Source of the DNA: a virus
Virus record (IMG/VR): IMGVR_UViG_3300028857_000012
Coordinates: 1-43,760 of that record
Direction: 5' to 3' (one strand)
Length of the DNA: 43,760 bases
A program made the position numbers and the translations under genes. Positions 1 through 43,760 of the stretch are shown here, piece after piece. The notes beneath the pieces were generated by a model, which saw only the letters and a program-made list of their open reading frames with translations, was not told the origin of the DNA and searched no databases. Positions within the stretch are counted from its first letter, which is position 1. Each line of letters opens with the position of its first letter.

Positions 1-150
1 CTTGGACTTCATATATATCAAACATCGCAACATGGGCAGTACACACACGGCACCGCGCGCCCAAAACACCCCTCCCCCGCCTTGCGTTTTCCCTGCGACA
101 CGGCGGCACTATCCAAAAAAACAATGACAGTTACCCATAAAAAAAGTGAG
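1..150. repeat. 150-bp terminal direct repeat, left copy
   Basis: Bases 1-150 match 43611-43760 at all positions but one (a at 127, c at 43737). The simplest reading is that the sequence is a closed circle, or a circularly permuted phage genome, with an assembly overlap; unit length is about 43,610 bp. A physical terminal repeat is the alternative. The stretch has no gene. Confidence 0.9.
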
Positions 151-195
151 TCATTGCAACGTATACAGGGTACTCAAAGCAGCACAAAATAAACA

Positions 196-224
196 TGGAC
201 TTTTGAGAAGTGCATAAATACAAT
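196..224 (+). promoter_or_regulatory. Candidate sigma70-type promoter for the first gene
   Basis: A TGGACT -35 (4/6) at 196-201 and a TACAAT -10 (5/6) at 219-224 are separated by 17 bp. It lies about 90 bp upstream of the ATG at 316. Two small hairpins (231-244 and 263-280, the latter CGCCGC/GCGGCG) lie in the leader between promoter and gene. It is judged by consensus only. Confidence 0.45.
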
Positions 225-315
225 GTAAGTGAGATATGAATCTCAACGACACCGGGCCACGGCGCCGCAATAAGGCGGCGACACTGCAAGGTGTAATAAG
301 GAAGGACGGCTACAT

Positions 316-1320
316 ATGAAGATTAAATCAATGGAAACAGGCTACAAACGCACAGAGACGACAAAGGCACTCCGCAAAGAGGCTAGACAGACTGGCACGC
401 TCGCTATCCGTAAAGGGGATAGTAGGCGAGGGCTACACTGCTGTAAAGCACCAACACTAGCAGAAGATAGTACAATAGAAGACGTCTATCTGACCGCCGA
501 GCAACAGGACACAATAGCATTGCATGCCTTGAGGGAATCGCTCGCATCTGACATCCTAGTGCCGGGCTACAAATGGACACGCTACACCCTGTGCCAACGT
601 GCCGCCTTTGGAATGAATACGGAGGACTTGCGCATGGAGTACCCGGAAGTATTCCGCACCAACTATCAGGATATCTTAATGACTGCAATCACGGCAACGT
701 ATGACTTGGAAAAGGTCCAAACTGCATGCGGCAAGGTGCGTAAAGAACATCCCGCGATGACGGACACTAGCATACTTTTAAAGGCATACTTCCGTACAGC
801 GGGGAGCGCCATCAAGGCTTATGTCAGAGCCAATAAATCGCACTCATACAGGGTGCAATTGAATGCTGGGGGATACTTGCCCACGAAAGAGGAAAAAACC
901 GCTCTCAAGGCATGCAGGGCGGCTCTGAATGCACGTGAAGCGGCCGAAATCATCGACCAGTATGAGGATGGAGAACAAACAGTGCAAGTATTGTCCTACA
1001 TCGAGCCGCAACGATGGGAAACAGTAGGACGTACCGCCGTCATAGACCCTGATAGGGCCTTCCATGGTGCAACGGCATGGAGTGACGGACTCGCCATGGT
1101 AAGTGACATTGGCGCCCTGGAGTTTGAAACCGTAATGCTAGATATGGAGCTAGCACGAGCGCTAGAGAGCAAGCCTGCTGATTTACAATTGGCTCGTGAC
1201 CTATTCAACGGGCTAGTATCGCCCAAGGCTTGGAAATCTACGAACGCTCGCCGCCGTACACGGATACAGGGTGCCTACCATGATATATTGGGAGTGGACG
1301 TATTCGATACGGCGCTCTAG
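316..1320 (+). CDS. Hypothetical protein, 334 aa, unknown function
   Basis: I do not recognise this protein. It is a single intact 334-aa frame with a basic N-terminus and a Lys/Arg-rich, mostly helical-looking middle. There is no signal peptide, no membrane segment and no obvious catalytic motif. The ATG at 316 is preceded by an AAGGAAGGA-like ribosome binding site. The gene stands alone between its own promoter candidate (196-224) and a strong terminator (1333-1365). In the closed circle it lies a few hundred bases downstream of the iteron region 42943-43525, so a replication initiator is one possibility. That is based on position only. Confidence 0.75.
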   Translation: MKIKSMETGYKRTETTKALRKEARQTGTLAIRKGDSRRGLHCCKAPTLAEDSTIEDVYLTAEQQDTIALHALRESLASDILVPGYKWTRYTLCQRAAFGMNTEDLRMEYPEVFRTNYQDILMTAITATYDLEKVQTACGKVRKEHPAMTDTSILLKAYFRTAGSAIKAYVRANKSHSYRVQLNAGGYLPTKEEKTALKACRAALNAREAAEIIDQYEDGEQTVQVLSYIEPQRWETVGRTAVIDPDRAFHGATAWSDGLAMVSDIGALEFETVMLDMELARALESKPADLQLARDLFNGLVSPKAWKSTNARRRTRIQGAYHDILGVDVFDTAL

Positions 1321-1332
1321 CATCAAGCTTAA

Positions 1333-1365
1333 AAGCCTGTAGCTGCAATGGTTACAGGCTTTTTT
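1333..1365 (+). terminator. Rho-independent terminator after the 334-aa gene
   Basis: A 9-bp stem AAGCCTGTA/TACAGGCTT (1333-1341 with 1353-1361) is followed by a T run ending at 1365. It lies 12 bases after the stop codon at 1320, which makes the first gene a separate transcription unit. Confidence 0.9.
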
Positions 1366-1373
1366 AATTGTAT

Positions 1374-1550
1374 GGTACACAAACAGCCGCCTAAGTGTCT
1401 ATTATAGTGTAAGCACAACACAAACAGCCGCCACAGAGGGGAGCGGCACGAACGACAACACAGAAAAAAACTTAAAAAGACGGTACACAAACAGCCGCCC
1501 AAGTGTCTATTATAACGAGAGACAAAACAGCAACACCAACAGCCGCCACA
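1374..1550. repeat. Two long direct repeats plus two partial copies (AACAGCCGCC core)
   Basis: A 33-nt unit, beginning GGTACACAAACAGCCGCC and ending TATTATA, occurs at 1374-1406 and again at 1482-1514 with one base changed (108-bp period). Shorter copies sharing the CAACACmAACAGCCGCCACA block lie at 1416-1435 and 1531-1550. Four AACAGCCGCC cores therefore sit in about 180 bp of otherwise gene-free DNA. The repeats end in a -10-like TATTATA but no matching -35 is visible. They could be binding sites of a phage protein, tandem promoters or a partition/origin element. Confidence 0.85.
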
Positions 1551-1693
1551 AAACGAGGCGCGGGCACATATGAGCCAGTGAGAACTGGTGTGGCTAGCCT
1601 GCCGCTGTGTTGCTGAATTGCTACCGAAGTGAGGAGCCATGATGCTATCCGCATAGTTTACGGGATGCGGGCATACATGGTGAGAACTCACCG

Positions 1694-1825
1694 GTGGCCA
1701 TAAATAGGTCGTGTTGGTTGAATGGCCACAGACTGGTGGATGCTGGGAGTATACGCAATGCTGTTAGGATCGATGAGCTTCGTGTACGATATAACAAGGT
1801 GTATGAACTGCTGTTATCCCTGTAA
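1694..1825 (+). CDS. Possible 43-aa small protein
   Basis: This is a GTG-started frame of 43 codons with a Leu/Val/Arg-rich, helix-compatible C-terminal half. No homolog is recognised. It lies in the 1560-2065 stretch, which has no long gene. A perfect 5-bp hairpin (GGTGA/TCACC, 1679-1692) lies just upstream and would cover the start region. The ribosome binding site is poor. Alternative short frames exist here, including a Cys-rich one from 1758, so the true reading frame is uncertain. Confidence 0.25.
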   Translation: MAINRSCWLNGHRLVDAGSIRNAVRIDELRVRYNKVYELLLSL

Positions 1826-1828
1826 AGT

Positions 1829-1912
1829 ATGGTAGTAATGATTGAAGTACCAAAGGACGATGGAATGAAGTACAGGGTGTATGGACGAGGACATAGAAGA
1901 GAAGGTTGGTGA
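1829..1912 (+). CDS. Possible 27-aa basic small protein
   Basis: This ATG frame (internal ATG at 1838) starts 3 bases after the preceding frame and encodes 27 residues with a very basic C-terminus (YGRGHRREGW). Ribosome binding is weak. It is supported mainly by its place in a chain of end-to-end small frames leading to the 38-aa membrane peptide. Confidence 0.25.
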   Translation: MVVMIEVPKDDGMKYRVYGRGHRREGW

Positions 1913-1921
1913 GGTGACAAA

Positions 1922-2038
1922 GTGATTAAGGCTATGGCGCTGTTGGGCTGTTGCGCAGTCACACTTGGTACTGTATATTACTATGGCATCAGGTGGATAA
2001 TTCTGTGCGCCTGCTCAGTGTTTGGTGTAAGCGTATGA
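1922..2038 (+). CDS. Small membrane protein, 38 aa
   Basis: A GTG start at 1922 follows a good GGTGAGG-type ribosome binding site. The 38 residues are almost wholly hydrophobic (LLGCCAVTLGTVYYYG and WIILCACSVFGV), giving one or two membrane segments with four cysteines. It is too short for most gene finders. It ends 27 bases before the next gene. Its function is unknown; holin-like or inhibitor peptides are common in this size class, but nothing here identifies one. Confidence 0.45.
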   Translation: MIKAMALLGCCAVTLGTVYYYGIRWIILCACSVFGVSV

Positions 2039-2065
2039 GAAGATTTTGGAAATGGGGGTGGCGAA

Positions 2066-2296
2066 ATGACGGAAGCTAAATTTGAGAAGGCATTAAAGTT
2101 GATGGAAGAAATGGTCTACTATAACAGAAAGATAGTCGATATGGAGGAAATAATTCAGACGGATACCGAAATGAGAGTGGCGTGCCAAAATGTGAACGCG
2201 CACACGTGCGGACTTGATAAAGATGACGCCGAGATACTGCTGATGCGTTGGGAGTCGAATGTGCGGGCGTGTGAATCGGCGTTGAGGGTACTGTAA
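2066..2296 (+). CDS. Hypothetical protein, 76 aa, helical
   Basis: A short, mixed-charge, probably all-helical protein (KALKLMEEMVYYNRK...). It has an ATG start at 2066 behind a GGGGGTGG ribosome binding site. It has two cysteines and no recognised domain. It opens the run of small overlapping genes that continues to 5394. Confidence 0.65.
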   Translation: MTEAKFEKALKLMEEMVYYNRKIVDMEEIIQTDTEMRVACQNVNAHTCGLDKDDAEILLMRWESNVRACESALRVL

Positions 2297-2308
2297 GGGG
2301 GTGGTGAG

Positions 2309-2575
2309 GTGATAACGATCGAGAAAGAGCCGCAGATAGACTATGCCGCTATTGTTAGTGCAACGAACAATGTGCATGACTATGTAAAACAAAGCGAGAC
2401 AGGCGGGTGCCCTGATAGAATGGTAAGAGAGTGCCCAAAGAATAGCACGCATGATTGCTGTGGGCATTGCCTTAGATACTTAGAGGACGTGGGTTGCCAA
2501 ACGCCATGCCCCGCAATTGTTATGATGGCGGAGAGATACATGCTGGATGTAGAGGGGAAGCTGGTGAGGCGATGA
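2309..2575 (+). CDS. Cys-rich small protein with MITIEKE leader, 88 aa
   Basis: A GTG start at 2309 gives the N-terminus MITIEKE, shared almost exactly with a dozen other small genes in this genome. The body is different: a cysteine-rich segment (CPDRM...CPKN...CCGHC...CQTPC) that probably binds zinc. The C-terminal xPC motif also appears in five other proteins here. The stop overlaps the next start (ATGA, 2572-2575), so translation is coupled. No database family is recognised by eye. It is one of six likely paralogs of a cysteine-rich family. Confidence 0.7.
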   Translation: MITIEKEPQIDYAAIVSATNNVHDYVKQSETGGCPDRMVRECPKNSTHDCCGHCLRYLEDVGCQTPCPAIVMMAERYMLDVEGKLVRR

Positions 2576-2883
2576 TAGTGATCGAAAAGGAAGAAGAGGT
2601 ATTGGATTATTACGGGTACATCAAGAAGCTAAAGATAGGGAGGTCAGTTCATACGGCGCTACGATTTGTAGGCAGAGATGTAGACCCTTCGTTGGAGGCC
2701 CCCCCAATATCTGTGCTATGCGACCACCATTGCCCGGGTGACGAGGATAGAAGTTATGATGTGTGCTGTGCGGCCTGCATGTCTGGGTTTGCGGGTACAG
2801 CTGAAAAGGCGAGCCGTTGCACTGAACCGTGCCAACCTGTGAAGCTGTGCGCCGAATTAATGCGAGACGGGGTGATAGAGTGA
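2572..2883 (+). CDS. Cys-rich small protein with MIVIEKE leader, 103 aa
   Basis: The start is set at ATG 2572 rather than the longer upstream frame. It overlaps the previous stop by ATGA and restores the shared leader (MIVIEKEEE). The body has a cysteine cluster CDHHC...CCAAC...CTEPC...C, similar in spacing to the neighbours and likely zinc-binding. It is coupled to the next gene by a GTGA overlap. Function unknown. Confidence 0.65.
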   Translation: MIVIEKEEEVLDYYGYIKKLKIGRSVHTALRFVGRDVDPSLEAPPISVLCDHHCPGDEDRSYDVCCAACMSGFAGTAEKASRCTEPCQPVKLCAELMRDGVIE

Positions 2884-3131
2884 TACTGATAGCTAAAGAC
2901 CTTACGCCTACCAAGGAGGAGTATGCCGAGGTGTTTGCTAGGTACTACAGTAAAATGCACATGTATGCACAAATGGAGAATGCCTACTTTAAGGCAAGAA
3001 GGTGTGGTTGCGAGGATCAAGGTGATGTTTGGGGACACGCTGATTGTTGCTCAACATGCTTCCATTATGGTGAAGGATGCGAGAAGCCGACATGCCGCGC
3101 TGTTGCCGCGATACTGCATGTAGATCTGTAA
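2880..3131 (+). CDS. Cys-rich small protein with MILIAKD leader, 83 aa
   Basis: The start is set at GTG 2880, inside the stop of the previous gene (GTGA). This gives the leader MILIAKD. Cysteines follow the family pattern: CGCED...CCSTC...CEKPTC. It is the third consecutive member of the cysteine-rich family, and the three together look like a tandem duplication that has diverged strongly. Function unknown. Confidence 0.65.
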   Translation: MILIAKDLTPTKEEYAEVFARYYSKMHMYAQMENAYFKARRCGCEDQGDVWGHADCCSTCFHYGEGCEKPTCRAVAAILHVDL

Positions 3132-3177
3132 CGATGCCATGCTGAGATGTGGCACCGTTAGAGCGCTACTGCTCTAA
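3130..3177 (+). promoter_or_regulatory. Two tandem RNA hairpins before the 70-aa gene
   Basis: The first hairpin pairs AACG-TGCCA with TGGCA-CGTT (3130-3139 with 3150-3159, one A-C mismatch). The second is a perfect 7-bp stem TTAGAGC/GCTCTAA (3158-3164 with 3171-3177). They share two bases. No T run follows, so they look more like mRNA-stabilising or processing structures than a terminator. Confidence 0.5.
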
Positions 3178-3205
3178 ATGCTTATGTTCTGAAAGGAGAA
3201 CGAAA

Positions 3206-3418
3206 ATGGCAGATCAGGAAAAATTGGTGCTTAAAAACGCGCCGTCCATCTTAGCGATGGACAAAGCGGCGGATGTCGCCACGTTGACAGTCCCCATCAT
3301 GGGGTTGATCGACGCAAAAGATGGTAAGACTACCCACGTTGTAACAAGCGGCACATTGCAGGTTGTGCGTAGTGATGGCAAGATCATCACACTGATGGTC
3401 AATGCGTACTACAAGTAG
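3206..3418 (+). CDS. Hypothetical protein, 70 aa
   Basis: The start is placed at ATG 3206, seven bases after a clean AAAGGAG, not at the longer upstream frame. The protein appears to alternate beta strands and turns (LTVPIMGLIDAKDGK, LQVVRSDGKIITLMV), suggesting a small beta-rich fold. There are no cysteines or membrane segments. A strong binding site and the hairpins upstream suggest high expression. Function unknown. Confidence 0.7.
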   Translation: MADQEKLVLKNAPSILAMDKAADVATLTVPIMGLIDAKDGKTTHVVTSGTLQVVRSDGKIITLMVNAYYK

Positions 3419-3812
3419 GAAGTTACTGTGGGCAAAGGTGGCCGACCACGCTTGCGTGTCTTGGTCACCTGTCCTTTGGATCGCACTTTGCGTGTTCAGT
3501 ATCATATGCGCCATGGAGAATGCGAAGGCAATCCCCATGATGTGGACGATAGCGGTACTGAGTGTAGCTGTGTTGGCAGGAGTGTTTTGGCTTGTCACAC
3601 TGGTAACACGTAATGTATACACGTCTCGTATGCACAAGGAGGTCGACCGGATGTTGGATGGGCTGTTGAGTATGTATGAAGAGGCGTTCTACAATAAGCG
3701 GGATAGCGCTAGGAAACCTGCAAGCACTAGAGCTACCTACCCCGGACTTGGTACGATCGAAGAATACACAGAGGGCGGCGAGAATCGCGTCCGTTTCGTA
3801 AGCGGGAGATAA
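3402..3812 (+). CDS. Membrane protein with two predicted TM helices, 136 aa
   Basis: Two hydrophobic helices (around residues 20-38 and 44-68) are followed by a charged C-terminal domain of about 65 residues, so a hairpin membrane anchor with a cytoplasmic tail is likely. The ATG at 3402 overlaps the previous gene by 17 bases. A GTG at 3438 would shorten it by 12 residues. Function unknown; it could be a superinfection or host-envelope factor, but nothing proves this. Confidence 0.6.
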   Translation: MRTTSRKLLWAKVADHACVSWSPVLWIALCVFSIICAMENAKAIPMMWTIAVLSVAVLAGVFWLVTLVTRNVYTSRMHKEVDRMLDGLLSMYEEAFYNKRDSARKPASTRATYPGLGTIEEYTEGGENRVRFVSGR

Positions 3813-3821
3813 TCCCGCTTT
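3801..3821 (+). terminator. Terminator-like hairpin at the gene end
   Basis: A perfect 7-bp stem AGCGGGA/TCCCGCT (3801-3807 with 3813-3819) spans the stop codon of the membrane protein gene. Only three T residues follow, so termination is probably partial. It lies immediately upstream of the tRNA-like element and could also act as a processing site. Confidence 0.5.
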
Positions 3822-3823
3822 AT

Positions 3824-3898
3824 GGAGAGATAGCTCAACGGAAGAGCATATGAACTGGGCTTAGGGCAGTGACGCAGGTTCGACTCCTGCTCTCCCAC
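3824..3898 (+). tRNA. tRNA-like element with an aberrant anticodon arm
   Basis: The D arm (TA-GCTC-loop-GAGC) and the T arm (GCAGG-TTCGACT-CCTGC) are canonical. The acceptor stem pairs at 5 of 7 positions. The middle is abnormal: 26 nt lie between D and T arms, and the only good stem is ACTG/CAGT (with a G-G fifth pair), leaving 6 nt before it and 3 nt after it. Its 7-nt loop would present TTA as anticodon, but with C rather than U at position 33. It could be a degenerate tRNA, an unusual suppressor-like tRNA or a tRNA mimic. No CCA is encoded in the standard position. Confidence 0.5.
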
Positions 3899-3926
3899 CC
3901 GTATAAACCAAAAAGGAGGTAGTGGT

Positions 3927-4250
3927 ATGATACATATAAGAGAGCTTGCAGGGAAAATTGGTGACAACGACAGTGTTCCGTGCCGCGTGAGCTCGACGCT
4001 CAGTGATGTTATACTCGGTTCAACGTGGGCACACAACCATGTACTGAACATACTGGAAAAAGGGTGCGGGATTACCATATGCCTGCTAAAAGACAATGGA
4101 TTTTCAGTAGAACTATTCAGTGCGGGAAGCAGTAAGTTAGGTGACGATATGATACTGAAATTCCTGAGAAACGACTGTGAAGAGTCGAAGCGAAAGATAA
4201 AAGACGGAGCAACACTCATAATATTAAGAGTTTGCGCAGGAAGGAGGTAG
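3927..4250 (+). CDS. Hypothetical protein with MIHIREL leader, 107 aa
   Basis: An ATG at 3927 follows a strong AAGGAGG site. The N-terminus MIHIREL is a variant of the shared M-I-x-I-x leader. The rest (107 aa) is a mixed alpha/beta protein with hydrophobic strands (ITICLLK, TLIILRVC) and no zinc-like cysteine cluster. It is thus a different body behind the same start. Its stop lies within the ribosome binding site of the next gene. Function unknown. Confidence 0.65.
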   Translation: MIHIRELAGKIGDNDSVPCRVSSTLSDVILGSTWAHNHVLNILEKGCGITICLLKDNGFSVELFSAGSSKLGDDMILKFLRNDCEESKRKIKDGATLIILRVCAGRR

Positions 4251-4254
4251 TGGT

Positions 4255-4554
4255 ATGATAACGATAAACAAAGAAGACGCCTGCTACTCAAAGAAAGAGT
4301 TGCTTGCGGCTTTGGGGTATCGTAAGAATGATGATCTGCACATTCTGGTAGGCAATGCCTACCGCGCCAAGACTGGTGAAAAGATTAATAACAACGGAAG
4401 GGCTTGCTACGTACCGTCCCAGCTGTGCTCATGCAGAGCCTGCGCTAATAATAACGGGGGGTGTTGCGCGTTAGAACTCAACACTGGCAAGAAACAATGC
4501 GACACTTGCGAGAATCCGTGTAAGGTAATCGAGGAGCTAAGGAGGGGATTGTAG
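4255..4554 (+). CDS. Cys-rich small protein with MITINKE leader, 99 aa
   Basis: The start at 4255 uses the same 20-base ribosome binding and start block as the gene at 3927. The body carries a dense cysteine set ending CDTCENPCKVIEEL; the neighbouring gene ends with the related CAACTNPCKAI, so these two are clear paralogs. Likely zinc-binding. It overlaps the next gene by one base (TAGTG). Function unknown. Confidence 0.7.
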   Translation: MITINKEDACYSKKELLAALGYRKNDDLHILVGNAYRAKTGEKINNNGRACYVPSQLCSCRACANNNGGCCALELNTGKKQCDTCENPCKVIEELRRGL

Positions 4555-4883
4555 TGATAATGATAGCGAAAGGAAGTTGCTCTACAATAGAGGATGTACT
4601 GCGAGATGCGAGTTGCCTGTTTGGGTGTAGCCGTACCTATGTGCAACGCGCGTTGAAGAGGAATGCGCCTTGCTTGAAGGCAGAGCTGTGTGAGAGCGCC
4701 TGCAATAATACTAGATCTAGTTTCGGAGTGAGGTCATATTACAGCGTTAATGAGAATTGCTGTGCATGGAGAAATGCGCCGGGCAACCCCAATCTCTCCA
4801 CAAAGGACAAGGAGCAGTGCGCGGCCTGTACGAATCCATGTAAAGCGATAAAGCAGTTAATAGAAATGGGGTATGGCCAATGA
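4554..4883 (+). CDS. Cys-rich small protein with MIMIAKG leader, 109 aa
   Basis: A GTG start at 4554 overlaps the previous stop. The C-terminal half has the family signature (CESAC...CCAWR...CAACTNPC) and best resembles the product of 4255-4554. The N-terminal half has a stretch (VLRDASCLFGCSRTYVQRAL) that could form a helix-turn-helix-like unit, but this is weak. The end overlaps the next start by ATGA. Confidence 0.7.
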   Translation: MIMIAKGSCSTIEDVLRDASCLFGCSRTYVQRALKRNAPCLKAELCESACNNTRSSFGVRSYYSVNENCCAWRNAPGNPNLSTKDKEQCAACTNPCKAIKQLIEMGYGQ

Positions 4884-5110
4884 TAACGATTGATAAAGAA
4901 ACACGAGCCGAGATAGAGGTTGGGGACAAGATTGTGTATGTGCACAAGAGCCAGTCCGAGACGCCGCCTAGTTACTTCATCGTAGGAGACACTGGTGTAG
5001 TGCTAAGTATAAGACTCAAGGAAAATGGTGATAAAGCGCTACATAAATGCCGGAACGATCGAAACGGTGAGGTGGAAGCCCTGTACAAGAAAGAATTGGA
5101 GATGGTGTGA
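4880..5110 (+). CDS. SH3-like small protein with MITIDKE leader, 76 aa
   Basis: After the common leader MITIDKE, the body reads as a small beta barrel: EVGDKIVYVHK, then VGDTGVVLSIRL, then a short C-terminal strand. This arrangement (a G-D-x-V strand followed by a G-x-V strand) is typical of SH3/KOW-like folds and recurs in the genes at 5110, 9287, 9544 and 9786. Start ATG 4880 overlaps the previous stop (ATGA). Function unknown; nucleic-acid or protein binding is possible. Confidence 0.65.
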   Translation: MITIDKETRAEIEVGDKIVYVHKSQSETPPSYFIVGDTGVVLSIRLKENGDKALHKCRNDRNGEVEALYKKELEMV

Positions 5111-5394
5111 TGATAACAATCGAGAGGGAGAGCATAGACCTGATACCCGGAACTGAGTTCAGTATTGGGGACAGGGTAATATCCGTCGAGCAAGGCGGGC
5201 AGGTTGGTACTATCCTATGCTACACGGTTCTTCACCATAATAATGTGCCTGAGCTTAACCAAATAGGTGTTGTGTTCGATGCTGATGTTGGGGGACACTC
5301 GCTTACTGCTATAAATAATATACCCGCAGAGGCTAGATGCGAGGACGGGCATGGTTGGTATTGCTACCGAAGTCTACTGCAACGCACTAAATAA
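5110..5394 (+). CDS. SH3-like small protein with MITIERE leader, 94 aa
   Basis: ATG 5110 (or GTG 5107, one codon earlier) overlaps the preceding TGA. The leader MITIERE is followed by FSIGDRVISVEQGGQVGTILCYTV and IGVVFDADVGG, again an SH3-like pattern. The C-terminus is Trp/Tyr-rich. It is the last gene of the first small-gene array, immediately before the leader of the ubiquitin-like gene. Confidence 0.65.
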   Translation: MITIERESIDLIPGTEFSIGDRVISVEQGGQVGTILCYTVLHHNNVPELNQIGVVFDADVGGHSLTAINNIPAEARCEDGHGWYCYRSLLQRTK

Positions 5395-5467
5395 CGTCTA
5401 ACCTGCACCCCGCTGTGCATTAGAATAATTCGTTAGATCCCAATAAGTGTATTGTTGCTAGGGCAAC
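5393..5467 (+). promoter_or_regulatory. Structured leader of the ubiquitin-like gene
   Basis: A compound hairpin pairs AACG (5393-5396) with CGTT (5431-5434), TCTAA (5397-5401) with TTAGA (5420-5424) and GCAC (5405-5408) with GTGC (5415-5418). A second hairpin, GTTGC/GCAAC (5454-5458 with 5463-5467), sits four bases before the AAAGGAG. There is no T run. It is likely an mRNA stabiliser or translation control element. Confidence 0.55.
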
Positions 5468-5484
5468 AGAAAAGGAGTTTCAAA

Positions 5485-5694
5485 ATGAAAACAGTTAAAG
5501 TAGCATTCGTACCGGGAACAGTCAAAGAAGTGGCCGCAGAAGACAACGCAACACTCGATCAGATCCTTGAGATCGCCGGAATCAACGCAGAGGGTTACGA
5601 TGTACGCATCGGTGACACCACAGCGACCATGACCGTTATCCCCGCAGACGGAACAAAGATTTACCTCGTCAAACAGGTTAAGGGAAACCTGTAG
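5485..5694 (+). CDS. Ubiquitin-like (beta-grasp) modifier protein, 69 aa
   Basis: The start is set at ATG 5485, eight bases after AAAGGAG. The 69 residues fit a ThiS/MoaD/ubiquitin-like beta-grasp: strand-turn-strand (VKVAFVPGTVKEVAAE), a central helix (LDQILEIAG), strands YDVRIGDTTATM and a final strand IYLVKQVKGNL. This layout resembles the Prok_Ub family (Ubl of PRTRC-type systems). The C-terminus has one glycine (G67) followed by NL, so the two last residues may need removal before activation. The neighbours encode E2-, JAB- and E1-like proteins, which supports a protein-modifier role rather than sulfur transfer. Confidence 0.8.
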   Translation: MKTVKVAFVPGTVKEVAAEDNATLDQILEIAGINAEGYDVRIGDTTATMTVIPADGTKIYLVKQVKGNL

Positions 5695-5696
5695 AC

Positions 5697-5838
5697 CTGA
5701 CAGACTGGTCAGTTGGACGCCGGAGTGGAAGCGAGAGCTTCCCTCTCAAGCCCACGGTAATGCGTAGTAGAGTAGTCGCTACTTGCATGGGCGTGACTCC
5801 CGTTGCGACGTGGGCTTGAGAGAGGGGCTTAACCCTCT
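5697..5838 (+). ncRNA. Highly structured RNA between the Ubl and E2 genes
   Basis: About 140 nt without a gene. Visible stems: CTGAC/GTCAG (5697-5712); GGAAGC-GAGA-GCTTCC (5727-5742), a 6-bp stem with a GNRA loop; a directly adjacent 14-bp perfect long-range stem (5743-5756 with 5809-5822) closing a 52-nt domain that holds AGTAG/CTACT (5771-5783) and GGG/CCC (5789-5801); and AGGG/CCCT (5823-5836). An alternative GAGAG/CTCTC pairing (5733-5747) would break both the GNRA hairpin and the long stem. It may be a 5' regulatory RNA of the E2 gene or a separate small RNA. Confidence 0.6.
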
Positions 5839-5854
5839 TCACTGGAAAGGAGTG

Positions 5855-5863
5855 ATGATGTAA
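5855..5863 (+). promoter_or_regulatory. AUG-AUG-stop minigene in front of the E2 start
   Basis: The AAAGGAG at 5846-5852 is followed by ATG ATG TAA and then directly by the ATG (5864) of the 474-aa gene. The second ATG lies five bases from the Shine-Dalgarno and is followed at once by a stop. The real start is 11 bases away. Initiation at the minigene would compete with, or recharge, initiation at the E2 gene. Confidence 0.55.
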
Positions 5864-7288
5864 ATGAGTATCAAAAGAACGGAAGAGTATAAAGGGATAC
5901 CATACATGTTTGACGATGCGTATGGAGAGACGGAGAACAAGCGCACAGCGCAGAGGTTAATTGCGATGGCGGCGAAGACTTCATTTGAGAAGCTGTTCGT
6001 ACCGTTCCCGCCTAACGCAACACCGACGCTTACAAAGGAAGACATGATCGCGGCTGAGGCTGACGATGGTGTACTGTATGTACTTCCTATCGGAACGAAT
6101 TTCTCGGATGGTTTTGAGCTACCGACGATCTACACCGACGAGACATACGAGACCGCTCTCGGGGGTATCTATGGGGACAGCGTCGTGTTCATGTGCCTGC
6201 CACCCATTGTGGAAAACAACGGGGCGATCAAGGAGATTATCGACCGAAAGGCCGAGGCGTGCCTAGACTCTGAGATAGAGCCCAAGCGCAGAGCCTATGA
6301 GCATGCGCAGGTGGCGGCGTTTATCTCTAGCAGAATTGGCGCTAGACGCAAGACCGCAGAGCAGAATCTATCGCAGTACAGAGCCTCGTACAAGACAAAC
6401 GCAGAGGCGATGTTCATGTATGCGGGCAAGATTGAAGAGGCGGAGGCGCTGATTCGCGGAACATCCGACGACCCGCAGGAGAAAAAGCGCATCGAGGACG
6501 ATATTGAGGAGCTGTTCGGTAGCACCGTGCTCAAACGGGTGGAGTTTAAAGGTACGACGGTAATCTTCCACACCGGAGAACTGTCAATCACCGACGCAGG
6601 AGGAAATGTGAGACCGATCGGAGCCTTTGAAGCAACCATAGACTTGCCGTCAAGCTCTGTCAAATTCAATAACACGAACAACCACATCGACCCGAAGTAC
6701 GGCCGTATTCCGCATCCGCATTGCAGTTCCGAGGGGAGTCCGTGCCTCGGAAACATAGGTAGCGTAGTTCCTGCGCTGTGCCATGACTATGACGTTCTCG
6801 GGCTGTGGCAGATCGTACTGTCCTTCCTGACAAGCTACAATGGAGACGACTCTTGGGGCAGGCAACTGATACAGTGGCCGGCTGTTGACAAGAATGGAAA
6901 CAAGATAGCCGCTCCGTCGATTTCAGCACAAGGCGCGGCGGTTAGGTGCCATCATTGCGGCGACACGATAGAAGAGGGAGAAGAGCAAATCTGCGATCGG
7001 TGCGGGCATACGGTATGCAGTGAATGTGCAACAACATTCGTAAGGGAGGACCTTACAGAATACACGCTTTGCGAAGACTGCACGGAATACTGTGACATAT
7101 GCGGGACACAGCACGACCCTGAGGTTAAAGAGATGCACCAATGCGCTCAGTGCGTAGATGTGCGATTCTGCAAATACGCGCTCGGCATAATCAACAAGTA
7201 CGACATGTGGTTCTGTAGTCTCGACTGCCTGAACGAATACGAAAGAGATAATGACCTTCCGGTAACGGAGGCAGGTGATTTAGCATGA
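5864..7288 (+). CDS. E2-like ubiquitin-conjugating protein fused to RING/FYVE-like zinc domain
   Basis: 474 aa. The core at about residues 225-340 has E2-like features: a beta-rich lead-in (FEATIDLPSSSVKF), then HPH (284-286), eight residues on C294 in PCLGN, and a helix ending SYNGDDSWGR. This resembles PRTRC protein B and related prokaryotic E2 families, so C294 is the likely thioester cysteine. Residues 130-215 are charged and helical, possibly coiled coil. The C-terminus has eight cysteines spaced C-x2-C-x11-C-x2-C-x4-C-x2-C-x14-C-x2-C (362-406), a RING/FYVE-type cross-brace pattern, then seven more (410-455). I infer an E2 with a built-in E3-like or zinc-binding module. It overlaps the JAB gene by ATGA. 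The E2 call rests on motifs, not a profile search. Confidence 0.75.
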   Translation: MSIKRTEEYKGIPYMFDDAYGETENKRTAQRLIAMAAKTSFEKLFVPFPPNATPTLTKEDMIAAEADDGVLYVLPIGTNFSDGFELPTIYTDETYETALGGIYGDSVVFMCLPPIVENNGAIKEIIDRKAEACLDSEIEPKRRAYEHAQVAAFISSRIGARRKTAEQNLSQYRASYKTNAEAMFMYAGKIEEAEALIRGTSDDPQEKKRIEDDIEELFGSTVLKRVEFKGTTVIFHTGELSITDAGGNVRPIGAFEATIDLPSSSVKFNNTNNHIDPKYGRIPHPHCSSEGSPCLGNIGSVVPALCHDYDVLGLWQIVLSFLTSYNGDDSWGRQLIQWPAVDKNGNKIAAPSISAQGAAVRCHHCGDTIEEGEEQICDRCGHTVCSECATTFVREDLTEYTLCEDCTEYCDICGTQHDPEVKEMHQCAQCVDVRFCKYALGIINKYDMWFCSLDCLNEYERDNDLPVTEAGDLA

Positions 7289-8355
7289 GCAAAATGAAAC
7301 CGCATAATGCGAAACCGCGGGTAGTTTGGGTGGGGGCAAAGGGCATCAAGCTGTTCTTCACACCTACCGCCATTGCTAAGATACAGTGTTACATTGAGGA
7401 ATGCAACAAGGAAGTCGGGTGGCTTGGTAAGGTGACAGAGTACAAGGTGGCAGAGTACAAGGACAGCCTGTACCTGTGCGACGAAACTTACCTGCTACAT
7501 CAGGATGTAGGATCGGCAACAACGGAGATCACTCCGGCAGGGCTTGTAGCATTTGCAGAGGAAGTCGGACTTGAGGAGATGGGTAAAGCGCATCTATGGG
7601 GGCACTCTCACGTAGACATGGGGACTTCACCTTCCGGTCAGGACAACTCGCAGATGTCACTGTTCAAAGAGAACGGAATGGAATGGTTCTTCCGGATCAT
7701 AGGGAACAAGAAGGGTGAAATCACGGTAACGTACTACAACTGGACAGCAGGCGTGGTAGTCGAGGATGTTCCGTGGGATGTATACGACCCTTTGGCAGAC
7801 ACTCTGCGCGAAGCAATCAAAGCAGAGATAGCCGAAAAGGTAAAGGATATCGTATACACACCCGACACCTATGTAGGATTTAACAGAAAGTGGGATAGAA
7901 TGTTCGATGGGTATGACGATAAAGTGTGGGACAAGAAACATCAGTGCTGGGTATCCAAGGATTCCGACAATACGCAGACGCGCATAGTAACAGCGCCAGC
8001 CAGGCCGGACAACAAGGCCCCCGTAAAGATAACGTATAACACGCCTCTTGAAGAGGAGACGTGGTCATTCAAGATCGAGGCGGCCTCCATACTTCCGGAA
8101 TGGGTAAAGAGAAGGATATACGCAGGATCATACGGAGACTGTAGTAAGTACATAGATGTCAAAGAGGTCATGGAAGACTGGGCGATCAGCTATGAGGAGC
8201 TAGCAGAAGGAGTGTGCGCCCTGCTCGACGATATGGCGCTCGCAGAGAAGATGTTAGTAGCGGCTAGGAGTAAAGGGTACTCGGTATCCACTCTGATAGA
8301 GGGAGAAGGAGGTGTAGACGATAATGGACTACAGCAGACAGCTCAAGGAGTTTAA
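7285..8355 (+). CDS. JAB/MPN (JAMM) metalloprotease, probable Ubl deconjugase
   Basis: 356 aa. The N-terminal half holds a full JAMM zinc-protease signature: E43 in EVGWLG, H107-S-H109, then seven residues to S117 and D120 (GHSHVDMGTSPSGQD). Such enzymes cut isopeptide or C-terminal peptide bonds at a ubiquitin-like glycine. Two roles are likely here: trimming the NL tail of the 69-aa modifier, and removing it from targets. The C-terminal half (about 170-356) is unrecognised and may bind substrates. The start overlaps the E2 stop (ATGA), so translation is coupled, and the end overlaps the E1 gene by 32 bases. Confidence 0.88.
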   Translation: MSKMKPHNAKPRVVWVGAKGIKLFFTPTAIAKIQCYIEECNKEVGWLGKVTEYKVAEYKDSLYLCDETYLLHQDVGSATTEITPAGLVAFAEEVGLEEMGKAHLWGHSHVDMGTSPSGQDNSQMSLFKENGMEWFFRIIGNKKGEITVTYYNWTAGVVVEDVPWDVYDPLADTLREAIKAEIAEKVKDIVYTPDTYVGFNRKWDRMFDGYDDKVWDKKHQCWVSKDSDNTQTRIVTAPARPDNKAPVKITYNTPLEEETWSFKIEAASILPEWVKRRIYAGSYGDCSKYIDVKEVMEDWAISYEELAEGVCALLDDMALAEKMLVAARSKGYSVSTLIEGEGGVDDNGLQQTAQGV

Positions 8356-8986
8356 CCCGGAAGACTTCAAACTTCCGGTACACGTTATCGGGTGCGGCGC
8401 AACGGGGTCATGGGTAGCCATGATCCTAGCCAAGCTCGGCGTGAAAGATATTCACATTTGGGACTTCGACATTGTGGAAGAGCACAATATTCCCAATCAG
8501 TTATTCGCTATGTCGGACATCGGCAAGTTAAAAACGGATGCTTGCATGGAAAATATGCTAAGATGCTCTGCATTAGAAAAGGTGATGGTACACTATGAGA
8601 GGGCAGACAAGGATTCGATGCTTTCAGGAATCGTGTTCCTGCTGACTGACACCATGAAGAGCCGCGACGAGATATTCCGGAAATGCTTGAAGAACAACCT
8701 CGCCGTTCCGCTGTTTATCGAGACACGAACGTGCCTAGAGGGGGGAAGAGTATATGCGCTGAACCCAAGCAACAAGTCACAGTGTACCGAGTATGCGAAG
8801 ACGCTGTACACGGACGAGGAGTCAGCAGTTTCGGAGTGCGGCACATCACAGTCCATGGCACCCACGTCGGCGCTGATTTCCAGCTTGGCGGTGTGGCAGA
8901 TGGTGAAGTGGCACAAGGATGTGGAGATTGACAACGAGGTTCTGATCGACGCGAAGTACAACACATTCCTGGCACGCAAGTTCTAG
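8324..8986 (+). CDS. ThiF/E1-like Ubl-activating enzyme
   Basis: 220 aa, the size of a minimal ThiF/MoeB-type adenylation domain. Rossmann glycine motif GCGATG (23-28), acidic pair D47/D49 in DFDIVEEHN, NQ at 58-59 in place of the usual RQ, K68/K70 and D109 follow the E1 order. Cysteines include C137, C154 and C172; C172 (SECGTS) is the best candidate for thioester transfer. It should adenylate the C-terminal glycine of the modifier at 5485. The ATG at 8324 has a GGAGG site 11 bases upstream, within the end of the JAB gene. It is the last gene of the conjugation cluster. Confidence 0.88.
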   Translation: MDYSRQLKEFNPEDFKLPVHVIGCGATGSWVAMILAKLGVKDIHIWDFDIVEEHNIPNQLFAMSDIGKLKTDACMENMLRCSALEKVMVHYERADKDSMLSGIVFLLTDTMKSRDEIFRKCLKNNLAVPLFIETRTCLEGGRVYALNPSNKSQCTEYAKTLYTDEESAVSECGTSQSMAPTSALISSLAVWQMVKWHKDVEIDNEVLIDAKYNTFLARKF

Positions 8987-8996
8987 GAGGTGTAAC

Positions 8997-9287
8997 ATGA
9001 TAGAGATTGAAAGAGTAAGGGACGATTCAATAAGACGCCTGCACGAAGTGTTTTCAGAAACAGGTATGGGTGTCGTTGCAATGTTAAGAAATATTTACAA
9101 CGACGAAGCGAACGGTGGAACGGCCTGCTCCGCACATAACGGAAGAGAGGGTAGGTGCAGGAAGAGCGTATCCCAAAAATGCTGTTCCACGATGATAAAA
9201 TCGGGAAGCAAGGAATGCTTCGACTGCGACGAGCCATGCGCCGCCACAAAAGCTCTGCTTGAACATATCAGGAAGGAGGGTTTATAA
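8997..9287 (+). CDS. Cys-rich small protein with MIEIERV leader, 96 aa
   Basis: It starts 10 bases after the E1 gene; the AGGAGG overlaps the E1 stop codon. The leader MIEIERV and the cysteine pattern (C...C...CCST...CFDCDEPCAAT) make it the sixth member of the family found at 2309-4883. Members of one family thus flank the conjugation cluster on both sides, and this one is probably co-transcribed with it. Likely zinc-binding; role unknown. Confidence 0.7.
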   Translation: MIEIERVRDDSIRRLHEVFSETGMGVVAMLRNIYNDEANGGTACSAHNGREGRCRKSVSQKCCSTMIKSGSKECFDCDEPCAATKALLEHIRKEGL

Positions 9288-9547
9288 TGATAACGATAGC
9301 AAAAAGGAAAGAACACTGGGAAAAGTTGAACTCTCACGACGCGTGGCCGCCGGTAGTCGGCGAGACGTGCCGGATAACGTCGAAAGGGTGGAGATACCGA
9401 TACCCGGAAGACCGCAACGCCGTAGTCATTGACTTCCAATACAAGTACAGTCTGCCCGGAATACTAGACCAAGTACTTGTGAAGTTTGTTGAGGACGGAA
9501 GAACAAGGCGGTTCACGGCACTGAGCACCGTGGAGGTGAGAAGATGA
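9287..9547 (+). CDS. SH3-like small protein with MITIAKR leader, 86 aa
   Basis: An ATG at 9287 overlaps the previous TAA by one base after GGAAGGAGGG. After MITIAKRKE the protein reads VVGETCRITSKGWRYRY..NAVVIDFQY..VLVKFVEDGRTRRFT, strand-rich with an SH3-like repeat of basic and aromatic residues. It is coupled to the next gene by ATGA. Function unknown. Confidence 0.65.
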   Translation: MITIAKRKEHWEKLNSHDAWPPVVGETCRITSKGWRYRYPEDRNAVVIDFQYKYSLPGILDQVLVKFVEDGRTRRFTALSTVEVRR

Positions 9548-9789
9548 TTACCATTGAGAAGTGTTCTATATACGATCCACTAACCTACAATCAGTTAAGG
9601 CGGGGTATGCGCGTAAAAGCGATGTACAATGTGTCAGACATCGCCACAAATCTTGGTAGGGAAGGTGAGATAATCGATGTGTTTAGTAGCCCACGCCCTA
9701 ACCATAATGTGTGTTTTGTGAGGTTTGACGGGGGAAACAGGTCAGCGTGGGCCTGCGCCGCGGAGGCGCTGGTGGAGGTGGATACATGA
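9544..9789 (+). CDS. SH3-like small protein with MITIEKC leader, 81 aa
   Basis: The body (LRRGMRVKAMYNVSDIATNLGREGEIIDV...VRFDGGNRSAW) is clearly related to the next gene: both contain G-M-x-V-x, N/H-L-GREGE and RFD...W. This pair is a tandem duplication of an SH3/KOW-like module. ATGA overlaps occur at both ends. Function unknown. Confidence 0.7.
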   Translation: MITIEKCSIYDPLTYNQLRRGMRVKAMYNVSDIATNLGREGEIIDVFSSPRPNHNVCFVRFDGGNRSAWACAAEALVEVDT

Positions 9790-10034
9790 TAACGATTGAG
9801 CGTGAGATCGAGCCTGAAATACTAAAACGTTCCGACCTGAAAGTAGGAATGAAGGTAAGGGTAGTGCGAGATGTGATTGACGCACATAACCACCTCGGAA
9901 GAGAGGGAGAAGTAACTAAGGTGTATCCGGAAAGCGCATCGTCCGAATATGACGCCCTGGTTCGATTCGACGAAATGCGAGAGGGTCACTCGCGTACTTG
10001 GTGGGTGTCAGCAAAAGCGGTGGAGATAATATAG
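9786..10034 (+). CDS. SH3-like small protein with MITIERE leader, 82 aa
   Basis: The start is set at ATG 9786 (ATGA with the previous stop), not at the longer frame with a Gly-rich N-terminus. This restores the leader MITIERE. The body (LKVGMKVRVVRDVIDAHNHLGREGEVTKV...VRFDE...W) parallels the previous gene. It ends the second small-gene array. Function unknown. Confidence 0.72.
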   Translation: MITIEREIEPEILKRSDLKVGMKVRVVRDVIDAHNHLGREGEVTKVYPESASSEYDALVRFDEMREGHSRTWWVSAKAVEII

Positions 10035-10060
10035 TCTCTATTTAAAAAGGAGGACGAAAA

Positions 10061-10300
10061 ATGAAAGATGTAAAATGTATGAAGGCTGAGGATTTCGGAT
10101 GGGTTGTTGGTAAGTCAATAAACGGTATCACATTGAACCAACTCGAATACCTTGCGGATGATGGTGGAAAAGAAATGACCTTCCCGTCAAAAGAAGCCGC
10201 CGTCGAGTTTTTAAAGTCCCATGGTGTTTCAAACGAAGAGATTGAGTTTATGAGATTCTTTGTCCATACTCAGCGTTCGAATTGCAGAGAAAGTTGCTGA
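10061..10300 (+). CDS. Hypothetical protein, 79 aa
   Basis: The ATG at 10061 follows AAAAAGGAGGA. It is an acidic, mixed alpha/beta protein with no recognised domain. It is the last gene before the promoter at 10341, and no clear terminator separates them (only a weak AATCA/TGATT hairpin). Function unknown. Confidence 0.65.
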   Translation: MKDVKCMKAEDFGWVVGKSINGITLNQLEYLADDGGKEMTFPSKEAAVEFLKSHGVSNEEIEFMRFFVHTQRSNCRESC

Positions 10301-10340
10301 TTTAATCAAACAATGATTACTAATTTATGAAAACTACTGA

Positions 10341-10369
10341 TTGACAAATTGTTAATCGTGGGTTATAAT
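10341..10369 (+). promoter_or_regulatory. Consensus sigma70 promoter for the replication operon
   Basis: TTGACA at 10341-10346, 17-bp spacer, TATAAT at 10364-10369: a perfect match to both hexamers. It lies 22 bp upstream of the TTG start at 10392 and would drive the replication genes through 19106 with host RNA polymerase alone. Confidence 0.9.
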
Positions 10370-10391
10370 ACAAGAAAAAGGGGGCGATAGT

Positions 10392-10820
10392 TTGGGAGAA
10401 GTATTGGAAATATTCTCGCAGATAGACAGTAAGGCTAAGTTCATACGCGTGCTGGCGATCTACAATAAATTGGAGGAGGCACGCCGCGTCGCAGAGATGG
10501 ACGACATCGAGTTCAAGAAGCTCCTGCCCACACTGACAAAGAGCATCACCAAGCTCAATGCACAGTGTGACGGCATGTACGGATCTGTAAAGGAAATGTT
10601 GAAGGGCATGACTGACGAGGCTGGGATGCTTGAGGTGGCAATTTCTGTGCTATCACTAGCAGACGGCTACACAAGGTCGCTGTCAAGCGCAAAGGTTGGT
10701 AGCATAGTAGCTACAGACACGTGCGCTGAGGTGGCGCAAAAGCTAAAGACATCTATGATAGTCGAGAGATTATCAGAGTGTGTGGGGGTAAAGAAAGATG
10801 GCGACAATAAGCAAAGTTGA
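10392..10820 (+). CDS. Hypothetical protein, 142 aa, first gene of replication operon
   Basis: A TTG start at 10392 is chosen because an AGGGGG site lies about eight bases upstream and the promoter is just before it. The protein is all-helical in appearance with Lys/Glu-rich segments and no motif I recognise. The 3' end overlaps the helicase start by 23 bases, indicating coupled translation. Possibly a replication accessory protein by position. Confidence 0.65.
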   Translation: MGEVLEIFSQIDSKAKFIRVLAIYNKLEEARRVAEMDDIEFKKLLPTLTKSITKLNAQCDGMYGSVKEMLKGMTDEAGMLEVAISVLSLADGYTRSLSSAKVGSIVATDTCAEVAQKLKTSMIVERLSECVGVKKDGDNKQS

Positions 10821-12498
10821 CGACAAGATACAGCTATTCACAGAGTATTCTGACATTGAGAAATGCCGTAGTATCCCATGCGGAAAGTGGAATAAGAAGG
10901 TTTCGTGCTGGGAATACCCACTTGAAGCACTGCCAAATGTGATTGGAGCTTTCCCAAGAGCGACTGTGGACAGTATATTGAAGGGGCAGTTACGCAGGTT
11001 TGATGTGATAGAGCGCAACGTATCGGCGTTGGTGCGCGGAGAAACGGAGCCGCGAGACCACCCGTTCCTGATGGCACACCAACGTAAATGCCGCGACATT
11101 GCGATATTCAAGAACAAGTACGCTTGGTACATGGATACCGGAACAGGCAAGACGCTGACGGCATACGCCGTTATCGAAGACAAAATAACCGCAAAGTGGC
11201 TTGTAATATGCCCGCGTTCTATCATCAAGACGGCGTGGGTGGAAGACCACCTACACTTTTTTCCGTACCTTAAAGTCTTACCCATGTCGACGAACATGAA
11301 GAAGAAGGACTACCTTGAGGTTGCGGAACGGTGGGGGCTTGGGTATCTAGGAAAGTTGAAGACTGCCGATATACCAAAGTACCTGATGCAGTATGCAGAT
11401 GTAATCGTAATCAACCCGGAGTCGTTCAAGATACGGGACGACGTGAGGACGTGGCCACACGCAGGGCTTATCGTAGACGAGTCTTCGATACTGCGTGACA
11501 TGAGATCGCAAATAACCAAATCGGTAATCGAGCACGCCGACAGGATGCAATACACTTATCTCCTTTCAGGGAAGCCGGCGCCTAACAGTGACTTGGAATA
11601 CTTTGCGCAAATGCGTGTCGTGAACCGCGCGCTGTTAGGCGACAGCTTCTTTAAATTCAGAGACACGTTCTTCAAGCCGATAGACTACTTCGGAAGGGAT
11701 TTTAGAATGATTCCTGAGATGAAGGAGGCCTTCTCGCAGAGACTTGCGAAGTCGTGCATCTACATATCCAAAGGAGAATGTTTAGATTTGCCGAAAGATA
11801 TGCCTCCGATCATCCGTAGCGTAGAGCTACCGAAAGACGCGATGCGGCAGTACCGTCAGATGGAGAAGGACTCTATACTGCTGCTACAGGATAAGTCAGT
11901 TGCGGCAAGCAACAAGCTGGCGGCAATGATGAAGCTAAGGCAAATGACGTCGGGATTCATCATCGACACGAACGACGACAGCAAGGTGATGCAACTGCAT
12001 CACGCGAAGCTGGACGAGCTACGCAGTGTTATTACAGAACTTGGAGACAACAAGGCTGTGATATGGATCAACTTCAAGCACGAGGTAGCGGACATCATGG
12101 AACTCGTGGCATCAATGGGAAAGACGGCTGTTACAGCATACAGCGGAACGAAGAACACAGACGACAGTATTGACGACTTCAAGAGCGACAAGGCACAGTT
12201 CATCATAGCGCACCCAAAGACGCTGAAATACGGCGTCACGTTCACCGGGGAAAGCATGGTGAAGAACTGCACCTACGCGATATACTACAGTATGTCCCAC
12301 TCATTTGAGGACTACTACCAGTCACACGATAGAATCTACAGAAAGGGGCAGACGGAAGCCTGCACTTTCATTCTTCTGATAGCAGAGCACACCATAGACG
12401 AGGATATCTCTGCTGTCGTAACAAGAAAGGGGAGCAATGCAGAAGTGATGGAAAATATGATTAGGAGGTGTGGAGATGCCGAAATCAGCGAAGACTGA
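10798..12498 (+). CDS. SNF2-type superfamily 2 DNA helicase
   Basis: 566 aa. Walker A DTGTGKT (about residues 113-119), a DEAH-like box VDESS (about 225), the LLSGKPAPN motif III and the terminal motif VI QSHDRIYRKGQ (about 505) are characteristic of SNF2/Rad54-like phage helicases. The first 100 residues form a short N-terminal domain. It is an ATP-driven DNA translocase or helicase in phage replication or recombination, encoded with polymerase and VRR-NUC nuclease as in many phages. It overlaps the next gene by 20-30 bases. Confidence 0.92.
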   Translation: MATISKVDDKIQLFTEYSDIEKCRSIPCGKWNKKVSCWEYPLEALPNVIGAFPRATVDSILKGQLRRFDVIERNVSALVRGETEPRDHPFLMAHQRKCRDIAIFKNKYAWYMDTGTGKTLTAYAVIEDKITAKWLVICPRSIIKTAWVEDHLHFFPYLKVLPMSTNMKKKDYLEVAERWGLGYLGKLKTADIPKYLMQYADVIVINPESFKIRDDVRTWPHAGLIVDESSILRDMRSQITKSVIEHADRMQYTYLLSGKPAPNSDLEYFAQMRVVNRALLGDSFFKFRDTFFKPIDYFGRDFRMIPEMKEAFSQRLAKSCIYISKGECLDLPKDMPPIIRSVELPKDAMRQYRQMEKDSILLLQDKSVAASNKLAAMMKLRQMTSGFIIDTNDDSKVMQLHHAKLDELRSVITELGDNKAVIWINFKHEVADIMELVASMGKTAVTAYSGTKNTDDSIDDFKSDKAQFIIAHPKTLKYGVTFTGESMVKNCTYAIYYSMSHSFEDYYQSHDRIYRKGQTEACTFILLIAEHTIDEDISAVVTRKGSNAEVMENMIRRCGDAEISED

Positions 12499-13057
12499 AA
12501 AGCTGTGGACAATGCTGTACGACCTGCTTATGGCTATGGCAGATCCGAAGACAGGAGTTGTGCTTGCAAACTCAAAGGAACTGGAAGCGATGCTTGGTAG
12601 AAAGTACAACACAACGCAGATATGTAACGGGCTGTTGCACTTGGTAAAAACCGGTGAGATTAACACGCACAGAGACCGCGGTACGATGGGAAATGAATAC
12701 GTAGTTCCGGAGCTTACGAAAGGGAACACCGTGACAACAAAGATACACGACACGGTGACGATGGAAGACTTTGGAAAGCCTTACGAGAAGTTCGTAATTC
12801 CGGAAACGCAGGAACCTTCGACATACGAAAAGAAGTACGCACCAATCGTACTTCCTGAGACAGAGAAGAGCAAAGAGGAGAAGTCGCGCACACCAGTGGA
12901 ATGCGTAATGGATAGCTGGGATTATGCCAATGCGGCAGAGTACGCCCGTAAGACTCTGAGAGACACAGACCACATAGTGGGTGATGTTTTATCAGCATTT
13001 ATACAGATGCGAGATGCGCTGGACAGGATGATTCGAGAGGTAGACAAACATGCTTGA
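12476..13057 (+). CDS. Winged-helix-like hypothetical protein, 193 aa
   Basis: ATG 12476 is preferred to GTG 12470 because it is seven bases from AGGAGG. Residues 1-75 (LWTMLYDLLMAMADPKTGVV...LEAMLGRKYNTTQICNGLLHLVKTGEI) look like a winged helix with a recognition helix, suggesting DNA binding. The middle is Pro/Glu/Lys-rich and probably disordered, and the C-terminus is helical. It lies between helicase and nuclease, so a replication or loading role is possible. The end overlaps the next gene by 8 bases. Confidence 0.6.
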   Translation: MPKSAKTEKLWTMLYDLLMAMADPKTGVVLANSKELEAMLGRKYNTTQICNGLLHLVKTGEINTHRDRGTMGNEYVVPELTKGNTVTTKIHDTVTMEDFGKPYEKFVIPETQEPSTYEKKYAPIVLPETEKSKEEKSRTPVECVMDSWDYANAAEYARKTLRDTDHIVGDVLSAFIQMRDALDRMIREVDKHA

Positions 13058-13343
13058 GAAGGACTTTCAGCGGAATGTAATCAATATGATGAAACGTGAC
13101 TTCCCCGATCTGTGGTTCTTCAAAGTGTCCGACCGGTTCATGGGCGGAATACCCGACATCATAGGATGCTGTCGGGGCAGGATGTTCGGTATCGAGCTCA
13201 AAGTAAGCCCGAACAAAACGACAAAGCTACAAGACTTCACGATAGACCTGATGCGCAAGGCCGGGGCGCGTGTCGCCGTAGTATCAGACGACGTGGATAA
13301 AGCTAGGTTATTTCTGCTATCACTGTATCACGGAGAGGAGTAG
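13050..13343 (+). CDS. VRR-NUC domain nuclease
   Basis: 97 aa, a whole stand-alone VRR-NUC domain of typical phage size. The PD-(D/E)XK-type active site is visible as GGIPDIIGCCRGRMFGIELK (D, then E-x-K), and the C-terminal helix ARVAVVSDDVDKARLFL fits the family. Such small nuclease proteins accompany SNF2 helicases in phage genomes and probably resolve or process branched DNA. Confidence 0.92.
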   Translation: MLEKDFQRNVINMMKRDFPDLWFFKVSDRFMGGIPDIIGCCRGRMFGIELKVSPNKTTKLQDFTIDLMRKAGARVAVVSDDVDKARLFLLSLYHGEE

Positions 13344-13346
13344 CAA

Positions 13347-13889
13347 ATGTCGAAGTTCATTGATCTTTCGGGAAGGCAATTTGGGTTCCTGCTAGTAGTA
13401 GAGCCCACAGAACATAGGGAGTTCGGATCGGTGGTGTTCAAATGCTTGTGTACAAGATGCGGCTCCACCTGCTACAAGGCAGGGCACGCTATATCATCAG
13501 GGCAGGTTAAGTCCTGTGGATGCGCAGATAGGAGGGGAAAATCATTGAAAGTGTCAAGAGAGGAGTACCTTGCTAAAGTAAAGGAAGATGCTAGGATACG
13601 TCGCAGTTTACTGGACGCCGCTCACTACCATGAGAATACACAGAAGGCTACATGTATGTTGTATGAGCCAAACCGGAAAGAGCGCAGGCACCCGATAGAC
13701 GAGTGCTACGCCGCGGTCGAGCTTATATGCGATGACCGTAACTGCACACTATACAAACCAATGGAGGAGAAAGAAAATGACAACGAAAAGAGTAAAGACG
13801 ATAGAGGAGAGGCTGACCTTCCTATACGAACAGCGTCAGAAGATCAAAGCGTTGGAGGAAGAGAAGTCTGGCCTGCAAACAGAGTATGA
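13347..13889 (+). CDS. Zinc-finger phage protein, 180 aa
   Basis: The N-terminal 60 residues (IDLSGRQFGFLLVVEP...KCLCTRCGSTCYKAG...SGQVKSCGC) match the small zinc-binding module often found at the start of phage AP2/HNH-type proteins. No HNH or AP2 domain follows. The rest is charged, with two more cysteines. The last 37 codons overlap the next gene by 113 bases in another frame, an unusually long overlap. The C-terminal tail may be an accidental extension after a lost stop. Probable DNA-binding protein. Confidence 0.7.
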   Translation: MSKFIDLSGRQFGFLLVVEPTEHREFGSVVFKCLCTRCGSTCYKAGHAISSGQVKSCGCADRRGKSLKVSREEYLAKVKEDARIRRSLLDAAHYHENTQKATCMLYEPNRKERRHPIDECYAAVELICDDRNCTLYKPMEEKENDNEKSKDDRGEADLPIRTASEDQSVGGREVWPANRV

Positions 13890-14163
13890 TGACCAAGAGT
13901 ATCTACTGATTCAGGCCATGCAGGAAGCCGGGATGACAACATGCGGAATATCGAACTGCACAGCGTCTCTGAAACTTGAGAAGTATCCGAAGATCGATGA
14001 CATGGAAAACTTCGTGCAGTGGTGCGCCGACAACGGGCAAGCCGGTATGTTGCAGAAGAGAGTGTCCAAGGCTGTGTTCGACGAGTTCTTCAACCTAAAC
14101 GGGGAATATCCCGAAGGGATTGATACCTACGACAAGCTGACGCTCGGACTCAGAAAGAGGTAG
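13777..14163 (+). CDS. Hypothetical coiled-coil protein, 128 aa
   Basis: The start is set at ATG 13777, eight bases after ATGGAGGAG, rather than the upstream in-frame ATG at 13732. The N-terminal third (RLTFLYEQRQKIKALEEEKSGLQTEYDDQEYLLIQAMQEAG) is a clear coiled coil. The C-terminal part is compact, with several aromatic residues. By size and layout it resembles small phage nuclease-associated or Gp157/Gam-like proteins, but no match is certain. Confidence 0.65.
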   Translation: MTTKRVKTIEERLTFLYEQRQKIKALEEEKSGLQTEYDDQEYLLIQAMQEAGMTTCGISNCTASLKLEKYPKIDDMENFVQWCADNGQAGMLQKRVSKAVFDEFFNLNGEYPEGIDTYDKLTLGLRKR

Positions 14164-14167
14164 CGCC

Positions 14168-14809
14168 GTGAAGACAAAGATAGTAATCGGAGTACCAATC
14201 GGTGACAATGCGCCGAGTGGGTTCATGCAATGCCTAAGCGACCTGCTTGTGTATATGGCAGGAAAGAAGTATGATGTAGAGGTGCGGATGCACGAGGGGT
14301 CTATCGTGGCCACATCTAGGCAGAGGATAGCAGAGTACGCGCTATCGGTCAAAGCATCCCACCTGATGTTCATAGACTCGGACATGGTATTCCCAAAGAA
14401 CCTGATAGAAAAGTTGCTGTTAGACGGAGAGGACATCGTATCCGCCAAGTTCTTCAAGAGGTACACTCCGTTTGAACCGTGCTTCTACATCTACACTGAC
14501 ATAACAGAAGTACCGCCCAAACTGTGTATACCCACTACTTGGGTAAGCAATGGAATGTGCCCGGTAGACGCCACCGGTCTAGCCTCTACGCTGATTGACT
14601 GCAATGTTTTGAAAGGTATGAGTGGTGACATGTTTACACCTAGGGTGGCAGGTATCGGTGAGGACATCGAGTTCTGCGCACAGGCAAGGGAGGCAGGATT
14701 TCGTGTGTGGGTAGACCTAAGACTTGAGGCCGGTCACATAGGTCGCCGAGTTGCAGGGGAGGCACAATACTTGGAGGTGAGAGGCTGTGATAGCGATAGC
14801 AAGGGATGA
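14168..14809 (+). CDS. GT-A fold glycosyltransferase-like protein
   Basis: 213 aa with a GTG start. Features of a GT-A (family 2-like) fold: N-terminal strand IVIGVPIGDNAP, the metal-binding DSD in FIDSDMVFP (residues about 70-75), and a late GEDIEFCAQAREAGF followed by H in EAGHIG. It likely transfers a nucleotide-sugar moiety. The acceptor is unknown: phage DNA, a host surface polymer or a protein. Its place among replication genes is unusual. No base-modifying partner gene is visible. It overlaps the next gene by 23 bases. Confidence 0.78.
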   Translation: MKTKIVIGVPIGDNAPSGFMQCLSDLLVYMAGKKYDVEVRMHEGSIVATSRQRIAEYALSVKASHLMFIDSDMVFPKNLIEKLLLDGEDIVSAKFFKRYTPFEPCFYIYTDITEVPPKLCIPTTWVSNGMCPVDATGLASTLIDCNVLKGMSGDMFTPRVAGIGEDIEFCAQAREAGFRVWVDLRLEAGHIGRRVAGEAQYLEVRGCDSDSKG

Positions 14810-15326
14810 TGAATACGAGAAGTCATGCCAAGCATTTGAAGGATTTGAAGGAACTGCGGTCTTCGATGAAAGGCTGATGCAACACCTAGACGGCAGGCTC
14901 AGGGAGCGAATAAACGAATATCGAGCAACTCTTCCTGGTTGGGGTGCTGTAGTTGTTGATGCCCCTACTATGAGAATGGTGACTACAGCACCGCTGAATA
15001 CTATAACAACAGGCGGCCCTAGGGGTGGTATGGCAATATTTGGGGATGGAGACCCGCGCAGACTGGCCACACGCTTCGACGATGATTTTATGCACGCTCC
15101 TGTGCATCACGAAGTAAATGCATTTGACCGCGCGCAGTATGAAACTGTTATAGAGGCCATGCGGTGCGACATCAGGAGGCTTCAACGAACGCTTGAGGAA
15201 ATGAAAGTAGAGCAGTGCAGAGATACGCCCTTCATAGTCAAGTTACGGAGGGAGATGCGCAATCCTGCTCCAACGATTAAGGAATTTATCAAATGGTTGT
15301 TCCGGGCTGAAAAGCCCGTGCAATAA
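14787..15326 (+). CDS. Hypothetical protein with MIAIARD leader, 179 aa
   Basis: A GTG start at 14787 inside the previous gene gives MIAIARD, another variant of the shared leader, here on a longer protein far from the two arrays. The middle has a Gly/Pro-rich loop region (ITTGGPRGGMAIFGDGD), then a helical segment (VIEAMRCDIRRLQRTLEEMKVEQ). A GAAA-loop hairpin (CGGGCT/AGCCCG, 15303-15318) falls in the last codons. Function unknown. Confidence 0.65.
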   Translation: MIAIARDDEYEKSCQAFEGFEGTAVFDERLMQHLDGRLRERINEYRATLPGWGAVVVDAPTMRMVTTAPLNTITTGGPRGGMAIFGDGDPRRLATRFDDDFMHAPVHHEVNAFDRAQYETVIEAMRCDIRRLQRTLEEMKVEQCRDTPFIVKLRREMRNPAPTIKEFIKWLFRAEKPVQ

Positions 15327-15350
15327 AGAAGAATCTCACGATATAGCACC

Positions 15351-15365
15351 GCGTACAGTGTACGC
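15351..15365. promoter_or_regulatory. Perfect 15-bp palindrome before the SSB-like gene
   Basis: GCGTACA-G-TGTACGC at 15351-15365 has 7-bp arms and a single central base, and lies 17 bases upstream of the ATG at 15383. It could be an operator for a dimeric regulator or a short hairpin in the leader. I saw no second copy. Confidence 0.5.
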
Positions 15366-15382
15366 AACAAGGAGGAAACCAC

Positions 15383-16168
15383 ATGACAACGAAAAAGGAC
15401 GAATTAGCGCTCGTAGAGCAAGAAACAGCGGTAACGCAGGCGCCGAGAACTACAGGCAGAGGTTTTGAGAACGTGGACTTGGAAACGATCACAATGCCGA
15501 GAGGGAAGTTGCTCCAAAGCAATAGCCCTGAGGTAGCGGATCGTGACTACAACATGCGGGCAGGTGATATCATTCACACACTTCTCATGGAGAAGGTTCC
15601 TGAGAAGTTTATCCCGCTCTCTATCTTCGACACTAACATCATGTTCGTTCCTAGAACAGAGGAACGCAAGGCGGCAATGAAAGCAAAGCTCGGCTTGAGT
15701 GACGAGGACATGGCGGGGCAGATCGTATGTCGGGCAGACGATGGGAAGCACGGAACTCGGTACGGAAGTTGTGTCGAGTGCGGATTATGCAAGTTCAACG
15801 GGAACGAGAAGCCGTGGTGTAACGCTACGATCAACGTGCTCGCTGACCCAGTGAATGAGGACAAGCTCGATATGCCGGTGGTGTACCAGTTTGCCAACAC
15901 ATCGTACAAGCACGGAAAGAAATTCCGCGACACCGCGTTCTACGCATCTCTCGGTCAGGATTTGTTCAGCAGAATTTACAAGCTTGAGTCCTTCCTTGCT
16001 CAAGCCGCAGGCAACTCATGGTTTGAAATGAGAGTAAAACCGGCAGGATTAGTGTCATCGGAACTCTACCCTGCTGTCGAGGCGCAGTATAACGCCTTTG
16101 CGAACAAGAACATCATAGTTGATGCTGAGGAAGACGCTCCTATTACGTCGGACAAGCCGTCTTACTAG
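15383..16168 (+). CDS. SSB-like conserved phage protein, 261 aa
   Basis: The order ITMPRGKLLQSNSPEV, PEKFIPLSIF, MPVVYQFANTSYKHGKKF, DLFSRIYKL, WFEMRVKPAG matches a conserved phage protein often found next to polymerase and helicase genes and thought to bind single-stranded DNA. A cysteine set (CVECGLCKFNGNEKPWC, about residues 131-148) probably binds zinc. The N-terminus is flexible and the C-terminus acidic (VDAEEDAPITSD), as in many SSBs that recruit partners by an acidic tail. RBS AGGAGG. It precedes the polymerase gene. The function is inferred from family resemblance and context. Confidence 0.65.
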   Translation: MTTKKDELALVEQETAVTQAPRTTGRGFENVDLETITMPRGKLLQSNSPEVADRDYNMRAGDIIHTLLMEKVPEKFIPLSIFDTNIMFVPRTEERKAAMKAKLGLSDEDMAGQIVCRADDGKHGTRYGSCVECGLCKFNGNEKPWCNATINVLADPVNEDKLDMPVVYQFANTSYKHGKKFRDTAFYASLGQDLFSRIYKLESFLAQAAGNSWFEMRVKPAGLVSSELYPAVEAQYNAFANKNIIVDAEEDAPITSDKPSY

Positions 16169-16188
16169 TAGTAACCTGTAGTTAAAAA

Positions 16189-16232
16189 CCGAGGCTCTAA
16201 TTTGACTTCTAAGCGTCTTTTTAGAGCCTCGG
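16189..16232 (+). terminator. Strong 12-bp inverted repeat upstream of DNA polymerase
   Basis: CCGAGGCTCTAA (16189-16200) pairs perfectly with TTAGAGCCTCGG (16221-16232) across a 20-nt loop. Flanking TAGTAGTA and TACTACTA can extend the structure. No T run follows on the + strand, so it may stabilise or process the mRNA, or attenuate entry into the polymerase gene, rather than terminate fully. Confidence 0.6.
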
Positions 16233-16265
16233 CTACTACTATTACCTGTAAAAAGGAGACATTAA

Positions 16266-18353
16266 ATGCGCATTAAGGAATTTCCGGTATATGACACACC
16301 AGTTGACAGATTTAAGTCTCTCGATGCACCCGGACACGCCAAACTGGCAAAGTTTATTATAGCTAACAGCATTATGGTGGCGATAGACACAGAAACTTAC
16401 TACGACCCTGAGCTTAGGGCTGTTGTTAGATTCGTACAAGGTTCGCCAAACAACAGGCCATTCTGCATGACACTTACTTACGTGTCTGAGGATGGTGAGT
16501 ACAACAGCTTCTATGCTGAGCAGGACTGCATCACTATGTACAAAGACATGCTGTACAGCGGGAACGTGGCGAAGATACTTCACAACGCCAAGTACGACAT
16601 GCACATGCTGATGAATATCGGGCTAGAAGTTCGGGGGAAGATTTGGGACACCATGCTGATGATACACCTGATAGATGAAGAGCACGTGTGTAATACGCCA
16701 TCAGGCGGTAAGGTTGAGTCGAAGAAGCTGAAAGACCTTGCATACCATTACCTAGGTGAGGACGGGCATAAGTACGAAGACCTTGTGGACGAGGTGCGTC
16801 ACTGCATCGCGCTACGCAGGGAGTGCGCAAAGAACCTCGTGTCCTACAAGGACGCGGCGGATGCGTGCCCTCTGATAATGAAGGACTATGCCTGCTCTGA
16901 TACCGAGTTCACATACCAGTTGTTCGTGCTGTTCTACGAAGAGCTCGTCAAGCAAGAGTTGCTTGAAGCATACGACGTTGACTTCAACGCCACGATGGCG
17001 ACACTCTATCAGGAGCGAGATGGCATACTCGTAGACATAGACTACTTCGACGCCGTTGAGGCAGAGTTGCAGGCTAACATGGACGAGACCACAGCGCTGA
17101 TAATCGAGCTGATACCAAAGGGCCTGAACATCAATTCGGGCCGAGACTTGGTAGAAGGATTCGCTACACTAGGGCTGACATGGAGATGGTACACAGAGAA
17201 GGGGGAGGTGAAGACAGATGACAAGATACTTAGGAACCTGAACAATCTGTACGTGGGAACACCGCTAGCAGAACTGGCGTCCTTAATAATGCAATACAGG
17301 GAGTCATCAAAGCTCGTCGGTACTTTCATCGCACAGATACGGCAGTTTACACAGTGGGACGGGAGAATACACCCTAACTTCAATGTGTCGCCGCGTGACG
17401 ACGGTAAAGGTGGTACCGTAACTGGTCGCCTGTCTAGCTCCGACCCCAATCTGCAAAACATGCCGAAGGACGACAAGCGTATCCGCAAGGGCATCATACC
17501 TACGCCGGGGTACGTATTCGTGGAAATGGACTACTCTCAACAGGAGTACCGGCTGTTGGCGCACTATGCGCAGGACAGGAACTTCATGCAGATCGTTCAT
17601 GACGGGAAAGACATCCACGCGGGCACCGCTGAGCTACTGCTTCACGTAAGCATGGCGGAGTCCATGATGAAGAAGTACCGTGACGTTGGAAAGCGTCTCA
17701 ACTTCGCTTTAGTCTACGGCCTAGGCCTAGCCGCGCTTGCCGCGTCGCTGGGACTCAAGATAGACGAGCCCACATACAAGAAGGCTAGCTTCTTTCTGAG
17801 AAACTACGGGTGTGTTCCATGGGGCATGCCAACACTGGACATCGCCCTCAATTTATGTCATAATGAGGGCGAGAAGGAAATAGTTACATACTACTATTCC
17901 GACGAGGCTAAGGGTGCAATCGCAGAGGCCGAGAGAATCAAGTCTGAGTATTTCAGACAATTCCCACAAATTCAAGACTTACTCAAAGCGTGCATCAACA
18001 CGGCAAAGTATCGTGGATGGATTAAGACATGGACTGGCAGGAGACGGCACTTCAAGAACCCAAAAGCAGATGGCTATAAAGCACCAAATGCTCTGATACA
18101 GGGGGGGTGCGGCGACATCACGAAAATTAAAATGTGGGAGTGTGTGCAATACCTGAAACCCTACAAATCGAGGCTAATCAACAACATCCACGATGCCTTG
18201 CTATTTGAGATTCACAAGAGCGAGATGCGCCTGATACCTGAACTTGCCGCTATCATGAAGGACTTAGATTTCAGCGTCCCTATGGATTGCAGTATCGAAA
18301 TGTCTGAAAAGTCATGGGGGGATATGAAAGATTATGAGTATGAACAAAATTAG
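16266..18353 (+). CDS. Family A DNA polymerase with 3'-5' exonuclease
   Basis: 695 aa, T7-like size. Exonuclease motifs: Exo I AIDTETYYDP (D41, E43), Exo II HNAKYDMHML (about 104-113), Exo III YACSDTEFTYQLF (about 207-219). Polymerase motifs: A FVEMDYSQQEYRLL (about 417-430), B RDVGKRLNFALVYG (about 472-485), C NNIHDALLFE (about 638-647). All key residues are present, so it should be a proofreading replicase. There is no 5'-3' exonuclease domain. RBS AAAAAGGAG before ATG 16266. The 3' end overlaps the next gene by 20 bases. Confidence 0.97.
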   Translation: MRIKEFPVYDTPVDRFKSLDAPGHAKLAKFIIANSIMVAIDTETYYDPELRAVVRFVQGSPNNRPFCMTLTYVSEDGEYNSFYAEQDCITMYKDMLYSGNVAKILHNAKYDMHMLMNIGLEVRGKIWDTMLMIHLIDEEHVCNTPSGGKVESKKLKDLAYHYLGEDGHKYEDLVDEVRHCIALRRECAKNLVSYKDAADACPLIMKDYACSDTEFTYQLFVLFYEELVKQELLEAYDVDFNATMATLYQERDGILVDIDYFDAVEAELQANMDETTALIIELIPKGLNINSGRDLVEGFATLGLTWRWYTEKGEVKTDDKILRNLNNLYVGTPLAELASLIMQYRESSKLVGTFIAQIRQFTQWDGRIHPNFNVSPRDDGKGGTVTGRLSSSDPNLQNMPKDDKRIRKGIIPTPGYVFVEMDYSQQEYRLLAHYAQDRNFMQIVHDGKDIHAGTAELLLHVSMAESMMKKYRDVGKRLNFALVYGLGLAALAASLGLKIDEPTYKKASFFLRNYGCVPWGMPTLDIALNLCHNEGEKEIVTYYYSDEAKGAIAEAERIKSEYFRQFPQIQDLLKACINTAKYRGWIKTWTGRRRHFKNPKADGYKAPNALIQGGCGDITKIKMWECVQYLKPYKSRLINNIHDALLFEIHKSEMRLIPELAAIMKDLDFSVPMDCSIEMSEKSWGDMKDYEYEQN

Positions 18354-18651
18354 ATCGGATATATCAAAGACAGCAAAGAGCGAGCTCCTATCGGCTATGT
18401 TCATATACGGAGAGCACCACTCAACACACGAGGCTTACGCAGTGCTTCTTGAGGAAATGGAAGAGATGGAAGAAGACCACGCGCGATGCCGCGGCGGGAT
18501 AGAAAAAGCTTGGGCTAGTGTTCGTTCAAATGACGCTGATAAGTTGAGCTCCACATTAACACTGCTACGCAACGACCTGCTCAACATGACAGCAGAAGGG
18601 GTGCAATGTATTGCAATGGTGGACAAATGGATAAGGTTACTCAATCGCTGA
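18334..18651 (+). CDS. Hypothetical helical protein, 105 aa
   Basis: It starts inside the polymerase gene end (ATG 18334, second ATG 18340). All-helical, with an acidic stretch (LLEEMEEMEEDHARC) and pattern typical of small phage proteins placed beside a polymerase. The end overlaps the 3D-domain gene by 25 bases. No domain recognised. Confidence 0.65.
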   Translation: MSMNKIRSDISKTAKSELLSAMFIYGEHHSTHEAYAVLLEEMEEMEEDHARCRGGIEKAWASVRSNDADKLSSTLTLLRNDLLNMTAEGVQCIAMVDKWIRLLNR

Positions 18652-19106
18652 TCGCAGTTATCTTTGTACTTTTACTGGTATTCATGTCAGAATATGTCAT
18701 CGAACGTCAGGATGTGGCCGCTCTGAAATCCGAAAATAAGGAGCTACGCTCCGAGGTTACCAAGCAGATTGCGGTGACCAAGGAGTTCTCGGATAAGAAC
18801 GCTCGCCTGAGAGTCGTCATCGACCGGCTTGAGGGCATCAAAGGCGTCACCGTGGCATCGGTATCCTACTACGCGCCTACTGGAAACAACACAGCGACAG
18901 GGGTAGCACCGAAGACAGGCGAGACTGCCGCAGTAGACCCTACACTGATACCGCTAGGCAGTGAGGTATACATACAGGGTGAGGGTTGGCGCAAAGCAGA
19001 AGACACCGGGGGGTACATCAAGGGAGCTAGAATAGACGTATTCGTTAATACAGAGGAAGAGGCTATCGACCGCGGACGCGTCAATAGACTTGTACTATGG
19101 AGGTGA
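18627..19106 (+). CDS. Membrane-anchored 3D-domain protein (probable cell-wall lytic factor)
   Basis: The start is put at ATG 18627 (upstream ATG 18606 possible). Residues 4-25 are a hydrophobic signal anchor (SLIAVIFVLLLVFMSEYVI), residues 28-65 a coiled coil, and the rest a 3D domain (MltA-like double-psi barrel). The three aspartates are visible: VDPTLIPLGSEVYI, AEDTGGYIKG and ARIDVFV. Such domains act on peptidoglycan glycan strands. It lies at the end of the early operon rather than in the lysis block, so it may alter the host wall or support lysis. Confidence 0.85.
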   Translation: MDKVTQSLIAVIFVLLLVFMSEYVIERQDVAALKSENKELRSEVTKQIAVTKEFSDKNARLRVVIDRLEGIKGVTVASVSYYAPTGNNTATGVAPKTGETAAVDPTLIPLGSEVYIQGEGWRKAEDTGGYIKGARIDVFVNTEEEAIDRGRVNRLVLWR

Positions 19107-19210
19107 CTACGGATGGAACAGACTGCACATTGCACGCGCCTGAAACCGGATGCCCCGGAAACACAAGTAAGAAGGATGCACTGAATGACATCACGGCAAA
19201 TATTAGCTAG
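19103..19210 (+). CDS. Possible 35-aa terminal protein of the early operon
   Basis: A GTG at 19103 overlaps the previous stop (GTGA) and opens a 35-codon frame with two cysteines, ending 11 bases before the terminator. The ribosome binding site is too close (GGAG directly adjacent). The competing ATG frame at 19113 (23 codons) has better spacing. Either or neither may be used. Confidence 0.3.
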   Translation: MTTDGTDCTLHAPETGCPGNTSKKDALNDITANIS

Positions 19211-19221
19211 CAACACAATGT

Positions 19222-19260
19222 AAAAGCCCCGGAGCTGTAATGGCTCCGGGGCTTTTTTTC
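19222..19260. terminator. Bidirectional terminator between convergent operons
   Basis: A perfect 14-bp stem, AAAAGCCCCGGAGC with GCTCCGGGGCTTTT (19222-19235 with 19243-19256), has a 7-base loop, a T run on the + strand and an A run that serves as a T run on the - strand. It ends both the early (rightward) and late (leftward) transcription units. Confidence 0.95.
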
Positions 19261-19300
19261 GTCATTTTTTTGGCTTACACTTGCTCATTTTATACCCTCC

Positions 19301-22300
19301 TTACTTCTGCTGATTGTAATAGTCAGGGTTAATTTGGTAGGTATCGTACCAGTCTCCGTTATTAGAGCCAGTGGCCTGATTGATGGTCTTGATTACTGCC
19401 CCCATCTTCTTCTTGTTGCCTATGAGTGCCGCAAGCTGTGACGCGTAGTCTCGGTCGCGATTCGTTGCGGCCTGCTGGGGGTCTAGGTATTTGACCATAT
19501 TCGATGTGGTCATTCTCTGCACTGCGCCGCGGACTCCCGGTGTCGTGTTGGCGTCGCGCGACCCCTGCACTGATCCCGGCACACGGTCAGCAGGTGCTAG
19601 GTATTTGTTGAGGTCGTTCAGTGCGCCCGTAGACCCTGCGACGCGGTCAATCGCTGTCGCGGCTTTCGGGTTCTTTGCGAGTATATTTTGCAGGTACGGG
19701 TTGTTTGCTATCAGCCTGCCTGTTGCAGTGGATGGTGACGCCAGGTCTGTCATGGCTGTAGCTGACCCGTCCTGTGAGTACAGCGATCCGCCTGTAAGGA
19801 AATTGTACCCTGTTCCTACCTCGATGGGTATCTTTATCATCGGATTCAGCATGGAAGCGGCATCTGCACCGTTGAAGTATAAATCTCCAGCGGGTGCGCC
19901 GAAGTCAAGCATCTTGGTTCTTCCGTCTGCCGTATTCTCATACGGAACGGCGAAGTTTCTACGCTCATAATCAGGCACATCTTCGTAGTTGGTTCCGGTT
20001 ACTTCGGAGCCTACTTTTGTTGCTCTTGACAGCGCCACATATGGCCTAGGGTCGTTCAGTATGCTTTCTACCTGCAATGGGATGTTTTTCCTTGCCCATG
20101 TGTAGAACGGCAACACGAGCTTGATGTTCTTCTCAAACTCGCTGATGTCCTGATAGTCAAACTGATACTTCTGCACCATTTCTGCCGCCACTTCCGGCGA
20201 TAATCCTGCTTTTCGGTTCGCGATGTAGTTGACAGCACGGATGTATTCCTCGGCCCTGTTTCCTACGGCTCTGCTTCCGGCCGACACCGTTGCCGCTGGG
20301 TGACTTACCAGTCTCTCCCCCAGCCCGCCAGAGTTTCTACGAAGCATATCCTCTGCTGTGCCGTGTTTCAGCGTGTTGCTGTCAGTCAGCATGAAGGTTC
20401 CGAGGGCGTTGTTCTGCACCATCTCTTCGTAGATTTCCTTTGCAGTGTACTCTTTACCGCTGATGTTTATCAGGCTTTTTCCTGCGCTACCCCCACCATG
20501 AGCCGCTACCATAACAGCGGCTCTTTGTGTTGTGGGGTCTGCGATGGCAGTTCCTAGGTTCAGGAAGTTGTTGAAAGTACCGGACGCGATGTTGCGCAGG
20601 TGGTACTTGACGTTCATGCCTGTTACGAGTGGTTTCCATGCTCCGTAGAACTTGTTCACCACATTAACCATGGCGCTCGCCCCGTTGGTGAGCTGTACTT
20701 TAGAAGTTCTGTTGTACTTGTCAGCCATTCCTTTTGGGAGTGCGTACATCTCCAAATCAGCGCTTCCCACGAGATTCTTTGCATCCTGCTCACTGATTTT
20801 CGTCAGCGCATCTCCATGATTTTCAAGCAGTTTCTGTAATGCAGACGCCTCTTTGGTTCCGGTAAGATCGGTGAAGCCTGCGCTGAACCCCTCCGGCATC
20901 TGTGTAGTTCCTACACTTCCTGGAAGGTTGTCAGTGTACTGCTTGATTCCTTTTTCTAACCCGTCTACAGAGAACATCTTGACCTTAGCCACAGGTACTA
21001 CGATGTCATACCCCTCATACATTGCCTGCTTAGCATCTGACGCGCTTTTTATGCGTTTCCCAAAGGTTCCGAGAGCCTCATTGATCGTCGTTCTATCTGC
21101 TACCATCTTGTTTGAGCTGAGCTGTCTTGTCATAAATGAGGCGAGGGCTGACTCCTCAAGAAACTTGTAGTCATCAGGTACGGTTTTGCCCGAGCTGTTC
21201 AGCTTGTCGCGTATCTTGGCGTTGATCTCCTCTGCTGTAAGATTCTTGTATTCTGCATTTCTAGCAGTGTTGAATGTATTCTGAATATTCAGGTTACGCG
21301 TCATTCCGCCCTTGCGCATCTGCGAGTTGATCTCATGGTTGATGACTCTAGGGAAGTACGTGGGAGCATCTTTCCCCGTCTTGTCGATACCCTTAACAAA
21401 CTGGTCTTCCACATTGTGAAGGATTCCGAGCGATTTCTCGTGCATCCCTACGCCTTTCAGGGACGAGGTGTAGATGTTCTTTAGGTCAAGCAATGTCATA
21501 TTGGCAGGGTCTTTTACGATGTCAGGGAACTGCTGTGCGAGCTCCTCTGCGGCTTTCACTTTTCTCGGAGTATCCGTGATGACGGTGTCCCACTCTTCGG
21601 TTGTGAGGCCAGCCCCCTTCTTGACGATCAGCCTATCCATGACTTTGTCTACATCATGGCCGCGAACCAGCGTGCCGCGTTGCAGTGCCGCTATATTCCG
21701 GAATACCTTGGACGAAGTGTGGTCGGCTAGATTCTGCATGCCCTGCTGGGTGTTGTTAAACTTCTTGAACAGCGTCTCTTCCTGCGGAGTCAGGCCTGCT
21801 ACGTGTGAATTACTGAAAGCATCCCCGGCTAAATTACCCGCCTTGCTAAGTGCAGTATCTGAATTATGGGCTCCTCCTAAAGAAATTCTAGCGTTGGCTC
21901 CGATATCCTGCATCTTCTTTCCCGAGACGAGCTGTTTTCCGGCGATCTTTATTCCAGCTCCTGCATGAGCGTCAGCAGACGCTTGCGCCGCAGCGCGTGA
22001 TTGTGCGGCGTGCTCGGATACCTTAGCGGCGTGTTCCGTGGTACCTACCGACTTCGCATCTAGCCCAAGGGAATGTGCATAGATGTTCTCGTCAATGGTT
22101 GCGTAGGGAACATCCAATGACTTCGCTAGGTCACGCTTCGATGTGACGCCGTGAATCTTCTGCAACTCCTCAGTAGCCTTTGTTATTTTCTTCGCCTTTT
22201 CGTACTTCTCATATTTCGACAGGGTTTCCTCTGCAAGCGTGGCTCTGCGTCCTGTTGCGGCACCTTTTACAAGGGAGCCTACTCCGGTTCCGCCTATCAG

Positions 22301-22786
22301 GTTGATTGGGTCAGTCAATATCTCTGCCGCTATTCCGCCAATTACCTGACCCTTCTGACTCTTGACGCCCATGTCTTTCATCATGTCAGCGCCGGAGTAT
22401 TTCTGCTCACCCGTCCAACCCTTCTTAAGAGCGTCGGCTACATTAACATTTCCTCCATGCAGGTCGTCCCTAACGGCTCTGAGTCCGACACGAACAGCGT
22501 CACCGGGCTTCTGTAGTGCTTCAAGCCCTTTATTCAATTCATGACCAAGACCGGAAAGTCCAAGCTTAGCGTCTTTATTCTGCACGGGAACACTCTGCCC
22601 GGAAGACTGTAGCCTGACCGTACCCATTGCAATCTTACGCTTAGCCGCCTCGGCGTCCTTTGCGGCCTTCGCTTTGTTAGCGGCGATCGCCGCGGCAACA
22701 GCCGCGGCGTCGTGTGTGTTATGAGCTCCGCCAAGAGCATCTTTTACTTTATTGAATCCCTTAGCTATTGTGCTGAATATGCTCAT
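19301..22786 (-). CDS. Large virion protein, probable internal/ejection protein, 1161 aa
   Basis: Last gene of the late operon. The N-terminus is Ala/Lys-rich and helical, then a Gly-rich hydrophobic stretch (GQVIGGIAAEILTDPINLIGGTGVGSLVKG, about residues 143-172), then long helical regions. The GGIAAEILTDPINLIGG type of segment is common in large podoviral internal or ejection proteins. No enzymatic motif is visible. Start ATG with AGGAGG upstream. It probably enters the host cell with the DNA or forms part of the trans-envelope conduit; this is inferred from size, order and composition. Confidence 0.65.
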   Translation of the reverse strand: MSIFSTIAKGFNKVKDALGGAHNTHDAAAVAAAIAANKAKAAKDAEAAKRKIAMGTVRLQSSGQSVPVQNKDAKLGLSGLGHELNKGLEALQKPGDAVRVGLRAVRDDLHGGNVNVADALKKGWTGEQKYSGADMMKDMGVKSQKGQVIGGIAAEILTDPINLIGGTGVGSLVKGAATGRRATLAEETLSKYEKYEKAKKITKATEELQKIHGVTSKRDLAKSLDVPYATIDENIYAHSLGLDAKSVGTTEHAAKVSEHAAQSRAAAQASADAHAGAGIKIAGKQLVSGKKMQDIGANARISLGGAHNSDTALSKAGNLAGDAFSNSHVAGLTPQEETLFKKFNNTQQGMQNLADHTSSKVFRNIAALQRGTLVRGHDVDKVMDRLIVKKGAGLTTEEWDTVITDTPRKVKAAEELAQQFPDIVKDPANMTLLDLKNIYTSSLKGVGMHEKSLGILHNVEDQFVKGIDKTGKDAPTYFPRVINHEINSQMRKGGMTRNLNIQNTFNTARNAEYKNLTAEEINAKIRDKLNSSGKTVPDDYKFLEESALASFMTRQLSSNKMVADRTTINEALGTFGKRIKSASDAKQAMYEGYDIVVPVAKVKMFSVDGLEKGIKQYTDNLPGSVGTTQMPEGFSAGFTDLTGTKEASALQKLLENHGDALTKISEQDAKNLVGSADLEMYALPKGMADKYNRTSKVQLTNGASAMVNVVNKFYGAWKPLVTGMNVKYHLRNIASGTFNNFLNLGTAIADPTTQRAAVMVAAHGGGSAGKSLINISGKEYTAKEIYEEMVQNNALGTFMLTDSNTLKHGTAEDMLRRNSGGLGERLVSHPAATVSAGSRAVGNRAEEYIRAVNYIANRKAGLSPEVAAEMVQKYQFDYQDISEFEKNIKLVLPFYTWARKNIPLQVESILNDPRPYVALSRATKVGSEVTGTNYEDVPDYERRNFAVPYENTADGRTKMLDFGAPAGDLYFNGADAASMLNPMIKIPIEVGTGYNFLTGGSLYSQDGSATAMTDLASPSTATGRLIANNPYLQNILAKNPKAATAIDRVAGSTGALNDLNKYLAPADRVPGSVQGSRDANTTPGVRGAVQRMTTSNMVKYLDPQQAATNRDRDYASQLAALIGNKKKMGAVIKTINQATGSNNGDWYDTYQINPDYYNQQK

Positions 22787-22797
22787 ATCCAGTCCTC

Positions 22798-25644
22798 CTA
22801 TTTCAACCCTGCGTTAGTAAGAGCTACACTTACCGCGTTCTGAACATCAGACTCCGTTCCTCCGTACAGTGCGGCCGCGGCTCTAACTGCGGACTGTACT
22901 GACGATTTGGTTGGATGCCCTACATGGAGAGCGTTGCTTGCGGCCTCCACCAGTTTGGCTAGCGCAGTAGTTGATACCGACTTTGCTCCTGATGATTTGT
23001 GTGTAGCGCTGTACTGAGAAGTGTTGGCTTTCTGCTGTTGAATCTTGAGTGTTCCCTGCTTGTACGCGGCGTCTATGGCGTTCTTCTTTTGTGTCTCAGA
23101 GAGTGCCGCCCACTTGTACCCCATTGCGGCGGCGTTTGCTTTAGCATCAGCAATCGCCTTCGCCTCTGCTGTTGCAGTATCCGCGTCTGTTTCGTACTTT
23201 GACTGCTCCAACGTCTGCTGTTTCTCCACATAGTCAAGCGCTGTGGAGTAGGCCTGATTTATTAGGTTGCCTTTCAGGGTATCCTTCTGCGACTCTGCGT
23301 TATCCTTGATTTTCTGCTCCATTGATAGCTCTAAGTCAGAGTTGAACATTCCTCTTGCCGCCATAGTCTCTTTCAGTGCGGCGATGTCATCCTCTGCCTG
23401 TGCGTCGATAGCGGCGTACTGCGAGTCAAGATACTCCTGATTTGCGTCAAGTATCTGACCAACAATATCGCTGATTGTGGTATCCTCTTCTGCCGTGGTG
23501 TCTTCCAATGTCGGGTCTTGCGATGCAAATCCGCCGGTGTTAGGAAGTCCGTTTTCATCTAGTGTCGTCTCGCTACTACCTCCGTTGCTTGCGGTGTAGT
23601 CAGGATTATTGTACCAAAAGTGCTGTTTTCCGGAGGCATCAACCGTAGATACTACTGAATCTGTTGGGATTGGCTGTGACAAAGCCTCGTCTACATAGGT
23701 GTGCCCGTCAGGGCCTATATACCCGGAGTTTTCGTCATACCCACCAGCAGAGTTCAATGTGTAATACTTCGTAGGAGTTGCTCCACCTGCCCCGGTATAA
23801 GCACTTCCCGTACCAGTTCCACCAGTCATACCAGTAGGTGAGTATGTGCTACCGTAAGCCCCTTCTCCCATACCAGTATCGCCTCCAGTTCCTATCCCAG
23901 TATCCATCGATGACGTTGACATAAGCAATGGGCTCGCGCTTCTAGCGATGGTTGCGGAAGTATTGGCAGCAGGTACGGCAGTATCCGCACCAGTATCCTC
24001 ACCATTGGAATAGTCTATGATATCCTGCAAGTCTTGATCTGTTGTTTTTCCGGTGCCATCACCATTTTTCTGATCTTTAGAAGTGCTACCAAGCATGTAC
24101 AAACCTAGCCCGCCTAGCCCGCCTACTGCCGTGGCCGCCCTACCAATTTTAAAAGCCTTACTGCTTTTTATTTTCTGAAATACACTCTTAGGTGTCTCTA
24201 CTTTATTCTTCAAATTGCTTGCGGCATCGTCGGCGGCCTGCTCTTCTGCGGTGAGCGGAAATCCTTCTGTTCCGTTATTCGCGTTGTCAATTGCCACGTC
24301 TTTTACGGAACTCGGAGTCTCACGTTCCTTTGATTTTGCCTTTTCCGCCATTATGCCATCAGCCTCTGTTGTATTCACAGCCGCTGGCGGCTCTGTGGTA
24401 GTCTTTCCTAGTCTCACTCTAGACTCTTCTATGAGTTTAGCGTCGGCGGAGTCTTGCGCGGCGAGTTGAGAAGGCGTCATGGATTCGGGCGCTGATGGTT
24501 TAACAGTTTGCTTCTTCCCCGGATCCCTAGTTGATCTCGGCAACTCTGCTGATTTTGGAGCCTCCGTGACGGCTTGTTTTACTGCACTTGCGGCGGCGTT
24601 TGCGTTTTTAAGGGCATCGCTGGCCGTTTTGAATGTTGTAGCGTCAAGTTGCCCGTTGTGCGCAAGATTTGATATCATGCTTTGCGCTGATGTTAGTGAG
24701 ACTTTATCTGCAACCATCTTGTTCACCATAGCCACCACTTCTGCCTTGGTTTCCAATTTTACACCCGCATCTGAGATGGCCTGAAATAAATCTCTTCCGG
24801 GCACACTTTCTATAATTTTCGATGCCTCGCTTATAACGGCCTTTCCAACTCCCTTGAGCGCCTTTGCCCCTACTTTTTCAACGCCGTTTATACTTCCGAG
24901 CACCATGTTCATAGCACTAGGCTGTGCCGCGGCACCTAAGGCAAGTACGTTCTTCTTTTGCGCCGACTGAATTACCGCCTTGTTTCCCGATTTCACCGCC
25001 TGCTTAAACGCCAAGTCTGCGGATGCTTTGTTTGCATCAAGAGTTGATTGCTCTTTTGTTGGCGCATACAGCGCCTTAGCGACGCCGTTTACCTGCTCCC
25101 ATACCTTTTTTGCCCCAGTGTCAGCTGTCAGCACGTCGCCGCCAAACTTCTTCACGGCGGAGACAGCGGAAGTTAGCGCAGGTGAATAATTGCTTTTCAC
25201 AGCGGAAGATGTAGGCGCCCCTGTTATAGACGCCCTTGTAGGTGTTACCGCCTTTGCTGATGTTACTGGCGATGCTACCGTAGACGTTGCAGGGGCCTTT
25301 ACTGTTGTAGATGACGAGGAAGAGGGCATTCCAGACATAGACGCCCTAGTAGGTGTTACTGCCGCCGTAGTGACCTTAGGTGCGGTATACGCTGTATCTA
25401 CAGCCTTGAATCCAGCAGATGTTGGAGTTTCCAGCTTCACGCTGTACAGCCCACTTTCCTTGTTATATTGTGCTCCAGCGGTTCCCTTTGCTACTACTTG
25501 ATAGTTTCCGCCCTGCGTTTTTACAACGGCTCCTACAGCGGGCTTAGTCGGAACGACCGCCTTCGGGAGCGTCTCTTGGTTTGATGTGCCTTTCTTGTAA
25601 GCTGTATCTACAGCCTTGAACCCAGTAGAACTTAATGAGGCCAT
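22798..25644 (-). CDS. Low-complexity virion protein with internal repeats, 948 aa
   Basis: The N-terminal third is Ala/Thr/Val/Ser-rich with duplicated units: GFKAVDTAY occurs twice and VTPTRAS...G.P twice, matching DNA repeats near 25390/25600 and 25230/25345. A small hydrophobic Gly-rich helix (AATAVGGLGGLGLYML, about residues 498-517) could cross a membrane. A Gly/Thr/Ser region follows, then a long helical C-terminus (EYLDSQYAAIDAQAEDDIAALK...). It pairs with the 1161-aa protein as a second putative internal or ejection protein. No known domain is certain. Confidence 0.6.
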   Translation of the reverse strand: MASLSSTGFKAVDTAYKKGTSNQETLPKAVVPTKPAVGAVVKTQGGNYQVVAKGTAGAQYNKESGLYSVKLETPTSAGFKAVDTAYTAPKVTTAAVTPTRASMSGMPSSSSSTTVKAPATSTVASPVTSAKAVTPTRASITGAPTSSAVKSNYSPALTSAVSAVKKFGGDVLTADTGAKKVWEQVNGVAKALYAPTKEQSTLDANKASADLAFKQAVKSGNKAVIQSAQKKNVLALGAAAQPSAMNMVLGSINGVEKVGAKALKGVGKAVISEASKIIESVPGRDLFQAISDAGVKLETKAEVVAMVNKMVADKVSLTSAQSMISNLAHNGQLDATTFKTASDALKNANAAASAVKQAVTEAPKSAELPRSTRDPGKKQTVKPSAPESMTPSQLAAQDSADAKLIEESRVRLGKTTTEPPAAVNTTEADGIMAEKAKSKERETPSSVKDVAIDNANNGTEGFPLTAEEQAADDAASNLKNKVETPKSVFQKIKSSKAFKIGRAATAVGGLGGLGLYMLGSTSKDQKNGDGTGKTTDQDLQDIIDYSNGEDTGADTAVPAANTSATIARSASPLLMSTSSMDTGIGTGGDTGMGEGAYGSTYSPTGMTGGTGTGSAYTGAGGATPTKYYTLNSAGGYDENSGYIGPDGHTYVDEALSQPIPTDSVVSTVDASGKQHFWYNNPDYTASNGGSSETTLDENGLPNTGGFASQDPTLEDTTAEEDTTISDIVGQILDANQEYLDSQYAAIDAQAEDDIAALKETMAARGMFNSDLELSMEQKIKDNAESQKDTLKGNLINQAYSTALDYVEKQQTLEQSKYETDADTATAEAKAIADAKANAAAMGYKWAALSETQKKNAIDAAYKQGTLKIQQQKANTSQYSATHKSSGAKSVSTTALAKLVEAASNALHVGHPTKSSVQSAVRAAAALYGGTESDVQNAVSVALTNAGLK

Positions 25645-25656
25645 GTGTACCCCTCC

Positions 25657-25941
25657 TTACTGCGGCGAAACGCCTAATTTAATCGCTATGTATCCTAATA
25701 CGATTAGTATACACCAGTTACGAACCATTGTGGTAGTGCTTTCCCATCTGATACCCGGCTTAGCCTTTAGTATGCTTACGTCAGTCTGTATGTTGATTAT
25801 AGCAGTGGCTATCCCATCAATCTTTACATTCATACCTGAGAAATTGATGGCAGTCTCGTAGCCCCGTTCGCTTACCTTGTCGATGTCATCCTGCGCCTTA
25901 AGCAATGCCGGGCACGGGCATACTCTCTCTTTCTCTTCCAT
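25657..25941 (-). CDS. XhlA-like lysis-associated membrane protein
   Basis: 94 aa with an amphipathic, helical N-terminal two-thirds (DDIDKVSERGYETAI...IATAIINIQTDVSILKAK) and one C-terminal membrane helix (NWCILIVLGYIAIKLGV). This layout matches XhlA-type proteins of Bacillota phages, which associate with the membrane and help the holin and endolysin. It lies between the second membrane protein and the virion genes, within the lysis block. An AAGGGGGG site precedes the ATG. Confidence 0.68.
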   Translation of the reverse strand: MEEKERVCPCPALLKAQDDIDKVSERGYETAINFSGMNVKIDGIATAIINIQTDVSILKAKPGIRWESTTTMVRNWCILIVLGYIAIKLGVSPQ

Positions 25942-25952
25942 GTCGTCCCCCC

Positions 25953-26198
25953 TTATTTACACTCTTCCTCAAGTTCCTCTACCGCGTCTATAGCAGAGTT
26001 GATAACCTTCCTAGCTAATTCTAAATCAATTTTTCCCTGCGTGATAATTGCTACAGTGGAGGGAACAATTGCTACAATTGCCCCGACTACTATATCAGCT
26101 ACCGATTGCCGCATTCCAAATATCATCATAATTCCTGTGATGGTGGATGCTGAGGCGAGTAGGAACTTCCTACTCGCGAACTTCTTTAATGCCTTCAT
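25953..26198 (-). CDS. Probable holin, 81 aa
   Basis: A basic N-terminus (MKALKKFASRK) is followed by two hydrophobic segments (FLLASASTITGIMMIFGM and ADIVVGAIVAIVPSTVAII) and a charged C-terminal helix ending EELEEECK. Size and topology fit a class II-type phage holin. It lies directly downstream of the endolysin and upstream of the XhlA-like gene. An AGGAGG site precedes ATG. The holin call is from context and topology. Confidence 0.65.
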   Translation of the reverse strand: MKALKKFASRKFLLASASTITGIMMIFGMRQSVADIVVGAIVAIVPSTVAIITQGKIDLELARKVINSAIDAVEELEEECK

Positions 26199-26209
26199 AT
26201 GTACCTCCT

Positions 26210-26665
26210 CTACCCCATTATTGGGGCATACTTCCTGAATACAGCGGATGACGTGGTGTTTGTCTCAATCGGCTGAATGTGCCACACCTCGCCTTTTTTT
26301 ATAAGAGGCTTGCAGAGCCCATACTTAGCCAGCTCCGCATTTGTTGCCTCATAGAGCGGTGATCCGATCAGGATATCTACAGCTAGGCGGTATTCGTGCG
26401 CCGAGCTTCCCGGCTTCGCGGCGAGCTTGATTCCGCGCTTGCCGAGTTTCTTGGTCTTCTTGTACACTAGGTACTCTTGATAATATTCATTTTGCACTGC
26501 ATACGATCTGTACGGATTTCCGTTGATGTGTGACTGCTCTTCCTTGTCCCTAGAGAACGCCGCCAACCGGTGGCAGAACTCAGGGTCGAGGTCTTTCCAC
26601 ATACCAATCAGCCATACATACGGATCTGCCTGCGGATATTTACCTGTTACTAGTCTAGTCTTCAT
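26210..26665 (-). CDS. M15-family peptidase endolysin (D-Ala-D-Ala carboxypeptidase type)
   Basis: 151 aa, a single catalytic domain. Zinc ligands of the M15/VanY family are visible: H90 and D97 in SSAHEYRLAVDI and H129 in EVWHIQP. The usual glycine in SxHxxGxAxD is replaced by R here. It should cut the stem peptide of peptidoglycan. There is no cell-wall-binding domain and no signal peptide, so release depends on the neighbouring holin. It is the first gene of the lysis block after the tail fibre. Confidence 0.88.
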   Translation of the reverse strand: MKTRLVTGKYPQADPYVWLIGMWKDLDPEFCHRLAAFSRDKEEQSHINGNPYRSYAVQNEYYQEYLVYKKTKKLGKRGIKLAAKPGSSAHEYRLAVDILIGSPLYEATNAELAKYGLCKPLIKKGEVWHIQPIETNTTSSAVFRKYAPIMG

Positions 26666-26680
26666 TGTTGTACCCCCCTA

Positions 26681-29600
26681 TTATGCTTGGGTGTTAAGTT
26701 GTAGCAAGTCCCACGTTGAGTCGGTCGAGTTATACATGAAAGTGCAATACATTGTCTTGCTTAGTACGGTCGTCGTGGGAAGTGTCGCCCCCATACTGCG
26801 GAATATGGCGTTCCATGTAAGTGCTCTTGCGGTAGCGTTGTCTTTAAATCGAATGACAAGCTCCTGACCGTTAGTGGGTGTTCCGGTTGGAGCGGATATC
26901 GTTGCGGCGACAGCTAACGCAGTGACGGTATACAGGTCCGTGGTGTCCCCGTTGATCGCGATCGGTGTTCCGGACGCCACGGTATTGACTCTCTTTGTGA
27001 TACGCTTGTTCGTTAGGGTATCCGTGGTCGCTCTTGCTACAACAGTATCAGCAGAAGTCGGGAGAGTGAGTGTATTGGTGGGAGTCAATATGCTTGTGAT
27101 CTTTGGGGTGGTCAGGGTTTTATTTGTAAGTGTTTCTGCCCCCGTCAATGTCGCCCCAGATATTCCCTCAATACAGACTTGGGCTAAATCCCACCGCGTA
27201 TCTACGGCATTATAGACCAACCATATTATCATCATTTTTCCGAGTACGGTTGTTGTTGGGAGTGCTGTCCCTACCCCGCGATAGATCGCGTTCCAAGCTA
27301 GGGTCTGTGCGGTACCATTATCTTTGATTCGGATAATAAGTTGCTGTCCCTCCGTCGGTGTCCCGGTCGGCGCGCCGAAAGTCGCGGTACCCGCTAACGC
27401 GGTAATAACGTATACATCGGCGGCGGTCAGATCGGGGATCGGTGTCGCGCTTGATACAATCGTAGTAATTCTAGGGTTTATTCGTTTGTTTGTCAGCGTG
27501 GTGGTTAGACTGTCATAATAGGTTTTAATCAAAGCCTTAACATTGGCCCACCCTGACTTCTTTTCATACTTAGCGCTCGTATCGAAAAACCGAATCATAT
27601 CGTCGTCAGCGAGGTCATTGAACTCCTGTGTTTGCCCATAGGTGTTATGGAGCGGTCTGTCTGCTCCGAGAACGAGGGGGTTCGTTCCTTTCGGATAATC
27701 CGTACCGCCCCAATCAACGCTAATGGAGTTGTTATTGCAGGATATTACCTTCGTACCTAATCCTCCGGGTATATACATCGAAACGGAATTTTCGTTGCCA
27801 GTAAAGATATTATCATCAATCGTGATATTGCTGGCGTAAGCATCCGTGATATCGATAAATAGGCCTTTATCCATTCCAATACAAGTGTTGTGCCTAAATG
27901 TGATATTGCTGGCATGATGCCCAGTATATTGTGAAAGCCACATAGAAGCATATCCGCAATCTACGAAGTGGTTATCGTGCACATTGATAGTGTCGCTTGT
28001 TCCGCCAGTCTCAGCGGATATGATTAGTCCCTGCACGCAGTTCTTTACTGTGTTGTTGCTGATTTCTATGTACTGATTTGTTGCCGCAGTAGCGTCACAG
28101 TAGATTCCTACACCAGCGTTATTTGGCACATCATAAGTGTCGTTGTACCCGTACTCATATGAGTCGTGCACGAAATTGTGGAATATTAGACCGTGCGTAC
28201 ATCCGTCTTTAAAGTCTATCCCCTCGCGTCTCATGCCTCCTACATCACAGAACGAAACCGTTACATTAGAGCTATGCACGATGGAAAGGGCCTCCTGCTC
28301 ATTGAGGTAGTTAGAGTTTTCTATCTTACAACCGTCAATCAACACGTTGTCACTGTACCAAAAATGTATACCGGACATAGCGGTGTTATTCGTACTGCAT
28401 CCCCGGATGACAATGTGCGAGTTATTGGTTGTATCGTCAACGTCTCCGATTCCCATACCGTCACAGTTTACAACAGCCATGTCGAAAACCCTGACCCATG
28501 ACTGGCTGTGGATATCTATGTACGGCTGATAATGGTAAGACGATGCTATCCCAGTGCCGTCCACTACTACTTTTTCGCTTGGGAATGGTCTGAGTGTTAT
28601 GAAACTGTTAGTGCTTCCGCTCTTATAGAACTTCACACGCTCGTTGTACGTTCCTTCACGGACATACACAGTATCGCCTCCTGTAACGGGAGACGCCGCT
28701 TCTAAGGCTTTATTGATGGTAAGCCAAGGAGCGGAAAACGATCCATTTCCAGACGTATCGTTTCCTGTTTTCGCAACAAAATAGCAGTGAGCTTTGTCGT
28801 ATCTTATGATATCTGCGAAAGCGAGGGCGTCGCTCAATGTGGTTGCTGTTACTCCGCCTCCTCCTGCCGCGTTTAACTGTGCTTGAATAGATGATGTAAC
28901 ACCATCTAAGTACCCAAGTTCATCGGAACTCACATTTCCTATACTTGTAGTCGATGGGAGGACTACGGTTCCTGTAAGTGTTGGGCTATCGGATCCCACT
29001 TTGGCATTTAACTGTGTTTGTATAGCCGAGGTAACTCCAGCTAGGCAGTTAAGTTCTGCGGGGGATATTGCCGCAGCTCCTTGCGCGAACCGAATATCTG
29101 TCACATTTGCGTCACCTATCACCACTTGGTTGTTCGCCGTTGTATAAGTGTTAGCGCCAAGCGCCATGCTATTACTGGCGTCTACCTTTTGAGATGTATG
29201 GTTTCCAGCCCCGTAACCGACTCCAGTATTTAAGTGCCCTGTTGTTATTTTTCCCAAGGAGCCGACTCCAGCCGCCGTATTCTCTCCCCCCGACGTGTTA
29301 TACGCTAAAGCGTCCTCCCCTACTGCCACATTATAACTACCGTTTATGTTGTAAAAAAGAGCCGACTCGCCAACGGCTGTATTTGAATTGCCTGATGTAT
29401 TCTCGTGTAAGGCGCTTGATCCTATCGCTGTATCTAAGTTTCCGTTTACGAGTGAAATTAAAGCATTTTTACCAAATTTGGTATTGGCGGTAGTTGGGGT
29501 AGTCACTTTTCCTGCGAGAGATGTTCCAACCTCCTGCAATGCTAACTCTACAGTAGCCCCAGTATAATAATACCCAGCATCGGCAATTGATACCGCCGCC

Positions 29601-30901
29601 GCCGTTGATGCCCCGCCATCTCCCCTGTCTCCCTTTATCGCCACTGGAACCCAGTAGTTGGTATCGGTAGGCAAATGCCCAAGCGACGGAGCCACCTCAC
29701 AACGATATGAGGAACCGTTGTAATATACACAGTTCTCATAGTTATACGAAGTAGTAGGGCTATACGCCCCAAAATATGATCTGTTCATCTGCGAAATATC
29801 TCGTATATTCTCATTTTCTACTCTGATCGCCTCCCCGGACTCTCGCGTATCCTCCGCACCTGCGCGACTCTGTTCCGCACTTACCCTAATGTATTCCGCT
29901 CCAAGGCGCGTGATCTCTTGTGAGTTTCTTAATATCTCTGCGTTAGACCGGTTTCCCTCTGCCGTGTTTCTAATACCCTCAGAAGTGACACGGGTACTCT
30001 CGTTACTGATACGTGTATTCTCATTGCCAGTTCTCGTATTCTCATTGCCAGTTCTCGTATTCTCATTGCCAGTTCTCGTATTCTCATTGCCAGTTCTCGT
30101 ATTCTCGCTAGCAACACGGGCCGACTCTGCCCCGACTCTACCGGTTGATCCGGAACCTTCTGCCGATACCCTTGCATTTTCCTGCGTTACGCGTGTAGCT
30201 TCCTCGGAAGCCCAGTCAATATCTCCTATCTTTGCCCACTGCTGATACACAGCACCTGTAATAGCAATGCAGGTATATGCGGACTGTTTCCCGTCACCGT
30301 CATCAAGCACGATTCTCTGATCTGTTAATGTATTCCCAGTGAGTGGCAATGCCTCTTTATTAGCCACAGAGGTCTTCCAAGAAGCATCCGCCATATTCGG
30401 CTTATTTGTCAGGTTATTCCAATGAAGCAGAGCCCCCCCGGAAGCCTGCATTTCAGACTTTGTATAGCGCAAAGAATCCGCAGAATCAACATACGCTTTA
30501 TTTGCCACCTGTGTTCCAGTTGTAGGCGTGGGTACAATAGGGGACAATGGGAATGTCTTTACACCCCCTATCGACTCACTTTCTATCAGGCTTACCTTTT
30601 GCGTCAGTTGTAGCTGTACAGGGCCCACCACATCATTGATGAAGTTAAGCTGATTTGTTGTCGTTGTTACTCCGTGCAACTTATTAAGCTCTGTGGCTGT
30701 AGAAGTAAGAGCAACATTCTCATTGATTTTAGGTGACATAAGTGTCTTTCCTGTCAGCGTCTCTGCCTTTGTAGGCAATGCTATGATAGCGTCACTATTG
30801 CTATTATGCGCTGACACCAATTGATCAAGCTCGGCATCTACCTGCCCGCTGTAAGCCTTGTCCCCCGGGTTTAAATTATATAGCCTAGAAATTGTTGACA
30901 T
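26681..30901 (-). CDS. Mosaic tail fibre/spike protein, 1406 aa
   Basis: Receptor-binding protein candidate. Order: N-terminal particle-binding region; a helical segment with a 7-residue R-x3-E-N period (about 229-370), including four identical ENTRTGN-type repeats; a small CBM5/12-like module (YSPTTSYNYENCVYYNGSSY, about 370-420); KGDRGDGG; YadA-like head repeats (NTAVGESAL, NVAVGEDAL, about 470-560); a right-handed beta-helix of pectate-lyase type (about 707-1053); and two copies of a C-terminal module (about 1157-1240 and 1313-1403). Trimeric assembly is likely. The beta-helix may bind or degrade a surface polysaccharide. The endolysin gene follows. Confidence 0.88.
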   Translation of the reverse strand: MSTISRLYNLNPGDKAYSGQVDAELDQLVSAHNSNSDAIIALPTKAETLTGKTLMSPKINENVALTSTATELNKLHGVTTTTNQLNFINDVVGPVQLQLTQKVSLIESESIGGVKTFPLSPIVPTPTTGTQVANKAYVDSADSLRYTKSEMQASGGALLHWNNLTNKPNMADASWKTSVANKEALPLTGNTLTDQRIVLDDGDGKQSAYTCIAITGAVYQQWAKIGDIDWASEEATRVTQENARVSAEGSGSTGRVGAESARVASENTRTGNENTRTGNENTRTGNENTRTGNENTRISNESTRVTSEGIRNTAEGNRSNAEILRNSQEITRLGAEYIRVSAEQSRAGAEDTRESGEAIRVENENIRDISQMNRSYFGAYSPTTSYNYENCVYYNGSSYRCEVAPSLGHLPTDTNYWVPVAIKGDRGDGGASTAAAVSIADAGYYYTGATVELALQEVGTSLAGKVTTPTTANTKFGKNALISLVNGNLDTAIGSSALHENTSGNSNTAVGESALFYNINGSYNVAVGEDALAYNTSGGENTAAGVGSLGKITTGHLNTGVGYGAGNHTSQKVDASNSMALGANTYTTANNQVVIGDANVTDIRFAQGAAAISPAELNCLAGVTSAIQTQLNAKVGSDSPTLTGTVVLPSTTSIGNVSSDELGYLDGVTSSIQAQLNAAGGGGVTATTLSDALAFADIIRYDKAHCYFVAKTGNDTSGNGSFSAPWLTINKALEAASPVTGGDTVYVREGTYNERVKFYKSGSTNSFITLRPFPSEKVVVDGTGIASSYHYQPYIDIHSQSWVRVFDMAVVNCDGMGIGDVDDTTNNSHIVIRGCSTNNTAMSGIHFWYSDNVLIDGCKIENSNYLNEQEALSIVHSSNVTVSFCDVGGMRREGIDFKDGCTHGLIFHNFVHDSYEYGYNDTYDVPNNAGVGIYCDATAATNQYIEISNNTVKNCVQGLIISAETGGTSDTINVHDNHFVDCGYASMWLSQYTGHHASNITFRHNTCIGMDKGLFIDITDAYASNITIDDNIFTGNENSVSMYIPGGLGTKVISCNNNSISVDWGGTDYPKGTNPLVLGADRPLHNTYGQTQEFNDLADDDMIRFFDTSAKYEKKSGWANVKALIKTYYDSLTTTLTNKRINPRITTIVSSATPIPDLTAADVYVITALAGTATFGAPTGTPTEGQQLIIRIKDNGTAQTLAWNAIYRGVGTALPTTTVLGKMMIIWLVYNAVDTRWDLAQVCIEGISGATLTGAETLTNKTLTTPKITSILTPTNTLTLPTSADTVVARATTDTLTNKRITKRVNTVASGTPIAINGDTTDLYTVTALAVAATISAPTGTPTNGQELVIRFKDNATARALTWNAIFRSMGATLPTTTVLSKTMYCTFMYNSTDSTWDLLQLNTQA
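30015..30098 (-). repeat. Four perfect 21-bp tandem repeats in the tail fibre gene
   Basis: The unit GTATTCTCATTGCCAGTTCTC (+ strand, split here as 20 bases plus C) is repeated four times exactly from 30015 to 30098, with partial units on both sides. Each unit encodes seven residues in the coiled-coil segment. Perfect identity at the DNA level indicates recent slippage; copy number may vary between phages. Confidence 0.92.
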
Positions 30902-30913
30902 TGTAGACCCTCC

Positions 30914-32461
30914 TTATCCTTTGTACGGCTTCTTCATCTTAAACATGAACGCCGTGCCGTATAAGAACACCATATTTTTTGTCGTATCATTTGTTTCTCC
31001 GTCTATGTCTATACTTACGCGAACTACTTTTCTGTTTATCTTAAAGAATTTGGTTACGGTATCTATCCAGTCCCACCTAGCAACGTCCCACTCACCGTAG
31101 TCCCATACAAGGCTCTCGTCTGCGGACATATCTTCCATTACGATATTTGTGTCTTCATAGTCCGTGTGAACGGTTACGTCTATTGTTGTGTCCTCTACAA
31201 CACCCTGATTAAGAGTAAGCCACCCGGCCTTTATCTTCTTATTATGAATAGGGGAACCTAAATCGTAAGCTTTTGTAGATAAATGGAAAACCATATTAGA
31301 TCCCATGTCGCCATATTTAGAGTCATCAAATTTCCAAAATACAGGTGTTGTTGCATTAGCATAGTACACGGTTCCATCAGAACTGGGTAATGTGTCCCGG
31401 AATGCTATTCCTTGATACTCTGTCCAAGGCAAGCGCTTCATATCAACGTCTGCGTGGCAAACCATCACCATGTTGTTTATCGTCATATCCTGACCTACAA
31501 CGCCTGTCTCTGAGCAGTAGGATATGTAATATTTACCGTCTGTATACACCGCGCAAGCAGTGCTTTCATAAGCGTTTGTTGCCTTATGCAATTTCTTGAA
31601 CTTATCATCTACGGATATAGACACCTTTGATGTAGATATAGACCCTGAATATGTGCCTGTCATGGCATATACTCCGTCCTCTCCTAAATAGAATAGCATT
31701 ACCCCTACATTTTTTATAGTTCTTTCAGCCGAAGTTCCTGTATGCACGTTTAATTTTACAAACCTAACATCCGTAGCGATACTGTACCCAAACCAAGCCC
31801 ACACTCCTCTAGCCTTAAATACCAGCAGTGCCTCGTTGAACTCTCTCAGTCCTGTTATACAGTCTCCATCATCAGAGGCCGCTTGCACCATGAACTGGCC
31901 GGACTTGAAGTACGTAGGGTCTCCTACTTGGCTATAATACAATGTATTTGGAGCCGCCGGATTTCCGGAACAGAATATTCTGTCTGCCCGTGCCTCGATG
32001 TACTTGCAAGACTTTATTGTGGAGAGCATACTATCGCCTTGCGCATTTGTTATCTCCGTAATAGTGGTTCCGTCATATGTATAATATGACCCCTTTATCA
32101 TAAGGTACATCTTGTTGTTATACACTGTAGTAGACATAGTATACCCGGCGGAAGCCAGTATTGGGGTTGCTGATGCCCTATTGTATAAGGCATTTCCTGC
32201 AAGAACAACCTGCACTAAAGTTCCCGATACTGTGGCGAACTCTGCTGTACGATCTATTTTTACACCTGAAAGTCCTGCTGTAGCTACCCACGCGACTGTA
32301 GAAGTTCCAACTCTAGTCTTTATAGATCCACGCACTCTTACATCAAAATTAATAAGCCTCCTGAGCTCGTCATCAGAAAGATTATCCGGAGCGGCGGAAG
32401 AATTCTGCCCTCCTAGCCACTCATAATATGCTTTGAACTCCAGCGCATTTTTCGTAGTCAT
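30914..32461 (-). CDS. P22 gp10-like tail hub / DNA stabilisation protein, 515 aa
   Basis: A beta-rich protein with repeated short strands (LSGVKIDRTAEFATVSGTLVQVVLAGNALYNR, GDPTYFKSGQFMVQAASDDGDCITGLREFNEALLVFKARGVWAWFG) typical of the beta-propeller tail-hub proteins of podoviruses (P22 gp10 and relatives). It lies between adaptor and tail fibre, the expected place. It probably closes the portal channel after packaging. It begins one base inside the stop of the adaptor gene (TAATG). Confidence 0.75.
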   Translation of the reverse strand: MTTKNALEFKAYYEWLGGQNSSAAPDNLSDDELRRLINFDVRVRGSIKTRVGTSTVAWVATAGLSGVKIDRTAEFATVSGTLVQVVLAGNALYNRASATPILASAGYTMSTTVYNNKMYLMIKGSYYTYDGTTITEITNAQGDSMLSTIKSCKYIEARADRIFCSGNPAAPNTLYYSQVGDPTYFKSGQFMVQAASDDGDCITGLREFNEALLVFKARGVWAWFGYSIATDVRFVKLNVHTGTSAERTIKNVGVMLFYLGEDGVYAMTGTYSGSISTSKVSISVDDKFKKLHKATNAYESTACAVYTDGKYYISYCSETGVVGQDMTINNMVMVCHADVDMKRLPWTEYQGIAFRDTLPSSDGTVYYANATTPVFWKFDDSKYGDMGSNMVFHLSTKAYDLGSPIHNKKIKAGWLTLNQGVVEDTTIDVTVHTDYEDTNIVMEDMSADESLVWDYGEWDVARWDWIDTVTKFFKINRKVVRVSIDIDGETNDTTKNMVFLYGTAFMFKMKKPYKG

Positions 32462-33027
32462 TACCTAACCACTCCCCATTGACCGGTCTTTGCCGGCTTC
32501 CTGTGCTTATTCATAGATTGTACTGCGGCTTTTGCCTTCTCGTACTGGTCACTGAATACGTTGAATCTCTCCGTCTCGTCCTCAAGCATCATAGCTTGCG
32601 CTCCAGCAAAGTATATCAGCGCTCTGTTGCATCCAGCAGGAATATCCACCTCGGCGCTAGAGTCTAGGGTCGTAAGATATGCTGGCCTGCGGTAGAATGT
32701 GCATGTTATGGTTGTGGATACATCATTCTGTTTGTACAATTTTGTTCCGCGTAATTTATATCCTATGCTGTCGTCGTCTCCCGGCTCAAGCATTGGAATG
32801 TCTTTGTTGGTTCCGTCTACTCGTATCATAGAAAGGTATGTTTCGGGAATCGTGAATATCCCTGATCCCTCCGTGTCCTCATTTATCGTAGCGATGTCAT
32901 CTAAATACAGGTAAGGAGACAGGTCATCGAGACAATTATTGAACCAGTCTACCCACTGCACATTATCGTATGTTTCATCAGTGAGGGACGTCGCTTCTGT
33001 TATTAATTGTGTGAGTGTCTTGCTCAT
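32461..33027 (-). CDS. Head-tail adaptor protein, 188 aa
   Basis: The N-terminal helix LTQLITEATSLTDETYDNVQWVDWFNNCLDDLSPYLYL, a beta-rich centre (IFTIPETYLSMIRVDG, CTFYRRPAYLT) and a C-terminal helical segment (CNRALIYFAGAQAMMLEDETERFNVFSDQYEKAKAAVQ) match the gp4/gp11-type adaptor fold used by P22- and T7-like phages. It docks under the portal ring and joins it to the tail hub. It lies between capsid and hub genes. Confidence 0.75.
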   Translation of the reverse strand: MSKTLTQLITEATSLTDETYDNVQWVDWFNNCLDDLSPYLYLDDIATINEDTEGSGIFTIPETYLSMIRVDGTNKDIPMLEPGDDDSIGYKLRGTKLYKQNDVSTTITCTFYRRPAYLTTLDSSAEVDIPAGCNRALIYFAGAQAMMLEDETERFNVFSDQYEKAKAAVQSMNKHRKPAKTGQWGVVR

Positions 33028-33051
33028 ATCTGACTCCTTTTCATAGAAAGT

Positions 33052-33074
33052 AGGGAGGGGTATAGCCCCTCCCT
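33052..33074 (-). terminator. Hairpin downstream of the capsid gene (partial terminator)
   Basis: A 9-bp stem AGGGAGGGG/CCCCTCCCT (33052-33060 with 33066-33074) sits 10 bases after the capsid stop on the - strand. It is followed by only a short pyrimidine stretch, so it should reduce, not block, transcription of tail genes, and may protect capsid mRNA. Confidence 0.6.
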
Positions 33075-33084
33075 CGTTGTGTTA

Positions 33085-34236
33085 CTATGCGGTGATCGTG
33101 AAGATTCCATGTTTCAGCGGAAGTCTAAGTTCTACGCCCGCCTCTGTGATGTACATGTCCCTGATACCGTCTTCGTCCGGAAGCTGTACATTAGTCATCA
33201 TCTTCGTGTCTCTTCCTGCAAGAGGTCTGTAGTACAGATCTTCCATCGAAAGTGCCACGAGTTTCCCGGTGTAGCCTTGGACGAGGAGCGGGTGAAGAAC
33301 GAGGTTCAACACGCCGAACGGTGTCATGTACTTGGTGATGTTTACTCCGAATGTGGAGTCCTTGTCGCTCTGAATCAACTGCACCTTTGTGCTTGCCAGT
33401 CCGGCGAACCACGAAAGGATATTAGGAGAGCAGAGGCAAGTTCTTTCTGATCCACCATAGGTGAACAGGGATTCGCAGAATGTCAGCAAGTCCTTTTCTA
33501 CAACCGCGCCGGTTGCCTTTGACACATTGTTCGCGTTGGACGCAAGAGTGGTCATAACACCTTCGGTTGTTGTTACAGGCTGTGCCCCGGATACGTTGTT
33601 GGTTTTTGCACCAAACAGGAACGCATATTCCATGTTCTTCGCATGGCGGATACCGGCATCCTTACGGAGTCTAGCAAGTTCTTTCGGGCCATACAGCTTG
33701 GTGGCATCAAGGGTATTGGTGACCGAAAAAGCCGTTTTGAAGATCTGTGTGTAGTTGTAAGCGGGGGTAACTCCGAGAATCTTCTCTGCGGGAGCACCGG
33801 AACCCTGCATAGCAGAATTACCAATGAGCAGAATCTTATCTCCGGAACCTACTGCGGTACCTGTACCTGCATTCTCAAGTCCACGTGAGACTGTGAGTGT
33901 GTCGGTAGAGATCGAGGAAACCTTCATTACTTCGCCTGTGGTGACGTCTTTGATGATGTCATCGGCGGAGAAGTTGACCCCGGTACCTGTGGTTACTGCG
34001 ATTGAGGTGGCTGTCGATGCGGCTGTGGCAGTCGTAAGTGTCCATCTCACCTCTGTGTTGTTGTCCATCCACTCGTACTTTGGATGTGCGCAGGACTGCG
34101 TATTGAGCCTTTTGGTAAGAACGGTGAGCGGTGTTGCACTCGGTTGCAGATATGCGATTGTCTCGGACATATCTACGACGATGCGTTTTGCCTCTATGTT
34201 GGCGTTGCCAACGGCGGTTGCTGTTATTGCGGCCAT
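33085..34236 (-). CDS. Major capsid protein (DUF5309/SU10-like)
   Basis: 383 aa. The start AKRIVVDMSETIAYLQPSATPLTVLTKRLNT...KYEWMDN and later NMEYAFLFGAKTNN fit the DUF5309 (phage SU10-type) major capsid family, a HK97-fold group. It follows the scaffold gene at 17 bases, with an AGAGGAGG ribosome binding site, and ends at a strong hairpin. The Ala/Thr-rich insertion near residues 70-90 may be the E-loop or an inserted domain. Expected to be the most abundant virion protein. Confidence 0.85.
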   Translation of the reverse strand: MAAITATAVGNANIEAKRIVVDMSETIAYLQPSATPLTVLTKRLNTQSCAHPKYEWMDNNTEVRWTLTTATAASTATSIAVTTGTGVNFSADDIIKDVTTGEVMKVSSISTDTLTVSRGLENAGTGTAVGSGDKILLIGNSAMQGSGAPAEKILGVTPAYNYTQIFKTAFSVTNTLDATKLYGPKELARLRKDAGIRHAKNMEYAFLFGAKTNNVSGAQPVTTTEGVMTTLASNANNVSKATGAVVEKDLLTFCESLFTYGGSERTCLCSPNILSWFAGLASTKVQLIQSDKDSTFGVNITKYMTPFGVLNLVLHPLLVQGYTGKLVALSMEDLYYRPLAGRDTKMMTNVQLPDEDGIRDMYITEAGVELRLPLKHGIFTITA

Positions 34237-34252
34237 GAGTATTACCTCCTCT

Positions 34253-35038
34253 TTACTTATCGAAGATGGATGTTCTGCTCACTGCCCCTAGAATTGAATC
34301 GCGAATCGCATCAGCCGCCTGTACGGAGGCATTCTGTGATTGTGACTTGGTAATCGGAGTATTGTCTGTCGCGGCTACTTTTTGCGCAGTTGTCCGTCTT
34401 GCGGCCTGCGCGGCGGCGATTGACCTTGCTTCGCTTTCCCTTTCAATGGTCTCGGCTCTAGCAAGCCTGTAGGCTTTTTCGATCCCGTTCTCCATTGCGA
34501 AAAATTCGGGAGTTGTCTCTAGCGTTTCAATAAAGGCAGGGGCTACATCACTAAAATCTTTATATTTTTCGGACAGTGCTTGTACCTCTGATTGAATGCG
34601 CAAGTCTTCTTGTTGCTGTTGGAGTGGCTCAAGTAACGACTGAACACCTGTCTCGATCTGCTGAGCTATATACCTCTCTAGGTCGTTTGGTGCTTTTGGA
34701 TTTGCTACCGGCTCTGCGACTGTAGGTTCTCCTTCGGGAAATTTCTCGGCAAGGCGTTTCTTATACGCCGCCGCTTCCATTGCTTTTTGTGTTGCAAATT
34801 TACGAAGTTCTTTGTACTCTTTTGCAGGGATAACATAATCCTCGTCCTCCTCATTGCCAATCGCACCTTGTCCCGAACCATCGTCTACGTCTTCCTCAGG
34901 GTCTGCCTCTTCGGTAGTTTGTCCTTCCGGCTCCGTATTTGTTTCCGGTTCCTCTTGGGGGATGCTTGCCTCAGGTGCGTCATCGACTTGGCCGGAAAAT
35001 TCCGGGGTCAACGCGGCATCTATGTCAGCTTGTTCCAT
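34253..35038 (-). CDS. Scaffolding protein, 261 aa
   Basis: The start is set at the ATG with AAGGAGGAATTGAA before it (start codon 35036-35038), 19 codons inside the longer frame. Residues 10-80 are highly acidic and Pro/Glu-rich (DDAPEASIPQEEPETNTEPEGQTTEEADPEEDVDD). The remainder is helical (coiled coil, LEPLQQQQEDLRIQSEVQALSEKY) with a basic C-terminal segment. This is the usual look of phage scaffolds. It lies directly upstream of the capsid gene. It should drive procapsid assembly and then leave. Confidence 0.82.
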   Translation of the reverse strand: MEQADIDAALTPEFSGQVDDAPEASIPQEEPETNTEPEGQTTEEADPEEDVDDGSGQGAIGNEEDEDYVIPAKEYKELRKFATQKAMEAAAYKKRLAEKFPEGEPTVAEPVANPKAPNDLERYIAQQIETGVQSLLEPLQQQQEDLRIQSEVQALSEKYKDFSDVAPAFIETLETTPEFFAMENGIEKAYRLARAETIERESEARSIAAAQAARRTTAQKVAATDNTPITKSQSQNASVQAADAIRDSILGAVSRTSIFDK

Positions 35039-35295
35039 TTCAATTCCTCCTTGCTCATTTCTGTTGCGGCCAATATTTCTATTATCAGCTTGCAACGTGC
35101 TCGATTTGATATGATCTTGTCAATGTCCATGCTAGCGTCTGTTACGAGGGCACGCGCGCTTGCGGCGTACTTATCTTTCACAATCCCTAGCCATATTGCG
35201 AAACCCTCTGTATTGCGCATCTCCGCTAACGCGACGCTGTGCAAACTTGAGGTGGCAATATCTTCATCATACGAGTCTTGTTCTCCCATAATCAT
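35020..35295 (-). CDS. Hypothetical virion-module protein, 91 aa
   Basis: A helical protein with two possible ATG starts two codons apart (35295, 35289) behind AGGGGG. The last six codons overlap the scaffold start region. It sits between portal and scaffold, where podoviruses often encode a small head-associated protein. No family recognised. A TATCTATCTGTAGT stretch just upstream (35326-35339) resembles the operator at 39343-39352, but this is weak. Confidence 0.6.
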   Translation of the reverse strand: MIMGEQDSYDEDIATSSLHSVALAEMRNTEGFAIWLGIVKDKYAASARALVTDASMDIDKIISNRARCKLIIEILAATEMSKEELKWNKLT

Positions 35296-35345
35296 ACCCC
35301 CTTAATTTGACAATTACAACTAAAATATCTATCTGTAGTGGTTGG

Positions 35346-37142
35346 TTACTTAGGTTGCTCTAAACCTAGTCCCATTCCGCCTACACCGCCAGTTTGCGGA
35401 TAAATACCTCCTGGTTCTGCTACACCTGACGGAGTTTCTGCCTGCTCGGCATTCGGATCTACCGTGGTACCCGTGTCTACTGGAACGTCCGGTGTAATCA
35501 GCTCGTCGATGTTCTTGAAGTCGAACTCTTTGAATATGTCTCTCATGAGCTCCTTCATGTTTACACCCTCTATATTAGAAGAGGTGCTGAGCAACTGAAT
35601 GAGCTGTGTCTGCCTGAGTTCCTTGTTCACCGCGGCCTCTATTGCGGTTCCAACGGCTACGATGTCAAACTCTGCGTCAATGTCAGCTAGGCTTATTTGC
35701 TGTGCTGTAGCATCGCCTCCATCCTGCGTAACACGAATCCACGTCCCGTCGTCTAAGAACTGCTTGTTTAGCTCTGCGAGTTGTCTTCCAACGTCGGCCA
35801 TCGGGTCTTCTTCCATCATCATGATCTGCAATTTGAATCGCTCAGAACTTGCGCTTGTTAGCAGGTTTGCTACTGTTGCTGTCTCTTTACGAGAGCCTTC
35901 CTGCCCTCTGTCATAGTTATGGATTCCGGACGTAACATCCATGTCCTCCTTGATGATCTCCTCTTCTTTGTAGGCGGAACCTGTGACGTCCTGCGTAATC
36001 AGCTCTTTTATGTCATTATTTATGTCGTCAACCTCAACGTATCCGTTCGGCCTAGATACCAGCTGCTTAGGATCTACGCTTGCATTCCTGTTTACTAGGT
36101 ACATCCTGTTCAATGCAAGACTTACATTGTCGATTCTCTGACTTCTAGTGGTGTTAAGCTCTGCCTGCAAGTCGGTAAGCGCAGCAATAGGAGGCTTACC
36201 AAACCACTCGTTAGGCATAGGAATCAGCGTCCATTTTGTGAATGGTTTCTTGTGATGGTAGTACGGATTCTCAATGCACTGGATCACTGTCGTTTTGTTG
36301 GCAATCAGCACTTTGTAGTCATCTGTCCAGTATTCCCAAATCCTTACCCCGTTCTTCATGTTGGCAGGGTTCTTTTGTAACAACGTAAGGCGGTCTCTCA
36401 GCTCCCCGTCCTGCTGATCTTCTGTGGAAAGTTTAGACGTATTACGGTACCCCTTCTCGGAGGTGAGCTCGTGTTTCTCTTTCCAATACTCATGGCCAAC
36501 AAAAGGAGAACTGTCGATATCCGTATAGGCAGGGTCGAACCGGAACGACTCAAGCGGTATATTCTTGATTTCCGGGGCGTCATACAGAACTTTTGGCTCT
36601 ACTACAATGTCCTGCCCTTTCGTCTTCTGCGGAGTACCGTCTCCCAACTCCACAGTCTGCTCGACATCATTCTTCCGTCTAGTCACGTTCTTTGTCTCAT
36701 AGCGCCACCCCTGTTTGGAGATTGCTGTTCCATACAGGCAGGCGGTCTTGAAGATCTCGTAGAATCTAGTCGCCGCCCTCATGTATTGGCGCATCTGAAA
36801 ATCAACGAGGGAGGTCATGTTCTTACCCTTTTGCTCGTCCGATCCTCCTTGTGGCATATAGGATATGAACGGCCTAGAGTCTAATATAGACCCTATCAAT
36901 TTAGGAATAGACGTCTCCACGATATTATAGATGTAAGGAATAAACAGATTAGCCCCGTTCGGCCTCTTCTCTTCGTCGGTGAACTGGCAGTTGTACAGCC
37001 GATAGAACTCTTGAAAAAGATCAAAGTACGGGTTGCAGAACGATACGGAACGGTTCCAGTCCTCCGTAACGACCTGCAAAATGTAATCGTCGGTCTGCCC
37101 TTTAAAGTCTCTAGGGTTATCCGGAATTTTAGGTCTTGCCAT
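35346..37142 (-). CDS. Portal protein, 598 aa
   Basis: P22-like portal features: N-terminal FKGQTDDYILQVVTEDWNRSV, the hydrophobic LFIPYIYNIVETSIPKLIGSILDSRPFISYMP segment, and the central region with FTKWTLIPMPNEWFGKPPIAALTDLQAELNTTRSQRIDN, typical of portal stem and clip. The C-terminus is Pro/Gly-rich. It forms the 12-mer ring at the DNA entry vertex. It lies just after the large terminase gene, and AAAGGAGG precedes the ATG. Confidence 0.9.
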   Translation of the reverse strand: MARPKIPDNPRDFKGQTDDYILQVVTEDWNRSVSFCNPYFDLFQEFYRLYNCQFTDEEKRPNGANLFIPYIYNIVETSIPKLIGSILDSRPFISYMPQGGSDEQKGKNMTSLVDFQMRQYMRAATRFYEIFKTACLYGTAISKQGWRYETKNVTRRKNDVEQTVELGDGTPQKTKGQDIVVEPKVLYDAPEIKNIPLESFRFDPAYTDIDSSPFVGHEYWKEKHELTSEKGYRNTSKLSTEDQQDGELRDRLTLLQKNPANMKNGVRIWEYWTDDYKVLIANKTTVIQCIENPYYHHKKPFTKWTLIPMPNEWFGKPPIAALTDLQAELNTTRSQRIDNVSLALNRMYLVNRNASVDPKQLVSRPNGYVEVDDINNDIKELITQDVTGSAYKEEEIIKEDMDVTSGIHNYDRGQEGSRKETATVANLLTSASSERFKLQIMMMEEDPMADVGRQLAELNKQFLDDGTWIRVTQDGGDATAQQISLADIDAEFDIVAVGTAIEAAVNKELRQTQLIQLLSTSSNIEGVNMKELMRDIFKEFDFKNIDELITPDVPVDTGTTVDPNAEQAETPSGVAEPGGIYPQTGGVGGMGLGLEQPK

Positions 37143-37154
37143 AGCATACCTCCT

Positions 37155-38678
37155 TTAATAGTTTGTTTTGCTGTTTCCAGCCTTATAGATGTACTCCATC
37201 CTAGAGCGTAGGCTTGGGAGTGGTTTTAATAGTTGCTCTACATAGGCAAGGGCATCGACAGTATCATCGTGCTCTGAGAATGGAAACTCAGTAAGTTCTC
37301 TTCTCAAGTCTGTGTGGTATCTGTGTATGAAAATATCATCATTCTCCCACGCAGGCTGTAGCATCCTAGCACGGCGTATCTTGTCCTTGTCTGCCTTTAG
37401 TTCCACAATGTTCAGATATTTGTTTCTCCTTCGCATCTCGTCTTTCATTGCATAGATAAGCATCTTTTGGAATGCCACGGTCTCTATTCCAACTTTACGA
37501 AGGTTCGTCGCGCTCTCTGCTACTGCGAATATCCTGTCTATCAATTGGTAGGGGGTTAAGTGCTCTCTTACATAATCAAGCACATACCGTCTCTTCGCTT
37601 TGTCCATCCCAACTGTCATGATGACTGAATAGTCTGCCTTTTCATTCTGCGAGATAGCAGGATCGACAGTGATGTAGGTGTCTGTGATAATCTGTGGGGT
37701 AGCCAAATCCTCAATGTAATTCAGGTGCTCCTTTCCAAACATAGCATCATCAGGGCTTACCGGGTCTAGCATATACTGGCAGGAGTAGATGTAGCTTCCT
37801 TGATCTGCGCGCATTTCCGCTAGGAACTCCCTAGTAAGTCGCGCCGGGAAGTACAACTCTTCCTTGTCGTTGATCGCCGGACGTACCAATGTATCCAGCG
37901 TCTTTGTTTCTATTAGATGCCCGTAAAGGTCGGCCATGTGGTACCGAGTCCCAATTACGAGAAGAAGACCACCTCCGATCTCCAATAAGGATAGGGAGTA
38001 TTTGTAATGCTCCTCGACTTTAATGAGTTGCGCATCTGTCGCCACGTTCCTTTCTGACACAACGTCATCCATCAATATCACGTCCATGTGCATTCCGGTT
38101 CTAGCATTATCTACCCCGGAGCAGAATATTGACGGCTCTTTGAGTCCTACCGCTGTTCTATGTTTCAGGATTACTTGGTCTTCCACAAATCCGCCTGAGA
38201 GGCGTTTGTTTGGCTCTAACAGGTACTCTCCTTTCTCGTTCACGCAGATCATCCGCATCATCTCGTTGTTGTCTATCAAGTCCTTGACTCCGGCGAGATA
38301 CAGTTTCGCGTTGCCCAGTGTTTCCGAGTCAAGCATAATGCGCAGGTTTTGATTGTGCCACAGTATCCACGGCACGAATGCCTGTGCTACGGATGACTTA
38401 AATGTGTTTCTTGGAAGCATCATCAGCTTCTTTAGTGTTCCATCTAACCCTCTAACGTAGTCTGTTTGCGGGGGCACGATGTCGGATATACCAAGAATAT
38501 TCGACTTATCGAGACCCAGCGTAATAAATTCGCAGAGTTCTCTGTGCGGATCTTCCTCCATCAGAGTCTTTCCTGCTACGAATTTGGCAAACACATAGAA
38601 GTCCCTGTACGCCGCGCGGCGGAGAAGCTCGATCTGCGCTGTCTTACTTTGTTCCGTTGTCCGTAATCTGCTCGACAT
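37155..38678 (-). CDS. terL: Terminase large subunit (ATPase and nuclease)
   Basis: 507 aa. A deviant Walker A, LPRNTFKSS (88-96, K94), Walker B ILMDDVV (201-207), and a RNase H-like nuclease domain with D339 (YITVDPAIS), IETVAFQ and the terminal HDDTVDALAYVEQLL. It powers DNA packaging and cuts the concatemer. The start overlaps the small subunit gene by 35 bases and has AAGGAGA upstream. Confidence 0.93.
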   Translation of the reverse strand: MSSRLRTTEQSKTAQIELLRRAAYRDFYVFAKFVAGKTLMEEDPHRELCEFITLGLDKSNILGISDIVPPQTDYVRGLDGTLKKLMMLPRNTFKSSVAQAFVPWILWHNQNLRIMLDSETLGNAKLYLAGVKDLIDNNEMMRMICVNEKGEYLLEPNKRLSGGFVEDQVILKHRTAVGLKEPSIFCSGVDNARTGMHMDVILMDDVVSERNVATDAQLIKVEEHYKYSLSLLEIGGGLLLVIGTRYHMADLYGHLIETKTLDTLVRPAINDKEELYFPARLTREFLAEMRADQGSYIYSCQYMLDPVSPDDAMFGKEHLNYIEDLATPQIITDTYITVDPAISQNEKADYSVIMTVGMDKAKRRYVLDYVREHLTPYQLIDRIFAVAESATNLRKVGIETVAFQKMLIYAMKDEMRRRNKYLNIVELKADKDKIRRARMLQPAWENDDIFIHRYHTDLRRELTEFPFSEHDDTVDALAYVEQLLKPLPSLRSRMEYIYKAGNSKTNY

Positions 38679-39285
38679 CTAAGTCTCCTTCCGGCAATAA
38701 CTTGTTGCTACGGAGTATCTCCTGCAACTGGTCGTCTGTGAAGTTCTGCATGTTGTTGTTCTGCGTAGTAAGTTCAATCTTCTGCGTCGCTGTGAGTCCG
38801 GTTCTGTTCAACACTTCCACGGCGGCAGATAGCCTTACCTTGTCCACCCTGCTGTTCATACACTCTGTAAGCGTTTTTACGGCCTTTATCGTGGATACCT
38901 CTATCATCTGCCTAGACAACTTTAGCACTTCCTGCATTACAGAGTCTTTCGCCGCCTTAAACGCCGCAGAGTTCCGAATTTTCTGAATATCCATTTTGTC
39001 TAGACCCAGTTTATTCGCCATGGCGCTCAAACTGTAACCTTGGATATCGCAGTAGATGACCCCCATCACATTTCCCAGCCCGGTAAGCCCCGTCTCTTCG
39101 GCAACATCTTCTTTCAGGAAATCCATGTCTTCGCGTGACAGCATGATGAAGTCCCCCATGTTGGCGTACTCTTCATCCCCCGATAACAGGTCGTGCAATG
39201 CCGAACGTTGCTTTATCTTGGCGTCTTTCACGTTCCTCACGATAGACTTTTTCTCGGTATTTTCTACTATTTCCACTTCTTCCAT
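38644..39285 (-). CDS. terS: Terminase small subunit-like protein, 213 aa
   Basis: The start is moved to ATG 39285 (MEEVEIVENTEKK), behind TAAGGAGG. The preceding 21 codons of the longer frame lie in the promoter region. Helix-turn-helix-like segment GYSLSAMANKLGLDKMDIQKIRNS (about 100-123) would bind the packaging site; the C-terminal half is helical (oligomerisation). First gene of the late operon, driven by the promoter at 39308-39335. Identification is by position plus the HTH. Confidence 0.75.
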   Translation of the reverse strand: MEEVEIVENTEKKSIVRNVKDAKIKQRSALHDLLSGDEEYANMGDFIMLSREDMDFLKEDVAEETGLTGLGNVMGVIYCDIQGYSLSAMANKLGLDKMDIQKIRNSAAFKAAKDSVMQEVLKLSRQMIEVSTIKAVKTLTECMNSRVDKVRLSAAVEVLNRTGLTATQKIELTTQNNNMQNFTDDQLQEILRSNKLLPEGDLDVEQITDNGTK

Positions 39286-39307
39286 TATAAAGCACCTCCT
39301 TACATTA

Positions 39308-39335
39308 ATTTTACTACAGATGGTACATTTTACAA
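39308..39335 (-). promoter_or_regulatory. Candidate late promoter (leftward)
   Basis: Read on the - strand: TTGTAA at 39335-39330, 16-bp spacer, TAAAAT at 39313-39308 (4/6 and 5/6 matches). It lies just upstream of the small terminase gene and would start the whole virion operon. The operator arm 39316-39325 fills its spacer. Confidence 0.55.
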
Positions 39336-39352
39336 GAATTATTACCATCTGT
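39316..39352. promoter_or_regulatory. Inverted operator between divergent promoters
   Basis: ACAGATGGTA (39316-39325) and TACCATCTGT (39343-39352) are perfect inverted arms separated by 17 bases. One arm is inside the spacer of the leftward promoter and the other overlaps the -35 of the rightward one, so a dimeric protein could control both. The product of 39396-39722 (RHH-like) or of 39803-40117 (XRE) is the likely binder. Confidence 0.65.
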
Positions 39353-39371
39353 GGTACAATTATGCTATAAT
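39342..39371 (+). promoter_or_regulatory. Rightward promoter for the regulator gene
   Basis: TTACCA (39342-39347, 4/6), 18-bp spacer, perfect TATAAT (39366-39371). The transcript would begin close to the AGAGGTG ribosome binding site of the gene at 39396. Confidence 0.65.
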
Positions 39372-39395
39372 AATGTCAAAAAGAGGTGCATTATT

Positions 39396-39722
39396 ATGAA
39401 TAGAAGTACTGCGGCGGCGATTGACCGCGAAGGTTGGGCATCAATCAGCGTGAAAGTGCCGCCTCAAATGGCGAAAGAATACGCAAAAGCCATGATCGAT
39501 GCAGACTGCAACAAGACACAGCCAATACTGTCATTCATCAACAGCGTGATACTAGGAGAAATTTCCGTAGAGATACGCGGCTCGGCGGCACGAACTGATG
39601 ATAGGCGCAGGCACTACATCATGGATGACACCGGAGTGTTTGATGATTTTCGAGTACGGCTGAAACTTCCGGGAGGGCAACTCATAAATCCACTACCCAT
39701 TCCAAATAAATTTCTGAAATAA
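39396..39722 (+). CDS. Ribbon-helix-helix-like regulator, 108 aa
   Basis: The start is set at ATG 39396, since the longer frame begins inside the promoter. Residues about 13-53 (WASISVKVPPQMAKEYAKAMIDADCNKTQPILSFINSVILGE) fit strand-helix-helix of an RHH/Arc-like DNA-binding fold. The C-terminal half is charged (RGSAARTDDRRRHYIMDD) and unknown. It lies directly beside the inverted operator and could be an autoregulator switching early/late transcription. Confidence 0.6.
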   Translation: MNRSTAAAIDREGWASISVKVPPQMAKEYAKAMIDADCNKTQPILSFINSVILGEISVEIRGSAARTDDRRRHYIMDDTGVFDDFRVRLKLPGGQLINPLPIPNKFLK

Positions 39723-39734
39723 TTTAATTAATAC

Positions 39735-39763
39735 TTGACATTTAGTAACCTCCGGTTTATGAT
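39735..39763 (+). promoter_or_regulatory. Promoter of the XRE-primase operon
   Basis: TTGACA (39735-39740), 17-bp spacer, TATGAT (39758-39763): 6/6 and 5/6 matches. It is 39 bp upstream of the ATG at 39803. Confidence 0.8.
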
Positions 39764-39802
39764 GAATTTACAACAAAAAATCATTTACAGGAGGTTTTTA
39801 AT

Positions 39803-40117
39803 ATGACAAAAGCAATTCGTTACAAAGGTGTCCCCGCAACGAGACGGAAGCACCAGTCCGAGCACAAGCATGAGGTTGTTCTCCACGCGGATCACAGTAT
39901 GTCCAACGTGGCACACCCGGAAGTCATGCCAAACAGAATACGCTCAATGCGTGGCAGGCGCTGTTTACAGCAGGACGAGCTAGCCAAGCTGTGCGGAGTC
40001 AGCAGAGTAACCGTATCTTACTGGGAAACCTGTAAGAAATCACCTAGCGACAAACACAAAAAGGTATTGTGCGCCGTATTAGGATGTGATATCAACGACC
40101 TATTCGACTGGAGGTAG
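39803..40117 (+). CDS. XRE-family HTH transcriptional regulator, 104 aa
   Basis: A basic N-terminal arm of about 40 residues (RYKGVPATRRKHQSEHKHEVV) is followed by a standard Cro/C1-type HTH: NRIRSMRGRRCLQQDELAKLCGVSRVTVSYWETCKKSPSDKHKKVLCAVLGCDINDLF. ACAGGAGG precedes the start. It is followed after five bases by the primase gene, so it may control entry into replication from its own promoter (39735). The target site is not known. Confidence 0.88.
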   Translation: MTKAIRYKGVPATRRKHQSEHKHEVVLHADHSMSNVAHPEVMPNRIRSMRGRRCLQQDELAKLCGVSRVTVSYWETCKKSPSDKHKKVLCAVLGCDINDLFDWR

Positions 40118-40122
40118 AGTGA

Positions 40123-42885
40123 ATGCGTGTAACAGACATATCGCTCACCGACGTAGTCAAGCGCTATCTAAAGGTAGATGCCTGCGAGCGAGAAGGTAAT
40201 TCAAACAGGTATAAGACAGCATGTCCGTTCCACAAAGATCACTCGCCATCCATGTTGCTTTATGACAAGACAGACAAAGGACTTGGATGGGACTACCACT
40301 GCTACGTATGCGGGGCACACGGAACCGCGCCTACGATGCTTGCAGGACTTCATATCGTAGAGACAGAAGAGGACGCCGTCAAGTTACTGCGCCACGACTA
40401 CAACATGGAACTGCCGGATGCAGTGGATCTACAAACACTGTGCGAACTCAAGGGGCTTGATATGGAGTTTGCGGAGAAGAACGGATGGAAGACCGTCGAG
40501 CGCGGTGTCGAGATTCCGTTCTTTGATATTCGGGGCAATGAGTACCGATCCAAGATTCGTGTGAAGTACGAGGGGAAAGACAAGTACATCTACTCCGCGG
40601 CGCACGACTCTGTCAACACCAACAATATTCCCTATGGGCTTCATTGGCTCGACGCCTATGATGACGATGTTCTTTATCTGACCGAGGGAGAGACCGACTG
40701 CATGACACTGCGTCAGGCAGGGTATCCCGCTATCGGCATCATGGGTGCTAATGGGTACGACACCTCCTACGCTACCTATTTCAGCAGGTTTGCCTCTATT
40801 GTCCTCGTCCGTGATAACGACGAGGCCGGGTGGAAGTTGCTCACCGACTTGGCGGAGGACTTCAATGACAAACTGTATATGACCGTGCTCCCAAACGGTG
40901 TCAAGGATATCAACAACTACCACGTGTTCCGGTGCAACTCCGACCCCGTAATCTTGCGCACTATGTTCGACAATATGCCAATACTCCCCGCGACCCCCGA
41001 CACTTTTGTAGCTTCTGTCGTAGCTAAGACTGTAGAGCCCACCGATACGTCCTGCTGGACGATGGTGAAGCGATACAAGAAGTCCACCGCTGAGTTACTG
41101 CAATACAAGGACACATTCTCCAATGCCACCAAGGTGAGCAAGACCGTTGTTACCGCCTGCATCAAGGCCGCAACTGCGTCCACCGAGTCTCCTGATTTAG
41201 TTGAGCATACTCTGATCGTCGATGGCAACGCCTACTTCAAGCGCGTTATGCGCAATGGCTCACTGGTACAGGAGCGAATCACCAACTTCATCGTCGAGCC
41301 GCAGTACGATATCAATACCGACGGCGAGATCATCAGGGTGTGCAATCTTGAGAACACCTACGGCAAGACGGTTTCCGGAGTTCACTTCGACGCCGAGACG
41401 CTGTCAGCCCCTTCCAAGTTCAACTGCAAGTGCATGAGCGTTGGAGACTTTATCTTCTCCGGCACAATCGAGGACTTGTTCCAACTCTGCTCGCAGATCT
41501 TCTCCACCCCCAAGCGAGTCGTGCATTCCCCCCGCCGTATTGGACTTCTCGACGATGGTTCCTGGCTGTTCGGCAATTGCGGGATTACACCCGATGGTAC
41601 GGTCGTTCCCGTTGAGGATGGCCTCGTCATTCTCGGCGATACTTCCTACGCGCCACGCTCTATTTCCATCGATGTTGATGGTGGTGACACTGTATCCGCA
41701 GACCTGCCTACTTTCAACCTTTCGGCAACGCTATCCCGCGATGAGCTGGCTACGATCGCCCGTGATTTCCGCGGCACGTTCGGAACCCTAGGTGCTTGGC
41801 AGGCTCTCGGATGGGTAGTTGCAGGGTGGTTCTCCACCGACATCTTCACCAAGTATGGCTATTTCCCGTACCTGTTCGTCAACGGCAAGCGCGCATCAGG
41901 CAAGTCCGTTATGTGCACCATGCTGTCCACCGCTTTCGGATACACCGCTTCCCAGTCCGGCATGTCCATCGAAAACCCCACCAACGTCGGGATACTGCGC
42001 TACCTTGGGTATCGCTCCTCGATGCCGCAGTGGTACGATGACTACAGAAACGATGTCAAGCGCATCCAAATGAAGGATGGCCTGCTACTCGATGTGTACA
42101 ATCGCCATGGTGCAGTCAAGGGGACTCGCGACGGCGGTACGGTTCGGCAGGAGAAGATCAATGGCTTCCTGCTTCTGTCCGGCGAGGACACTCCGCAGAA
42201 CAACGCTTTGCTTACCCGTTGCGTGGTTGTACAGCTTTCGGCCTACGAGCGCAACGCCCTCCTCTACAAGGATGCGCAGGAGGGTATGGCCAAGCTATCC
42301 GTGCAGGGTCTCCGCTGGGCGGCGTCACAGGACAAGGATGGACTGCTTTCCAGCATCGATACCGCTATTCGTGAGGTCTATGCGTCCTGCGGAGACGACA
42401 GGTATGCCGGTAACAATGGTATCTTCCTCGGCGCGTTCCGGTGGGCATTCAAGGGTATCCTGTCCGACAAGGAACTCGCTGAGCTTACCGACCACATCAA
42501 GATGTACTCCACCAAGATTACCAACGAGCAGAACGCCGAGCATCCGCTTGCTATGTTTTTCAACGATTTCCCCGACATGGCTCGCAAGGGGCTTATCAGC
42601 AGGAATGTGGATTTCAAGTTCTTACCAACGCCCGACCGTATCGCGTTCCGACTTGCCTCGTGCCACAAGGCATGGGAGGATTACCACAACAGGGTGGCAC
42701 CGATCGGCAAGAAGTCGTACCGCGGCTACCTAGAGAAAGAGCGGTTCTTCATTGAGGAGCAGAAGCAACTCTACGACGGGTTGGGGCGGCAACGAAGCTC
42801 GATAATCAATGTTGATATGATGCAGGCAGAGTTTCCTGACTTCTGTGCCTACGTAGATGAACTAAAAGAGAAACCTGATTTCTAA
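40123..42885 (+). CDS. DNA primase-helicase fusion (CHC2, TOPRIM, DUF927-like ATPase), 920 aa
   Basis: Zinc finger C34-x2-H37 and C60-x2-C63 (CPFHKDHS...CYVCG); TOPRIM motifs LYLTEGETD (about 184-192) and VLVRDNDEAG (about 226-235); C-terminal ATPase with Walker A NGKRASGKS (about 587-595) and DUF927-like surroundings (YLGYRSSMPQWYDDYRND). It should synthesise primers and unwind DNA at the fork. From about 40600 on, codons end more often in C than in the early genes, suggesting a different origin. A terminator follows and then the iteron region, so the gene lies beside the likely origin. Confidence 0.92.
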   Translation: MRVTDISLTDVVKRYLKVDACEREGNSNRYKTACPFHKDHSPSMLLYDKTDKGLGWDYHCYVCGAHGTAPTMLAGLHIVETEEDAVKLLRHDYNMELPDAVDLQTLCELKGLDMEFAEKNGWKTVERGVEIPFFDIRGNEYRSKIRVKYEGKDKYIYSAAHDSVNTNNIPYGLHWLDAYDDDVLYLTEGETDCMTLRQAGYPAIGIMGANGYDTSYATYFSRFASIVLVRDNDEAGWKLLTDLAEDFNDKLYMTVLPNGVKDINNYHVFRCNSDPVILRTMFDNMPILPATPDTFVASVVAKTVEPTDTSCWTMVKRYKKSTAELLQYKDTFSNATKVSKTVVTACIKAATASTESPDLVEHTLIVDGNAYFKRVMRNGSLVQERITNFIVEPQYDINTDGEIIRVCNLENTYGKTVSGVHFDAETLSAPSKFNCKCMSVGDFIFSGTIEDLFQLCSQIFSTPKRVVHSPRRIGLLDDGSWLFGNCGITPDGTVVPVEDGLVILGDTSYAPRSISIDVDGGDTVSADLPTFNLSATLSRDELATIARDFRGTFGTLGAWQALGWVVAGWFSTDIFTKYGYFPYLFVNGKRASGKSVMCTMLSTAFGYTASQSGMSIENPTNVGILRYLGYRSSMPQWYDDYRNDVKRIQMKDGLLLDVYNRHGAVKGTRDGGTVRQEKINGFLLLSGEDTPQNNALLTRCVVVQLSAYERNALLYKDAQEGMAKLSVQGLRWAASQDKDGLLSSIDTAIREVYASCGDDRYAGNNGIFLGAFRWAFKGILSDKELAELTDHIKMYSTKITNEQNAEHPLAMFFNDFPDMARKGLISRNVDFKFLPTPDRIAFRLASCHKAWEDYHNRVAPIGKKSYRGYLEKERFFIEEQKQLYDGLGRQRSSIINVDMMQAEFPDFCAYVDELKEKPDF

Positions 42886-42904
42886 AATGCCGTATCACGG
42901 CGAC

Positions 42905-42936
42905 GCAGGGGCAGAAATGCTCCTGCTTTTTATTTT
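42905..42936 (+). terminator. Rho-independent terminator after the primase gene
   Basis: GCAGGGGCA (42905-42913) pairs with TGCTCCTGC (42918-42926, one G-T) across GAAA and is followed by TTTTTATTTTT. It separates the primase operon from the origin region. Confidence 0.92.
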
Positions 42937-42942
42937 TAAAAA

Positions 42943-43525
42943 GTTTTTGTTCCACTGTCTCCTAAATATTTACAAAAACGGCCATATTTCTTCCATATTT
43001 TTGAATAATTTTCCAATTGGGCTTAAAAAACAGGAGTAGTGGAACAGAAATATAGGCGTTTTGGACCAATTTTAGGCGTTTTTGTTCCACTTTTCGGTGT
43101 TTCTGTCCCACAATTGTAAATATTTTACACACACTTTGAGGCTATTGCTTGTCTGTAGGGTTTTTTCCAGTTGGTGGAACAAAAACTTTTGAAAACACAT
43201 ATAACACATTAGAAAAAAAAATAATTCAAATCGTCGATGCTGAAAAAATTGTTTTTCTCACGGGTGAGGTATGTTTCAGGAATATTTCTGTTCCACTTAT
43301 ATATATAGTATAGTTAAACATTATATATATAGGAGCACCAACTGATACCGGATTTGTCAACTTGGAAATGATTTACAGATTGGGAACAAAAACAGCTAAA
43401 AGTGGAACAAAAACAGCCCTAAATGGAACAAAAACACTTTAAAATGGTACAAAACTGCATTTGAAAGTTTACATTTACCCTGATTTTGATACAAAACACC
43501 CTGTTTTTAGAAAACTTGTCCCACT
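42943..43525. other. Putative origin of replication: iterons in AT-rich DNA
   Basis: No gene is visible in this stretch or on to 43610. The motif AGTGGAACAAAAAC occurs about 11 times in both orientations: + at 43038, 43173, 43382, 43401, 43422, 43443 and 43487 (the last two degenerate); - at 42943, 43078, 43099, 43284 and 43513. GG(A/T)AC cores at 43383, 43404, 43425 and 43446 are spaced exactly 21 bp, with a degenerate GATAC at 43488 (2 x 21). A very AT-rich tract (43296-43332) lies between the groups and could be an unwinding element. The adjacent primase gene supports an origin. Confidence 0.7.
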
Positions 43526-43610
43526 ATTATTTACCAATTATGGTGTAGATTCACTGTAAGAATCTCCCTATGTTTATTCATGGCATGTATAAACGATTAA
43601 CCGTTAGTTA

Positions 43611-43760
43611 CTTGGACTTCATATATATCAAACATCGCAACATGGGCAGTACACACACGGCACCGCGCGCCCAAAACACCCCTCCCCCGCCTTGCGTTTT
43701 CCCTGCGACACGGCGGCACTATCCAAAAAAACAATGCCAGTTACCCATAAAAAAAGTGAG
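43611..43760. repeat. 150-bp terminal direct repeat, right copy
   Basis: Repeat of bases 1-150 with one mismatch (c at 43737 versus a at 127). Just before it lies a small hairpin (AGATTC/GAATCT, 43547-43565). If the genome is circular, this copy and the left one are the same locus and only one should be counted. Confidence 0.9.

Follow-up and report, generated by a model that had tools for sequence, protein, structure and literature searches.

In bacteria, ubiquitin-like systems have become known chiefly for their part in defence against phages, and among the closest described counterparts of the locus studied here is Bil, whose four genes encode a ubiquitin-like modifier (Ubl), an E2, a JAB and an E1 (PMC11354881, reviewing Millman 2022 and Chambers 2023). 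Within Bil, BilA contains two Ubl domains with Gly at the C-terminus, BilB carries a C-E-H-H motif, and BilD combines an inactive and an active adenylation domain with a Cys domain (PMC11354881). The compact operon of Caldiarchaeum subterraneum comprises Ub-E1-E2-srfp-Rpn11 (PMC5654768, PMC6043591) and provides a Ubl precursor, E1, E2, a RING-type zinc protein and a Ubl-maturing JAMM protease of the Rpn11 type. Ubl, E2, JAB and ThiF proteins also occur together on mobile elements as the PRTRC set (TIGR03735-03742), and further neighbourhoods of E1, E2, JAB and Ubl genes were described by Iyer et al. 2006 as operon types 6a-6e (PMC1779556). In these JAB is usually fused to E1; type 6e has one to three tandem Ubls and an E2 without the Cys, and the E2 of type 6d is without the upstream His (PMC1779556). 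In phages, a Ubl and a JAB protease are found as TAPI/TAPK of lambdoid tail assembly, without E1 or E2 (PMC1779556).

The locus described here lies in the virus record IMGVR_UViG_3300028857_000012, positions 1-43,760 of which form the window of this study, and consists of genes for a Ubl, an E2-like protein, a JAB and an E1, in that order, at 5485-8986 on the plus strand. It shares the compact plan of the Caldiarchaeum operon, RPN11 being the best match of the phage JAB profile and CsUb being among the Ubl fold matches, but it is phage-borne, its E1 is a single ThiF-like domain of 220 aa, its zinc domain is fused to the E2, its Ubl tail is KGN rather than GG and its E2 motif is HPH. The gene content is that of Bil, but there is one Ubl, one adenylation domain and an E2 with HPH-x7-C plus D, and the cassette is carried by a phage and not directed against phage. 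Membership of Bil (BilABCD) was rejected because of the one-domain E1 and an E2 motif of PH-x7-C-L-G ... D, not CEHH, and membership of PRTRC because only PRTRC_ThiF was matched, at 33.2 bits against a cut-off of 144.75, and the other PRTRC models were not. Compared with types 6a-6e, JAB and E1 are separate here and the active site has His-Cys-Asp, and whereas TAPI/TAPK belong to tail genes, this cassette is among early genes. In the open-access literature searched, no description of such a phage class was found. If phage-owned four-part cassettes of this kind are real, viruses of bacteria would use for themselves the chemistry of the antiphage systems, and the cassettes would supply minimal E1-E2-JAB sets for studying the evolution of ubiquitin-type tagging, among their features being polyUbl precursors and an unusual modifier tail, -Gly-Asn.

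The four genes and their products

The original prediction, made from the DNA sequence, was of a complete phage Ubl-conjugation set among early genes, and structure models, catalytic residues and co-occurrence uphold it, although some of its family labels do not stand. All four ORFs are present in the order foreseen: the Ubl at 5485-5694 (69 aa), the E2-like protein with a C-terminal zinc domain at 5864-7288 (474 aa), the JAB/JAMM metalloprotease at 7285-8355 (356 aa) and the ThiF/E1-like adenylating enzyme at 8324-8986 (220 aa), all on the plus strand. The overlaps said to join them exist between E2 and JAB (ATGA, 4 nt) and between JAB and E1 (32 nt), but Ubl and E2 are separated by a 169-nt gap. 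The expected motifs were also found, namely C294 in E2, E-HSH-x7-S-x2-D in JAB and the ThiF G-x-G in E1. In family profile searches Pfam recognised the E1 but not the other three proteins.

The AlphaFold model of the Ubl (pLDDT 86.7) was matched by Foldseek and VIA to TtuB, SUMO2, NEDD8, Caldiarchaeum Ub and SAMP1, with a Foldseek E of 1e-4 against TtuB, SUMO2 and NEDD8 and VIA Z scores of 8-10, which agrees with the beta-grasp fold assigned to it. Its assignment to Prok_Ub (PF14454) failed, as the window Ubl was unmatched and PF14454 is missing from the families listed for 41 relatives; by profile, the nearest relatives are of the SAMP2/ThiS type. The C-terminus reads ..LVKQVKGNL, without Gly-Gly, and the tail is Lys-Gly-Asn in 44 of the 58 relatives with a recognisable motif. 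In several phages the Ubl is present in tandem repeats, as in polyubiquitin, and the copies are joined at KGN, which implies a processing protease. The JAB has the complete set of JAMM residues claimed for it (pattern E - HS/TH - x7 - S - x2 - D), namely E43 and H107-S-H109-x7-S117-x2-D120 (motif at 7603-7644). These residues are unchanged in 28 relatives, and the best PDB matches of the JAB profile are RPN11 and JAMM1.

The E2-like protein was modelled with high pLDDT over core residues 138-350 (AlphaFold), and the structural matches to residues 202-345, the UBC/E2 core (6467-6898), are overwhelmingly E2 enzymes, among them UBE2S (VIA Z 7.4, rmsd 4.1, 119 aa) and dozens of others at Z ~7. The active-site motif HPHCSSEGSPC spans H284-C294 (6713-6745), with the codon of the catalytic Cys, C294, at 6743-6745 and that of D329 at 6848-6850. 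Among 62 relatives H286 is present in 62, C294 in 61 (the lone exception being that of locus L034), G296 in 60 and D329 in 59, a pattern that can be written PH-x7-C-L-G ... D. Since coiled coils dominated the matches of the full-length profile to PDB, a profile of the core was used instead, and three of the five sequences that it found at E<10 were UBE2W-type HPH E2s with the catalytic Cys aligned. The spacing in UbcH5b, HPNINSNGSICL, is by eye identical to that in the window, HPHCSSEGSPCL. The E2 identity rests on the fold of the model and the conserved H-C-D, the structural Z of ~7 being moderate and the sequence match to known E2s weak (E 0.3-0.9); Pfam returned nothing but coiled-coil and zinc noise for 39 E2 relatives. 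Bacterial Bil/Cap2 E2s are missing among the best structural matches listed, which is no argument against kinship.

Downstream of the core, residues 362-406 (6947-7081) form an eight-Cys cross-brace zinc domain, CxxC-x11-CxxC-x4-CxxC-x14-CxxC. It had been called a RING and does fit a loose RING regular expression, but the Cys spacing is FYVE/RIM-like and the structural matches are the FYVE-type zinc fingers of RIM2 and rabphilin, and it is read as a FYVE/RING-type cross-brace rather than as a plain C3HC4 RING. The pattern occurs in seven of 9180 ORFs, six being E2 proteins of the window's own family and the seventh, at locus L020, being read as an E2 tail fragment.

The E1 consists of one ThiF-type domain and matches PF00899 well above the cut-off (E 1.8e-23, 83 bits against 28.1), in line with its designation as a ThiF/E1-like enzyme. 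Ten residues, G23, G25, D47, D49, N55, Q59, K70, D109, R135 and C172, are invariant in 92 of 92 relatives, the catalytic K70, D109 and C172 among them, and the codon of C172 lies at 8837-8839. The enzyme is without the Arg of NxxRQ, the residue contacting ATP in MoeB; its place is taken by N58 (89/92 relatives), giving NxxNQ at 8486-8500. The single ThiF-type domain, and a Ubl closest to ThiS/SAMP2, would suit a sulfur carrier system like ThiS/ThiF or MoaD/MoeB, with Ubl and E1 together thiolating a nucleotide or tRNA and JAB doing no more than trim the Ubl. SAMPs can serve as both sulfur carrier and protein tag. However, a separate E2 is present and keeps its catalytic H-C-D in 59-62 of 62 relatives, and among the recurrent neighbours no rhodanese or sulfurtransferase was noted, so that we consider a sulfur carrier function improbable.

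Distribution and gene neighbourhood

A JAB-motif scan gave more than 100 related loci (on 80 viral contigs and 24 genome contigs). The E1 gene adjoins JAB in 77 of 79 further viral loci found with a short JAB motif, and a profile search placed an E2 in 103 loci. Distances among the four proteins are correlated (r 0.63-0.77; 0 of 2000 permutations; 45 non-redundant loci), and the association of the four genes across loci is confirmed to be beyond chance. Diverged cassettes are present in cultured phages, namely crAss-like phages of Bacteroides intestinalis, Flavobacterium phage Fpv1 and Xanthomonas jumbo phage PhiXhv-12, which makes the use of this chemistry by phages directly testable. In 50,697 phage records, named phages were matched through the E1 only, and tblastn with the window E2 and JAB and three other E2 subfamilies gave zero matches. 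Single-protein scans brought up nothing beyond one further copy of this phage, and an alignment of six E1 proteins varied too much to be used in a pattern scan.

In the window the cassette is accompanied by genes for a primase, PolA and an SNF2 helicase, and among E1 groups SNF2 is near it in 11, DnaB in seven and PolA in five. This neighbourhood speaks for an early or replication role rather than one in virion assembly, with the caveat that replication neighbours may merely reflect the early-gene status of the cassette. Bil systems reportedly tag phage tail proteins (Hor et al. 2024), and a counterpart of this tail-fibre effect, in which the Ubl marks structural proteins of the phage or of a rival phage, can be imagined; it is unlikely here, given that the structural genes of the window are far away, at 19.3-39.3 kb on the opposite strand, and that the recurrent neighbours are replication genes.

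Proposed mechanism and role

Taken together, the evidence makes it quite likely that this operon gives the phage a ubiquitin-like conjugation system of its own that is self-contained and reversible. What was established computationally comprises the folds and catalytic residues of the proteins, the layout of the operon and the co-inheritance of its genes; each of the chemical steps is inferred from homologous enzymes. The Ubl precursor, or a tandem Ubl polyprotein, would be trimmed by JAB at the ..KGN tail, after which E1 would adenylate the Ubl C-terminus and load it onto C172. The Ubl would then be handed to C294 of E2, which may tag target proteins guided by its own zinc domain, and JAB could remove the Ubl again. 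As related sets adjoin DNA-replication genes in many unrelated phages, it is probable that phages run ubiquitin-like protein tagging of their own.

The likeliest role, though we favour it only tentatively, is that such tagging regulates or takes over replication-phase proteins, the host's or the phage's own, in view of the helicase, polymerase and primase genes that repeatedly adjoin the cassette across many phage lineages. The same chemistry might instead tag and disable host antiviral proteins, or jam Ubl defences such as Bil and CBASS Cap2. The early gene position, a patchy presence among phages, the antiphage action of bacterial Ubl systems (PMC10097602; PMC11354881) and a weak likeness of the E1 to PADLOC E1-E2 models are consistent with counter-defence, but no known anti-defence genes were noted near the cassette and its conserved neighbours are replication genes, so that this seems rather unlikely. 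More speculatively, there might be a phage-specific ubiquitin class across many tailed-phage lineages, including crAss-like phages, with a Gly-Asn modifier that is sometimes made as a polyubiquitin-like precursor, an E1 with NxxNQ in place of NxxRQ, a UBE2W-like HPH E2 with a built-in zinc E3-like module, and replication-phase targets.

Predicted hairpin after the Ubl gene

The gap between the Ubl and E2 genes contains a long inverted repeat (I3) at 5736-5829 on the plus strand, which is predicted to fold as an RNA hairpin with a z of -3.6 and is the most structured 100-nt stretch in positions 1-19000 of the window. No Rfam family was matched by it, and GTARRGCATA, a short motif common to the hairpins of some loci, is missing from the window. 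In eight of 11 homologous loci an equivalent hairpin ranks first or second for structure. Lying after the Ubl gene, the hairpin probably serves to hold the enzymes at a lower level than the modifier.

Cassette structure and inheritance

The window, a 43,760-base IMG/VR virus record, encodes terminase, portal, major head protein and primase/helicase, together with DNA polymerase A and an SNF2-type helicase. The genes for the Ubl (5485-5694), E2-like protein (5864-7288), JAB (7285-8355) and E1 (8324-8986) lie where the original prediction placed them, with overlaps of 4 and 32 nt, and a 26-kb contig from a second metagenome carries JAB and E1 genes identical to those of the window plus an identical E2 fragment. 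Curated libraries recognised little of the set: E1 matched PF00899 (E 1.8e-23), Prok-JAB appeared only below threshold, E2 had no family and PF14454 gave no match.

Related loci were recovered by the JAB motif alone, taken from two phages, which gave 80 viral contigs (of 164 matches) and 24 genome contigs. An E1 gene adjoins JAB in 77 of the 79 further viral loci, the other two being at contig ends. E2 homologues adjoin JAB/E1 in the order E2-JAB-E1 (60 loci) or E1-JAB-E2 (19), and Ubl homologues were found upstream or downstream. Across 45 non-redundant loci the four proteins have diverged in step (r 0.63-0.77; 0 of 2000 permutations), showing that the set is inherited as one unit.

Using E1, tblastn matched 75 phage records. 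Diverged cassettes are present in a human-gut phage, with the window's order Ubl-E2-JAB-E1, in crAss-like phages (Ubl-like, E2-like, 'metalloprotease' and 'ThiF') and at the inspected locus of Flavobacterium phage Fpv1, the E2 calls in crAss and Fpv1 loci being based on position and partial motif. The diverged cassette of Xanthomonas jumbo phage PhiXhv-12 has a Ubl ending GG, an E2 with a CLG motif and Cys-rich tail, and E1; JAB is absent from the inspected cassette locus.

JAB and E1

The complete JAMM set originally claimed for JAB (E43, H107, H109, S117, D120), and S108 as well, does not vary in 28 relatives, and the closest solved structures are RPN11 and JAMM1. In E1, G23, G25, D47, D49, N55, Q59, K70, D109, R135 and C172 are invariant in 92 of 92 sequences. 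N58 (89/92) occupies the place of the Arg in the MoeB/UBA1 NxxRQ motif, MoeB Arg73/UBA1 Arg515 (PMC12355090). This substitution is a signature of the group.

The Ubl modifier

The window Ubl model (AlphaFold, pLDDT 86.7) matches TtuB, SUMO2, NEDD8, archaeal ubiquitin, SAMP1 and Urm1, and the nearest families by profile are SAMP2/ThiS. A recognisable tail motif is present in 58 of 60 distinct Ubl proteins, Lys-Gly-Asn (KGN) in 44 and KGA, RGA or KSA in others; all variants considered, zero residues follow it in 33 proteins and one in 18. Seven distinct proteins have two or three Ubl units per chain (the second unit at locus L093 is doubtful), the same tandem layout as polyubiquitin. In most of these KGN is the junction between internal units, as in the three units of locus L010, and proteolytic maturation is therefore implied. 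By analogy with the archaeal Ub precursor, matured by Rpn11 (PMC6043591), JAB would be the obvious candidate protease. The working C-terminus of Ubl may be -KG or -KGN.

Clostridia-type loci have a second Ubl family with the tail K-x-x-N-[A/G], and the E1 signature is common to loci of both families. At L039, positions 12054-12791, downstream of the cassette, encode another Ubl-like protein (245 aa, KGA tail; weak match), perhaps a Ubl fusion.

A long RNA hairpin (5736-5829) lies in the Ubl-E2 gap and is the most structured 100-nt stretch in the first 19 kb of the window. Although sequences differ between loci, in 8 of 11 of them the homologous gap comes first or second for structure; the hairpins of L070 and L023 resemble intrinsic terminators, whereas those of other loci do not. 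It is plausible that the hairpin is a device giving modifier in excess of the enzymes. The post-Ubl hairpins of L013, L014, L024 and L092 have GTA[AG][AG]GCATA in common at the 3' arm, and those of L013 and L014 have similar arms (GCTTTACTTGA...TCAAGTA) and variable loops. At L011, an ORF (1752-2234) that its sequence suggests is homing-endonuclease-like, as a guess, separates the genes for Ubl and E2.

The E2-like protein

The AlphaFold model has a confident core at residues 138-350, and structural matches to residues 202-345 are overwhelmingly eukaryotic E2s. The best VIA match has Z 7.4 and rmsd 4.1 over 119 residues. Since the best Foldseek matches (probability 0.9-0.99) reach E of just 0.009-0.1, the UBC-fold claim rests on consistency and no single strong score.

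Near-invariant positions are few among 62 non-redundant relatives (P285 in 50, H286 in 62, C294 in 61, G296 in 60, D329 in 59), and all belong to the E2 active site. When aligned by eye, window HPHCSSEGSPCL has spacing identical to that of UbcH5b HPNINSNGSICL, and NGDDS aligns with NPDDP of UbcH5b. A core-only profile gave five matches at E<10 among all PDB sequences, of which three are E2s, each weak (E 0.3-0.9) and aligned on the catalytic cysteine. They include UBE2W (motif HPHVYSNGHICL), an enzyme that conjugates to protein N-termini. The L034 homologue (6614-7975), which has Val in place of the Cys and His in place of the Asp, is a degenerate or inactive E2.

The C-terminal tail contains CxxC-x11-CxxC-x4-CxxC-x14-CxxC and structurally matches the FYVE-type zinc fingers of RIM2/rabphilin. 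Of 9180 ORFs, 7 have this pattern: six encode E2 proteins of the same family as the window's, and the seventh (L020) is read as an E2 tail fragment. A natural guess is that the tail serves as a built-in E3-like or substrate-binding module.

Relation to known systems and genomic context

The cassette would work in the manner of the Caldiarchaeum Ub-E1-E2-RING-Rpn11 operon and the Bil system, but its E1 architecture and E2 motif, the Bil features tested, differ from those of Bil. It lacks the PRTRC features tested and does not match PF14454. Ubl/JAB pairs without E1/E2 are already known among phage tail genes (PMC1779556). The open-access literature yielded no description of a four-gene phage class and, on that literature, we provisionally regard the cassette as a previously undescribed form of the Ubl conjugation seen in bacteria. 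Its genes, folds, catalytic residues, co-inheritance and genomic context are established here by computation; the chemistry, the site of maturation, the part played by the zinc domain and the biological purpose we infer.

Among 37 groups of loci (60% E1 identity), SNF2 helicase is near the cassette in 11, DnaB in 7, an ssDNA-binding-like protein (a sequence guess, without Pfam match) in 6 and PolA in 5. The recurrence of these genes points to use in the early/replication phase. A gene that by eye looks like gamma-glutamyl cyclotransferase (L071, 10022-10540), with no match in Pfam, recurs close to the cassettes of 5 E1 groups. In some Clostridia-type loci (within L054-L065, L081-L088 and L096-L113), Ubl is preceded by an additional conserved gene of ~123 aa, with a reverse transcriptase (RVT_1) encoded downstream.

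In the window, 3824-3897 has an Rfam tRNA match (34.7 bits) without an ARAGORN call and is possibly a degenerate tRNA. About ten small early ORFs (2295, 2558, 2866, 4241, 4540, 4866, 5096, 9287, 9544 and 9772) open with near-identical DNA (..GTGATGATAACGATCGAGAAAGA) and the N-terminal peptide MITI(E/D)(K/R)E, which suggests a common initiation region or tag.
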